Assembly (NCBI GenBank): GCA_029834535.1
Contig: JAQMWT010000423.1
Span: forward strand, 1 to 54,947
Length of the DNA stretch: 54,947 bases
Origin: Chrysophaeum taylorii
Lineage: Eukaryota > Sar > Pelagophyceae > Pelagomonadales > Pelagomonadaceae
Direction: 5' to 3'
Of the stretch, positions 1 to 54,947 are shown one piece after another. The notes below the pieces were generated by a model. It made no database searches. It was not told the DNA's origin and saw nothing but the letters and a program-made list of their open reading frames with translations. Both the position numbers and the translations under genes were made by a program. The stretch's first letter is position 1. Every line of letters starts with the position of its first letter.

Positions 1-11
1 GAGGTCGAGCT

Positions 12-269
12 ATGACTTCCGATCAACAAGCTAAGCAAGATGCGGATAAGCCGTCTGGGAATACGGTTCCGCTGATCTTACGAGATCCTTCTTGGTGGTG
101 CAAGAAGACGTGCAAGGAGTGCGGATACTTCTGGTCCACCCATGATGAAGATGAACACGGAAATCGCGTGGTTTGCAACCGCGATCCGGACCGTTATCAC
201 TGTGCGATGTGGAAGCGCATTCGGAAACACAAAAGCAACCCATATCGCGTTCCGATGGGAGAAGCGTGA
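12..269 (+). pseudogene. Gag C-terminal zinc-binding segment (copy A)
   Basis: An 85-residue open segment holds the pattern DPSWWCKKTCKECG, then a His and a further Cys. Spacing is C-X2-C-X6-H-X10-C. The reversed element at 28-33 kb has the matching DPFCWARNTCGGC with C-X2-C-X6-H-X9-C near 30800-30890. It sits where a nucleocapsid zinc knuckle (normally CX2CX4HX4C) is expected, upstream of protease, so nucleic-acid binding by Gag is the likely role. That role is inference from position and metal-ligand residues. The real protein probably begins before the window, so the Met at 12 need not be a start. Confidence 0.6.
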
Positions 270-651
270 CGATGCATCTAATGCGCACGCCACGCGCGGA
301 TCGGAATACAAATGAAATACAAACGGCCCTCACCGAGCTTGGAACCACAATGGCGACCATGGTGAGCGAGGTCAGAGGCATCAAAGATAGAAGTCGTCTT
401 CTACACGACAGCGAGACGCGAGACGGACGATCACCTTCTAGACGATCGTCGCGCCGACACCGAAGTAAACCTTGATCAAAGGCCAATAGTCTTACATCAA
501 GCCCGAGCCCCCGCCGTCGCCGCCATAGCCGGAGCTCTAGTCGCAATTCGCGCCGGCGCAGACGTCATCGACAGCGCGATGACGAATATGACGGAGGCCG
601 ATATCAGGATAGTTCGGGACATTCGAGCGCAACTTTCGCGTTCCAATCTCT

Positions 652-1224
652 ATGCGAAGCGCGCCATCGTCGGGAGTTGTCTCTTACCCGACGGCGCGCC
701 CCGCCCGAGTCTCCGATGATGTTGCCGATGCCGCTGTGACGAGCAGCCATCGCTTGCAACAGGAGCAAAATACCACCAACGCTCGGATCGTTCGGTGGCC
801 TTCTACATCGTATGTGGAAGCAATATCAGATGCAACTTTGGATTCTCCGCGATACTGGGAAGACTCAGACTCGGAGACCGACGAACCCATGCCGCAGGTT
901 CCAGTGTCCCCCCATTCTTCAATGTGCATGTCTTGCAGGGCAGTTCACGATGATGACGTTAGACCTTTTGAGTTGACGTCGGGGACGACGTCTTCTTTTC
1001 CTACGGGGCCCCCCGAAACTGTTTTAGCCGATGTTTTAGCCGATACAGTTTTGGTCGCAGCAGAGCAGACCACAGCGGCGCCGATGGAGGAGAAGTGGAC
1101 GGGAATGTCCGATTTGATGGACGAGAAACGAAAATTGTCAGAGGAGATAAAGGAGGAAGTATATGTGCCTCCGATTGAGAAGTGTCAGAATTTGTTGCCA
1201 GTGAAACTGGGAAATGAGGAATGA
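652..1224 (+). pseudogene. Acidic linker between Gag and protease (copy A)
   Basis: A 190-residue open segment is rich in Asp, Glu, Ser and Pro, and its C-terminal third is strongly charged. I recognise no domain. Gypsy B carries a similar acidic, low-complexity stretch (28940-30571, reverse strand) between its zinc-binding segment and protease, so this is probably the Gag-Pol spacer of the lineage. The bases from 270 to 651 hold a basic Arg/Ser-rich stretch in several frames and no recognisable domain. Confidence 0.5.
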
Positions 1225-1381
1225 GCCGAAGCGGCGAGCGCCAATATGGATTCAGAGGCGAGATGTGGAACGCCAGATATAGCAGCGGTGACGATAGCAG
1301 CGGTGTCATAATACTGCACTTTCGCCGAGCGATGGGGAAAAGATCGAGCAAGACCTCATCACCATCGGTTGTCTGGACCCT

Positions 1382-2431
1382 GGTACACTTACGTTCATAG
1401 TTGGTCATATTTACAGACGACGAGACGGGCCGAAGTTCGCAACGACTTTAGGCGTGGATGGAATGGCTGATGTCTCCTATATTTGTCGTGGGATGGTCGA
1501 AAAACTGACAAAGGATAATATAATCCTTGACCGAGGCGATCTCCCAGTCGAGCGCACCCTGTACGGGTCAGGATTGAATAAGACGACTATCCACAAATGG
1601 GTCGCATTGCGAATTGCGCTCGCGGACGACAGTTGCCCGTTGTGGCCGATACTAATCACCTATTTGCTGGGAGCGCGCGATATTCGGGTGTTGGGAGCCA
1701 TAGTGGACTACCCGCGAAATCGCATTGCGTTTCTCCGCACACAAGTCGCTTATGGGCGCAAGAAGTTAAAGGTGCAGGATCGACGAGTCGATTCTCCGAT
1801 TTTGACGTTCAGAACAACTTATGACGAGCGTGGTAGTTCAGGTTTATGGGCAACAGCACCATGCGATGTAAAGAGCCTGAGCACAGTTGAGAACCGCGTT
1901 TACGCTCGCTTGTGCAAGATTGAAGACCTCCAGCGTCCACCGCCGAAACGAGCGGGAGCTTCGACGACTTGGGGAGTCCCTACAGTTACGCCTTCTCAAA
2001 GTTCGAACAGCGATGCCTATGAAGTGATAGCCTACGCTGCGTGCACGATAAAGGTCGAGCCTGGGCGCACTTGCTGCGTGCCAGTCGCTCTTTCAGAGCC
2101 CATGGAAACCGGGCAAGTTTTCGTTGCTACGTCTCCTGGATACGAGCAACTTGGGGTAGTCGATGGAATGTGTTCTTCTCCTGAGGATCACGATAAGTTC
2201 GCAGCTCGAGTGGCGATATCCTCTACCCAGGATGTGCCGACCGTGATTACTCAAGGTGAAGTTCTCGCTTTGGGCGATATTGTTCGTTTTGATGACGAGC
2301 TGAATGCTGAGACGGTCGACGATTTAACGAAGGATGGTGAAGCCGAATCTGACAAGGCTAACCTATCGTTCACTGTTTCGGTCGCAAGCCATCTGACTCA
2401 AGGCGATGCGGCTCCCGACCGATGCTTTTGA
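1382..2431 (+). pseudogene. Retropepsin-like aspartic protease segment (copy A)
   Basis: The frame is open from about 1382 to a TGA at 2429-2431. It has the retropepsin layout: a hydrophobic strand (LTFIVGHIYRRRDG), the active-site turn FATTLGVDGMADVSYICR at about 1436-1490, and the late strand RVLGAIVDYPRNRIAFLR at about 1684-1740. Normal retropepsins have D-[ST]-G-A; here the site reads D-G-M-A. Gypsy B has VGVDGIADVTYICR at the same place. The protease would cut the Gag-Pol polyprotein. The following 250 residues are unrecognised but are shared with gypsy B (a QPGRTYNVPV-like stretch). The same frame continues after the stop into the DNMT, so protease and DNMT were one polyprotein. Confidence 0.75.
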
Positions 2432-2587
2432 GCTCGGTGCAGAAGGCGTCTCCTTCTGATAAGAATAAGAATTCTCGTCAAGAATCGCTCGGTAACGACG
2501 ATTTCGACCGACGAACCGACGAGGAGGAAGAAGTGCCGAGAAGTTACAGAAGGCGAGATTCGCCGAAGGTTTGAAAAAGTCCACTGG

Positions 2588-3767
2588 GTGCCGATCACGT
2601 ATCGCAAGGTTGTGATGCTCTTTAGCGGCGCCGGAGGCAGTACTTTAGGACTGCAACGAGCGAATGAGTTGTGCGGGACGTCGTTTCGAGTCGTCCTTGC
2701 TCTTGACTCTTCAACAGCTGCCAACAAGATTCATCAGAAGAATTTTCCGAAGATACCTGTGGTTCAGCACACGCTCTGCGGACGATATGACTCGACCCTC
2801 CGATTGATCAAGGCTTATTTGCCTGAAGCGGAATGGTCATCGTCGATGTGTATAGCGTCTCCACCCTGCGTTCATTCAGCACTCTGCAACTTGACATCCA
2901 GAGATGTTGGCAGGGGAGTTACGGCCACTAATTGGACGATGAAGCTGTGCAAAATGGCTGGCTTCATGATGTGGCTGATTGAACAGGAGGCGTCCATTAT
3001 TTCTTATATAGCGCGCTTACACCCTTACGTGTACGTCGTCAATTTTCATGATATCACGCCCACTTTGATGATCTCGCGTGCGATTGTTGGTTTCCAGTCA
3101 CCCACTGCACTTGCAAGAGGCTCCGAAGACATGTGTGAATATGCAACCAAAATTTGCTGCAGCTTTAGGTTACGCTCATGAACGCCACCTGCTCCAGCTG
3201 AATAATCTCGGCTCGTCCCGAGAAGCAACAGATACGGCTTACACCGTTACGCGAGTTCCTCTTCGTTTGGGACCGCATCGCTCGGACACTCAGCCTTTGA
3301 CTCTCGAGATGACGGCCGAGTTGCTCACGATGCCGCTGGACCATGATTGGGCTAGCTTGTCTAAGACAGATTCGTTCAAACATTTAGCGTCTGTCGTCCC
3401 TCCAGACACTCTTGCGATTTTAGCAGTCGATCTGCACAACTCCGTGACCAGAGGTTTCCGCCAAAGTGGCGAAGTCCTGCCGACCGCGTTGAGCCCGACA
3501 GATCGATCCTTTGAGCAGTATTTGCGAATTACCGACACCACCCTTCGTCACGTACAGATTCCGCTGTTAAATACGCGTACTCGTGTCGTTAAGTGGGTGT
3601 CAAAAGATGATCTCCAGGATCCCACTAAATGGGAACCGCCAGAAGTCCCTATGCTTCCGCTTCCAACAGATGCGCCGGGGACGGCTCATGCTTTTCTGCT
3701 GGCCCCCCCCGACAATCAAAAGTGGACGTTCCGCCGGATCCTGAACCTGAACAGGAGCCGAAAGTAA
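2588..3767 (+). pseudogene. DNA (cytosine-5) methyltransferase domain of retrotransposon Pol, frameshifted (copy A)
   Basis: Motif I is VMLFSGAGGSTLGLQ (SAM binding), motif II is in VVLALDSS, and the catalytic motif IV is ASPPCVHSA with its Cys present. Motif VI is reduced to IEQE. The motif VIII Arg sits at a frame break near 3075-3080, where reading moves to the frame 3078-3767. That frame carries the late motifs: TVTRVPLRLGPHRSD (IX region) and an IVPP-like motif X (SVVPPDTLAIL). The domain would transfer methyl groups to cytosine C5. It lies in frame with the protease (one stop between) and upstream of RT. The copy is inactive because of the stop and the frameshift. The match to the open version at 37266-39509 is clear throughout. 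Confidence 0.88.
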
Positions 3768-4855
3768 GGAGCGAGCCGAATGTGCGCGTCAAAGGTGAAA
3801 AGATCAATAAGAGCCACCCTGAGGTGAGGTTCAAATACGAAGAAAAGTTCGATGTGCCATGGAAGGATGCGCCGCGCGACGCGGACGGTGTACCGTTACC
3901 GCAGACTCCGGAGCACGTCAAGGACAATGAGGCGATGAAAGTCGTAACTCCGACGAAGGAAGAAGTCGAAAAGGTTGTTCGAGAACTGGGAATTCCCGAC
4001 AACCCGCATCTGGATGAGGATGCGAAGATGATGTTGAGCCACTGCGTGCAATACGCGTGGGCCTTTTTTGATCCGATTATGAGACCCGTGGACTCGCCAC
4101 CGGTTTCTCTACGATTTAAAGACGCAAACCCACGACCGATCAAGATGACGCCTTATAGGTTGACGCCAGCAAAGCTCGAGTGTCTCAGAAAGCAGATCAC
4201 TGAGTGGTGTCGCGATGGAGTCATCCGACCGGCGAACTCTCCGTGGGGATTCCCTGTACTGATGCTGCCTAAGAAGGGAGCAGAGGCCGGGACGTCGAAT
4301 GCTTTTCGTGCTGCAGTTGACTTGCGTCAGCTCAATGATCAGCTGGTCAATGACAGTTGGCCGAATATTCGTCAAGATGATGCTTTGGCTTTTCTTGCCA
4401 TGCGCCGTTGGCGGACGTGCATTGATATTCGATGGGGTTATCATAACCTACGTTTGGACGCCGCCGCTCAGGACGCCGTTACGATGGTGACATGGATGTA
4501 TAAGGACTTGGTCGCGTTTGTCGACGATATTATGATGGGATCGGATGAACTCCACCGACATTTACAAGTCTTGATTGAAGTGCTGTGCCATTTAGCGCAG
4601 CGAGGATATAGTGGACGAACTTCGAAGTTCCACCTCCTCGAAGATGAAATCGAGTTTTGGGACACTTCGACTCCGGAAGGCTTGAAGCCGAATCCCAAGA
4701 CGTTAGAAGCGTTGCAGCAGATGCCGATTCCCGGTACGTTGCCGAACGTCCCCGAAGACCCAGATTCGATCTTTCATCGGCATGAGCAACTATTGCCGCC
4801 GATGTGCGAAGAATTATTCGAAGATTGTGGAGCCGCTGAGGCGATTGTGTCTTGA
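3629..4855 (+). pseudogene. Reverse transcriptase (copy A), motif-B segment deleted
   Basis: Ty3/gypsy RT signatures are present: RDGVIRPANSPWGFPVLMLP, the AAVDLRQLND strand, motif A in CIDIRWGYHNLRLD, and motif C FVDDIMMG. Between VTM (about 4490) and WMYKDLV some 40 residues present in copies C and D are missing, including the conserved LPLG stretch (motif B), so this RT cannot work. The frame fails again near 4770, after PIPGTLPNVP. The segment overlaps the DNMT frame (3629-3767). The switch lies close to a run of eight C at 3693-3700. Confidence 0.92.
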
Positions 4856-5926
4856 AGGTGTTAAGTTTGAGTGGACGCCTGAGTGCCAAAGGCATGGGAC
4901 ACGATCATCGAAGCTTTGGTGGACTCTCGCGGAGTTTATCATCCTGACTACGATCTTCCTTTTCAGATCCGCTCGGATGCTTCCAAGGATGGTCTGGGCG
5001 CGTATCTTTTTCAGCTCGTGGAAGTCAAGGACGAAACCGGCAAGGTGACACGAGAGGAACGAGTAATTGAGTATTGGAGCCGAGCTGTGCCGAAAGAGAT
5101 GCGGAACTATGAGCCTCGCCGGCTAGAGCTACTGGCGGTTATTCTTTCTCTTGAGCATTTCCGCTCTTATATCGAAGGTCACAAGACGATCCTTGAAACG
5201 GATCATCGCAACTTGACGTTTTTACGAAAGGCGAAGCACTCGTCTGGGCAGTTGGCTCGATGGGCGATGCGGCTCGCCAATTTTGATCCTGAATTGGGTT
5301 ACAAACCAGGGAAGTCGCCGGGAATGAGTATCCCTGACTGTCTCTCTCGCAATCCTATAGATCATGTCATCGAGACGGATGAGTTTGGTGAACCCTTGAA
5401 CCACGCGTATCTAGTGTGCCAAGAACTTCCTCGCCCTGTCGATGATGAAGGAGTACCTTTACCTGGGTGCCATGTCATTCTGTCGTTTGTTACGACTGAG
5501 TTGCCTGTGGAGGAAGAAGAAGAGGATCTCGATGATCCGATGCAATTGGTCACGTCTCATGCTACGAGACAACGTCAGAAGCAACGTCTGCAGACCCAAC
5601 CTAGTATTTTCCGTGATGCCGATGATTACCAAGAGTACATCGACAAGATCCCGGATAATTCGACTTTGGAAGAGATAGCCAAAGAGCAGATCACTGATGC
5701 TACTTGCGAGGACATTCGTTATCGCATGGCTCAGGGCCATTCTCTTCGTCGGTATGGAGCCAATTATCGCTATCAAGTGGTGAAAGGAGTTCTCTACCGT
5801 GCCGCACCTGACTTGCACCCGATGATAGTCGCACCCCGAACTTTACGGACGCGCATCATCCGATTGTACCATGAATCTCAATGGTGGTCACATGAGTCGT
5901 CAAAGTACAGTGCAGTCGATACTTGA
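4782..5926 (+). pseudogene. RNase H and integrase zinc-finger region (copy A)
   Basis: Two overlapping frames cover the RT connection and RNase H. The connection reads NYCRRCAKNYSKIVEPLRR. RNase H acidic residues lie in IRSDASKDGLGAYLF, RRLELLAV and LETDHRNLTFL, as in the Ty3 RNase H family. A 130-residue linker follows (CLSRNPIDHVIETDEFGEP and an acidic stretch), then the helix before the integrase zinc finger (EEIAKEQITDATCEDIRYR). The frame breaks near 5870 inside the HHCC finger and continues in the next entry. Confidence 0.9.
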
Positions 5927-6893
5927 ACGTTTTCGGTGGCCCCACATGTCTAATGAGGTGGGTGTTTATATTGCTGGTTGCATAGTGTGCAAGAAAGCTC
6001 GTACGCCTGAACCAAAGAGAGCAGGCCTGCTTCAGCAACCGGGGTATGATGGTGATTGCGTCGTCCTTTGTATGGATTTGTTTGGACCCTTGCCCAGTGC
6101 TGGTCCAGAGACATATCTGATCATCTTTTTTGATCCATTTTCTCGTTTCTTGATTCTTTTCGTACTACACCATAAGACTGCTGAGTCAATCCTCAAGTCT
6201 TTTGTCGCGAATATATTACTCAAAGGTTATCTGCCTCAGAGGATTCGTACCGACAATGGGAAAGAGTTCGTCAACAAGTTGATGGAAGAGTTTTGTCATC
6301 TCTTCGATGTTCGGTATAGTACCACGATTCCGTATCATGTTCAGGCTAATCCTGCGGAAAGGGTCAACCACTTTATCAAGGCTTTCCTCCGTGCGTGTCT
6401 TCAAAACCGCAAGATCACGGACTGGCCCGAATTCGCGGAGTACATTGCTTTTTGCTACAATCGTAAGTTTGTTCCGTGAACTCAGATTTCACCTTTCATG
6501 CTTCGTCTCAACCGGCAGCCTCTATTGCCAACAGATTATACGATCATGGATCTTGATGTCCGCCGCCTGCCGAAAACTCGCTCCGATGTTGTGGCAGAGA
6601 CTCGCGAGAGGTTGAAATTCTATACCGCTACGGTGAACGAAGCTCGCGAGAAGGCTCTTCGTAAACAACGTCTCGCTTACAATGCGGACCATGTCGATGT
6701 GGAGTATGAAGAAGGTTCACATGTTCTGCTCTACATCCCTTTCCTTCCGAACGAGCTTCGACCGGAATGGCGGGGTCCATTCGTCATTTTGGAACGCTTG
6801 TCTCCGGTCACTTACAGGATTGAGTCTCTTGATTCTCCTCCTGAACGCCGCTGTGTTCATGTCAGTCAGATCACCCCTGTGAGAAGTTTATGA
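5871..6893 (+). pseudogene. Integrase core (copy A)
   Basis: The HHCC finger ends in CIVC. The DDE core acids lie in LCMDLFGPLPS, RIRTDNGKEF and ANPAERVNHF, spaced as in retroviral-type integrases. The core is followed by an SH3-like C-terminal stretch, LRPEWRGPFVILERLSPVTY. The reading frame is broken at 6477-6498. Integrase would insert the element's cDNA into host DNA. The close relative at 52652-54171 has the same protein in longer frames. Confidence 0.93.
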
Positions 6894-7242
6894 GCCCTAT
6901 GATTTTGTGAATGATCGAGTCGCTCTGCATTTTATGCTGATCTTGGTCCCCATGACAAGGTTTCTTATTACAAGCCTACCTCACATCTCTATACTCGCAA
7001 GCTTAAGCCGGAATACAAGGACGTGGACGGTCGCAGTTTCACCGACAAGTCCAAGGTCAACAACAGTACCACTCCTTGTGTCACCCACCGACTTCGTCCC
7101 GCATGAGATCGATGTGCTAATTCCTAAGTTCACTTTGCGTAGTGGACGCGTTCCCGAACCTGTCGTTGAACGTGTCTACAAGAAGATTCGTTCCCGAGAT
7201 GCTCATTCAGCCAAGGCCCGTGATTCTCGCCGGACTCGCTGA
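6894..7242 (+). pseudogene. Post-integrase C-terminal domain, deleted and frameshifted (copy A)
   Basis: The last part of Pol reads (in several frames) through YDFVNDRVALHF, LKPEYKDVDGRSF and EIDVLIPKFTLR, matching copies C and E. About 150 bases that encode DYKHGKFVIFR to IYVAEV in the relatives are missing, joined near 6880. The domain sits where chromoviruses carry a chromodomain but has no chromodomain signature that I can see. Confidence 0.75.
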
Positions 7243-7271
7243 GGGCAGCTCGTATTCTCACCAGGGAGTCT

Positions 7272-7578
7272 TGTGGCGGCAACTCCTGACCGCTAAGGCT
7301 TACCCTCCCTTCTCGAGGCTTGATACCCGTTCAACGGGACGCCTTTTCCTACTTTCCTAGTGACATCATACCTCTCCCTCGTGAGAAGCATTCTTGTAGC
7401 ATTCTTGCTATCATATACCATCTCCATCTTGTTGAGAGGCTTGGTGAGCGTGAGCAAGGTGTGTGGCGAGCATATCCGACCCCGAGTCCGTGTTTTCCTC
7501 GTTCAGTGAGGTCTAGGACGAGTCGGTGAGTACCCCTTTGTCACCTGGGGGTCGGGAGTGGTTTTCTGTGCCGCCATA
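7272..7578 (+). repeat. 3' LTR of gypsy copy A
   Basis: The LTR starts with TGTGGCGGCAACTCC after a purine-rich stretch (CCAGGGAGTCT) and ends in TGCCGCCATA, giving near-perfect inverted ends of 10 bases. The reversed copy at 52299-52621 matches it over its whole length, including the ends. Its partner 5' LTR is outside the window. Confidence 0.8.
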
Positions 7579-7819
7579 TACGAACCTGTGTGTGGACGAC
7601 GACGGCGATTTCGACAAGGCTTTTGCCAAGTACCGGGAAAAGAAGGCAGAGGCCGAAGAAAAGAAGTTGGAGATGGAGAAGGAGCGGATGGAAGTGGATA
7701 AGGCGCGGATCGAGAACGATGCAGCGAACGAAGCGGCCAGAATCGCAGTGCAGGCAAAGCAGATGGAACTCATGATGGCAATGTTAAGACCCAGTCTTAG
7801 TCCCCCCCCTCTCCACTAA
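7579..7819 (+). pseudogene. Coiled-coil C-terminal scrap, possibly a Harbinger-associated protein
   Basis: The segment encodes DFDKAFAKYREKKAEAEEKK followed by a Glu/Lys/Arg-rich heptad helix and a stop at 7817-7819. Such tails occur on the Myb/SANT-like partner proteins of PIF/Harbinger elements, and a Harbinger transposase scrap lies just downstream in reverse. The link is inference from that neighbour and from the coiled coil. Its N-terminal part is replaced by the gypsy LTR ending at 7578. Confidence 0.4.
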
Positions 7820-7910
7820 GACCGCAAACAAGACCTCCCTTCACCTCCCTTGTCTTCAACTCGGAGCTTTTCCTCCAAGCCTTTTCCATAAAAAACACTG
7901 CCGACGATAC

Positions 7911-8665
7911 TTAGACGGCGCTAAGAGATACGAGGGAATCCGGGAGATCTGGGGCGGTGCAGCCGAAGTAGCTGGCAGTTTCATGGCCGTAGAAGCAGAC
8001 ATGGCAGTTTCGGAGGAAGGTGGCGACGTGGAAGAACTTGCCGCAGGCCTGAAGGCCCATCTTGATGTTCTTCTTGAAGTCGACAAAGGCGAAGTAGCGG
8101 AGCACATCACCGAAAGCCCATTCCACGGGGACGCGGATCCGAGCCATGAGATAGTTGAACCGCGTTTCGGCATCGGTGGGGGAAACGCCCTTGAAAGGAG
8201 TTTGGAGGACGTCGTTGCGCGTGTAGCCCAGGTCGCCGAACATGATGTACCGGGCCCCGTCCAGAACAGCTATAAGTCGAAACTCCTCCACTATACCTGC
8301 TTCCTGTCGCCGACGTCAACAATCCTGTCGAGATCGAGATGGTGGACGAGCTCCTCGATGCTTTCCGGCTCGAAGCGGAAATGGGAGTAGAACTCCTCGC
8401 GGGACAACGGCGGCTGCAGGTTGGCTCCATAGTTGCTCGAAGCACCGTAGAGAACAGGCTTGTACTTGCGTCGCTTCCCATCGCAAGCGAACTTCGGCGC
8501 ACGTTTCAAGGCCGCGATTCGAAAGCCCGTGTAGTCCGCACGCAGCTCAGTCAACTCCCTCATGTGCCGGTAAAAGAAGACGGTGAAATCCATGTCGTCC
8601 TCCTCGATTGCTTCAATCAACAAGAAGGTAAGTCGCCTCCACCTGCGCCGTTCAGCCCCCGTCAA
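7911..8665 (-). pseudogene. PIF/Harbinger transposase, internally deleted
   Basis: Two pieces of one transposase meet at 8291. The N-terminal piece (8665-8291) has DDMDFTVFFYRHMREL and a helix-rich FRFEPESIEELVHHL stretch. The C-terminal piece (8291-7911) has the DDE_Tnp_4 signatures: second catalytic Asp in IMFGDLGYTRNDVL, the FN..MARIRVPVEWAFGDV helix with the catalytic Glu, and the late Cys/His region. The part that should hold the first catalytic Asp is missing, so the protein is dead. I could not find terminal inverted repeats. Confidence 0.85.
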
Positions 8666-8775
8666 GTCTCACAGGGACCCTCGGCAGCGGCCTTGCCACC
8701 GTAGGACGCCGCACGGCGCGCGTCGCCCTGTGGAGGTTGCGGCGGATTGTGCGCGCCATATTTGTTGAAGTACTT

Positions 8776-9135
8776 CCCTTACCCTGATCGCCGACTGGGG
8801 TTGCGATGGAGGACGGTGCCCCATGAATCCTGAGCCTTGCGAGGGCATCCGCCCTCCCGGCGTAGGTTGGCACCTATTCGCTTCCCGGGCGGGCCGGTTG
8901 GCAGCCGGAACGTTCGCAGTGGGACGGGGTATGGCCGGGGGGCGAAGACGGAAGGTTATCGACGAGTTGGTTGTCAGTCACATCGCGGTCTCCTCGTCGC
9001 ATGGCGACTAGCTTGATGGGCACTCTCCGCCGACCGACCTTTCGGCGCTCCTCGTCCACAAGCCCGTGATTCCGGAGTGGCTCCTGTCGGTCCGGCCTGG
9101 CTCCCATGCTCGGGATAGGTCTGAAGTTCGTTAGT
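8776..9135 (+). mobile_element. SINE copy 1 (long form)
   Basis: Member of a repeat family with copies at 10528, 14774, 20699, 22601 and 34721. This copy has the long 5' head starting CCCTTACCCTGATCGCC and ends in a degenerate TTAG tail. TACTT occurs directly on both sides (8771-8775 and 9136-9140), a likely target-site duplication. The last ~65 bases match the 3' end of the LINE at 19329-20480. Open frames inside it are not genes. Confidence 0.82.
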
Positions 9136-9140
9136 TACTT

Positions 9141-9411
9141 GCGTAACCGCACACGTGTCACGCTTTTCCAGGCGTTCTCGGAAAAGCAACGGACTACAAA
9201 CGGCTCTATTTTATTTTTTTCGGCTCTATTTCATATCTATCCTGTGGAACCTCACTATTACTTTACTGTGGAGCCAAAAAAAATGGTAAAGTAGAACTTT
9301 TACATTACAAAGTCTGTCCGGTACGTCACCCAAGTCGATCAATCGAGTTGAAAGGTACGTCTAAACGTCACCCAAGTCGTCCAATCGATGGCTGGGCCAA
9401 GCCTGTAGACG
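9141..9411. other. No gene seen; AT-rich stretch with a short repeat
   Basis: The stretch is AT-rich with homopolymer runs. Near 9320-9390 the string CGTCACCCAAGTCG occurs twice about 42 bases apart, each followed by a CAATCGA-type end. It lies directly upstream of the hAT scrap and may be its 5' noncoding part. Confidence 0.4.
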
Positions 9412-10141
9412 ATGGCTGCGTTACGGACCCCGCATGCGACGGCCAGGCCGGCCGACGCGGAGCAGTCGCCTCCGGTGGCGTGTCACAACGTGGAGGATGA
9501 GAGCGAGGGTGATGCTGATGACGACGGTGAGGAGGACGGCAACGCCTTCATGCGCGGGGACCAGTTCGGCGACAACACACCTAGAAGGGGGGGCAACGTC
9601 AATTCCTCAGCCCGAGGAGCAGCAGCAGCAGCAAACTGGGGATTCGGAGGGGGCGATGCCGGACTTCAATGTGGAGTTCGAACGCGTCTCGTGAACTGGG
9701 TCCAGTATGCTCGCAGCATTGATTGGCCCAAGGAGTTTCCTGCCCAAGGAGTTTCCTGACGACCTCTCGGATTTCTCCAAAACCTCCAGGATCCCCAAGC
9801 TCTTGGACCTGATGATGCTCAACGTCGGCAAGCTCTACACGCGAATCGAAGGCAACCAGGAGTACGGCTACCTTCCGGACATGGCACGAGGTTCGAAGGG
9901 CAATATCGGCGCGCTGCCTGCTGAGAGCTTCTGCGAGCGCATCATCTTAGCTGCCAACATCGTTATGACCGATGGCAACACCCTCCTGAGCGACGTGGAT
10001 CTGGACATGCTTGTGACCCTGCGCATGCACAGGGAATTTGTTAAGTGGGCTCGAAACAAGTACGGCCACATCCTCCAGAAGTTCAAGTTCAAGTCTGAGA
10101 TCATCCCCATCGATGAAAACTTCGAAGAAGACGACGATTGA
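9412..10141 (+). pseudogene. hAT transposase C-terminal (dimerisation) scrap
   Basis: The second half reads ESFCERIILAANIVMTDGN, then LLSDVDLDMLVTLRMHREF. This resembles the hAT dimerisation region (ER-F-A, variable loop, L...DMLV.L). An acidic tail EENFEEDDD-like stretch ends at 10141. The two frames (9412-9759 and 9707-10141) are split by an exact 16-base tandem duplication, CCCAAGGAGTTTCCTG at 9727-9742 and 9743-9758; removing one copy would rejoin them. The catalytic RNase H-like core is absent. A diverged host hAT-derived gene is possible but less likely. Confidence 0.6.
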
Positions 10142-10489
10142 ACCACAAAATAACCATTCAAACTTATCCCAGTTGCTCTTGACATAGTTGTGTAAGGCAC
10201 GAGGCTGGCAGTGGAATCGTGGCGATGCACCAAACTAAATTTTCAGCCCGAACAGCCTTTACATTACTTTGCGCGACACACCGTTGTGATGCCCGATCTT
10301 TACTTTGCTTATTACTTCATTCAAAAAGTTTGTAATGTAATGTCGTTACTTAACTCAAAGTATTGAGCAAATGCACAACCCTGTTTTAAAGTGCTTCTTA
10401 CGGCTCTGTGGGGCCAGGCGTACGGCCGGGGGACTAAACCCGCCCATGGGTCGCGAAGCGACACCACACCACACAGCCCCGCCTTGCAC
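10142..10489. other. No gene seen
   Basis: AT-rich DNA with repeated TTACATTAC/TTTACTTTG-like strings (10255-10345), then a GC-rich stretch. The AT-rich part resembles the AT-rich side of the hAT scrap at 9190-9300 and may be its 3' noncoding end. Confidence 0.4.
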
Positions 10490-11755
10490 GCCATCACTAC
10501 GACGATTACCTTACCATGTCGAAATCCCGGCGTAGGTTGGCACCTATTCGCCTCCCGGGCGGGCCGGTTGGCAGCCGGAACGTTCGCAGTGGGACGGGGT
10601 ATGGCCGGGGGGCGCAGACGGAGGGTTATCGACGAGTTGGTTGTCAGTCACATCGCGGTCTCCTCGTCGCATGGCGACAAGCTTGATGGTCACTCTCCGC
10701 CGACCGACCTTTCGGCGCTCCTCGTCTACAGGCCCGTGATTCCGGACTGGCTCCTGTCGGTCCGGCCTGGCTCCCATGCTCGGGAGAGGTCTGAAGTTAG
10801 TTAGTTAGTTAGTCGAAACCGATTGGGTTAAACGGTCACATCTCTTCATGGGATAACGCTGCCGCTCCGTCTCATCGTCACACCTTTACTAGCCCAACTT
10901 TAGTCACAATAGAATCTCATCCCGACGGCCACTCTCACTATTCGCCTTTCGATCAATCATTGGTCTGCTGCACAATTCACCACTGCCTGACCTGACCCAT
11001 GATCCCTACTGTTGTAATCAGTTAGACCACCTGTTATACTACGAGGATCCCCCAGCCACTTAGCATTTATCCACCCGCACGCACCGTCGTCATATGTCAC
11101 GGAACACCCACGACTTAATGCATGCGACTCTCGACTTTAACTATGGCACTGTTACACTCGCTTATTCTTCACGATATTGTCATTACATCCTTCTTTCATC
11201 AGTCACTGAACAAGATGATGGCCTGATCTCTCGTACAGAACTCGCCATAGTTCACCATTAGCCCACCTAGCATCTTCCTCCACGTTTCCTCTTCTTTACG
11301 ATCGAAGCCTTTTTCTTTTTCGATTATGCGCCTCCTCTTGCAATATCCTTTTCATCACCTCTCAGCCTATGCCACGTTCAACTTCGCGCTCCTTCTCCTT
11401 TCTCACTCACACTCACCTGCTACTCCGCTCTACTCTATCTTTCTCGTGCACTTCGCACACTTCTCATTCCACGCCTCCTCACAACTCAACGTCTATTTGT
11501 CCCTGGCCAGACATTTTTTTCGTTTGTTCCAGATTTCGCTCGTCACCGAGTTCAATCTGCGAGGGCGTAGGGATACAAAATTCCATTTAGGGTTAGTAAC
11601 CCCCCCTCTCTATCACACTCAGACCCGATAACCAACAAATCGCTGTGTCGAACACCGTGCCGCTCTTTGTGTCGTAAGAGGACAGGACAAGCAGGGTGGC
11701 ACTAGCACTGCCATCATTCTCTACTAGGGGCACCGTGATTTTTACTGTTCTCTAG
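10490..11755 (-). repeat. Dispersed ~0.95 kb repeat, copy R1 (possible copia LTR), split by a SINE
   Basis: Outside the SINE insertion this aligns end to end with 16335-17284. Shared blocks include TCTTGGGATAACGC-type strings near the left end and TCGTGCACTTCGCA, TTCCAGAT and CGCTGTGTCGA strings near the right end. Both copies stop at GTTCTCTA. It adjoins a reversed copia RT scrap, so it could be that element's LTR, but I see no clear TG...CA ends. The two copies are clearly diverged, suggesting an old family. Confidence 0.65.
10528..10811 (+). mobile_element. SINE copy 2 (short form) inserted in R1
   Basis: Starts at CGGCGTAGGTTGG and ends in a TTAG tail. GTCGAAA flanks it on both sides (10518-10524 and 10812-10818). 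The sister repeat R2 has no SINE at the equivalent point (about 16363-16375), so the empty site is visible in the same window. It lacks the ~80-base head present in the long-form copies. Confidence 0.9.
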
Positions 11756-11764
11756 TTACGTTCT

Positions 11765-12222
11765 TTCGATGTGGGAGACCTGGCCATTAAGGACACTCCT
11801 CTACCACCGCTGTGAGAATGCCGGTTCTTTCTGCTGCGAAATGTTTGAGTGCTTCCATTCACGTGAGAGAACAAGATGGCAGAAGCAACGAGCAGATAAT
11901 ACTTGTCCGTATCAGAAGACGGCTCTCCAGTCTGATAAGTAGCAGACGGCGACATATGGGTCAAGGAGGGCTTACGCTTTTGAAGGGCAGTATGATCTTC
12001 AAAGATGGTATCAATTTTAGCTTGACAATCCAGTGAAATGGAGCCATCTGAAGTTCTCGTAACGCGCATACCAAGTAGAGTGTGAACTTCTAAAAACGAT
12101 TCCACAGAGTAGTCCTTCCTCATGGCACGTTGGAACTCAAGACGAAGTACTTCAGAAGTGCAGATGACGACAACGTCGTCTACGGATAAAGCACACAAAA
12201 GAAACGTGGCATCATCGCGCAT
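11765..12222 (-). pseudogene. Ty1/copia reverse transcriptase scrap
   Basis: The reverse strand encodes LLCALSVDDVVVICTSEVLR, where copia RTs have LYVDD, then the typical distal RT run FLEVHTLLGMRVTR, SISLDCQAKIDTIFEDH and DKYYLLVASAILF. The Tyr of YVDD is Ser. The RNase H part is missing: after ILFSHVNGS the sequence becomes unrelated. It joins another element near 12222. Confidence 0.85.
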
Positions 12223-13200
12223 TCGAGCGCGTATGCGCGACGCTGCTCTTGCGGCTCGAGCCGCTGCTGCTGCGGAACGCCATCTCGCCGCTATGCATGC
12301 TGCTGCTGCCGCTGCTGCGGCAGTCCAACTCGACGCGGGACGGGCTGCCGTCGCTGCTGCCAGCGCCGACGCTTACCTCGCCCATCGAGCTGCCGCCACG
12401 CTGCCCAAGCTACCCGTGCCGCCCGCCACTCCCACATTGGCGCCCGCACGCGATCCACTGGCACCCGCAACACCCCTACCACCCCTCCCGCGGGCAACCG
12501 CCGCACCACTGCGTCTAGCACCCGCACTGCCCATGCAACTACCGCAACACCCCTGCAGCTGGCAGCCGCAACACCCCTACTACTAGCACCCCCTCCACCC
12601 CCGCCGCTGCCGCCGGCAACCGCCGCGCCCCTGCCCCTGCCACCAGCCACCGCAACACCCCTGTCACGGCCGCAGCCTCCACGAGCGCGTCACCTGGCAC
12701 TTCTCTCATTGGGCCACGGTCACATTCGGCGCCACCGTCTGTCGCCCCCGTCCACCCTACGTCATCCGGGCCAGCCCCCTCCCTCCCGACACGCCGTCCA
12801 CGTAACCTGGGCGATTTGCGCTCTGCGATCGACGAGGTCTCCATCAAAGACCTCATTATATCGCCGTGCTCGTGCATTCGCAACATTCCCGCCCAATTCC
12901 GCGAGGCATGGGCGTGCGCAATGGCCGAGGTGTGTTCGTGGTTTGAAGACGCCACTTCCGATGACGCTCGTGACCGTGCCCTCCTTTGGTACATGAGCCT
13001 TCACGGCCTACTTCATCGGCGAGCACCACGAGGCGGCGCCCGTCGGCCCGACGTGCTCACTGACCGCTTTGCAGCCTTCGCCGCTGGGCGTTACGACCTC
13101 CTCATTGACGTTTACCTCCACGACGTGACTCGCGTGCGCTCCCATGTACGCTCACGGGCGGCCCCCGACGATGACGCGGACGCACTTCGTGCATTGCTGA
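12223..13200 (+). pseudogene. N-terminal region of a protist-type RT element
   Basis: The forward strand has an Ala-rich helix (RDAALAARAAAAAERHLAA), a Pro/Ala linker, then a folded-looking block at about 12816-13200: DARDRALLWYMSLHGLLHRR, LTDRFAAFAAGRYDLLIDV and DDDADALRALLTN. The same order (Ala-rich helix, SRAIKWLTVAHFLFFRS, FGAWERRDYERVFDCFV) precedes the RT in the reversed element at 23266-26770. This is therefore the 5' part of a second member, cut off by the insertion at 13201. No catalytic domain remains. Confidence 0.6.
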
Positions 13201-13520
13201 CTAACTAACTAACTTCAGGCCTCTCCCGAGGCATGGGAGCCAGAGCATGGGAGCCAGGCCGGACAGGCAGGAGCCGATCCGGAATCACAGAGGATAATCA
13301 CACAGTTGGGGCAGAGGCGAGGGACGAGGACTCGTTGATGACGGACCGCCACTGCGCGCGGTCTTGTGCGAAGTCGTGCAAAAGCGTCGCAGGCCGCGGA
13401 CGTGTTGGTCCACGAACAATCGACCTGTCCGTCGCGTTCTGCCCAACCGAGCGAACCCCATCCCAGCGCGAACTTCCCGGGTGCTAACCGGCCAGCCCGG
13501 GAGGCGAGCAGGCACCGTCT
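13201..13520 (-). mobile_element. SINE variant with extended LINE 3' tail
   Basis: Read on the reverse strand, the 5' part resembles the SINE head (GCCTCCCGGGC, GGCCGGTTAGCACCCGG). The 3' ~160 bases match the LINE at 19329-19500, including coding bases for the LINE C-terminus (ARPRTRPRAVAVRH-like), then the shared TTAG-tailed end. One tail string, GGCTCCCATGC, is duplicated. It is a structural intermediate between SINE and LINE. No sure target-site duplication. Confidence 0.75.
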
Positions 13521-13535
13521 CACTCCGGGACGGCC

Positions 13536-14295
13536 GTGTGCGAGCTACTAAAGAGACTCATTCTCGCTCTGAATGACCAACATGATCTAACGTTTGGAGT
13601 GCCCGATGATGCACTCATTCAACTCAGGAATGAGCCAATTCGAACAACGCACCACCCATCTTTGCAACGAGCTGAGTCGCTTCAAGACCCTCTTACTACG
13701 CCTCAATTCGTGGAGGATCACCTAGACGAACTGCAATTGAGCAGTCTCATCCCACAGATTTTAATCAACTCCTCCCTCTTACTCACCGACTTATACCTCA
13801 ACACTGTTCCGTGAAGAGCGTCAATCCTTCCTCTGACTCACACCCGGAGGGTGATGACGTTTCCGCTATATGTGAGATCCCTGAGGATCAAGCTCCATCC
13901 TCACCTTCACCTTCTAGCTCACATTCGCTTCGTTTCAAAGCTCCTTTTTCTCTCGCCAAAGGCATTCAGAGTGTTACCTCTCTGACCAAGCCCAAGTCAG
14001 GACACTCTCTTCTCTGAAGATGAACTTGTTTTGCCACTTTATGTGGCCTCTGAGGCGCACTTCTTGTTCATCACGATCTCGTCCTTCTTATCACATTTCT
14101 CAAGAGATATCATGTTGCTCTGCCACAAGACATCTCGAGGGGGTGCAGAGAAATCTGCTAACTCCTACCCTTATTCCGTCCGTTGAGAGCGCGATCTCTT
14201 CCTTACCCTTCTTCTTCCCTTTTCACCAAATCTATAGTCCTCTGATTTGTGTTCACGCTCATCATCATGGTCTAGCGCGTCCCGTAGGTATGTAG
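13536..14295 (+). other. Unassigned, weakly coding stretch
   Basis: Three abutting open segments (13536-13814, 13811-14017, 14020-14295) lie in three different frames. The first is helix-like and Leu-rich (DHLDELQLSSLIPQILINSS) and the second Ser/Pro-rich. I recognise no family. Their head-to-tail arrangement suggests one decayed coding region, perhaps from a copia-type element, but this is a guess. Confidence 0.25.
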
Positions 14296-14448
14296 GATCA
14301 CATGTTAACATAGGTGTGTTTCTATGTATTGTCTGTCGTGTGCTGAGGCTAGGGGGACCTACCCTTGTTCCCTGAACCTACCCTGCCAGACTCGCACGGC
14401 GAGACGGGATTGTCCTTCACTGAGGTGTATGACTCACGTATTTCCGGG

Positions 14449-14530
14449 AAAGTGAAACAGCCGACCTGGAATCTTCCGGGAATTTCCATGTTATTCCATT
14501 TCCGTGGAAGTTTCCGGAAACTGGAGAGTA
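14449..14530. repeat. GGAAATTTCC-rich quasi-palindrome, left copy
   Basis: Repeated TTCC/GGAA words form an imperfect palindrome (GGGAATTTCCATGTTATTCC then CATTTCCGTGGAAGTTTCC). A similar string lies at 15829-15882. The two flank the region with the Tudor-like scrap. Nothing else was recognised between 14296 and 14773. Confidence 0.5.
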
Positions 14531-14773
14531 GATTTTCGGCCACCTGGCGGACTAAGCCCAAAGTGGCCAAAACGCTCAATAGAGACACGTGGGTGTCCAC
14601 TGAGGTGTCTGCGACCGCCACCAGCACGGGGAGTGCGGTGGTGTGAGCAAGTAAGGCGTTCAGTGGTTTAGGAATGTCTTTAAAGGTAACTGCAAAGAGG
14701 GGGGGAGTGCAAACGTGAGCATGCGGGGCGCTCGGTGGCTAACTTGAGTGTTTCGTTTAACTTTGATTGCAAC

Positions 14774-14851
14774 TAACTAACTAACTAACTAACTTCAGAC
14801 CTCTCCCGAGCATGGGAGCCAGGCCGGACCGACAGGAGCCAGTCCGGAATC
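14774..14851 (-). mobile_element. SINE copy 3, tail only
   Basis: Only the last ~78 bases of the SINE/LINE shared 3' end are present, with four to five TTAG units. The 8-base string ATTGCAAC flanks it exactly (14766-14773 and 14852-14859), showing a 5'-truncated insertion made by target-primed reverse transcription. Confidence 0.88.
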
Positions 14852-14976
14852 ATTGCAACGCTAGCAGCGTTTCAGTCGCAGCGCCTGAGGCTTTGAGAGC
14901 TGCGAACCTCAGTCGTCGAAAAGGCTGTCGTCGATGCGGCGGCTCTGGCGAGGAGTCTCGTCGACGTCGGCACCAT

Positions 14977-15400
14977 CTAGGATAAGCGGCCGGCGGGAAG
15001 AGGCAACAGAGGCAGAGGGGAGTGTCTTCTTCTAGCACCAGCAACCAGCCTTAACAGTCGGAGTTCGACTGTCGTCCACATTGTTTTCAAGTTTAAGCCC
15101 CTGCTGACAAGGCGCGATGCTGTCCCACTGAACGTCGTAGTTGTAGACCCGGGCCCGCGGCTTGAACTTGACCACGCTCCCGAACCACCACAGATGGCTC
15201 TCGAAGGTCGTCGTCGAGGTGTCCAAGCAGCAAAGTAGAACGTAGAGCGGGATCTTTTCGTCCTCGTGGAGAAAGGCTTGTCGACGAACGAGAAGCCTGG
15301 AGGAACTTCAAACTCATCGAAGTAGACCGTACCATCTTGCTCTTCGTCTCTCCCGTCATCGTCGTCTTCCAAATCAAGATCTTCGTCGTCCTTGCGGCCA
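14977..15400 (-). pseudogene. Tudor/SH3-like scrap, possibly from a DNA transposon
   Basis: Two overlapping reverse frames join into one sequence: an acidic lead (EDDDDGRDEEQDGTVYFDEF), PPGFSFVDKPF, then ESHLWWFGSVVKFKPRARVY and NYDVQWDSIAPCQQGL. A Trp-rich WFG.V..F.PRAR.YNYDV.W pattern suggests a small beta-barrel of Tudor/SH3 type, seen at the N-terminus of some protist piggyBac-like proteins. A frameshift near 15225 breaks it. Family assignment is weak. The 400 bases to the left of 15829 hold nothing else I can name. Confidence 0.35.
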
Positions 15401-15828
15401 TTGTCGTCATCGTGGCTCTCACCCGGCAGATAGTCCCCGATGTCCGCGCGTTGAAACTCTAGACCACAATGGGTCCGCCTTGAGGGTCAGCTTTGTCTTG
15501 ACGTTCGCCGCGACCGTCAACTTCGACGAGGTCGTCCGTGTAGAGCTTCCAGGGGCGTCCAGCACCGCCTCTTCTTCACTAAAGAACGCAAACACTTTCA
15601 GCCCTTTGTCTCTGAAAGGTTGACCCTGTAAGGTTTACTCAGCGCCTTGTGAACCGCGGGGGGCCTCCCGCCCATCCCACTGGAGCGTGTGGCCCATGAC
15701 ACCAACACGAACGTGCACGCCGGCGCTCTCACTAAGCGGCCTCACAGTCGGCGAGCATGGAGGCCTTGCGCGCACTACATACTGAATATTCGTGATTTGA
15801 CGCACTTTTCCAGCCTCTGAGAGGCCCT

Positions 15829-15882
15829 TGGAAATTTATAGAAATTTCTGGAAATTTCCATTTCCAGAAATTTCCATTTTCT
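15829..15882. repeat. GGAAATTTCC-rich quasi-palindrome, right copy
   Basis: Contains GGAAATTTCTGGAAATTTCC and its near mirror CCATTTCCAGAAATTTCC. It aligns directly with 14449-14530 over roughly 50 bases. The next ~450 bases (15890-16334) hold no gene I can support. Confidence 0.55.
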
Positions 15883-16334
15883 TTTCCGCGCGAGTCATAT
15901 CCTTCCGTGACTTAACATCACTGCCTTGCGGAATACTCTGCACCATCTCTTGACTCTTCTGCACAGGACACACGTTTATATCCATCATCACACAGGATAC
16001 TCTCGCAAACCTCAGTCCCAGTCCAATCATCTTTTGATGATGGAAAATGGAAACCTCCACCAGACCACAATCCCAGGTCTACAGTCGAGATCCAGGACTA
16101 CCAACTCGACTCAAACTCTACAATATTATTTTTATAGTTGTTCCTGCTTTACTGGCCACCCCCAGACGATTTTGTCCCGATATCGACGTCTCACGATGAT
16201 TATTCGCATTGTTGTTTTGGACGCTCATAGTTTAGCTTCAACTGCACCACGCTGCACTCAGGACGGCAGCTTTGACATATATGTGACCGATAATCCTGGA
16301 CTTATCATCCTTCAAAAACAGTCGTGCACTGCTC

Positions 16335-17284
16335 ATTATCATAACGACGGTTACTTCACCAAGCCGACACCGACTTTATCGCTTGGTCATATCTCTTCTT
16401 GGGATAACGCTACCGCTCAGTCACCTCGTCACATGCGTCTCAGCACGTCTTTAGTCACCATAGAATATCGTTCTCATGATCACAATCGCAGTTCACTTGT
16501 CGACATACCGTTCGGTCACTGCCCACTTTATAATCAATGCCATTGCTACCAATTAGACCACCCATTATACTACAAGAATCCATCAGTCACTTCGGATACA
16601 CCCACCAGCACGTATTGTCGTCCTATATCATGGAACACATGACACTGATGCACTCGCTTCTTTTTAGACACACCACGATCCTCATGTCCATATTGTATCT
16701 GGCATCATTTTCGCGATGTTGTCACATCAATCCTTCCTTCATTAATCACTGGAAAAGATGATGATCTGACCTCTGTATTCACCTTGTTTCACATTTCACC
16801 CATCTAGCATTCTAGTCCACAGCTTCTTCCCCTTTGCAGTAGATACTTTCCCCTTTTCTATTTGTTCGCTTCCTCTTCTTATGTTCTCCTTCGCACTTGT
16901 CACCCCTTTCAAATTGTTCCGCCTTCTTTCGCATGTTCGCTTTCTCACATGTCTTCACCTGCTGCGTCACCTTCTATACTTTTCTCGTGCACTTCGCACG
17001 CCTCTCACCACACGCCTCCTCAGAACCCATCTTCTCTTTGTCTTTGGCCAGGCATTTGTCTTGTTTGTTCCAGATAGCACTCTCCCCGAGTTCAATCTGC
17101 GAGAGCGTAGAGATAGAAAATTCCTTTCAAGGGTTACTCTTGTCACCCCCACACCCAATATACCAAAGTAATCGCTGTGTCGATCACCGTGCTGCGCTTT
17201 GTGTCGTTAGAGACAGGACATTAGGGCAGCACTACCACGGCCATCATTCTCCACCAGAGGCACCGTGATTTTCCTGTTCTCTAC
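16335..17284 (-). repeat. Dispersed ~0.95 kb repeat, copy R2
   Basis: Sister of R1 (10490-11755), uninterrupted, in the same orientation. It ends at the same GTTCTCTA string. Open frames inside it are pyrimidine-rich and not conserved with R1. Possible solo LTR of a copia-type element. Confidence 0.65.
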
Positions 17285-17324
17285 CACGCCCCTGGACTGT
17301 CAGGCCGGAATTTGACTCAATTCG

Positions 17325-19216
17325 TTAAAGTACGGACATGTCACCTTCCTCCGGTCGAGGCGCGGGTCGGCAGGCTTGGCGGAGCTGCTGGAGGATCCGC
17401 TGGACGTGGGAGAGGTTCATGTCGCGAAGCTGTCGGATCTGTTCGTTGTACGGCGCTTGGCTGTCGGCGTGGAAATGCAGATAGAACGACTCGGGGTGGC
17501 CGAACGAGGTACACAGTGCCTCGGCCGCCATTCGCCCTTCCTCCAACGTCGGTAGCACGGCCTGGCGCACGTCGTCCGCGAGACCGAACGACAGCGAGCT
17601 AATAGAATAGTGGTCCTTCGACAACTCTCCGACGATGAGGGCGGCCTCGTGATCGAATTGCCGCTGGTCTTTGCCCTCGATGTCCAGCTTGATCATCTGC
17701 AGCTTGAGACGTCGGTGCCTCGGAGCAGCCGCGTCCTCGTATCTTCGGGAAGCCAGGGCGGCGGAGGGCCCTTGGCCCGTTGCGGCTCTCACCAGTGCGG
17801 CGACGATCCTGTCGGCTTCCGTGGGTTCCTTCTCTTCCTCGTGGGCTCGTGGACGATTCGCCTGCTCCGTGCGTCGGATCGGCGGTTCGCTGCTCGGCGG
17901 CTCGGAGTCGGATGCGTCGAGATCCGATCCGCGAGGCGATTCGGGTCGCGGTGGTCGCGCTCGCTGCTCTCGACGTGCCCTGAGCGAGCGCACATCCTCC
18001 CGGAGATCTTGGATTTCGTTTGCTGCGGCTTCGCGAGCGTGCTCTGCGTCCTCGCGGGCGCGTCGGAGCTCGTTCTGAAGGGCTTCCTTTTCCTCACGGG
18101 TCGCGGTTTCGAATCGAGCCGTCGCCGCCTCTTCGATCTGCACCGCGATTCTTGGGCAAACCGATCGCGCTCCTCCTCGCGCTCTTGCGCTTGCTTTCGA
18201 CTCTCCTCATCTTGTATTCGGATCCGCTCTTGCAGCAGGCTTCGCACTTCTTCATCTTGCCGGGTGCGCTGCTGCAGCTGGTCTTGGAGCAACGATACCA
18301 TCTCCTGCAGCTCGCGAACTGCTCGGGAGCTTTCGGCGGCGCGCTCATCGGCGGGTTCGGTTCGAGTCGTGGCCGGGGCGCTTGGCTGCTCGCCCGTCGA
18401 CTCTTCATCTTTTCTCTCTTCGGCTTCAGCCGGTCTTTCGGTTTCTCGGCCTGGCTCGTGTGCGGCGGCCGGCTCCGGCGCGTGTGGCTGCGTCGGCGGC
18501 GTCTCTTTTTCTTCCGCCCCTTCTCTCCCGGCGTCGGGGGGGACGTCTTCATCTCGCATGATGCGTCGCTTCGGCATTGCTGCTGGCGCTGTCTCTTTCA
18601 GTGCCTCTGTTCTGGCTTGGCCCGTCTTGTCGGACTCCGCTCACTCTTTTCCGGTGGTCGGCTATTTGGTTGTCCTCGAGCTTGTTGGGCGAGTCGATGC
18701 TCGTCTCCGGATTTCGCGCAAATATACGTTTTCACACGTATGCCGCGTTCGACGCTCCGCTCAGGACCACGTCGGGAAGCTTCTTTGCCACTCAGTTCCC
18801 AAACTGGTGGTGATACCGAGAGATGTTGTCTCGGCCGGGTACCCTTCTTGTTGTTGTGCGTGTCTTCACGCGGGCGTACGATCTCGTCGACGACCGTACG
18901 GAGCACGTTACGTGTGCTAGTCTTCTCTCGAGCGCCTCGAAGAGCTTCGGGGGTGATCAATCCCCGCGGCGACTACCGGCGGTGCTTGTGCTGTTCCCAA
19001 CGCTTGGCTTGCGGTTGCAGGTTCGGAGATCTCGCCGATGTAGCAAGATCTCGTATCGTCCACCACCTGCGGCAGGAAAGGATTATGCGCGCTGACTTCT
19101 TACCCTGCTTCGACTGTGCCCTCGACGTCTCGAGGGTGCCGAGCGGGTCGAGGAGCGCGTCCTTCCTGTCGATCCACCTTCAAACTGCCCACGAGCATCA
19201 ATCCGAAGACTCGTGA
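17325..19216 (-). pseudogene. Gag of a gypsy-type element, frameshifted
   Basis: From 18577 the reverse strand encodes a charged coiled coil (VRELQEMVSLLQDQLQQRTR then Glu/Arg-rich helices). It shifts frame near 18140 and continues to 17325 with LKLQMIKLDIEGKDQRQFDH then LIVGELSKDHYSISSLSF. Gypsy B has the equivalent IKLRVDNRDQDQFD and NELSHHHYS, so this is the N-terminal part of a related Gag. Upstream (18960-18600) is another charged stretch, ITPEALRGAREKTSTR. Near 19065 the string TTTCCTGCCGCAGGTGGTGGA resembles an LTR end plus primer-binding site seen at two other loci. No Pol follows. Confidence 0.6.
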
Positions 19217-19328
19217 AATGATTTATGGTTGAGATTAGTCGATTTGAAAAGAGGGGGCGCCTGGTGGCGTTGCAATACGCGCGTCAGGGGTTGAAGTAGA
19301 GTCCAGTAAACGGGAAGTGGGGTAGAGC

Positions 19329-20480
19329 TAACTTAACTAACTTCGGACCTCTCCCGGGCATGGGAGCCAGGCTGGGCCGGCAGTAGCCGGTCCAGGATCA
19401 CAGAGCAAAAATCACACAGTTGGGGTAGAGGCGAGGGATGAAAGTGCGTGGATGGCGGACCGCCACTGCGCGCGGTCTTGTGCGAGGTCGTGCCACGAGT
19501 TGAAGGGGATGTCGCATTTCCGGAGTGCCTTGGCGAGCGACCTCCCGTACGTCATCTGCGGAGCCCCCGGTGGGCGCTTGGAGCGGACCCAAGACGAGAG
19601 CATCTTGCGAGGGAGTCGGGAGAAGGGCATGCGGGCGACGTGACCGGCCCAGCGGAGCTGGCGGCGCGTGACGTAGACGTCGATGGACTCGAGGCCGAGG
19701 CGCCGCAGCAGGATCTTCGTTGAGATGTGGTGGAACCAGGTGTGTTTCCGGGTCACACGACACATGACGCGGGCGCACTGCGCGTGGAAACACCGCAGCC
19801 GGCGGAACAGGACCTCAGTGAGGCACCACGATTCCGCACCGTGAAGGAGGATGGCCAGGACGAGCGAGACATAGACGAGGCGCTTGGCGCGAGCAGAGAC
19901 GGACTTCGAGGCGAAGATGCAGTCCCGCAAGGCACCGAAGGCCTGAGACGCCTTCTTGATCCGCGCGTCGACGTCTGAGTCGTCGCGGCAGTCGCGCGAG
20001 AGGACCGAGCCGAGGTACTTAAACTGGTCGACGACCGGTATGAAGCGGCCGCGCCCGAGCTCGATGTCCGAGAGGTTCGTGTCGTCGAACGACTTTGGGT
20101 CGCCGTACAGTTGTGCCGGGCGAGCGACGAACAGCATCTCCGTTTTGGACGCCGCTTTCGTGTGTCGGTTGCCGCAATGCACCTCCATGCCCCAGGCGTC
20201 GCAGTGTTCGATGAGGCGCGGTGTCTCGCTGGCGGCGATGTGGCGGTCCCAGAAGAGAAAGGCAACGTCGTCGGCGTACGCCGATTCATCGAAGGGAAAC
20301 TCGTCGCCGCGAGTGGACCAACCCCGGTTCGTCATCTGAAAGTCTTTCCGCGTACGGTAGACACACCGGGCGCGGCCATGGCGTCGTCGAAACGACGTCG
20401 TCAGTGCCGCCATGAACAGCACGAACAGGACGGGGCCCAGGACGTCGCCCTGCTTGACGCCGATGATCGAGCTCGATAGA
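19329..20480 (-). mobile_element. LINE (non-LTR retrotransposon), 5'-truncated
   Basis: A 5'-truncated LINE lies on the reverse strand and ends in a short TTAG-type tail at 19329-19344. The ~65-base 3' end (from GTGATCCTGGACCGG through GGCTCCCATGCCCGGGAGAG) is the same as the SINE 3' end with some changes. This makes it, or a close relative, the likely source of the machinery that moves the SINEs. Confidence 0.9.
19412..20480 (-). pseudogene. LINE ORF2 fragment: reverse transcriptase, thumb and C-terminus
   Basis: Sequence starts inside RT at IIGVKQGDVLGPVLFVLF (motif B), followed by YADDVAFLFW (motif C), the thumb string FKYLGSVLSRDC, LLHGAESWCLTE, and the typical LINE ending RRQLRWAGHVARMPFSRLPR, with SKRPPGAPQMTYGRSL then WHDLAQDRAQWR. 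The endonuclease and RT fingers (motif A) are missing. The ~1 kb remaining frame is fully open, so this is a fairly young truncated insertion. The ending resembles LINEs found widely in animals and protists; I cannot name the clade. Confidence 0.92.
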
Positions 20481-20516
20481 ACTAGGGGTAAGGATGGCGG
20501 TGTAAGGGTTACCGCC

Positions 20517-20592
20517 ACACGTGCGCTGATCAAAGCAGCTTATATTGGCGGGGGTGAGAGCGTCGTGCTGAAAGGAGAATGTGTAAGGGGGA
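20517..20592 (+). repeat. Short dispersed repeat, copy 1
   Basis: The core GTGCGCTGATCAAAGCAG, then ATTGGCGGGGGTGAGAGCGT, recurs at 27804-27869 on the same strand. A diverged copy on the reverse strand (52240-52298) adjoins the end of the gypsy E LTR. Function unknown. Confidence 0.65.
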
Positions 20593-20698
20593 CGGCAAGG
20601 CGCTAGCCTAACCGTCCGGGCGCCGCCAGGGCCCCGGCGGCCGAGAGACGTAGGGGCCGTTGGCGTTTCTGTAAGCGTCTTGGCGTTCCCTGAAGTGC

Positions 20699-21064
20699 TA
20701 ACTAACTAACTAACTAACTTCAGACCTCTCCCGAGCATGGGAGCCAGGCCGGACCGACAGGTGCCAGTCCGGAATCACGGGCCTGTAGACGAGGAGCGCC
20801 GAAAGGTCGGTCGGCGGAGAGTGACCATCAAGCTTGTCGCCATGCGACGAGGAGACCGCGATGTGACTGACAACCAACTCGTCGATAACCTTCCGTCTGC
20901 GCCCCGCGGCCATACCCCGTCCCACTGCGAACGTTCCGGCTGCCAACCGGCCCGCCCGAGAGGCGAATAGGTGCCAACCTACGCCGGGAGGGCGGATGCC
21001 CTCGCAAGGCTCAGGATTCATGAGGCACCGTCCTCCATCGCAACCATGCGGTTGGCGATCAGGG
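20699..21064 (-). mobile_element. SINE copy 4 (long form)
   Basis: Full long form of 366 bases. An exact 12-base duplication TCCCTGAAGTGC flanks it (20687-20698 and 21065-21076), proving both ends. Its tail has four to five TTAG units. The 5' end is CCCTGATCGCC. Confidence 0.95.
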
Positions 21065-21076
21065 TCCCTGAAGTGC

Positions 21077-22254
21077 GCCTGTGCGTAATGCCGTTGCCGG
21101 AGGTGGGCGGTGTCTGCACCGCCTTCGGCGTACTGGTCGTACTACCGACTCCGATTCCAACTCCGACGACGATATTCTCGACCTCGTCGATGACGATGAA
21201 TCAGCGGATGAGCCAGTCGCTACGCGGCAGAAACACGACGCTCACCGAACTGCCTAAGTTCCGGGCAATGACTCATGATACACACCAGCAATTTGTTGTC
21301 GAAGATGGAGTTCGCGGCAAGCGTCTCGATATGACCAAGACTTATGCGAGCTCGATGATCCGCGACGAATAACCGACGGCGACCTTGCTGTTTGAGAGTA
21401 AGGGCTGCGCACAGTTCACGGAAGCTCACGAGGAGCGGGTCTTCAGGTTCACGAAGCTGAGCAAAACGCCGCTTCGCTCTCGCCTCAGGCCCAGGCTGCT
21501 CAAGGCCTTCGTAATCATCAAACTTAACTTTCCCTAACGGGAAGAAACTCGACGGCTGCATCGACTACGACCGGCTTTGGGCGTTGTTCAAAGAAACGCC
21601 AAACACCACTGGCGAGCACGACAATCCCGAGTACGACACCGAGGTTGATGATGAAGAGTCCGGCGCCGAAAACACTTGATCGCATGAAGTCCTCGCACCT
21701 CCTCTGGGCGTCCTCTCGCTCTGCCCTTGATGACGCCCTTCTTTTTCTTTTCGCTTCTCTTTCGTGTCTCCGCTTCCTGCGGCCCGCGCCTCTTCTCCTC
21801 GCACGAATATCAACTCACGGCCCGTGGCTTCTACGCCATCTTCTCATCGGCAGCTCTCACCCTGCCTTGCCCTTGCCGCCGCCTCCTTCCTGTTCGCACC
21901 GCCTGTTGCGTGTCCACCTCGCAGCCTTGAGCCGTAAGCCCAATACCGTCGAGCCTTTCACGGCTACCCACCCCGCCCGGGTCCCGGTGGGCTTCACGAT
22001 CGCGCACTATGCACGTAAACAGACTTCCGATCAAACGGGGGAGGGCACAGTTACGTAATTGGACGTGTTTCATGGCAAGGGCGGCATAAACTCAAACTAG
22101 CCTCTTTTTCCCTGCAACCGCGGACACCCTGCAGACTCGGAGCAGCCACAGGCGCAAGTGTGCCTTGGACGCCGACATACGCAGATACAGCTAGACGGCA
22201 GGCACAGACGACCCGCGAGTGCGGTGAGACAGCGGATGCGGCCGCAGCTCCGTA
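21077..22254. other. Unassigned; acidic coding scraps
   Basis: Around 21140-21240 one forward frame is strongly acidic (DSDSNSDDDILDLVDDDESA). Near 21390 another reads LLFESKGCAQFTEAHEERVF, and near 21550 DYDRLWALFKETPNTTG then DNPEYDTEVDDEESG. These look like pieces of one decayed transposon protein in shifting frames. I cannot assign the family. The pyrimidine-rich 21700-22080 part shows nothing clear. Confidence 0.25.
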
Positions 22255-22505
22255 GCAGATGCGGACAGCCCCAGATGCGGACACGCCGCGGATGCGGACA
22301 CGCCGCGGATGCGGACACGCCGCGGATGCGGACACGCCGCGGATGCGGACACGTCGCGGATGCGGACACGCCCCGCCACGAGCGGATGCGGATAACGCGC
22401 GGATGCGGACCCGAGCGGATGCGGACAACGTCGCGGATGCGGATAGCCCCGCCACGAGCGGATGCGGATAACACGCGGACGCGGATGACGAGCGGCTACG
22501 GATGC
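22255..22505. repeat. Minisatellite, ~15-bp unit GCGGATGCGGACACG
   Basis: At least five near-identical units in a row (about 22280-22360) are followed by a less regular part where GCGGATGCGGA recurs with variable spacing. No frame is preferred; long frames on both strands arise from the repeat. It replaces part of the gypsy integrase sequence next to 22508. Confidence 0.9.
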
Positions 22506-22507
22506 GG

Positions 22508-23265
22508 GTAAAGTGTCCGTGAGCATCTTTGATGAAGATTCCAACTTCGTTCGACATGTGGGGCCACCAAAATCGTTCCTGGGTCGCCTGGACCATACTG
22601 TAACCAACTAACTAACTTCAGACCTCTCCCGAGCATGGGAGCCAGGCCGGACCGACTGGAGCCAGTCCGGAATCACGGGCCTGTAGTCGAGGAGCGCCGA
22701 AAGGTCGGTCGGCGGAGAGTGACCATAAAGCTTGTCGCCATGCGACGAGGAGACCGCGATGTGACTGACAACCAACTCGTCGATAACCATCCGTCTTCGC
22801 CCCCCGGCCATACCCCGTCCCACTGCGAACGTTCCGGCTGCCAACCGGCCCGCCCGGGAGGCGAATAGGTGCCAACCTACGCCGGGAGGGCGGATGCCCT
22901 CGCAAGGCTCAGGATTCATGAGGCGCCGTCCTCCAATCGCACCCGCAGTCGGCGATCAGGGTAAGGGTACTGCGACGTCCCATATGACCACCGTTAACCG
23001 GAGTGTCATGGTAGAGTCGAATGATGAGCTTGCGCAACGTGGAAGGGGCCACAATCATCGGGTGCAAATCAACAGAAATGCGGTAAAGAATATCCTTCAC
23101 AGCTTCATATGGTTCGATAGCTCCGTAACGTCCCAACGAATGACCTTGGGCCATTCAATAGCGAATATCCTCGCAAGTAGCATCGGCTTCCTACTCACGC
23201 GCGATCTCATCGAGCGTCATATTATCTGGAATTTTATCAATGTAATCCTTGTACGCGGAGGCCCG
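22508..23265 (-). pseudogene. Gypsy RNase H-integrase linker and zinc-finger scrap, split by a SINE
   Basis: The reverse strand reads YKDYIDKIPDN and LDEIARE, then MAQGHSLGRYGA, LHPMIVAPSTLRKLIIRLYH and GGHMGRRS. After the SINE (22601-22967) it resumes with QERFWWPHMSNEVGIF (about 22590-22540). It matches copies A and E at the integrase N-terminus. Both the integrase core and the upstream RNase H are gone, and its right end meets the next RT element near 23265. Confidence 0.85.
22601..22967 (-). mobile_element. SINE copy 5 (long form) nested in gypsy integrase
   Basis: Long form, 367 bases, with TACTG on both sides (22596-22600 and 22968-22972). The host gypsy frame is in register if the SINE and one TACTG are disregarded, which supports a clean insertion. 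Its tail is TTAGTTAGTTGGTTA. Confidence 0.92.
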
Positions 23266-26200
23266 CCAGAAGGAGACGGGCACGCACACGGTGCACCGTG
23301 ATGGAGAGACGCCGGTAGAGGTGCGTTGTCTGAGCCGCCGTTTCTGCCGCGAAGAAAGGAGCACCCTCCTTGAGGCCAGTGTTGATGCCAATTTGACGGG
23401 CAACACGGTGGAGAAGGCCATGTAGGTTGTCATTACCCTCCGCGAAATTACCAACTACAAACCCCAGCACGGGCCCGAACTCCGCAAGGCGGTCCCGGAG
23501 CGGACCCCGCGAGGCTGCAGGGTCGACCCCGCAGAATTTCCTGTCGGCGTACGAAGCGTGCGCGACGTATTCGCGTTGGATGTCGTTGGCCCGTTTGTCG
23601 ACTGGGCTCGGGGTGCCATCGCGGCGGCGATCGACGTTAGTGCTCGGATACCGCGACAGGCAGAATACGATCGTCTTGACCTCGCCGAGGCGGAGACTGC
23701 CCGGAGTAGGCGTTCCCGGTGGCTCCGCGATTGAAGAGTCAGGAACGAGCCTCGACGTGGACTCGAAAGAACGGAAAGCACGCCGGGCGAGGGGTGGGGC
23801 GCAATTCCAGAACAAGCCCAAGGGCTCGACCGTGTGCCGGACGCCCCTTCGTGCATGATGCCACTCACCACGTAAAGCACCGAGTCGTGCATGCAGGACC
23901 GAGCTCCGTTGCGGTTGACCAAGCGATTGTCCTTGAGAAAGACGTTGCCGTACGGGTCGAGAACCCGCGGGGTGTCGCCAAGAATGCCACGCCCGGACAG
24001 CGGTACGCAGGCCGGCGACGGCAGCCCGAAGAAGCTGGCAACGACTTCCGGGAAGCCGCTGTTCGAGAATGCCAAATATCGCGAGGGCCATGAAGCCACC
24101 CAGGCGGTGGAGAGCTTGTCGGTGCACAGGAAGGACACCTTGCGGACTTCACGCGCAGGGGGAGCACGAAGGTCCGCCTCAAGGCGCTCGACGCGAAGAG
24201 CCTCGCGTTGTCTCGACACGAACCGTTGCACCTTCCCGCACGGGGCTCCGGTCGATGTGACAATGCCCGCGCGTTGTACTGGCGCGGCCAATGGGCCCTC
24301 GTCAGGCCTCCCGGCGTCCGCCTGCAAACGGCTCCAAGCGCCACAGAAAGCGCGGGCCAGCAAGGACGTTGGTTGGGACGCCGCAAGGGTCTCGAAGCGC
24401 GAGCTCATGTTGGCTGCGTCGAAAGAGCTACGCCCCAGCAAGGGCGCGAGCGGCTCGCAGAAACCGCGCACTGTGCCGCCCATGGCCGGAGAGCGGCTGA
24501 GCATACGGGGAGGACCGCACAGGCGGTCCCAGCGAAAGCCGCATCAGCGACATCGGCACGCGAGCGCAATCCCAGGCCACGCAGCCGACTGGGTAAACGC
24601 AGGCGGCGTGTCGAAAACGGGTCAGCAGCCACAATATCGCCGGCAGGGCCCAGCGCCGTGTAGTAGGAGTCGAGGGCCGCGGAGTCGAAACGGGTGAGGG
24701 CTGCACGCGAGTCGGCCGGGTAGGCGTGCTGGGTAACGTGGCCAGCAAGAGAAGTAGCACAGTAGTACATGACAGCATGGGCGGCATGGCGCGAGTGTGA
24801 CGTGAGTGCACTCAATAGTTTCAATTTTATTGCACATTTCGTCGATTTTCTCGCTCACCTCTTGCCGGGCAAACGACGGGTGCCAACCGCAATGCCGCCA
24901 ATCGTGATGCCCTCACTCACGACCCTAATGCCACGAAGAGTTCGAAACGAACAGCCGCCCTCGGTGCGCCATTCCACTAGATCCTGGACGGAGGGGTCGT
25001 CCAAGACGCGAAGACCCTGGGCCGGGCAGTGGAGGTAGGACTTGTCGAGCCGCAGTGCACCGTTGCGCACCTTGATCTCCTCACCAGACGCCAGAGCTGC
25101 CAGCACAGCTTCGCGTGGGGGCCAGCCATGACGACGTCATCGAAGAAAAAGCGGGCACAACCCCCGTGCGAGCAGAGACGGTCGTCTGAAGACTTCTGCT
25201 CGGGGAAGGCAGCCACCGCGCATACAGTCGGGAAGGTGGGCATGCCCTGGCGTCCGCCGTTCTCATAACGGATGGAGGCAAACTCGCCGTCGAGAACTAT
25301 GGGGGGAACGGGCGTCAACTCGGCCTCTGCAAGGCACCCGAGCGACGTAATGTTTCCCTGCTGAGTAGATAGAGTTAGGATCGCAGTATCGCAGTTGCGC
25401 GTTCGATGCGGTTGAAGCAGTTTTCCTCATCGAGCATGATGATGGCGAAATCGTAGCTCCAACAAAGAGCGCAGTCCAAAGATGAACGGAGAGATCCCGT
25501 GAGGCACGCCGAGGCCGCACTGAACTGGATAGCATTGTGCGGCAACATCGTCACGGATTTGTAACGCGAAAGCGCGGCCAGTGGCTCTCGCGTGCACGCA
25601 GCCCATCGCAATAGGACGCGCGTCCGGCACCGCGCCCGGGGACTCGAGAGGTTTCTTCAAGAGCGGGCGCGAGGAGGCTGGTACCGACGTAGGTGTAGTA
25701 CCAGGCGGGAAGCTCGCCGGCAGCATACGCAGTCTCGAACTCGTTTACAAGAGGCATGGCGCGCTGGGCCTCCGGGCAAGGGAATTCGGACGCCAGGACG
25801 GAGAGATACTCGTTCCGGAGCCCTGCGGGCCCGATCCCCGCCTTCGGTGGCTAGCGGCGATAAACCTCCAAGGTCGAGGACAATACGCGGCTCGGAGCCG
25901 TGATCGAAGCCCCCAATTGGCTGATTGCGCGACGGGTGTTTAGCTGCCATCTGGGCGATAACATGGGCATCGCTGGCGTTGGCGACGCCCAAACTGACAA
26001 TAAGCGCGACGGCCTTTCCCAACTGACCGGCATGAATGAGGCTCATGACCCTGGTCAGATCGTGGGGCGGAGGTGAGCGCCGGCCGCGCGCACGTGCGTT
26101 ATCCACGCCACGGACGAAGCAGTCGAAGACACGCTCGTAGTCCCGACGTTCCCACGCGCCAAAGCGGGCCGAGAGACAGCCGCGCGGCCGCGCTCGGCCC

Positions 26201-26770
26201 CGCGAACCGACCGGAAGAAGAGGAAGTGCGCGACAGTCAGCCACTTGATAGCCCGCGAACGCTCCAAATCGTCGGCCGCGTCCTTCCATCGCTGCGTTAT
26301 GTCGACCATGGCCCGTGCCCAGCGCACTGCGACGTCGGGACGGCACGGGTTCACATTTGCCGCGAGGGGGGGGACATGGAGCTGGTCCAGGTCGAGCTCG
26401 TCGATAACCGACCATGAATTCGCAGGATCCCGACGTGCCATAGGGGGAGGGGGCGGATATGCCGCGAGAAGATGATCCGCCGCTATCTGGGCTGCAGCAG
26501 CGGCGGCAGCACGGTCCGCCATGGCCGCAGCTCGCGCGGCCGCGGCAATGTCGGCAGCTTCGGCCGCCGCATCGGCTGCAGCTCGAGCATCTGCCGCCCG
26601 AGCTGCCGCCGCTGCCGCTTGAGCCGCCGCCGCCGCCGGGTCGGGAGCTGACTGTCGCCGTCGGCGCCCTGTGCCTCTTGACCCTGACCGGCCAGGATGT
26701 GGCTGTGAAGGTGGCGGTGGCGGCGGAGTAGGGTGGCTGCGCGTACTCCGACCGTGTGTGGGCACGAACG
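23266..26770 (-). pseudogene. Non-LTR-type reverse transcriptase with C-terminal PD-(D/E)XK-like nuclease, decayed
   Basis: Read on the reverse strand across several frame changes: Ala-rich helix (about 26640-26480); SRAIKWLTVAHFLFFRS; FGAWERRDYERVFDCFVRG; the RT approach LPAWYYTYVGTSLLAPALEE; QCGLGVPHGI; motif A IIMLDEENCFNRIERA (about 25440-25390); motif B GGRQGMPTFPTVCAVAAF; motif C FFFDDVVMAGP (about 25150-25118). A Trp/Pro/Cys-rich region follows (AWVASWPSRYLAFSNSGFPE, GLPSPACVPL), then VPDSSIAEPP with LGEVKTIVF, a PD...EVK nuclease-like signature, then DKRANDIQREYVAHASYADR and FGPVLGFVVGNFAEG. I recall this architecture as common in protist and algal genomes. Frameshifts make it inactive. 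The right end meets a gypsy scrap at about 23265. Confidence 0.75.
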
Positions 26771-27700
26771 AGTCGTAGCGCTCCTTACGGCATTGTGCCG
26801 GGCCGTCAAGGAGCTGCCGGCGTACTCCTGATCCACAGCTGCAGAGCGCTCCCGGGCGTATGCGACCGCAGCAGCAAAAGCGGCTTCATTGTCCGTGGCA
26901 AAGGCCCCCCCCAGTGGCGCGTCGCGAGCAGCGACGCCGTCAATCAAAATTTTGGCACGGTTGAGGGAAGCGAACACCTGCTGGACTTTGTACTCGTGGA
27001 ACACCGAGAATCGAGCTGCGGCCGCCCCATCGATGGCCATGCGCACATAAGCGCAACCTTGCGGAATTCGGCGTTCGCCCGAGTCGACGAAGTAATCCCG
27101 AGCACAGCTCGGGCGACACCCATAGAAAAAGAAGCCGAAACGTGCAGTCCATGGAGCGCGGCGTATTTCGTATTAATGAACTGCTCGACTTCACTCTGGG
27201 CGATGTGGACACGAACGGGAGGGCTTGCTCAAGGGCCAAACAGAGAGCGACAGCCGTCGAGTGCATGGGCACCAATGCTGAAGCAACAGACAGACCGAGT
27301 GTTGTGACCAGTCCCCGACTGCCAATGGCCGTGAAGGCGGGACGGATGTCAACTATGGTCACCGACTCAAGCCTGTGCGACGGTAGGACGGAACGCCGAA
27401 TGGCTCGCGACAGCTTGTCCAAGACGCAAGTGACAGCTCGGCGGCAAGGGCGGCGGCGAGGAGGAGCGAATGGCTCACAACCTCGGCGTCGCCCACGACG
27501 ACGAGTAACTGCAGAGGCGGCAGCGAACGAACAGGCGCGACCAGCCCCGGACCAGCCCTGGCGAGTGGGGTGGAAAGCATCCGCCCCGGATTCTAGAGGT
27601 CGCCCGCAGTTACGATGAAAAGTGCAAGATGACGAAACACGGACCATGGTCTCAGATCGGCCTCGCAAACTGCGGGTGTAGCATGCAGCGATGAAGGCGG
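26771..27700 (-). other. Possible further 5' coding part of the RT element
   Basis: A reverse frame at 27046-26790 reads AAARFSVFHEYKVQQVFASL then AFAAAVAYARERSAAVDQEY, helix-like and without low complexity, and could be coding. Farther upstream, frames to 27668 are Arg/Pro-rich and uncertain. I recognise no domain; its place just before the Ala-rich helix suggests the element's N-terminus or first ORF. Confidence 0.3.
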
Positions 27701-27803
27701 GGGAGCTTGCCGCTCGTCGCTGTGTGGCCGCCGCGTCTCAAACTCCCTACATTACTTCAATGTGATAGGAGTAAGGGCTTAGGAGTAAACTCAAAGGCTA
27801 GCG

Positions 27804-27869
27804 AACGTGCGCTGATCAAAGCAGATTAGATTGGCGGGGGTGAGAGCGTCGAGCTGAAATGAGTAAGGG
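27804..27869 (+). repeat. Short dispersed repeat, copy 2
   Basis: Matches 20517-20592 almost base for base over ~65 bases (GCTGATCAAAGCAG, ATTGGCGGGGGTGAGAGCG, GAGTAAGGGT). It lies exactly where the Pol of gypsy B is cut off at 27870. Confidence 0.65.
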
Positions 27870-28712
27870 TTAGTTCGAGTCAAGGTTGGCATTGCTGAAG
27901 ACTCCGTCGGTGGACGAAAGGGCGACGATTGCGGACTGAGCGTCGGCGGGGTCGTGGGTCGAGCAAGTGCCAGCCACGACGCCGACGTGTGCGGTGCGCG
28001 AGGCGTTGGACACGAATGCGAGTCCCGGTTCGGTCGGGTGCGCGAGCGTCACGGGCACGTTGTAGGTTCGGCCGGGTTGCACGAGCACTGTTCGCTTCGC
28101 GTATGCGCTCACGGGCTGCGTCGAAACCCGCGTCATGTGGTCCGGTAGGTCGGGCGCTTCGCCGATCGTCACGCGTGCGAGCGTGCGGATGGGCGGCGGT
28201 TGGTGCAGATCTTGGAGTGACCATTCCGGTTGCAGGATGCGCTTGTCTCGGTTGGATTCGGCCTCGGCGATTGCAGCCTGCTGGCGGGCATAAATCGGAG
28301 CGACAATGGGTTCGTCCTCATAGAGTCCGCGGTGGGCCAACGTGGGGGCTGAGACTCGACGCCCGCGGTACGTCATCGCGCGTCGCTGATACACCGTTTG
28401 CGATGGGCGAAAGAGGATGCGGTCCTTGGGATAGTCCACGACGGCCCCAAGTGCTTCGATGTCGGGACACTCCAGGAGGAAATGCTTGTTTGAATCCGCG
28501 ACAATACCAGCGATGAGCACCGTCATCTCGTTGGATATCGCCAGGCGTATCACCACCCATTGGGAGATGCAGGTGGTGTTCTTGCCGGAACCGTATAGCT
28601 TTCGACTGAACGGTAGATCGCCGCGGTCGATAATCATCTTTCCTTCTTGAAGGCGGCTACTAGATCCCTGCATATGTAGGTCACGTCAGCAATGCCGTCC
28701 ACGCCGACGGCC
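27870..28712 (-). pseudogene. Retropepsin-like protease of gypsy B
   Basis: The frame runs without a stop from the active-site string FSTAVGVDGIADVTYICRDL (about 28720-28665) through IIDRGDLPFSRKLYGSG, LLECPDIEALGAVVDYPKDR and ILFRPSQ, to an end at 27870. Copy A is homologous over its whole length. The catalytic turn is D-G-I-A rather than D-[ST]-G-A. The C-terminal 150 residues (VQPGRTYNVPVTLAHPTEPG) are shared with copy A but unassigned. The Pol frame stops soon after, next to the short dispersed repeat at 27804-27869. Confidence 0.75.
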
Positions 28713-28939
28713 GTGCTGAACGAGCGTTCACTGACTGGGGAGAAGACATGAGCTGGCATGAAGCCGTCCAGCGTCTAGTCACCATATGGTTTTGAGTCCT
28801 CTCTCGACCGGAGCTTCATCTTCGGGTGAGATCATGGTATGGAAACATGACGGTTCCTGCATGGCGTCTCTGGCAACTGGCATCGTGACTTGCGCGTGCC
28901 TGTCGCTAGGTTCCATCCTTTCTGCGAGAGGGTCGCGTC

Positions 28940-30920
28940 AGCAACCATCCACGTCTCTTCTGGAGGTCGAGATGGGGGTCGGTCGTAGGACCACGTGACT
29001 TCTGGCGTATCGAGAAAGCCGATCGTTGCGGGATCGTCTCTCGTTTGTGACCCCTGCGAGTTCGGCATCATGGTAGATAGCGTGGGGCTTATCTGTCGGG
29101 TTGACCGTGGCTTTGGAGCGGCGGCCTCGATCTGGCGGTAGGTGTGGCCACAGGGCTCGAGCGAGCGTGCGTACTCCTCCATAGCATGCTCTCGAAGCTC
29201 GGCAGCAGCGATCGTTCTTCGTCGGCGAGGGATCTTCGGCGTCTTTTTCGCGCGTATTTTCTTTCGGGGAGGGTGGCGGCTTCGGCATCTGTACCTGTAC
29301 CTGCACCTGAACCTGAACCTGAACCCGTGCCTGTTCCTGCGGGTCTTCCTCTTCGCGCGGCTGTCCCAGAGGGGCTGACTCTCCGGCGACGTCGTGTTCG
29401 TTGCTGGGTGGCAGAGCTTGCCGGCGGGTAACCGAACGTCATCTCGTTCCGCACTGTACTGCTTAAAGACCTGCGAGACTCGGTCGCGCGTCGGCTCGCT
29501 GATCTTCGCTGCGCATGCCGGCGGCGGGTTGGTTGCCTAGGGATCTGTCGGATCGTCGGCTGCTGTCCCAGTTTCGAACTCTTCTGGTGCGGCGTCTTCT
29601 CCACTCGGCGTGGAAAGGTCGGCTTCGGATTCCGGCTCTGCTTCGTCCGGCTCTGCCTCGTTGTCGTTTTCGCTTTCCGGGCGGGGCTCAAGAAGACGTT
29701 GCGCCGTCCCCGGCGCGTCAGTGGAATGTAGAATGCCGTCGGGAGCCGCGAAGAAGTGGACGATGTTGGGCCCGATGGGGAATGCGTACGAAAGGCCGCG
29801 GTTGAATGCGGGTGCGGTCTCCTCAGGTGTCGCTGTCCGAGTCGCTGATATGGTCAGGGACTTCGTCATCGTCGACTGTGGTACAGGCGCGCGGAGCGGC
29901 GAGTGCGGGGATGGTGTCGACGAGCGAGAGTTGCGACTCGTCATCGGTGACGTCGCTTTCGGAGTTGTCATCGATGAGTGCTGGCATTTCCTCATCGTCG
30001 CTGGCGATTGGTGGTCTGTGCTCGGTTCGAGGGTCCGCGTCGGTCGCCGAATCGTCCGAATCGTACACGAGGGTATATCGTCGTCGGAATCGTAAACCGA
30101 ACGAGGGATTTCCCTAAGTGCGTGGATGTCGGTCTCCGGTGCGGGCACTAAGATCTCGGAGCGGTCGTCGCCCAAATCACCCTGGTGGTAGCGCTCCTCA
30201 GCGATGCGTAGTTCGTCGGCGGCAGTGGCGAGGATGTCCTCGAGCTCGGCTTCGGGAATCTCGTTGATCACGTGTAGGAAGTTGACTGCGGGGACGTGGC
30301 GGCGCGCCGGCGGCTGCGTTACCGCGCGGCCTGCGTTGCCCGGCGGCGTGCCATCGTGGAAAGAGCCGTGGGAGAACTCCTCCGCGGAGTCCGTCGTAAA
30401 GGTACACCCGGCGCTACCACGAGTGCTGCTGCGGTCGTCATCAAGTCCTTCGAAAAATGAGCCGGCGTAGTATCTGCGGTGCTTAGCGGTCTCGGTCGCG
30501 GTCGCGACGCCGATCGGGATCGCGGTCGCGCGTTCTTTGGCGGCTGCCGGCGGAAGCGGTGCTGGCGACACTCTGGCAAACCGATCGCATCTTGCTTAAG
30601 ATCTTGTCGAATGCGGCGAACTCGTCCTCGGTTAGCGGTGCGTCGACGACGGCAGCCGTGGCATTAGCGTGTCCGGCCGGATCAGCGGGCAGTGGCTCCC
30701 GTTGTCGGTTCCGTTGCTGGTTCTTCCACACACGAAACGAGACAGAACCGCGGCCGTTGTCGATGTTGCGTTTCAACTCGATGCGGTAGGCTGCATGCAT
30801 GTGCGCGACCCATCGGTGTTCTTCCGATGCGCGTGCCAAGGGATGCAGCATCCGCCGCATGTGTTCCTGGCCCAGCAGAACGGATCGTTGAGCATGTTGT
30901 AGTGCTTGCGCCCAGGCTGC
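28940..30920 (-). pseudogene. Zinc-binding segment and acidic linker of gypsy B
   Basis: At about 30890-30790 (reverse) the sequence NDPFCWARNTCGGC continues to a His six residues on and a further Cys, giving C-X2-C-X6-H-X9-C as in copy A. A basic stretch follows (DRDPDRRRDRDRDR), then a long acidic frame (30571-29537) with many Asp/Glu/Ser/Pro and no recognised domain, then a basic Arg-rich frame (29691-28938). The layout equals 1-1380 of copy A but is much longer. These frames overlap and at least two shifts are needed. Confidence 0.55.
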
Positions 30921-31010
30921 TCTTGCCCATTGGTGAGTTGGAGGTTACCTCGAGGATTTCGCTTGTCCTTGTCTTTGTCCCGACGTGCGTTGGAGCGGCG
31001 GTGCTCAACG

Positions 31011-32287
31011 TCACACCCTAGCGCTAATGACTTGCTTGAGTGCGCCGAAAGAGTAGTACGTGGTCGGCTGCGTGAGGATGGCTCGTCGCAACTCCTTCCG
31101 AAGTCCAGAAGCTTGGCAGCCTCCGATGACCATCTCCAAGATGTCAGGCTCGTCGAGCGAGAGCCTCGTGGTTGTGCAGTAGCGCGTGGCGACTCTTTGG
31201 AACTCGTGGAGGTAGGTCAACAGGTGCTCTTCACCCGTTTTAGTTGGGACTTTGGTCTGCCTGAGATCGCGTGGCTCCTGCCAGAGCTGGCCGATGGTCT
31301 TGGGTGGCTGGCATGAGAGGCTCAGGGTCGCCAGTGTGGCTATGACGGTATTCAACTTGAGCTCTCGATATCATCGAACCACGTCTCCATACTTCCGATC
31401 GTCGGCGCTCTTCGAGGCGTAGAACCTCTCGTCGAAGGGGAGGTAATAGAAGAACTCGGTTCGCTCCGCTGTGTAGTGATGGATCGCAGGGCGGATGCGG
31501 TCGCGGGCGGACGCTGGCAGCATCTTTTTATAGATGTGCGGGAGTAGTGATGGTGGCTGAGCTCGTTCAGCACCATGTCCGCGTCGATGTCGAACTGGTC
31601 TTGGTCTCTGTTGTCGACACGGAGCTTGATGGCCTCGAGCTCGACTGCGCTACGGCTGTGGCTCTGGCTTGGCGTACTGTCCTTGAATGCCTGCGCGATA
31701 GCCTTCCCCATGAAGGTGCACATCATCGAGAGGCTCACATCTAGCTCCTGCGCGTCCCTCAGAAGGGCTTCGGACGGGTAGCGCACGCGGCGTTCGAGGG
31801 GACTCGGCTTCTTCGCTGCGCCGCCAGCTTCTTCATCGGCTCGCGCGCTGCGTCGCCGCGCCTCCTCTTGTTGGTGCTGGTGTTCGCGCGGACGTGCGTC
31901 GTGTTCGCGCTGCGGGAACTCGTCGGCGGCACGCCGCATATATTCTTCGCGTTCCTTTTCTCGCGCCAGAAATCGTTCGCGTTCTTCGATAAGTTGGTCG
32001 ATATGGGCTTGAGCGAGTTGGGCTTGGTGGCGCCGCTCTTCCTCTTGTCGGCGCATTTCGCTTCGCATCGCACGAAGTACTGCTCGTAAGTCGTCGTCTT
32101 CGTCCTTGCGCTCGTCGTCAGAGCGGGACGGGGTTCTTGCGGGTCGCGAGGCTCGGCTGTCCTCGGGCAGGTCGGCGGCCGTTGGCTCGCGCTCGATCTC
32201 TTGCTCGCGCGCATCGGCGCTGCTAGTCGGTGGTTCGGCGTGGGCTCCTTGTCGTGACGAACAAGGCGGTTGTCTTTCCGTGCCCAC
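31011..32287 (-). pseudogene. Gag of gypsy B
   Basis: The frame 32287-31352 starts with a low-complexity charged region and a long coiled coil (RQEEERRHQAQLAQAHIDQL then Glu/Arg-rich). It continues through EAIKLRVDNRDQDQFDID and LNELSHHHYSRTSI. After frame changes near 31540 and 31350 it reads ERTEFFYYLPFDERFY and, at 31355-31011, the capsid-like helices KTGEEHLLTYLHEFQRVA and DILEMVIGGCQASGLRKEL. Such EEH...Y...F..LA and L..F..GL runs are usual in Ty3/gypsy Gag. Gag would form the particle shell. Two frame breaks argue that it is dead. Confidence 0.75.
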
Positions 32288-33267
32288 ATTCTTCTCATTG
32301 TTGCTGTTGGTGCTCTTGCTTGCGGTCGTCGTCGAGCAGTGTGGTCTGGCTCGCGGGTCTCGTCGAGCTGCGGACTACTTCGGCGGCCCTTCTATTTGGC
32401 CACGATTGGTCTGAGCGAGCTGGTGTCTCGCTCTGCACGTCGTGCGTGTAGTGGCTGGCGTCTCAGCTGTTAACCTCGTCCTCGGTTGTCGGGATGCGAG
32501 GGATGAGCGGGTCTCGCTCGCTTTGGCAGAATCCGGTGCGGTTGAGCTCCTTGATGCTCAAGGTCGCTGCTTTCGGCGGCGATGTCGTAGACAACTCGTC
32601 AGCTGTCCGCGAAGTGGTTGGTGTCGCGTCTTCTTCCCTCGACGCGGTGCGGCTTCTTTTCCGGCTTGGGCACATTTCCGCGGTTGATCAGGCCGCGGGG
32701 CGCGCTTCGGCGATTCTACTGGTTGTTCTGCAACGCTGTGTGGGTCGGCTTGAGTCACGCGCCAGGTGTAGGTGCGTAGTCTCCTGTTCTCCACCACCTG
32801 CGACGGCAAGAAAGAAAAGCGGGCAGTCCGCTGACCCTGACTCGGCTGATGTCCTCGCAGAACACGAAGATGCCGGACAGGTAGCGGCTTCTCTCTCTCC
32901 GACTCGCCGAAATCACCACTGGATCGCCATCTCGAGTGCGAGATTACATTCATTTCTGGTAAGAACTAGACCGCCAGCTGTTCACCAGATAGAATGCGGA
33001 CGTATGCTTGGAAGCTAGTGAAGAAAGGGTACAAGATTTGTAATGGTGCGGTGAATAGAGGGCAGGGCTGACAGCACTCGAGCAGCAGGAGTTGCTGTTG
33101 CCTGGGAGGCGGAAATAGTTATACTGTTCAGGTGTTGGGAGTAAAGACGTAGGGGCTGCCTGAGAGGCGGGGCCTAGTCGCGGTCATCGCCGAGTCACGG
33201 GCCAGGCGAAGAGAGGACGGGCCCCGCTTTTGTTCGTACGCATGCTGCCGCCGGACAGGGGTTATTA

Positions 33268-34446
33268 TTAGTAGTTTGTAGGGCTCGGGTAGGCGAATCC
33301 TCTGAAAACCTGCCGCTGCATCTGCTGCTGCTCGGGGGTGGCGAGGGCGACCATGTCAAGATGGCGGAACCCTGCGACGGAGTGGCGGGTCTTGTGGCGT
33401 GACAAAGGGGGGGTCTTGTTGTCGCTGTTGCTTGACGTTGTCATGGTGTTGGTGGTGTGTTCCTTGTCGTCGTTGTCGCCGCCGCTTCTTCTCGCCTTGG
33501 CGGCCGCCGCCACCGCCTCGGGGGCGGTGTCGAGGGGGGTCAGCGTCGCGTCGTCGGCCAATAAAGGGACTCCGTCCTCCTCCTCCTCCTTGATGAAGGC
33601 TGGGGTCGGCGGCACGAGGGGGGGATCGAGTCCCTTGCGATAGACGTGGTCCCAGTCGACGCCGCCAAAGTAGGCGTGGTTTTTGACAGCATCGACCTCC
33701 TGGAGCCTCGAAGCGGGGTCTTTCTCCAAGAGACAACATAATAATGCGTCGACAGGACCGTCGGTCCTCGGCGCGCGCGCTCTCAGGATATTCGTAAATA
33801 TCCCCCTTGTGGTGTCGGCACGAAACGGCGTCTGACCCGTCGCGAGTTCGTACAAAACACACCCGAGCGACCACCAGTCGACGGCCTTTGTGAGGCACCC
33901 CCCCTTCTGCAACACCTCGGGGGCCACATACTCGATCGTTCCGGCGAATACCTTCGTTTCGCCCCCAGTCGAGCACAACCCGAAATCAGCTATCGCCACG
34001 TGACCCCGCCGGTCGACGAGGATGTTGCTCGGCTTGAGGTCGCGGTGGACGAGACCCTTCATGTGCAGGTGGCCGATCCCGAGGGCAAGCTCGCACGCGT
34101 AGAAACTCACGCATCTAGCCCGCGCACCGTCCAGGGACCCAAAATAAAACGGCATCCCCAAGTACAGCGCCTCCTCGGTCTGGAACGCGAACTTGAGACC
34201 CGCCAGAAACGGGTGCTTGAGCCGCTTCAATATCGCTCGCTCCAACTTGGTCTGGTCCACCATCCCTTTCTCGATGATCACCTTCTTCTCCAACATCTTC
34301 ATGGCAACCACCCGCCGACTCCCTGATTCTACCACGGCGGCGACGTCTCCGAACGACCCCCGCCCGAGCCATGCGGCCATCTCAAAGTCGCACGGTGCGA
34401 ACGGTTGCGCGGACATCCGTTCGAGCCCCTTGAGCATCCTCACCAT
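33268..34446 (-). CDS. AGC-family serine/threonine protein kinase
   Basis: Single-exon gene of 392 residues. I start at the Met at 34446 (GGGAGATGG, a fair Kozak context); the frame is open up to 34593 but that part looks like 5' leader. Kinase marks, numbered from this Met: glycine loop GRGSFGDV (29-36), Lys50 in VVAMK, Glu70 in the C-helix, HRD Asp136, DFG Asp154, T-loop TKVFAGTIEYVAPE (Thr164), VDWWSLG. The end QVFRGFAYPSPTNY matches the AGC hydrophobic motif FxxF[ST]Y but has Ala instead of the phosphorylated Ser/Thr. GTxEYxAPE plus this tail place it near the AKT/S6K/SGK group. Three stop codons in a row end it. It is intact, unlike its transposon neighbours, and is the best candidate host gene here. 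Confidence 0.9.
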   Translation of the reverse strand: MVRMLKGLERMSAQPFAPCDFEMAAWLGRGSFGDVAAVVESGSRRVVAMKMLEKKVIIEKGMVDQTKLERAILKRLKHPFLAGLKFAFQTEEALYLGMPFYFGSLDGARARCVSFYACELALGIGHLHMKGLVHRDLKPSNILVDRRGHVAIADFGLCSTGGETKVFAGTIEYVAPEVLQKGGCLTKAVDWWSLGCVLYELATGQTPFRADTTRGIFTNILRARAPRTDGPVDALLCCLLEKDPASRLQEVDAVKNHAYFGGVDWDHVYRKGLDPPLVPPTPAFIKEEEEDGVPLLADDATLTPLDTAPEAVAAAAKARRSGGDNDDKEHTTNTMTTSSNSDNKTPPLSRHKTRHSVAGFRHLDMVALATPEQQQMQRQVFRGFAYPSPTNY

Positions 34447-34720
34447 CTCCCTCCTTCCTCTTTCGTGTGGATTTTTTTTTTGCCGTTGTGTTTCTACAAG
34501 TACCGTCATTGGACGAGGCGATCTAACCTGGTTTGATCCCCCCAAAAAATAAAATAAGGATAAGTTTGGTTTTTGTTGGATCTTTCGATACAAATCTTCG
34601 CAGGCAGTTGTTGGGTTGGATTATCATTTTGACGCGACGCGTCTCCTGGTTGGTTTGGTTTGATTGATTTCTTAGCCGACGAGCGCTTTTTCGGTTGGTT
34701 TGGTTTGGTTTATTCTCTTC

Positions 34721-35005
34721 CGGCGTAGGTTGGCACCTATTCGCCTCCCGGGCGGGCCGGTTGGCAGCCGGAACGTTCGCAGTGGGACGGGGTATGGCCG
34801 GGGGGCGAAGACGGAAGGTTATCGACGAGTTGGTTGTCAGTCACATCGCGGTCTCCTCGTCGCATGGCGACAAGCTTGATGGTCACTCTCCGCCGACCGA
34901 CCTTTCGGCGCTCCTCGTCTACAGGCCCGTGATTCCGGACTGGCTCCTGTCGGTCCGGCCTGGCTCCCATGCTCGGGAGAGGTCTGAAGTTAGTTAGTTA
35001 GTTAG
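34721..35005 (+). mobile_element. SINE copy 6 (short form)
   Basis: 285 bases from CGGCGTAGG to the TTAG tail. The exact 11-base duplication TTATTCTCTTC (34710-34720 and 35006-35016) fixes both ends and shows that the short form is a complete insertion unit. It lies ~275 bases upstream of the kinase start. Confidence 0.95.
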
Positions 35006-35081
35006 TTATTCTCTTCACCGACGCACGCCTATTTTTCTATGTATATATTCTTTTGTCTCTTCGCCGACGCATTCCTGAACC

Positions 35082-35351
35082 ATGGACGAGACAGCTTGAG
35101 CTGCGCGCCGGGCGGAGTTGGATGATTTGAAGGGCCTGTTCGACGAGAAGTTGCTGACCCAGGACATGTACGACGCTGCTGTCGAGGAAATCCCAAAGAA
35201 ATACGCTGCAGAGCCTGCGCCGCCGCAAGCGGCAGCACCAGCGATGGCAACGGCACCAGCCCCGGCACCAGCGACGACAACGGCGGCGGCGGCTCCGGCT
35301 GAAGCCGCTGCACCGTTTACAACGAAGCGACATGCAATAACCGTCGATTGA
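35082..35351 (+). pseudogene. SHOCT-like short protein scrap
   Basis: From ATG 35082 the frame meets TGA at 35097-35099, then stays open to 35351. It encodes AELDDLKGLFDEKLLTQDMY then DAAVEEIPKKYA, close to the SHOCT pattern (L..L..L.d.G.LT.eEfd..K..LL), followed by an Ala/Pro tail. It may be a broken gene or one exon with an upstream start. SHOCT segments are small helical modules of unclear role. Confidence 0.45.
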
Positions 35352-35519
35352 ATCTTTCTTTGTTGGTCCCAGGGCGGGTGTTAGAGCGCCGGCCGTCGCC
35401 ATGCCGCCGTACGAATGGGAGGATAGCAACTCATAACGTGCTCGTCATCTCCATGCCAAGATTTTTGGCCACAATGATGCGCGTCGCTCTGAAGGAACGG
35501 CGCACGTGTTTTGCGGCCC

Positions 35520-35849
35520 TGTGGCAGTAATGCCCATTTCCCCCACTTGCCTGCCTGCCACCTGACTTACCCTGGTTGTTGCCCTGGTATTGACCTTGCA
35601 TTTATGGGGGGGTGTCATCTTGACACCTTCACCTGCGCTTCCACTGGACCCAATGTACCGGGCATTTGTATTGCTTTCTTGCTGTCTTCTTGATATTACC
35701 CTCTTTTGATTGTCCGATTTCGTGATGGCGTGAGGTATTACGCTGAGATCGGGCGTGTGGTGGTTTCACCCGCGGTTCGGGTTGGGAGGAAGGGTTGTTG
35801 AGGCCCCCGGTCCGGCCAGGAGGGGCGGGTTTCCGAGAAAACCACTACA
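35520..35849 (+). repeat. 5' LTR of gypsy C
   Basis: Starts TGTGGCAGTAATGCCC and ends ACCACTACA, the usual TG...CA. It aligns over all 330 bases with 43177-43506. I found no obvious TATA box; a TTGATATTACCC stretch lies in its middle. Confidence 0.95.
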
Positions 35850-35850
35850 G

Positions 35851-35872
35851 TGGTCTCAGAAACGGGAATCGA
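35851..35872 (+). promoter_or_regulatory. Primer-binding site of gypsy C
   Basis: One base after the 5' LTR lies TGGTCTCAGAAACGGGAATC. Its complement is a canonical tRNA 3' end: T-loop TCGATT with C56, A58 and C61 in place, a T-stem, acceptor strand TTCTGAG, A73 and CCA. Complementarity therefore spans about 22 bases, into the T-loop. A C1-G72 pair with A73 would fit eukaryotic tRNA-Tyr, but I could not check against the host tRNA. Confidence 0.85.
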
Positions 35873-35906
35873 TAGTCCAACTCCCGGACTATCGATCTCC
35901 TGTTTC
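35859..35906 (+). other. Large hairpin overlapping the primer-binding site
   Basis: A perfect 11-base stem, ATCGATAGTCC (35868-35878) and GGACTATCGAT (35886-35896), has a 7-base loop. It extends outward through GAAACGGGA (35859-35867) against CTCCTGTTTC (35897-35906) with one mismatch and a bulge. The lower stem uses primer-site bases. Confidence 0.75.
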
Positions 35907-36281
35907 TCGGCGGCGAGTCGGTTCGTAACGGTCGAGTGAGTGCGAAGCCGACGCATTTGTGGGTGAAGATCCAGAGGATCACGGGTACCGCCGCGGGGTT
36001 CATTTTACGTGATTCGGATCGAACGGAGAGCGGAGTCACTACGACTCATTTTGCATACTTTTGCATATCGATCGTCATATCGTAAGGCATTGTTATAAGA
36101 CCTAACTAGCTCGCGCGAGGCAGACCACCTCCCTGACGGCGAGCGACTACACCGGGAAGGCCGTCCATAGTCTTCACGCGCAAGGCAAATGCTTCCGTAA
36201 GACCAGCGCACCGGTACAGCGCGCAGTAGTCAGACGGCTGCCGGCAATTGTCGTCTGACGAAAGAATACAACAAGTGAGTT

Positions 36282-37259
36282 GTGAACATCCGGAACAAAC
36301 CTATTATCCGGGCAAATCGCGATCATGGCAGAGAGGCCAATGACAGAACGATCGCAGTGTTTCGGGACGCACAGGGGCGTCTGCAACGATTCAGTGCAGG
36401 GACTCCGTTTGCGTCTATTGGAAGAACACCGTTCAGTACGCCCTTTCAACGACAGGAAGCCGAGGAAAGCGGCATCGGAAGAGAGGCAAGATCATATGAT
36501 AGCCTCGACAGCCCCCCGAGCGTGGTCATCCTTTCGGATCCACGCGGCGGCGAAGGGGGGGATACGGTTGCGTCAGACGCAACTTCAAGACAAGGGGAGC
36601 CGACGTTCCCGTACGCACGACCCTACGAACGTGCGATGAATACTACGGAGTCATCTCGAGCGGAACCCGAACCGTTTACGGCGATGCGTGGACCAGAGGA
36701 GAGTGCACCTCCTAGGCCACCATCTGTGAATATGAGAGCGACAGATTTTCGCGGGGATGTCGCCCCCGAGGTTCTGCAGACCATCAACGAACGATTCGAG
36801 ATGTACCAGTCGCAGATGGAGCAAATCATACGTGAACTTGAGAACACCCGCCGCGACGCTCAACAACAACGCTCAGAAGTGGAGCGACCGCGGATCGACA
36901 ACGATCGACTTCGGCGAATGATGGAGGAATCCATGCAGGCGCATGCTCGAGAGGCACGGCCAACCTCTCCGAATGCTACGCGTGTTACGCCCGACGACGA
37001 TAATGACGCTGTATCGGCACTGACCGACGATCAGCCACCGCGAAGTCGACCGGAGCCTACCCCGCACCATCATACTGACCCCGGTTCGGCGCGTCCTCGT
37101 GACGAAGAAGAAATACTTCGTGTCCGGAAGGGAGCTGCTGGTATGACACGTATCACATTCTCGAATCTCACGGGGCAAATTACCAAGGACCGTGATGAGG
37201 TGGACGCGTGGTGGATGCAATTGCGGCGTATGATGGAGGGAAAGATTGATAAACCCTAA
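36282..37259 (+). pseudogene. Gag N-terminal part (gypsy C)
   Basis: A 325-residue open frame has a Pro/Arg/Glu-rich disordered start, a coiled coil (INERFEMYQSQMEQIIRELE then QQQRSEVERPRIDNDRLRR), an Asp-rich linker, and the conserved Gag entry MTRITFSNLTGQITKDRDEV with WWMQLRRMMEG. The capsid helices and the zinc-binding segment seen in copy A and gypsy B do not follow, so the frame ends early, probably at a deletion junction. The true start could lie elsewhere in the frame. Confidence 0.65.
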
Positions 37260-37265
37260 ATAGCG

Positions 37266-39509
37266 ATGAACGTGATTGGAGGCGAGTATCAACTTGCCCC
37301 TATGGAAGCTTATCGCAAGTGGGAAGTTGAACGACCGCCGATGTGGAAACAATACAAGGATGGGACCATCACAATGAAAGAGTTGCGGCAGCATGATGAG
37401 GACTGTCTGGATGCTATGCAAGAAGCGACGAAGCTTCCTTGTCCACCTCGGGCTACGGTTGAGGAGCTTGAACGTGAATGGTTCAATTTACGACTCTTGG
37501 GTACGATTTTGGATTATGCGACAGAGAGAGCTATTTTTCGGCGTTCTGAAGTGACCATTGGGGTTCTCAAGAATCGGACTTCCGCCTCACCACAAGACCA
37601 GCATGGAATTGTGCTTTACAATGATGCATTCGATGCGACTCCGCAGGTAGTGCAGATGTTCCCGACAGCTAAGCTTTCTGTGCAATACGGGAACATCCAA
37701 ACTTGGACGCCAGTTGGTAAACCGTGGGGTTATGACAGTCTATTGCGTTCTATTCGTATCAGAGCGAATCACCATCACATTCCTTCCGGTGATCAGACTG
37801 CTGGAAAAGCTGAAGACCAACTTGAATGCCCTGCATACGAGGAAGATATCATCCCTCATTTCGCGTACGTGACGAGTACTCGATTTCTTCTTCCAAGCCA
37901 ACCGTACTTCTTGGAGATGGGGTGCGATGTGCCGCTGGAAAAGAGTCATGTATTCCGACCTTATCGGACACTCCTCCAAGATCTCCGCCTTGTACCTGGT
38001 TCCTATTCATCGTATTGTGCTGATGAGCCCAACGAAGTTCATGTGGCTGTGGAGCACATTGGTGACGAACCCATTGGTATCGACCCCGAAGTCCCGGTGG
38101 TCGAAGGCGAGATCATGCCGCATGAAGGATGTGTCAACATGCAGCTAGAAGCCATTGATGACGTGTGTCATGCCACGCTTACGGCTGCTGTTGACGACGA
38201 CGAAGTCGAGGAGGATGTCTTGAGTGACAGACCTCCTCCTCAGCCACCTCCATATGAAGAAGTGAAAAAAACACCAGAAATGGAGATGGAGGCGACTGTC
38301 AAGGAGCTGCTATCTAAGCACGCCTCCTTGGCTTGGATACCCATCACCTACACATTCGTCGTTGTCTACTTTGCTGGCGCTGGAGGATCAACGTTGGGTA
38401 TCCGGCGATGCAATGAGCTATATGGCAGTTCATTTCGCATTGTCCTGGCTTTGGATGCTTGTCCTCAAGCCCGAGCCACCTTTGAACTCAATTTTCCGAA
38501 GATTCCCAACGTTTTGCATGAGTTGGGGAAATCTCATCGTCGTACATGCGACTTGGTGTTGTCGTATTTACATTCAGATTTTTGGAAGCACTCTTATTTT
38601 CACGCCAGTCCGCCGTGTATCTATGGATCGACTGCCAATTTGCACTACAGGGACGCACGCAAGGGCGCTACTATTACTTCTTGGGTCCTGCGTCATTTCC
38701 GCAACGCACCTTATGTGATTGGACGATGGACACTCGAGCAGGAACCATCAGTGATCCCTTTTGTGCATCACCAATTTTATGTGCCGCGTATTGTTGATTT
38801 CTATAGTATCACGCCAGAGCTGCTGTGCTCGCGCATGCGCCTACTTGCTTGCAATGTTCGCTTGGAACTGCCGTTATTATCGCGTGTACCACCGAATTTA
38901 CGGGACCGTTTTGGCCCAGCGTTGGGATTTACGGGTGGTCACCCGCTCATTATAGTGAACAGTTTCTCATCTACGCGCCCGGCTATCGGCCCTGCCTTCA
39001 CGGTGACGCGCAATAAGCTCCGCTTAGGACCTCATTTCTCGAACACCCGTCCACTCACGTTGCAGATGCACCAGGAAATTATGACCGTCCCTGCTACGTG
39101 GCAATGGGGTGCGACAGTTTCCGAGACAGTAGCTATGAAGATGCTTGGCAGTATGGTGCCACCCGCGACTATGACGCGGATTGCGCTAGCAGTGCACAAT
39201 TCGTTTGAAACTTCACTTCGAAATTTGGGTAAGTTCCGGAATATTGCGACGACTACGCTAGACCAATCTGATCACCATATTCTACGGTTTTCACCTTTTG
39301 CTATAGAGTCGCGCATTCCAACGCTCGACCCTGCCACTCGAAGTGTATCATGGATTTCGCCCGATGAACTCTACTCTTCTGCGAGTCCTGCACCATCCGC
39401 TGCTGCCACCACCACCCCGCCACCGCCTTCAGTTACATCGCCTGGGACGGCTTCATCTTTTTGCAGGGGGCACCGTCGCCACTGCTGTTATGCAGAGCAA
39501 CCAAGTTGA
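37266..39509 (+). CDS. Protease remnant fused to a complete DNA (cytosine-5) methyltransferase (gypsy C Pol)
   Basis: A 747-residue open frame. Residues 74-92 (NLRLLGTILDYATERAIFR) match the last strand of the retropepsin; the catalytic Asp is absent. Residues 150-350 are the linker shared with copy A. The DNMT spans about 360-650: motif I FAGAGGSTLG (369-378), Asp397 in LALDA, motif IV SPPC with catalytic Cys451, motif VI Glu491, motif VIII RMR (523-525), target-recognition region 526-570, motif IX around RPAIGPAFTVTR (571-582), motif X GSMVPP (628-633). The enzyme would methylate cytosine, perhaps the element's own cDNA. After motif X come ~100 residues leading into the RT frame, which overlaps by 167 bases in another frame. 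No CXXC, BAH or replication-foci domain is seen. Retrotransposon DNMTs are published for dinoflagellates and charophytes. Confidence 0.92.
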   Translation: MNVIGGEYQLAPMEAYRKWEVERPPMWKQYKDGTITMKELRQHDEDCLDAMQEATKLPCPPRATVEELEREWFNLRLLGTILDYATERAIFRRSEVTIGVLKNRTSASPQDQHGIVLYNDAFDATPQVVQMFPTAKLSVQYGNIQTWTPVGKPWGYDSLLRSIRIRANHHHIPSGDQTAGKAEDQLECPAYEEDIIPHFAYVTSTRFLLPSQPYFLEMGCDVPLEKSHVFRPYRTLLQDLRLVPGSYSSYCADEPNEVHVAVEHIGDEPIGIDPEVPVVEGEIMPHEGCVNMQLEAIDDVCHATLTAAVDDDEVEEDVLSDRPPPQPPPYEEVKKTPEMEMEATVKELLSKHASLAWIPITYTFVVVYFAGAGGSTLGIRRCNELYGSSFRIVLALDACPQARATFELNFPKIPNVLHELGKSHRRTCDLVLSYLHSDFWKHSYFHASPPCIYGSTANLHYRDARKGATITSWVLRHFRNAPYVIGRWTLEQEPSVIPFVHHQFYVPRIVDFYSITPELLCSRMRLLACNVRLELPLLSRVPPNLRDRFGPALGFTGGHPLIIVNSFSSTRPAIGPAFTVTRNKLRLGPHFSNTRPLTLQMHQEIMTVPATWQWGATVSETVAMKMLGSMVPPATMTRIALAVHNSFETSLRNLGKFRNIATTTLDQSDHHILRFSPFAIESRIPTLDPATRSVSWISPDELYSSASPAPSAAATTTPPPPSVTSPGTASSFCRGHRRHCCYAEQPS

Positions 39510-41300
39510 TAACCAGCCCTCCGCAACTGCTGAAGAAGAAGGCACCGCGAAAGAGCGACCAGCGTATTTCAATACGTACGACGTTCCGTGGGCGGACGCG
39601 CCTCACGACGAACATGGTCAACATTCACCGGTGATGCCTCCTCATTTAGCGGATCAGGAGAGCATGCAGGTCATCCCTCCGACCGTCGCGCAGGTCGAAG
39701 AGGTGATGACTGAATTGGGTATTACAGAGCATCCTGCCTTAGATGATGACGAGAAGCTGATGATGAAGCATTTAATCTCGTATTCGTGGGCATTTTTCGA
39801 TGATGTGATGAGACCTGTTGATTCACCTGAAGTGACGCTCCGGTTCAAAGAAGAGAACCCGACTCCCGTCAAACTCTCGCCATATCGGTTGTCGAAAGAA
39901 AAGATTGAATGTTTGCGGATGCAGATTGAAGCATGGACCCGAGACGGAGTTATTCGTCCCGCGAATTCTCCATGGGGTTTCCCTATTTTGATGTTGCCTA
40001 AGAAAGGTGCTGAGCCTGGCACTTCCAATGCTTACAGAGCAGCTGTCGACCTACGGCGCCTCAATGCATTGCTCAAGGATGATAGCTGGCCGAGTGTGAG
40101 CATGGCTGACGCGTTGATGTTTCTCATTGACAAGTTCTGTCGTTCCAGTTTGGATATTCGTTGGGGCTATCACAATTTACGATTGTCGCTGGATGCACAA
40201 GATGTGGTCACCTTCACTAGTCCTCTGGGAGCGCACAGCTACATGCGTCTACCTTTGGGAGTCAAACCAGCCGGAAGTTTGTTTTGCAAGCAGTCGAACA
40301 CTGACTTGTCGCAATGGCTATATCGTGATCTCGTGGCGTATATCGACGATATTCTCGCCGGTCACGCAGATACAAAGAATCACTTGCAGTGCCTTGTGCA
40401 GGTTATTCCCCATCTCGCCTTGAAGGGGTACAGCGCCAAGATCAAGAAGATTCATTTTATGCAAGAAGTCATTTAGTTTTTGGGTCATTTATCTGCCCCG
40501 AACGGACTTCTTCCATCACTAAGATCTTTAGAAGCCATCAGACACATGCCGATTCCTGGCACTTTGTCGGATGCTGACCCTAAGAAGCAAGTGCGATCTT
40601 TCCTTGGAATGGGGAGCTTTTGCCGGCGTTATGTAAGGAATTTTGCGAAAGTTGCGGAGCCATTAAGACAGCTGACATTGCCGGACGTGAACTTCAAGTG
40701 GACGAAAGAGTGTCAGGAAGCTTGGGATGCCATCATCGAGGCTATTGTCACGTCGAAGGGCGTCTACCATCCTGATTACTCGTTGCCTTTTACATTCGAA
40801 CTGATGCTTCCGCGCATGGGTTGGGTGCTTACCTATTTCAAAAAGTACCAGTCGTTGACGACGATGGAAGAGAAGGAATCGAAGAGAGAGTTGTCGAGTA
40901 CTGGAGTCGAACCGTGCCTAAGTCGATGAGGAAGTATGATCCTCGGCGCTTGGAACTCCTCGCAGTACTCTCTGCTCTCGAAAATTTCCGATTTTATATC
41001 GAAGGTCATCATACGAAGTTAGAGACGGATCATCGTAATTTAACGTTTCTGCGGGATTCGAATCATACGTCTGGACAATTAGCACGATGAGCTATGCGGC
41101 TTGCTGCGTTCGACCGGGAGCTCGGATGCAAACCTGGAAGCTCCCCTGGCATGCGTATTCCGGATTGTCTGTCGCGTAACCCTATCGACAAATTGATCGA
41201 GAAAGATGAAGACGGGGAACCGATCAATGAAGCTTTTTTGATTTCCAAGAAATCCCCACCGATGTCCCTGGCACCGCTTGCTTCACCTTCTCTTCGGTGA
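39343..41300 (+). pseudogene. Reverse transcriptase and RNase H (gypsy C), broken
   Basis: RT runs in one frame from 39343 to a TAG at 40474-40476: RDGVIRPANSPWGFPILMLP, AAVDLRRLNA, motif A SLDIRWGYHNLRL, motif B region RLPLGVKPAGSLF, motif C YIDDILAG. The same frame resumes (FLGHLSAPNG, then the connection FCRRYVRNFAKVAEPLRQL). A one-base shift near 40795 moves to IRTDASAHGLGAYLF, and RNase H continues with RRLELLAVLS and LETDHRNLTFL. A TGA at 41088-41090 replaces the Trp of the conserved QLARWAMRLA. A further shift at about 41297 leads into integrase. Few lesions, so decay is recent. The frame starts inside the DNMT frame. Confidence 0.93.
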
Positions 41301-43141
41301 CGATGCCTATGCTGACGGACAGCGGACCCACCGCAGCTATGGTAGCAGTTAGTACGCGACAGAACGCACAACCGCCTCAATTCTCGTACGAATCTGAGCC
41401 AGTTGACTCCGTCGAACGTCTCCCTTTTGCGGATCAAGCGGAGGATGAGATCACTCTCGACGAGATAGCGAAAGAACAAGCTGAAGATGAAACATGCAAG
41501 CGCATCAGACGAAAGCTCGATTCGGAACAGAAAGATCAAGACGAGCAGTCATCGGTACCATATGAGATTGATGACAACGTGTTGTATAAGGTCGATGATT
41601 CAGCTTCTCAACGTCTTATCGTGGTCCCTCTGTCTATGCAGACGCGTGTGATCGCCATGCATCACCGAGGCTTGTTCGGAGGCCATGTAGGACGAGATTC
41701 CACAGCGAATCAAATCCTAGAACGGTATTGGTGGCCAAACGTCTCATCATCCGTTAATGAGTTCGTCAATGCCTGCATTATTTGCCAGAAGATTCGATCC
41801 ACCATGCCTAAGCGCAATGGCTTGCTCTGTCAACCAAATCGCATCGGAGACTGCTATGTCCTAGGTATGGATTTGATTGGACCTCTACGAGGCGCTGACC
41901 TGTACACGTACATACTCGCAATGTACGATGCAGCATCACATTTCTTGAAATTAGCTCTGATCAACACGAAGCACGATTATTCGATCTTGAACGCGTTTGT
42001 GGACAAGATTTTACTTGAGGGATGTCTCCCACGGTGCATAGTCACGGATAATGGAAATGAGTTCGCGAACAGGTTATTTCGCACGTTTGTTCGTCAATTC
42101 AACGTACGTTGTCGTACTACCCTTCCGTATCATCCTCAGAGTAATCATACTGAGCGTGTCAATCGATTCATCAAAGCCTTCTTGCGAGCTGCGATCGATG
42201 AACAGCGTCAGCCAGATTGGTCGAAATTCCTCCCATATGTGTCATTCATGTACAATAGGATGTACATTCCGGGAACGAAGATTTCACCTTTCATGATGCG
42301 TACTGGCAAGCAACCCCTGTTACCACCCGATTACAATCTTTTGAGTGAACAGCGTGATCTACCGCAATCACGTCATCAGATTTTGGTGGACTTTAAGAAC
42401 AAGTTTGAATTTTATAGTCGACTCGTTACACGAGCTCATCAGAAAGCACAGGAAAGTCAAAAACTCAACTATGATGCCCACCAAGTTGACATCCAGTTTT
42501 CCCCAGGTGATTATGTTCTGCGTTTCGTGCCTAAAACACGCCACAAGCTACGGCCCATTTGGCGCGGACCTTACATGATTACTATAAAGATCTCTCCCGT
42601 CGTTTATGAAATTCAAGACGTTAACGACGATGATGCTGAATCGGTTGTAGTATCTGTTCAACAGATTGTGCCTTTGAAAGTGCCAACCATCGACACTTCT
42701 TCAGCCCCTCTACATTTACCCTCGGACCGCGACCGGTTCAAACATGGTAAGTTCGTGATTTTCAGGGTGAAAGGACGATCCAACGCGCGGAAGAAGCGTA
42801 TATATGTTGCCGAAGTCTACGAAGAATATGACTACGACAATGATACAGTTGCGCTTCACTATTATACCGATTTGGGACCACGCGATGATCCTCGCGTCTT
42901 TGATCCTACTAAGCCTCTGGCTGAGCGGCGCTTAAGACCAGAATACAAAGATCCTGACGGAGGTAGCTTCACACGCCTACGACCCAACATGGAGGGCTGT
43001 GAACCCTGTGTGACTGATTTTCGCCCGGATGAAATCGATGTCCTCGTCACTAACTTCGGTCTCCACAGCAACAAAGTTCCTGCTGATGTAGCTGAACGAG
43101 CTTATCGTACCATTCGTGAGCGTGACCTTCGTCACCCTTGA
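41297..43141 (+). CDS. Integrase with post-integrase C-terminal domain (gypsy C)
   Basis: A 614-residue open frame. Zinc finger: MHHRGLFGGHVGRDS with CIICQK. DDE acids lie in LGMDLIGPL, IVTDNGNEF and HTERVNRF. The SH3-like tail reads LRPIWRGPYMITIKISPVVY. From about residue 480 comes a further ~130-residue domain: KHGKFVIFRVKGR, KKRIYVAEVYEEYDYDNDTV, ALHYYTDLGP, RRLRPEYKDPDGGSF and FRPDEIDVLVTNFGL. Copies A and E keep the same domain. It sits where chromoviruses carry a chromodomain. The frame looks fully functional, although its start depends on the upstream Pol frame. Confidence 0.92.
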   Translation: MTMPMLTDSGPTAAMVAVSTRQNAQPPQFSYESEPVDSVERLPFADQAEDEITLDEIAKEQAEDETCKRIRRKLDSEQKDQDEQSSVPYEIDDNVLYKVDDSASQRLIVVPLSMQTRVIAMHHRGLFGGHVGRDSTANQILERYWWPNVSSSVNEFVNACIICQKIRSTMPKRNGLLCQPNRIGDCYVLGMDLIGPLRGADLYTYILAMYDAASHFLKLALINTKHDYSILNAFVDKILLEGCLPRCIVTDNGNEFANRLFRTFVRQFNVRCRTTLPYHPQSNHTERVNRFIKAFLRAAIDEQRQPDWSKFLPYVSFMYNRMYIPGTKISPFMMRTGKQPLLPPDYNLLSEQRDLPQSRHQILVDFKNKFEFYSRLVTRAHQKAQESQKLNYDAHQVDIQFSPGDYVLRFVPKTRHKLRPIWRGPYMITIKISPVVYEIQDVNDDDAESVVVSVQQIVPLKVPTIDTSSAPLHLPSDRDRFKHGKFVIFRVKGRSNARKKRIYVAEVYEEYDYDNDTVALHYYTDLGPRDDPRVFDPTKPLAERRLRPEYKDPDGGSFTRLRPNMEGCEPCVTDFRPDEIDVLVTNFGLHSNKVPADVAERAYRTIRERDLRHP

Positions 43142-43176
43142 AGTCGAGGACGACTTCATCTCAAGTAGGGGGCTCC

Positions 43177-43506
43177 TGTGGCAGTAACGCCCATTTCCCC
43201 CACTTGCCTGCCTGCCACCTGACTTACCCTGATTGTTGCCCTGGTATTGACCTTGCATTTATGGGGGGGTGTCATCTTGACACCTTCACCTGCGCTTCCA
43301 CTGGGCCCAATGTACCGGGCATTTGTATTGCTTTCTTGCTGTCTTCTTGATATTACCCTCTTTTGATTGTCCGATTTCGTGATGGCGTGAGGTATTACGC
43401 TGAGATCGGGCGTGTGGTGGTTTCACCCGCGGTTCGGGTTGGGAGGAAGGGTTGTTGAGGCCCCCGGTCCGGCCAGGAGGGGCGGGTATCTGAGAAAACC
43501 ACTACA
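43177..43506 (+). repeat. 3' LTR of gypsy C
   Basis: 330 bases, TGTGGCAGTAACGCCC to ACCACTACA, five differences from the 5' LTR. Two of the differences are CG against TG (TAACGCCC/TAATGCCC and TCTGAG/TCCGAG). The sequence after it, starting ACATACGTCCGGCGG, recurs 607 bases downstream. Confidence 0.95.
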
Positions 43507-44620
43507 ACATACGTCCGGCGGCAGCATGCGTACGACCTACGGGTGGGGCCCGTCCTCTCTTCGCCAGCCCCACGCCTCGGCGATGACCCCGACTAGGTCC
43601 CGCGTACTTATCTCCGCCCGTCAGGCACATCCCTCATACCCCACAAACCCACCCACATCCTTCATGCTCCCCACACACACCCCCCTCTTAGCAGTCGACA
43701 TTTAAAGACAAACAGGCCCACGCCTCGGCGATGACCCCGACTAGGTCCCGCGTACTTATCTCCGTCCGTCAGGCACATCCCTCATACCCCACAAACCCAC
43801 CCACATCCTTCATGCTCCCCCCACATACCCCCCTCTTAGCAGTCGACATTTAAAGACAAACAGGCCAGCGCGGCGTGCCACGCTCTCGCCCAAACACACG
43901 CAGAGCGCATCGCTGCGCGAACCTGGGTGGCAAGCGGCTGCGCCAACTTCACAGAGGCAAAGGCGGCCCAAACTCGCCGCATCTAACGTGAGTGGGGGAT
44001 CGCCAACGCATTAGGCCGGGCTCGCTGTGCCCTCACCGCCCTCACCCATGTCGCCGCCTCGGGGAACCCCACCCAGGCCGCCCGATCCCAGCAGGACGTC
44101 ACCCTTCGTCGCACATACGTCCGGCGGCAGCATGCGTACGACCTACGGGCGGGGCCCGTCCTCTCTTCGCCTGCCCCACGCCTCGGCGATGACCCCGACT
44201 AGGTCCCGCGTACTTATCTCCGCCCGTCATGCACATCCCTCATACCCCACAAACCCACCCACATCCTTCATGCTCCCCACACACACCCCCCTTAGCAGTC
44301 GACATTTAACGACAAACAACTCTCCGCCCGTCAGGCACATCCCTCATGCCCCACAAACCCACCCACATCCTTCATGCTCCCCACACACACCCCCCTCTTA
44401 GCAGTCGACATTTAAAGACAAACAAACAGACAAACATCTGTCGATTAGTAGCTAGGACATTTATTTAAAGACAAACAAACAAACAGACAGACTTCATGCT
44501 CCCCACACACACCCCCCTCTTAGCAGTCGACATTTAAAGACACACACACACCCCTCTTAGCAGTCGACATTTACAGACAGACAAACATCTGTCGATTAGT
44601 AGTAAGGGTGTTGGGTTGAA
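43507..44620. repeat. Cluster of ~150-bp direct repeats
   Basis: Units contain CACGCCTCGGCGATGACCCC, CCACAAACCCACCCACATCC and TTAGCAGTCGACATTTAAAG. Starts lie near 43567, 43720 and 44178, with partial units near 44318, 44490 and 44555. The first ~60 bases after the LTR (43507-43565) recur at 44114-44172, so a larger block was also duplicated. Between them (43868-44113) one forward frame has unbiased amino-acid content (AERIAARTWVASGCANFTEA) but no known domain. Runs of AAACAGACAAAC follow the units. Confidence 0.85.
44574..44607 (+). repeat. Left arm of a 34-bp inverted repeat
   Basis: CAGACAGACAAACATCTGTC followed by GATTAGTAGTAAGG. The reverse complement lies at 48062-48095 with one mismatch. 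A further direct copy lies at 44427-44456. The arms bracket the reversed gypsy D. Confidence 0.8.
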
Positions 44621-44639
44621 GCTTTAAATATCTTGCCGA

Positions 44640-45149
44640 TCTTAGCATATCTTGCGTGCTTGCCCTGGAGAAATGATGGCGACGCCTCGTGGGACTAGTC
44701 ACGCCTCGTGCCTAAAGAGCGCCGCGACACCGAGGGACGCGCGCGGCTTGCGCGGCACCGCCCGAGCGAAGCTGAGAAGCAGCAGAAGCACCGCGACCTC
44801 GACGCGGACCAAAAAGCGAGAGCGTCGTGCTACCGGGCAGCCGCAACGGTAGGAAAAGGACCGCGAGCGGGCGCGACAGCGTCGTGCTACCGCGCGGCCG
44901 CAACACAGAAATGGAACGGCCGTCCGTCCGACCGTTCCTCTGTCCGTCGTCCGTCCGTCTATAGTAGACAACGTGGTGCTACCGCGCCGCCGCAACACGC
45001 GCACGCTCATGTTTGAGCAAAGGTTGAAGAATAAAACATGTTTGAGCAAGGCTTGAAGAATTAATCGTCAACGAAGCCAAGCGGCCCCTTGGTGCTTCAA
45101 GTAAATGTACTACATAAGCTCAGAAACATATTACCCTGGACTAATTCTT
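44640..45149. other. No gene seen; short interspersed repeats
   Basis: Three copies of a ~26-base string ending GTGCTACCG.GC.GCCGCAAC lie at about 44822, 44879 and 44969. Forward frames are Arg/Ala/Glu-rich (KERRDTEGRARLARHRP), which could be a low-complexity helical repeat. Nothing firmer can be said. Confidence 0.35.
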
Positions 45150-47208
45150 TCAACACACAGGGTCGTCTGGAGGGTCTGCTTCTTCCGGCAAGTCGGTCGT
45201 GATGAACGACAATATGACATGGAATCCGGCAAAGGGTACTCCTTTCTCATCAATAGGTCTCGGCAGCTCTTGGAACACCAAATAAGCGTGATTGTGAGGT
45301 TCACCAAACTCGTCAGTCTCGATGACGTGATCTATATGATTGCGGGAGAGACAATCAGGGATGCTCCTTCGTGGCGACATTCCCGGCTTGTAACCAAGTT
45401 CGGGATCGAAGTTCGCGAGTCGGATAGCCCATCGAGCGAGCTGGCCAGAAGAGTGCGTAGCCTTTCGCAAGAACGTCAAATTGCGATGATCAGTCTCGAG
45501 AACCGTCCTATGCCCCTCAATATAAGCTCGAAAGTGTTCCAGAGAGAGGATGACTGCCAATAGCTCCAGCCGACGGGGTTCATAACGTCGCATCTCCTTC
45601 GGTACAGCGCGGCTCAAATACTCGATCACGCGCCCCTCTCGCGCAACCTTTCCACTATCGTCCTTGACTTCGACAATTTGGAAGAGGTAGGCGCCAAGAC
45701 CATCTTTAGACGCGTCCGAGCGGACCTGAAACGGCAAATCGTAGTCAGGGTGATGCACTCCTCTGGGATCGACTAAAGCAGCAATGATTGTGTCCCAGGC
45801 CTTCTGGCACTCGGGCGTCCACTTGAACGGCACGCCTTCGAGACACATACGTCTTGGCGGGTCCACAATACTGGAGTAGTCCTTTACATATCGGCGGCAG
45901 TAGTTGCCCATGCCGATGAAGGGCCTGATCTGAGTCTTTGGTGGAATGTTGGGAAGGGCCCCTGGAATTGGCATGTTCTGCAGTGCTTCCACCGTCTTGG
46001 GATTCGGCTTCAAACCGTCCGTAGTAGAAATATGGCCCAGAAACACGATATCATCCTGGAGAAGGTGAAACTTCGTGGTTCGACCGCTATATCCTCGCTG
46101 CGCCAAGTGGCACAGAACTTCGATTAAAACTTGCAGATGACGGTGGAGATCGTCCGATCCCATCATGATGTCGTCAATGAAGCCAATCAAATTCCCGTAT
46201 CGACAAATCGCTGGCCATCTGGTTGCAGAAGGGGGCTCCAGCGCTTTTCGCTCCAAGAGGCAAGCGCAGGAAACTATGGGCTCCGAGTTGGCTGACCATC
46301 GTGACGGCGTCCTAGGCTGCAGGATCCAAACGAAGATTGTGATATCCCCATCGTATGCCAATACGTGTTCTCAAGTGGCGCATCGCAAGAAGCGCTAAGG
46401 CACCATCCTGTCGAATGTTCGGCCAGCTATCATTGACTAGCTGATCTTTGAGCTGTCGTAAGTCTACTGCGGCACGAAAAGCGTTCGACGTCCCAATCTC
46501 AGCTCCTTTCTTGGGTAGCATGAGCGCAGGAAATCCCCAGTGGGAATTCGCAGGTCAGATCACTCCATCGCGACACCACTCAGTAATCTGCTTGCGAAGG
46601 TAATCGAGCTTAGCCGGAGTCAAACAATAAGGCGTCATCTTGATCGGCCTTGGGTTCGCGTCCTTAATTCGTAAAGATACCGGCGGCGAGTCCACTGGTC
46701 TCATGATCGGGTCGGAAAATGCCTGTACATATTGAACGCAGTAACTGAGCATCTACTTTGCATTGTCGTATAGGTGCGGATTGTCAGGTATTCCAAGTTC
46801 CTTCACGACTTTCTCGACTTCTTCTTTAGTCGGCAGCTTCACTTTCATCGCTTCATTATCCTTTACCTGCTCGGGAGTCTGCGGCAAAGGCACGCCATCT
46901 GCGTCACGCGGTGCATTCTTCCACGGTGCATTCTTCCACGGCACATCGAACTTTTCCTCCTATTTGAATCTCACTTCTGGGTGACTCTTGTAGATCTTCT
47001 CCCCTTTGACTGGCACGTTTGGTTCGCTCTTCACGTTCGGTTCCTTATTCTGTTCAGGATCCGGCGGAACGTCCAATTTCGGTTGTCGGGGGGGGGGGGA
47101 GCAGAAGAAGCATGAGACGTCCCGGGCGCATCTGTCGTAGGCGGAAGCAAAGGTACTTCGGGAGGTTTCCACTCGGTGCGATCCTGTAGATCTGCAGCGG
47201 ACACCCAT
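45150..47208 (-). pseudogene. Reverse transcriptase and RNase H (gypsy D)
   Basis: From 47208 down to 46312 a single frame is cut by stops near 46960, 46753, 46555 and 46312. One stop replaces the Arg of GVIRPANS (CGA to TGA). RT marks: AAVDLRQLKD, IGIRWGYHNLRLD, then after a shift FIDDIMMGSDDLHRHLQ. The long frame 46361-45150 runs through the connection (NYCRRYVKDYSSIVDP) and RNase H (RSDASKDGLGAYLFQ, RRLELLAVIL, ETDHRNLTFL) without a stop. Unlike copy A it keeps the stretch before motif C, though out of frame. Confidence 0.92.
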
Positions 47209-47956
47209 TTGACGACACGGGTGCGCGTGTTAATCAGCGGAACTTGCACGTGACGGAGAGTAGTGTCAGTGACTTGCAAGTAACTTTCGGAAGGTCGTCT
47301 GCGGGACTCGACGCGGTTGGAAAGACTTCACCTATGTGATGGAGTCCTTTGGACTCGGAGTTGTGCATACCAGCTGCTAAGATTGCGAGAGTGTCTGGAG
47401 GTACGATAAACGCTAAATGTTTAAGCGAGGCTGTCTTGGATAAGCCTGCCCAGTCATAGTCCGGTGGCATAGTTAGCAATTCGGCGGTCATCTTGAGGGT
47501 CAACGGCTTGGCATCGGAGCGATGGAGTCCTATTCGAAGAGGGACACGCGTGACCGTATAGGCGGCATCCGTGGCGTCTCGGGACGAACCCATATTGTTC
47601 ATCTGAAGCAAATGTCGCTCGTCACCATAGCCAAGCTGTGCTGCGAACTTGGTTTGCATGTTCGTGCAAGTTTTAGGAGCTTCTCGCAGGTGCAGCGAGT
47701 GACTGGAAAACAAGAAACGCACGTGGCGGCTCATTAGGTTGGGCGTGATGTCGTAAAAATTGACGACGCCAACTAAAGGGTGCGGTCGGGCCACGTAGGA
47801 GATGATCGAGGCTTCGTGTTCAATCAACCAGAGTAGAAAACCGGCTTTCTTGCACAGGTTCATGGTCCAGTGAGTCGCAGTGACGCCACGGTATCCTCCA
47901 CCATTTGTGGCAGGAGAAACGGCTCCGACCTGCTCAGGGGTGTTTCGCCGACACAC
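47031..47956 (-). pseudogene. DNMT C-terminal half (gypsy D)
   Basis: The reverse strand reads RGVTATHWTMNLCKKAGFLL, WLIEHEASIISYVARPHPLV, NFYDITPNLMSRHVRFL (motif VIII), TVTRVPLRIG (IX region) and a motif-X-like FIVPPDTLAILA. Motifs I to IV are gone. A shift near 47280 moves the end into the frame 47279-47031, which carries VKWVSAADLQD and a Pro-rich run at a stretch of twelve G (C on the reading strand, 47088-47099). It is closely related to copy A and less so to C. Confidence 0.88.
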
Positions 47957-48061
47957 CGATGACCTCTAGACTCGAGGTCGGCGAGCTAGGCTAGGGGGCG
48001 GCCGTCCGTCGCCACACGCAACTCACTCGCCAAACCTCTCAACTCGAGGCTGGGAGTTCGT

Positions 48062-48095
48062 CCTTACGACTAATCGACAGATGTTTGTCTGTCTG
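48062..48095 (-). repeat. Right arm of a 34-bp inverted repeat
   Basis: Reverse complement of 44574-44607 with one mismatch. The outer side continues in GTCTGTCTGT units on both ends. It lies between gypsy D and the recombinase gene. Confidence 0.8.
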
Positions 48096-48274
48096 TCTGT
48101 GTTGGCGGGCCTTTCCGGACGGTCCGCTAGAAGTGTTTGCGAACGACGCAAAGAGGACCAAGGGGGAAGGACCGGGGGAAGAGTCGCGGAGCCCAACGTT
48201 CGCGGCATTTTCGAACCAAAGTGTAGGGTGGGGATACATGCGACGACAAAGCCAATGCCGAGCCAAACGTCCGA

Positions 48275-48337
48275 CGACCCAAAGTCGTAGGACACGACCA
48301 AGTCGTGGACGACCAAGTCGAGGAGGTCGCCAAGTCG
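48275..48337. promoter_or_regulatory. Four iteron-like palindromes upstream of the recombinase gene
   Basis: CGACCCAAAGTCG (48275-48287), CGACCAAGTCG (48295-48305 and 48310-48320) and CGCCAAGTCG (48328-48337). Each pairs a CGAC with a GTCG. They lie 55-120 bases before the start codon and just upstream of a TATA-like string. They could bind the recombinase or a regulator; this is inference from position and symmetry. Confidence 0.5.
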
Positions 48338-48364
48338 AACGCGGGGTGAGTCGACGAACGTAGT

Positions 48365-48376
48365 CTATATATATAC
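48365..48376 (+). promoter_or_regulatory. TATA-like box
   Basis: CTATATATATAC lies about 20 bases before the ATG at 48392, the only such string near the gene. If used, the 5' leader would be very short. Confidence 0.45.
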
Positions 48377-48391
48377 GCGGATCGACAAAAC

Positions 48392-50893
48392 ATGAGCGGC
48401 GCCGCGGTTACCAGCGGAACCATCGGGAGCGCAGGAATGTCTGGAGACCGCGACCGAGCTCGAACGAACGCGATTCGGCACTTCAGTGCTTTCGCCAACG
48501 GCAAAGGCGACCGGCCCCGGGGCCCCTTCAGCGATGTGGACGTTGCGGTCTTGGCGGCGCCCAGGGTTTGGGAACGCTTCGCCTTCTATCTCGTCGAGGA
48601 AACGACCCTCGGAACGACGAGCATCCTCGACATTTTGGGCATCGTCCTCCGGGCCGCCAAGACCAGGTTCGACGTTCGGGGAGCGGCGGCGGACGTCAAA
48701 GACTTCTTCGTGTGTCTCAACTCGGATTCGCGCTCGGAATGGGCCGTCTGGTATCGTGGTATACGCCACAACATCCAGCGCATCAAGTCTCAACGCTCGA
48801 TGGCGGCGGGCGAAGATGAGGACCACACGGCTCCAGCTATCTACCCTTGCCAAATTGACCGCATTGTCCGGGCCTACGCTCGGAAGGGCAGCCAGGAATC
48901 CGCCAAGCGCATCCACACGATCCACGGCCTCTGGATGGCAGGGGCTCGATCGAGCGAGCCCAGGTGGATGGCGCTAGGAAACGTGGGACGCTTCGACGTC
49001 CAGTTCAAAGCGTGGTTCATCACGGTGCCGCAGTCCAGGGTCTCGAAGACGAAGCTCACTGCCTGGGTTGCGGGGAACGGGTCGGAACGCTGCATTCTTA
49101 CGTCATTTGCCGACAACATGGTCCTCAATCGCCTCGAAGTCCAGGAGGACGACGGCACTCGCTGGCTCTTCCCCGACCTCGTCAACACCGACAGCTCCGC
49201 GAAGAGGATCGGGCGATACGTCAAGGACCTGTTGCCGCGTTCCTCAACGGCGGCCCGAGGCTCGCGTGCTCGCAGCTTCGAAGCCATCGAAATTACTGGC
49301 GGCGACGACAAGCCTCCCGACAACGCCTCCGCGGCTAGCTTCCGCCACGGTGTCTACGAGTGTCTTGCTGGCTCGTTGGCCCTCGAGCACTGCGTAATGG
49401 TGACGGGACACGAGCTTCGCTCTGTCTCAGCATTCTTCGAATACTTCCGGAAGTTGAACTGCCAAGTCATGCCGGGCGCAATCATCCTCGCGGGCTGGCG
49501 CAAGCCGGCTTGGGGCCAAATACCCCGCGGTTCCGTGCCGGCGTCCATCGACGTCATCCTCGCCCTCGGCGTTGACCCCGACAGGCTCGTCGATGTCATA
49601 AAAGTCGTGCTTCAGATCGACACCCAGTACCCCGAAGAATATCAACGCGACGGGAAGCTGTGGAGCCTCAACACGGCGGCCTTCGCCAGCATCGTCATGT
49701 ACTACCCCGAGCGGCAGGACGGCAATTACTTCCTGTTCGTTAACCTTAAGCTTCGAGACGCCGTCAATGATATCTTTGGTACGCAGTACGGCGCGCCCGG
49801 CGCCGTCCTTCGCCAATGGAGCCGCAAAATTCGCTCTGCGTTCGACGAGGCCAACCTTCACCTCACAGGCCGCTGGATCTCAGGCGAGGAGGATCGCGAG
49901 ATGGCTCGCCAGCGCAACGAAAACCGCGAGCTCCACGGAAAGGTCGATCAACTCCACGGGAAGTTCGATCAGCTGCAGATGATGGTTGGATGCCTGATCG
50001 ATAACTTTGGAGTCGCGCAGCCAGCCCAACCACCGCAACTGCAGCCAATCGAGCCACCGGAGCAGCCACTCCTGCCGCCTCCACCGGCGCTGCCGCCTCC
50101 AGCAGCGCACAACCCCGTCGCTCCGCTTCCGCCACCGCCGCCGCCTCCCGCGATGGCATCGGCGTCGGTCCCGGCCTTGGCCCCGGCCCCTGTCGTGCCT
50201 CAGCCCGAGCGGATCGTGAACGCACCAATCCCCGCACCGGCGCCCACACCCGTTGTCGTGCCCCCGCCCACGCCGGCGGCAGTCATGCCGCCTTTGGTCA
50301 TGCAATCTCGAGGCCCTCTCCCACCCTCCGTCTTCCCGGCCTGCACTCACGCGACCGCTCCTCCAACAGTCAACAACATGCTCGTGCGTTCCACCGCAGC
50401 ACCCTCATTCGACCTCGACAAACTCAGTGGCATCGCCGCCGTGGATGTAGTTGTCGGGTGGTTAGGACGTAAATTGCCTCCCACCATGACACGCCAGGAC
50501 AAGCGACGCTGCGAGAATCTGCTCAAGTGTGTCAGGTTTATGGGAACCGACGCCGAAATCAAGGGATTGGCATCGTCGAACATGGAAATTGGCAAAAAGC
50601 GCGCCCTTGCCACTAAACTCCTCGGCTTCGTACGCCGCTACCTTGCGATGTTGTACATGAAGCACAATAACCCATCGGATCCGATGCCCAAGGCCTTCGA
50701 AGCGAAGGGCGGCATGAAAGCCAACTACATCGACGACCGAGTCAGTCAGATGTCAAAACTCCCCGGAATCCCCCGCCGGAATTTCCCAATCTCAAGAGCA
50801 AACTTCCACAATTTCCGAAAGGAGATCGACGACACGTTCGACCCCGATTTCGCCCCCGCCGCCAAACGGCCGCGCATCGCGAGCAGCAACTAA
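48392..50893 (+). CDS. Crypton-like tyrosine recombinase, intact
   Basis: An 833-residue open frame with no lesions. Residues 1-150 are helical and could be the core-binding domain. The catalytic part has the box I string MAGARSSEPRWMAL (Arg186), candidate lysines 219/221 in RVSKTK, SFRHG (Arg318; the usual His of HxxR is Ala), TGHE (His340) and FFEYF (Tyr351, nucleophile). Such R...R..H...Y spacing marks the phage-integrase fold. No RT or RNase H lies beside it, so a Crypton-like DNA element fits better than DIRS. Residues 505-530 form a coiled coil (HGKVDQLHGKFDQLQMM). A Pro-rich linker (540-660) leads to an unrecognised ~150-residue C-terminal domain (VVVGWLGRKLPPTMTRQDKR) with a basic end (AAKRPRIASSN), perhaps a nuclear localisation signal. 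The start is chosen for the TATA-like string just upstream. Confidence 0.75.
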   Translation: MSGAAVTSGTIGSAGMSGDRDRARTNAIRHFSAFANGKGDRPRGPFSDVDVAVLAAPRVWERFAFYLVEETTLGTTSILDILGIVLRAAKTRFDVRGAAADVKDFFVCLNSDSRSEWAVWYRGIRHNIQRIKSQRSMAAGEDEDHTAPAIYPCQIDRIVRAYARKGSQESAKRIHTIHGLWMAGARSSEPRWMALGNVGRFDVQFKAWFITVPQSRVSKTKLTAWVAGNGSERCILTSFADNMVLNRLEVQEDDGTRWLFPDLVNTDSSAKRIGRYVKDLLPRSSTAARGSRARSFEAIEITGGDDKPPDNASAASFRHGVYECLAGSLALEHCVMVTGHELRSVSAFFEYFRKLNCQVMPGAIILAGWRKPAWGQIPRGSVPASIDVILALGVDPDRLVDVIKVVLQIDTQYPEEYQRDGKLWSLNTAAFASIVMYYPERQDGNYFLFVNLKLRDAVNDIFGTQYGAPGAVLRQWSRKIRSAFDEANLHLTGRWISGEEDREMARQRNENRELHGKVDQLHGKFDQLQMMVGCLIDNFGVAQPAQPPQLQPIEPPEQPLLPPPPALPPPAAHNPVAPLPPPPPPPAMASASVPALAPAPVVPQPERIVNAPIPAPAPTPVVVPPPTPAAVMPPLVMQSRGPLPPSVFPACTHATAPPTVNNMLVRSTAAPSFDLDKLSGIAAVDVVVGWLGRKLPPTMTRQDKRRCENLLKCVRFMGTDAEIKGLASSNMEIGKKRALATKLLGFVRRYLAMLYMKHNNPSDPMPKAFEAKGGMKANYIDDRVSQMSKLPGIPRRNFPISRANFHNFRKEIDDTFDPDFAPAAKRPRIASSN

Positions 50894-51049
50894 TCCGAAC
50901 ACCGCGAGCACGCCCTGGAACCGCCCCTAAGCCGCCGGCCGTCCGCGACCGGGGGAACAAGCTGACATTAACAAGTAAGAAAAGCATCACCCATCGGTTT
51001 GCAACCTCGGGCCGACCCCGTAGCCTCGTGCCAGAAGGCCGCGAAAGGG

Positions 51050-52010
51050 TCCTTCTACGCGGCGCGAGCCGCCGGTGTCGAAGAAGCGGCTTTAGCGGCG
51101 CGGAGGTGCCGAGACGCCGGAGGGCTCCACAAAAGCCGCCGGCGGCGCCGGAGGCGCCGCCACGGCGCTGGAGGGCGCCACTAAAGCCTTCGGCGCCGCC
51201 AAAGCCGCCGGGGCCTCCGGCGGCGGCGTTACCGGCGCCGCCAAAGCCGCTGGCGCCTTCGGCGCCTTTGGCGCCTCCAGCGCCGGCCCCGGCGGCTTCG
51301 GCGGCTTTCGGCGGCTTTCGGTGGCTTCGGCGGCTTCGGCCGCCACGGCGCTGGAGGGCGCCACTAAAGCCTTCGGCGCCGCCAAAGCTGCCGGGGCCTC
51401 TGGCGGCGGCGTTACCGGCGCCGCCAATGCCGCTGGCGCCTTCGGCGCCTCAAGCGCCGGCCCCGGCGGCTTCGGCGGCTTCGGCGGCCTTCGGCGGCCT
51501 TCGGCGGCCTTCGGCGGCCTTCGGCGGCCTTCGGCGGCCTTCGGCGGCCTTCGGCGGCCTTCGGCGGCCTTCGGCGGCCTTCGGCGGCCTTCGGCGGCTT
51601 TCGGCGGCTTTCGGCGGCTTCGGCGGCTTCGGCCGCCACGGCGCTGGAGGGCGCCACTAAAGCCTTCGGCGCCGCCAAAGCCGCCGGGGCCTCCGGCGGC
51701 AGCGTTACCAAAGCCGCTGGCGCCTTCGGCGCCTTTGGCGCCTCCAGCGCCGGCCCCGGCGGCTTCGGCGGCCTTCGGCGGCCTTCGGCGGCTTTCGGCG
51801 GCCTTCGGCGGCGGCTTTCGGCGGCTTTCGGCGGCTTCGGCGGCTTCGGCGGCTTCGGGCGGCTTCGGCCGGCTTCGGGCGGCTTCGGCCGGCTTCGGGC
51901 GGCTTCGGGCGGCTTCGGGCCGGCTTCGGCCGGCTTCGGGCCGCCTTCGGGCCGCCTTTGGCCCGCCTTCGGCCGCCTTCGGCCGGCCGCCTTCGGCCTC
52001 CGGCGCCGGT
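51050..52010. repeat. GC-rich minisatellite, GGCCTTCGGC / GGCTTCGGC units
   Basis: About 1 kb is built from TTCGGCGGC-type units; a run of about ten identical GGCCTTCGGC units spans 51487-51595. Larger blocks of about 300 bases (with GCGCTGGAGGGCGCCACTAAA at about 51161, 51348 and 51641) are themselves repeated. Long open frames on both strands (up to 336 residues, Pro/Ala/Glu/Arg or Gly/Phe-rich) follow from the unit and are not evidence for a protein. Confidence 0.95.
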
Positions 52011-52089
52011 ACATTTGTTTCCGGCACGGGGTGTCCGCAAACGTCTGTTTTTCCCGTCGAAGCTGTCTGTTTGTCTTTACAAGTGCAGG

Positions 52090-52240
52090 CCAGTAAGTTC
52101 ACCTAGTCCCAATCTCCAACCCCAGTAAGTTCACCTGGTCCCACTAAGTTTCTTGAAAAATTGTTGAATAAGGTCACCTGGTCAGTAAGTTCACCTAGTC
52201 CAAATCTCTAACCCCAGTAAGTTCGGCGTAAACCCACTCG
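52090..52240. repeat. Short direct repeats AGTAAGTTCACCTNGTCC
   Basis: CAGTAAGTTCACCTAGTCC or a close variant starts at about 52091, 52122 and 52179, with a partial copy near 52215. The spacer AATCTC.AACCC also recurs. Function unknown. Confidence 0.8.
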
Positions 52241-52298
52241 TGCTCACACCCACTCCTTTGAGCTCGTCGCTCTCGCCTCCGCCAATCTTAGCTGCCTT
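52240..52298 (-). repeat. Short dispersed repeat, diverged copy next to a gypsy LTR
   Basis: On the reverse strand GCAGCTAAGATTGGCGGAGG then CGAGAGCGACGAGCTC follows the LTR end directly. It matches the core of 20517-20592 and 27804-27869 at most positions. Confidence 0.5.
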
Positions 52299-52621
52299 TA
52301 TGGCGGCACAGAAAAAACCTTCCCGACCCCCGGGTGACAAAGGGGGTACTCACCGACTCGTCCTAGACCTCACTGAACGAGGAAAACACGGACTCGGGGT
52401 CGGGTATGCTCGCCACACACCTTGCTCACGCTCACCAAGCCTCTCAACAAGATGGAGAGATGGAATATGATAGCAAGGAAACTACAAGAATACAGCAAGA
52501 ATGCTTCTCACAAGAGAGAGGTATGATGTCACTAAGAAGATCGGGAAAGGTGCCCCGTTGAACGGGTATCAAGCCTCGAGAGAGGGGGGGTAAGCCTTAG
52601 CGGTCAGGAGTTGCCGCCACA
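52299..52621 (-). repeat. 3' LTR of gypsy E
   Basis: On the reverse strand it runs from TGTGGCGGCAACTCCTGACC to TGCCGCCATA, with the same inverted ends as 7272-7578 and high identity. It is preceded by the purine-rich ACCAGGGGAGTCC. Confidence 0.85.
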
Positions 52622-52651
52622 GGACTCCCCTGGTGAGAACACGAGCTGCCA

Positions 52652-54171
52652 TCAGCGAGTCCGGCGAGAAGCACGAGCCTTGGCTGAATGAGCATCGCGA
52701 GAACGAATCTTCTTGTAGGCACGTTCAACGACAGGTTCAGGAACGCGTCCACCACGTAAAGTGAACTTAGGAATCAACACATCGATCTCGTGCGGGGCGA
52801 AGTCCGTGACACAAGGAGTGGTACTGTTGTTGACCTTGGTCTTGTCGGTGAAACTGCGACCGTCCACGTCCTTGTATTCCGGCTTAAGCTTGCGAGTAGA
52901 GAGATGTGAAGTAGGCTTGTAATAAGAAACCTTGTCATGGGGACCGAGATCAGCATAGAAATGTAGAGCGATTCGATCATTCACAAAATCATAGGGTTCA
53001 TAAACTTCAGCGACATAAATCTTCTTTCGCCAATGTGAGCGTTTATTATCCGGAATCCGAAAGATAACGAACTTACCATGCTTGTAATCATCCCGAAAGG
53101 TCTCCTTGGGCTTGGGCACAGCTCGATCGACCACTGGAGAAACCATCACAGGGGTAATCTGACTAACATGAACACAGCGGCGTTCGGGAGGATAATCAAG
53201 AGACTCAATCCTGTACGTGACCGGGGACAAGCGTTCCAAAATAACGAATGGACCGCGCCATTCCGGTCGAAGCTTGTTCTGAAGAAAAGGGATGTAGAGC
53301 AGAACATGTGAACCTTCTTCATACTCCACATCAACATGGTCCGCATTATAGGCGAGACGTTGTTTACGAAGAGCCTTCTCCCGAGCTTCGTTCACCGTAG
53401 CGGTATAGAACTTCAGCCTCTCGCGAGTCTCTGCCACAACATCGGAGCGAGTTTTCGGCAGGCGGCGGACATCAAGATCCATGATCGTGTAATCGGTTGG
53501 CAATAAAGGCTGCCGGTTAAAAGACGAAGCATGGAAGGTGAGATCTGAGTCCCCGGAATAAATTTACGATTGTAACAGAAAGCAATGTACTCCGCGAATT
53601 CGGGCCATTCTGTGATCTTGCGGTTTTGAAGGCACGCACGGAGGAAAGCCTTGATAAAGCGGTTGACCCTTTCCGCAGGATTAGCCTGAGCATGATACGG
53701 AATCGTGGTACTATACCGAACATTGAAAAGATGACAAAACTCTTCCATCAACTTGTTGACGAACTCTTTCCCATTGTCGGTACGAATCCTCTGAGGTAGA
53801 TAACCTTTGAGTAATATATTCGCGACAAAAGACTCGAGGATTGACTCAGCAGTCTTATGGTGTAGTACGTCAAGAATCAAGAAATGAGAAAATTGATCAA
53901 AAAAGACGATGAGATATGTCTCGGGACCAGCACTGGGTAAAGGTCCAGACAAATCCATACAAAGGACGACACAATCACCATCATACACCGGTTGCTGACG
54001 CAGACCTGCTCTCTTTGGTTCGGGCGTACGAGCTTTCTTGCACACTATGCAACCAGCAATGTATGCACCCACTTCATTAGACATATGAGGCCACCAAAAA
54101 CGTTCAAGTGTCGACTGCACTGTACTTTGACGACCCATATGACCACCATTGAGAGGTGTGCCAAGGTACAC
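52652..54171 (-). pseudogene. Integrase and post-integrase domain (gypsy E)
   Basis: The frame 54171-53413 carries the end of the zinc finger (GGHMGRQST, CIVCKK) and the DDE core (MDLSGPLPS, RIRTDNGKEF, NPAERVNRF). A shift near 53510 leads to 53503-52652, with LRPEWRGPFVILERLSPVTY and the full C-terminal domain (DDYKHGKFVIFRIPDNKR, KKIYVAEVYEPYDFVNDRI, LKPEYKDVDGRSF, EIDVLIPKFTL). A single lesion separates the two frames, so this copy is less decayed than A. Confidence 0.93.
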
Positions 54172-54189
54172 TCGGATGATGCGCGTCCG

Positions 54190-54947
54190 TTAAGTTCGGG
54201 GTGCGACTATCATCGGGTGCAAGTCGGGTGCGGCACGGTAGAGAACTCCTTTCGCCACTTGATAGCGATAGTTGGCTCCGTACCGACGAAGAGAATGGCC
54301 CTGAGCCATGCGATAACGAATGCCCTCGCAAGTAGCATCAGTGATCTGCTCTTTGGCTATCTCTTCCAAAGTCAAATTATCCGGAATCTTGTCGATGTAC
54401 TCTTGGTAATCATCGGCATCACGGAAAATACTAGGCTGGGTCAGCGGTCGTTGCTTCTGACGTTGTTTCGTAGCATGAGACGTGACCAATTGCATCGGAT
54501 CATCGAGGTCTGCTTTCTATTCCTCCACAGGCAACTCAGTCGTTACAAACGACAGAATGACATGGCACCCAGGTAAAGGTGTTCCTTCATCATCAACAGA
54601 ACGAGGGAGTTCTTGGCACACTAGATACGCGTGGTTCAAGGGTTCATCAAACTCGTCCGTCTCGATGACATGATCTATAGGATTGCGAGAGAGACAGTCA
54701 GGGATGCTCATTCCCGGCGACTTCCCTGGCTTGTAACCCAATTCAGGATCAAAATTGGCGAGCCGCATCGCCCATCGAGCCAACTGCCCAGACGAGTGCT
54801 TCGCCTTTCGTAAAAACGTCAAGTTGCGATGATCTGTTTACAGGATCGTCTTGTGACCTTCAATATAAGAGCGGAAATGCTCAAGAGAAAGAATAACTGC
54901 CGGAAGGACTCTATCCGGCGAGCTCGGCTCCACTCTCTGTTCTCTCG
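54190..54947 (-). pseudogene. RNase H end and linker (gypsy E)
   Basis: The reverse strand reads NLTFLRKAKHSSGQLARWAM, the CLSRNPIDHVIETDEFDEP linker, and after a stop near 54517 YQEYIDKIPDNLTLEEIAKE to the front of the integrase finger. The window edge removes the RNase H catalytic part and everything upstream. Another lesion lies near 54180. Confidence 0.9.

What the first reader, a model, noticed from the sequence alone, without database searches (positions are those of the whole stretch)
37266..39509. Cytosine-5 DNA methyltransferase built into Ty3/gypsy Pol between protease and RT
One open frame fuses a protease remnant to a DNMT with motifs I, II, IV (SPPC), VI, VIII, IX and X all recognisable. 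The same domain lies at the same place in copies A (2588-3767) and D (47031-47956). Three independent insertions show that it belongs to the element. Retrotransposon DNMTs are published for dinoflagellates and charophytes; whether this is one of those lineages or a further capture is open.
Basis: partly seen in the sequence, partly recalled or inferred. Interest (0 to 1): 0.88.

Follow-up and report, generated by a model that had tools for sequence, protein, structure and literature searches.

The report
Algal retrotransposons carrying DNA methyltransferases
Jumping genes of two unrelated kinds in what is probably a marine alga each carry their own version of an enzyme that normally puts methyl marks on DNA to keep such elements quiet, and selection keeps that part intact, so it becomes testable whether the parasite itself writes the mark.

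Summary
Confirmed and extended. The window's Ty3/gypsy element (330-nt LTRs at 35520-35849 and 43177-43506) has a C5-DNA-methyltransferase domain at 38334-39203, between protease region and RT (PF00145, 1.1e-9 for the domain alone). It is a standing part: 66 listed matches of this family, 150 of the sister family of copy A, some in open frames of 2115 to 3067 aa. It is under selection: dN/dS about 0.06, against 0.02-0.03 for RT in four of five measurable pairs, 0.13-0.17 for protease, 0.2-0.4 for linkers. Copy A is frameshifted in the domain; copy D lacks the catalytic half; the main copy lacks the protease active site.

New: a Ty1/copia family of the same genome (155 matches) carries a second methyltransferase, with no detectable similarity, after its protease. 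Of 57 listed PF00145 hits, 55 are this copia family, two are host DNMT2 and DNMT5; no DNMT1 or DNMT3 was seen. Two gypsy copies sharing one deletion of the domain have unrelated 3' flanks, so the shortened form moved. Host probably the pelagophyte Chrysophaeum taylorii (inferred from assembly numbers). Activity and methylome untested; no CpG depletion.

The parts
35520..35849 (+). 5' LTR, 330 nt, TG...CA; 98.5% identical to the 3' LTR
   Evidence: BLAST of the two ends: 332 aligned nt, 5 mismatches; bases read
35850..35875 (+). presumed primer binding site, starting one base after the LTR
   Evidence: position next to the LTR only; tRNA not assigned; inference
36279..37259 (+). gag-like open frame (326 aa), no Pfam family above its cut-off
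   Evidence: position as in L039 849-2453
37260..37487 (+). first 76 residues of the long frame: gag-side sequence joined to Pol, protease active-site segment missing
   Evidence: 27 of 66 rows start at residue 76; relatives have the missing part
37488..38333 (+). region between protease and methyltransferase (protease remnant plus linker)
   Evidence: Pol alignment 37488-39470; dN/dS of this linker in other copies 0.21-0.28
38334..39203 (+). C5-cytosine methyltransferase domain: motif I FAGAGG, IV SPPC, VI EQE, VIII SR.RLL, X MVPP
   Evidence: PF00145 1.1e-9, 13 of 13 in A1; phrog_116 1.3e-10; invariant columns
39307..40476 (+). reverse transcriptase open frame, in another frame than the methyltransferase in this copy; ends at a stop
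   Evidence: PF00078 5.7e-10
40477..41230 (+). rest of RT and RNase H region, broken frames
   Evidence: similarity to the Pol frame of L039, residues up to 1488
41231..43141 (+). integrase open frame
   Evidence: PF17921 1.3e-16; PF00665 1.7e-7, 31.9 bits, just below its cut-off of 32.6
43177..43506 (+). 3' LTR; no matching target-site duplication (flanks ggccc / acata)
2585..3443 (+). copy A: methyltransferase of the sister gypsy-A family, broken between two frames at 3072-3079
   Evidence: PF00145 2.1e-4, 21.3 bits, just below the cut-off of 22, for the first part; no match for the second
1298..2431 (+). copy A: frame with protease-like motif VDGMADVSYI
   Evidence: inside the match to Pol residues 98-685; no Pfam match; motif read by eye
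3836..5893 (+). copy A: RT, RNase H and start of integrase region
   Evidence: 47.9% identical to the Pol of L039, residues 924-1631
47357..47890 (-). copy D: C-terminal part of the methyltransferase; motifs I to IV missing
   Evidence: no Pfam match
46177..46926 (-). copy D: RT region

Best explanation
The window holds a damaged copy of a Ty3/gypsy LTR retrotransposon family whose Pol polyprotein has a C5-cytosine methyltransferase as a standing domain (order: protease, methyltransferase, RT, RNase H, integrase). SHOWN: the domain is there, it recurs at a fixed place in many copies, and selection keeps its protein sequence. SHOWN: the same genome has a Ty1/copia family with another methyltransferase after its protease, and the two domains have no detectable similarity. 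INFERRED, strong: two separate captures. INFERRED, moderate: the domain acts within, or after release from, the polyprotein in the particle or pre-integration complex and methylates cytosines of the element's own cDNA or of the new insertion, so that the copy arrives already marked, for instance to be tolerated, or to be handed to a host maintenance enzyme such as DNMT5. A form without the domain has moved, so the activity can be supplied in trans or is not needed every time. The confidence is for the whole statement; for the shown parts alone it would be about 0.95.
For: Domain identity. Place in an open Pol frame of 2115 aa: PF00145 at 531-613, RVT_1 1068-1231, RNase H 1302-1439, H2C2 1611-1669, rve 1692-1781 (below its cut-off). 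Lists: 66 matches (60 scored of 1323 candidates); 150 (150 of 1149). Linkage: 38 of 59 domain places have a listed RT within 2.5 kb, most often 229 nt from the aligned end (first 59 of 66 rows used). Selection: median dN/dS 0.247 among 17 close copies (136 pairs), 0.064 for 4 divergent rows versus close (68 pairs), 0.064 within 9 gypsy-A copies (36 pairs); by segment DNMT 0.055-0.072, linkers 0.21-0.40, RT 0.023-0.029 in four copies and 0.206 in one. Copia family: RVT_2 1.6e-38 and PF00145 1.1e-7 in one 1952-aa frame, 155 matches, dN/dS median 0.155, range 0.10-0.44, 21 pairs. No similarity between the two domains: BLASTP best E 5.4, hhalign probability 0.15%. Host DNMT5: 3e-143 to PDB 7r76 (that 7r76 is Cryptococcus Dnmt5 is recalled, the record prints another name). 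Precedent: SymbioDIRS-Dnmt3 methylates CG in yeast (PMC5890265, section read).
Against: No activity, expression or methylation data. Motif VI is EQE, not ENV. NCBIfam score far below its cut-off. Little mutational footprint of 5mC: CpG observed/expected is 1.02-1.11 in element stretches, not depleted, though lower than 1.12-1.46 in four host or other stretches; C/T differences at CpG are only 1.26 times (gypsy-1) and 1.30 times (copia) those at other C, and 0.83-0.87 in gypsy-A. By trinucleotide the highest are ACT 1.47 and ACG 1.42 (gypsy-1), ACG 1.79 (copia), CCT 2.30 (gypsy-A, short stretches). A form without the domain transposed. The structure model is poor (pLDDT 38.5). KnitGypsy-Dnmt3, the nearest precedent, gave no detectable methylation in yeast, which its authors call inconclusive.
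Confidence: 0.6

Rival explanations
1. The domain acts on RNA, not DNA: it methylates the genomic RNA or the tRNA primer of the element during packaging or reverse transcription, as DNMT2 does for tRNA.
For: C5-methyltransferases of the DNMT2 group act on RNA (established knowledge); a Pol-borne enzyme meets RNA first; little DNA footprint of 5mC was seen; the 2018 paper raises RNA methylation for SymbioLINE-Dnmt.
Against: No relation to DNMT2 seen: a PDB profile search of A1 up to E=10 lists only two chains named cytosine-specific methyltransferase, both weak (E 0.5-0.8), and no DNMT2 chain.
Confidence: 0.2
2. The domain helps the host: it lets new copies be silenced quickly and so limits damage, and selection acts through the survival of hosts.
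For: Discussed as an option for the published elements; a DNMT5-type host could keep such marks.
Against: Needs selection above the level of the element; a deletion form that moved was not excluded.
Confidence: 0.1
3. The domain is a passenger without function, carried along by amplification.
For: Several copies have stops, frameshifts or deletions in it; no activity shown.
Against: dN/dS about 0.06 between diverged lineages, lower than in the protease part and the linkers of the same genes; motif residues invariant in 13 of 13.
Confidence: 0.04
4. The frame is a host gene interrupted by the element, or an assembly chimera.
For: None beyond the broken state of the single window copy.
Against: Over two hundred listed matches on many contigs, a recurring distance to RT, and single frames through DNMT, RT and IN.
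Confidence: 0.01

Closest known systems
KnitGypsy-Dnmt3 of Klebsormidium nitens (de Mendoza et al. 2018, PMC5890265; abstract, sections 9, 10, 11 and passages read)
   Same: Gypsy element with a DNMT in the Pol frame, under purifying selection (Ka/Ks below 0.2 there; medians 0.06 and 0.25 here).
   Different: There a Dnmt3-type domain, with repeats described as arranged like a DIRS element; here ordinary direct LTRs, no Dnmt3 match or signature, another host lineage. The order of its domains is in a figure that I could not see; its copy number I did not see.
SymbioDIRS-Dnmt3 and SymbioLINE-Dnmt of Symbiodinium (same paper)
   Same: Retrotransposons with DNMT domains; the DIRS types share a frame with RT and methylate CG in yeast.
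   Different: Other retrotransposon classes (tyrosine-recombinase DIRS, LINE), dinoflagellate hosts.
DNMT5 (PDB 7r76, Cryptococcus neoformans Dnmt5; this identity recalled, the record prints 'DNA repair protein Rad8')
   Same: Same PF00145 superfamily; a clear relative is a gene of this host (L002, 3e-143).
   Different: A large host enzyme, not element-borne; the element domains show no closer relation to it in any search made here.
ParB-methyltransferase accessory gene of an algal DNA transposon (Ectocarpus Sola1, PMC12477816; passages read) and adenine methyltransferases of DIRS elements (passages in PMC5890265 and PMC6338049)
   Same: Mobile elements that bring their own DNA-modifying enzyme.
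   Different: N4-cytosine or N6-adenine enzymes, other element classes.

Membership tests
C5-cytosine methyltransferase (PF00145) | significant profile match | tested here: met
   13 of 13 domains match, best 7.9e-10; window frame 34.6 bits, cut-off 22. NCBIfam TIGR00675 only 22 of 100.65 bits
C5-cytosine methyltransferase (PF00145) | catalytic Cys of motif IV and SAM-site motif I | tested here: met
   S92 P93 C95 and F13 G15 A16 G18 invariant in A1
C5-cytosine methyltransferase (PF00145) | motif VI ENV (catalytic Glu) | tested here: inconclusive
   E135 invariant but in EQE; alignment to ENV is by position only; the copia domain has E182 N183 V184
C5-cytosine methyltransferase (PF00145) | class I methyltransferase fold | tested here: inconclusive
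C5-cytosine methyltransferase (PF00145) | methylates cytosine in DNA | not testable with these tools
   needs an assay
Ty3/gypsy LTR retrotransposon | RT, RNase H, integrase in this order | tested here: met
   L039 frame of 2115 aa; same order in the window in broken frames
Ty3/gypsy LTR retrotransposon | direct LTRs TG...CA with target-site duplication | tested here: inconclusive
   LTRs 330 nt, TG...CA, 98.5%; no target-site duplication around this copy
KnitGypsy-Dnmt3 | Gypsy element with DNMT in the Pol frame | tested here: met
   definition from PMC5890265
KnitGypsy-Dnmt3 | DNMT of the Dnmt3 clade | tested here: inconclusive
   no Dnmt3 chain among PDB hits of profile A1 up to E=10; Dnmt3 motifs IV and X as recalled are absent; no tree with Dnmt3 sequences was possible
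KnitGypsy-Dnmt3 | repeats arranged like a DIRS element | tested here: not met
   plain direct terminal repeats; definition from a figure legend
Ty1/copia (second family found) | integrase before RVT_2-type RT | tested here: met
   rve 1016-1110 (17.2 bits, below its cut-off of 32.6) then RVT_2 1686-1933 at 1.6e-38 in L043

The most novel reading that the evidence does not exclude
In a host whose only DNA-acting C5 enzyme found is a DNMT5, of the kind known elsewhere as maintenance-only, LTR retrotransposons of two superfamilies have independently taken up unrelated methyltransferases and now provide the de novo methylation of the genome: the parasites write the marks that the host only copies.
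Probability: 0.25. Interest if true: 0.92.

Novelty: new variant of a known kind. Interest (0 to 1): 0.75.

Why it matters
DNA methylation is usually a weapon of the host against such elements. The cases of retrotransposons with a C5 enzyme that I could read about are few (dinoflagellates, one charophyte). Here two LTR superfamilies in one genome, probably of a stramenopile alga, carry domains without detectable similarity in corresponding places, with long match lists and strong selection. That suggests convergent advantage, not accident. The host has DNMT5, no DNMT1 or DNMT3 was seen, and if the inferred host is right it is grown in culture. So the question of who writes new methylation in DNMT5 genomes, and whether elements mark themselves, becomes directly testable by native nanopore reads and by expression of the domains.

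Tried and rejected
Relatives elsewhere: three searches of the protein collection, two scans of viral contigs (72, 73) and one of genome contigs (74) found none; these collections hold mainly prokaryotic, metagenomic and viral sequence, so absence means little. PDB sequence search gave only weak hits. The structure of the gypsy domain is too poor to use. A tree of DNMT classes was not attempted, for lack of references. The 5mC decay test gave at most a weak signal. The protease-to-methyltransferase part of L039 has no PDB match. Host identification by 18S was asked for 13 times and never answered. Considered and dropped: host gene interrupted by the element (the counts refute it); common origin of gypsy and copia domains (no detectable similarity, though two saturated members of one superfamily could hide it).

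Full report
Observation. The frame 37260-39509 exists and carries a C5-methyltransferase domain at 38334-39203: PF00145 at 1.8e-8 for the whole frame, 1.1e-9 for the domain alone, with 13 of 13 gypsy domains matching, and phrog_116 at 1.3e-10. It is a remote member: NCBIfam TIGR00675 scores 22 bits against a cut-off of 100.65, PDB sequence hits are no better than E 0.4, and no gypsy copy is among the 57 listed PF00145 hits of the genome (123 of 474 candidates scored). RT follows at 39307-40476 and integrase at 41231-43141. The element is bounded by direct repeats, 332 aligned nt with 5 mismatches; the LTRs read TG...CA, 330 nt, with no target-site duplication. This copy has lost the protease active-site part: 27 of 66 rows start exactly at its residue 76, and only C42 besides the window itself starts at residue 1. 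Relatives have LDGMADSPYID upstream.

Standing part of a family. In the 70.8-Mb assembly G000 the window protein finds 66 matches (60 of 1323 candidates scored, 68-100% identity), and the domain of copy A finds 150 (150 of 1149, 70-100%); rows can be pieces of one copy, and both lists are capped. The clearest architecture that I read is L039: a gag-like frame and one Pol frame of 2115 aa with PF00145 at 531-613, RVT_1 1068-1231, RNase H 1302-1439, H2C2 1611-1669 and rve 1692-1781 (29.4 bits, below its cut-off). Using the first 59 of the 66 rows (dropped: five second pieces of copies kept through another row, and both rows of C71), 38 of 59 have a listed RT within 2.5 kb downstream on the same strand, most often 229 nt from the aligned end: 29 with the first 71 of 147 RT rows, 9 more with 15 further rows chosen by contig. 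For the other 21 no RT was listed within reach. I fetched upstream DNA of 13 RT copies that had no listed domain: 10, and 3 that I picked partly because they resembled a deletion copy. Of these 13, 10 carry the domain, several with broken frames, and 3 lack all or most of it.

Selection. Nei-Gojobori dN/dS of the domain: median 0.247 over 136 pairs of 17 close gypsy-1 copies; 0.064 over 68 pairs between these and 4 divergent rows (L037 and L039 are the same genomic place, L045 is nearly identical to it, L038 carries a deletion, so few independent lineages); 0.064 over 36 pairs of 9 of 10 fetched gypsy-A copies; gypsy-1 against gypsy-A (43% identity) is saturated. Only copies without stops in the domain entered, which biases towards intact ones. 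By segment, L039 against seven gypsy-1 copies: DNMT 0.055-0.072, linkers 0.21-0.40, protease part 0.13-0.165 (one undefined), RT 0.023-0.029 in four, 0.206 in L011 where the frame is probably shifted, and not measurable in two; an eighth, near-identical pair, L039-L045, is uninformative. So the domain is held more tightly than the protease and its flanks, less than RT. Motif residues are invariant in 13 of 13; motif VI is EQE.

A second capture. The best PF00145 hits of the genome do not match the gypsy domain by tblastn at 1e-3 (L001-L008). L003-L008 belong to another family with one frame of 1952 aa in L043: protease-like LIDGGASFCFTR (read by eye), PF00145 at 349-475 (1.1e-7), rve at 1016-1110 (17.2 bits, below its cut-off), RVT_2 at 1686-1933 (1.6e-38). 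That is a Ty1/copia element. Its domain has PCQ and ENV; 6 of 6 match PF00145, best 3.6e-12, and dN/dS has a median of 0.155 over 21 pairs of 7 sequences, range 0.10-0.44. The genome holds 155 listed matches (150 of 643 candidates scored). The gypsy and copia domains show no similarity by BLASTP (best E 5.4) or hhalign (probability 0.15%; both profiles are shallow). In both families the domain sits between the protease and the next enzyme (RT in gypsy, integrase in copia). Two separate captures is the simplest reading.

Host. Of the 57 PF00145 matches, 20 overlap the copia list and 35 more the list. The remaining two are a DNMT2 (3.9e-39 to 1g55, named DNMT2) and a DNMT5 (3e-143 to 7r76; that 7r76 is Cryptococcus Dnmt5 is recalled, the record prints 'DNA repair protein Rad8'). 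No DNMT1 or DNMT3 appeared among those scored. A chlorophyll-binding gene lies beside the DNMT2 gene, and the plastid contig encodes PsaF, as red-lineage plastids do (recalled). Assembly size, contig number and plastid length (70.8 Mb and 697 contigs; 103,599 bp) fit the published Chrysophaeum taylorii genome (71 Mb, 702 contigs, 104 kb; PMC10366177, passages read), whose held main text has no word beginning 'transpos'. This identification rests on numbers, not on sequence; the 18S request did not complete.

Copies without the domain. C335 and C248 share one deletion that removes the domain; it is in frame in C248, while C335 has further small changes that shift the frame. They are 98.5% identical over 1291 aligned nt upstream of RT. 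Downstream, their similarity ends where the L039 terminal repeat ends, and the following roughly 1 kb of 3' flank has no similarity, so the deletion form transposed at least once. The 5' flanks were not compared. C51 has a different left breakpoint. The domain is thus not needed in cis for every round.

Mechanism. Shown: a selected C5-methyltransferase-like domain fused to Pol. Inferred: it methylates the element's cDNA or new insertion. Support comes from its place in Pol and from SymbioDIRS-Dnmt3, which methylates CG in yeast (PMC5890265, sections read). Against: CpG is not depleted (o/e 1.11 in the window element, 1.04 in L039, 1.02 in L043; 1.21 in window 17000-34000, 1.12-1.46 in the kinase, the 847-aa frame and the two host DNMT loci), and C/T differences at CpG are only 1.26 (gypsy-1, 376 pairs) and 1.30 (copia, 8 pairs) times those at other C, 0.83-0.87 in gypsy-A (24 pairs). 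By trinucleotide, ACG is raised in gypsy-1 (1.42) and copia (1.79) but not in gypsy-A (0.93), and ACT and CCT are as high or higher. So durable heavy CG methylation of these copies is not supported; weak, transient or RNA methylation remains. DNMT5 has maintenance and no de novo activity in Cryptococcus, undetermined elsewhere (PMC9246332, passages). If that holds here, the element enzymes would be the obvious de novo source; that is the bold reading.

Known work. Paper searches (also 102 and 107 on the host and on DNMT5) listed many papers, of which I read parts of eight: sections and passages of PMC5890265, passages of PMC12344493, PMC6338049, PMC9998398, PMC12477816, PMC12542154, PMC10366177 and PMC9246332. 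In these, retrotransposons with C5 enzymes come from the 2018 paper. PMC12344493 says 'LTR Copia and DIRS' for those cases, while the 2018 text says Gypsy. [quoted passage not shown] a published stramenopile C5 case can therefore not be excluded from what I read. In the passages read I saw no report of two LTR superfamilies in one genome with C5 domains, nor of these elements. The kind is known; two unrelated-looking captures in one genome make it a new variant.

Noticed in passing
L043 3096-8954; L041, L042, L044; list: A Ty1/copia family with its own C5-methyltransferase after the protease, without detectable similarity to the gypsy one, in the same genome.
   Followed up: yes
L060 (C335), L068 (C248), L070 (C51): Gypsy copies that lost the methyltransferase by deletion; two share one junction and have unrelated 3' flanks, so the shortened form has moved.
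   Followed up: yes
window 37260-37487; L010 (C42): The join that removes the protease active site is shared by one other copy (C42, 97% identical from residue 1), so this derivative may also have multiplied.
   Followed up: no
L039 3106-9453, L012 1-4005, window 1298-2431: The presumed protease reads DGMAD where DTGA or DSGA is usual; the copia family reads DGGAS. Unusual for retropepsins (usual motif recalled).
   Followed up: no
L039 Pol residues 807-960 (between methyltransferase and RT): Synonymous divergence is only 0.36-0.40 there against 0.60-0.75 in the other segments, while dN is high: recombination, an RNA signal or an overlapping frame.
   Followed up: no
window 27927-28658 (-): Remnant of a further gypsy lineage (22% identical to Pol residues 162-423, E 5e-13) with no methyltransferase match nearby.
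   Followed up: partly
window 48350-50893 (+): 847-aa open frame with no Pfam match, long proline-rich stretch; perhaps another mobile-element protein (impression only).
   Followed up: no
window 8776-9140, 10525-10813, 20699-21065, 22601-22967, 34717-35008: A short interspersed repeat of about 290-360 nt in five places of the window, both orientations, 94.8-99.3% identical.
   Followed up: no
window 51092-52106: GC-rich repeats open in several frames on both strands, so the long frames there are probably not genes.
   Followed up: no
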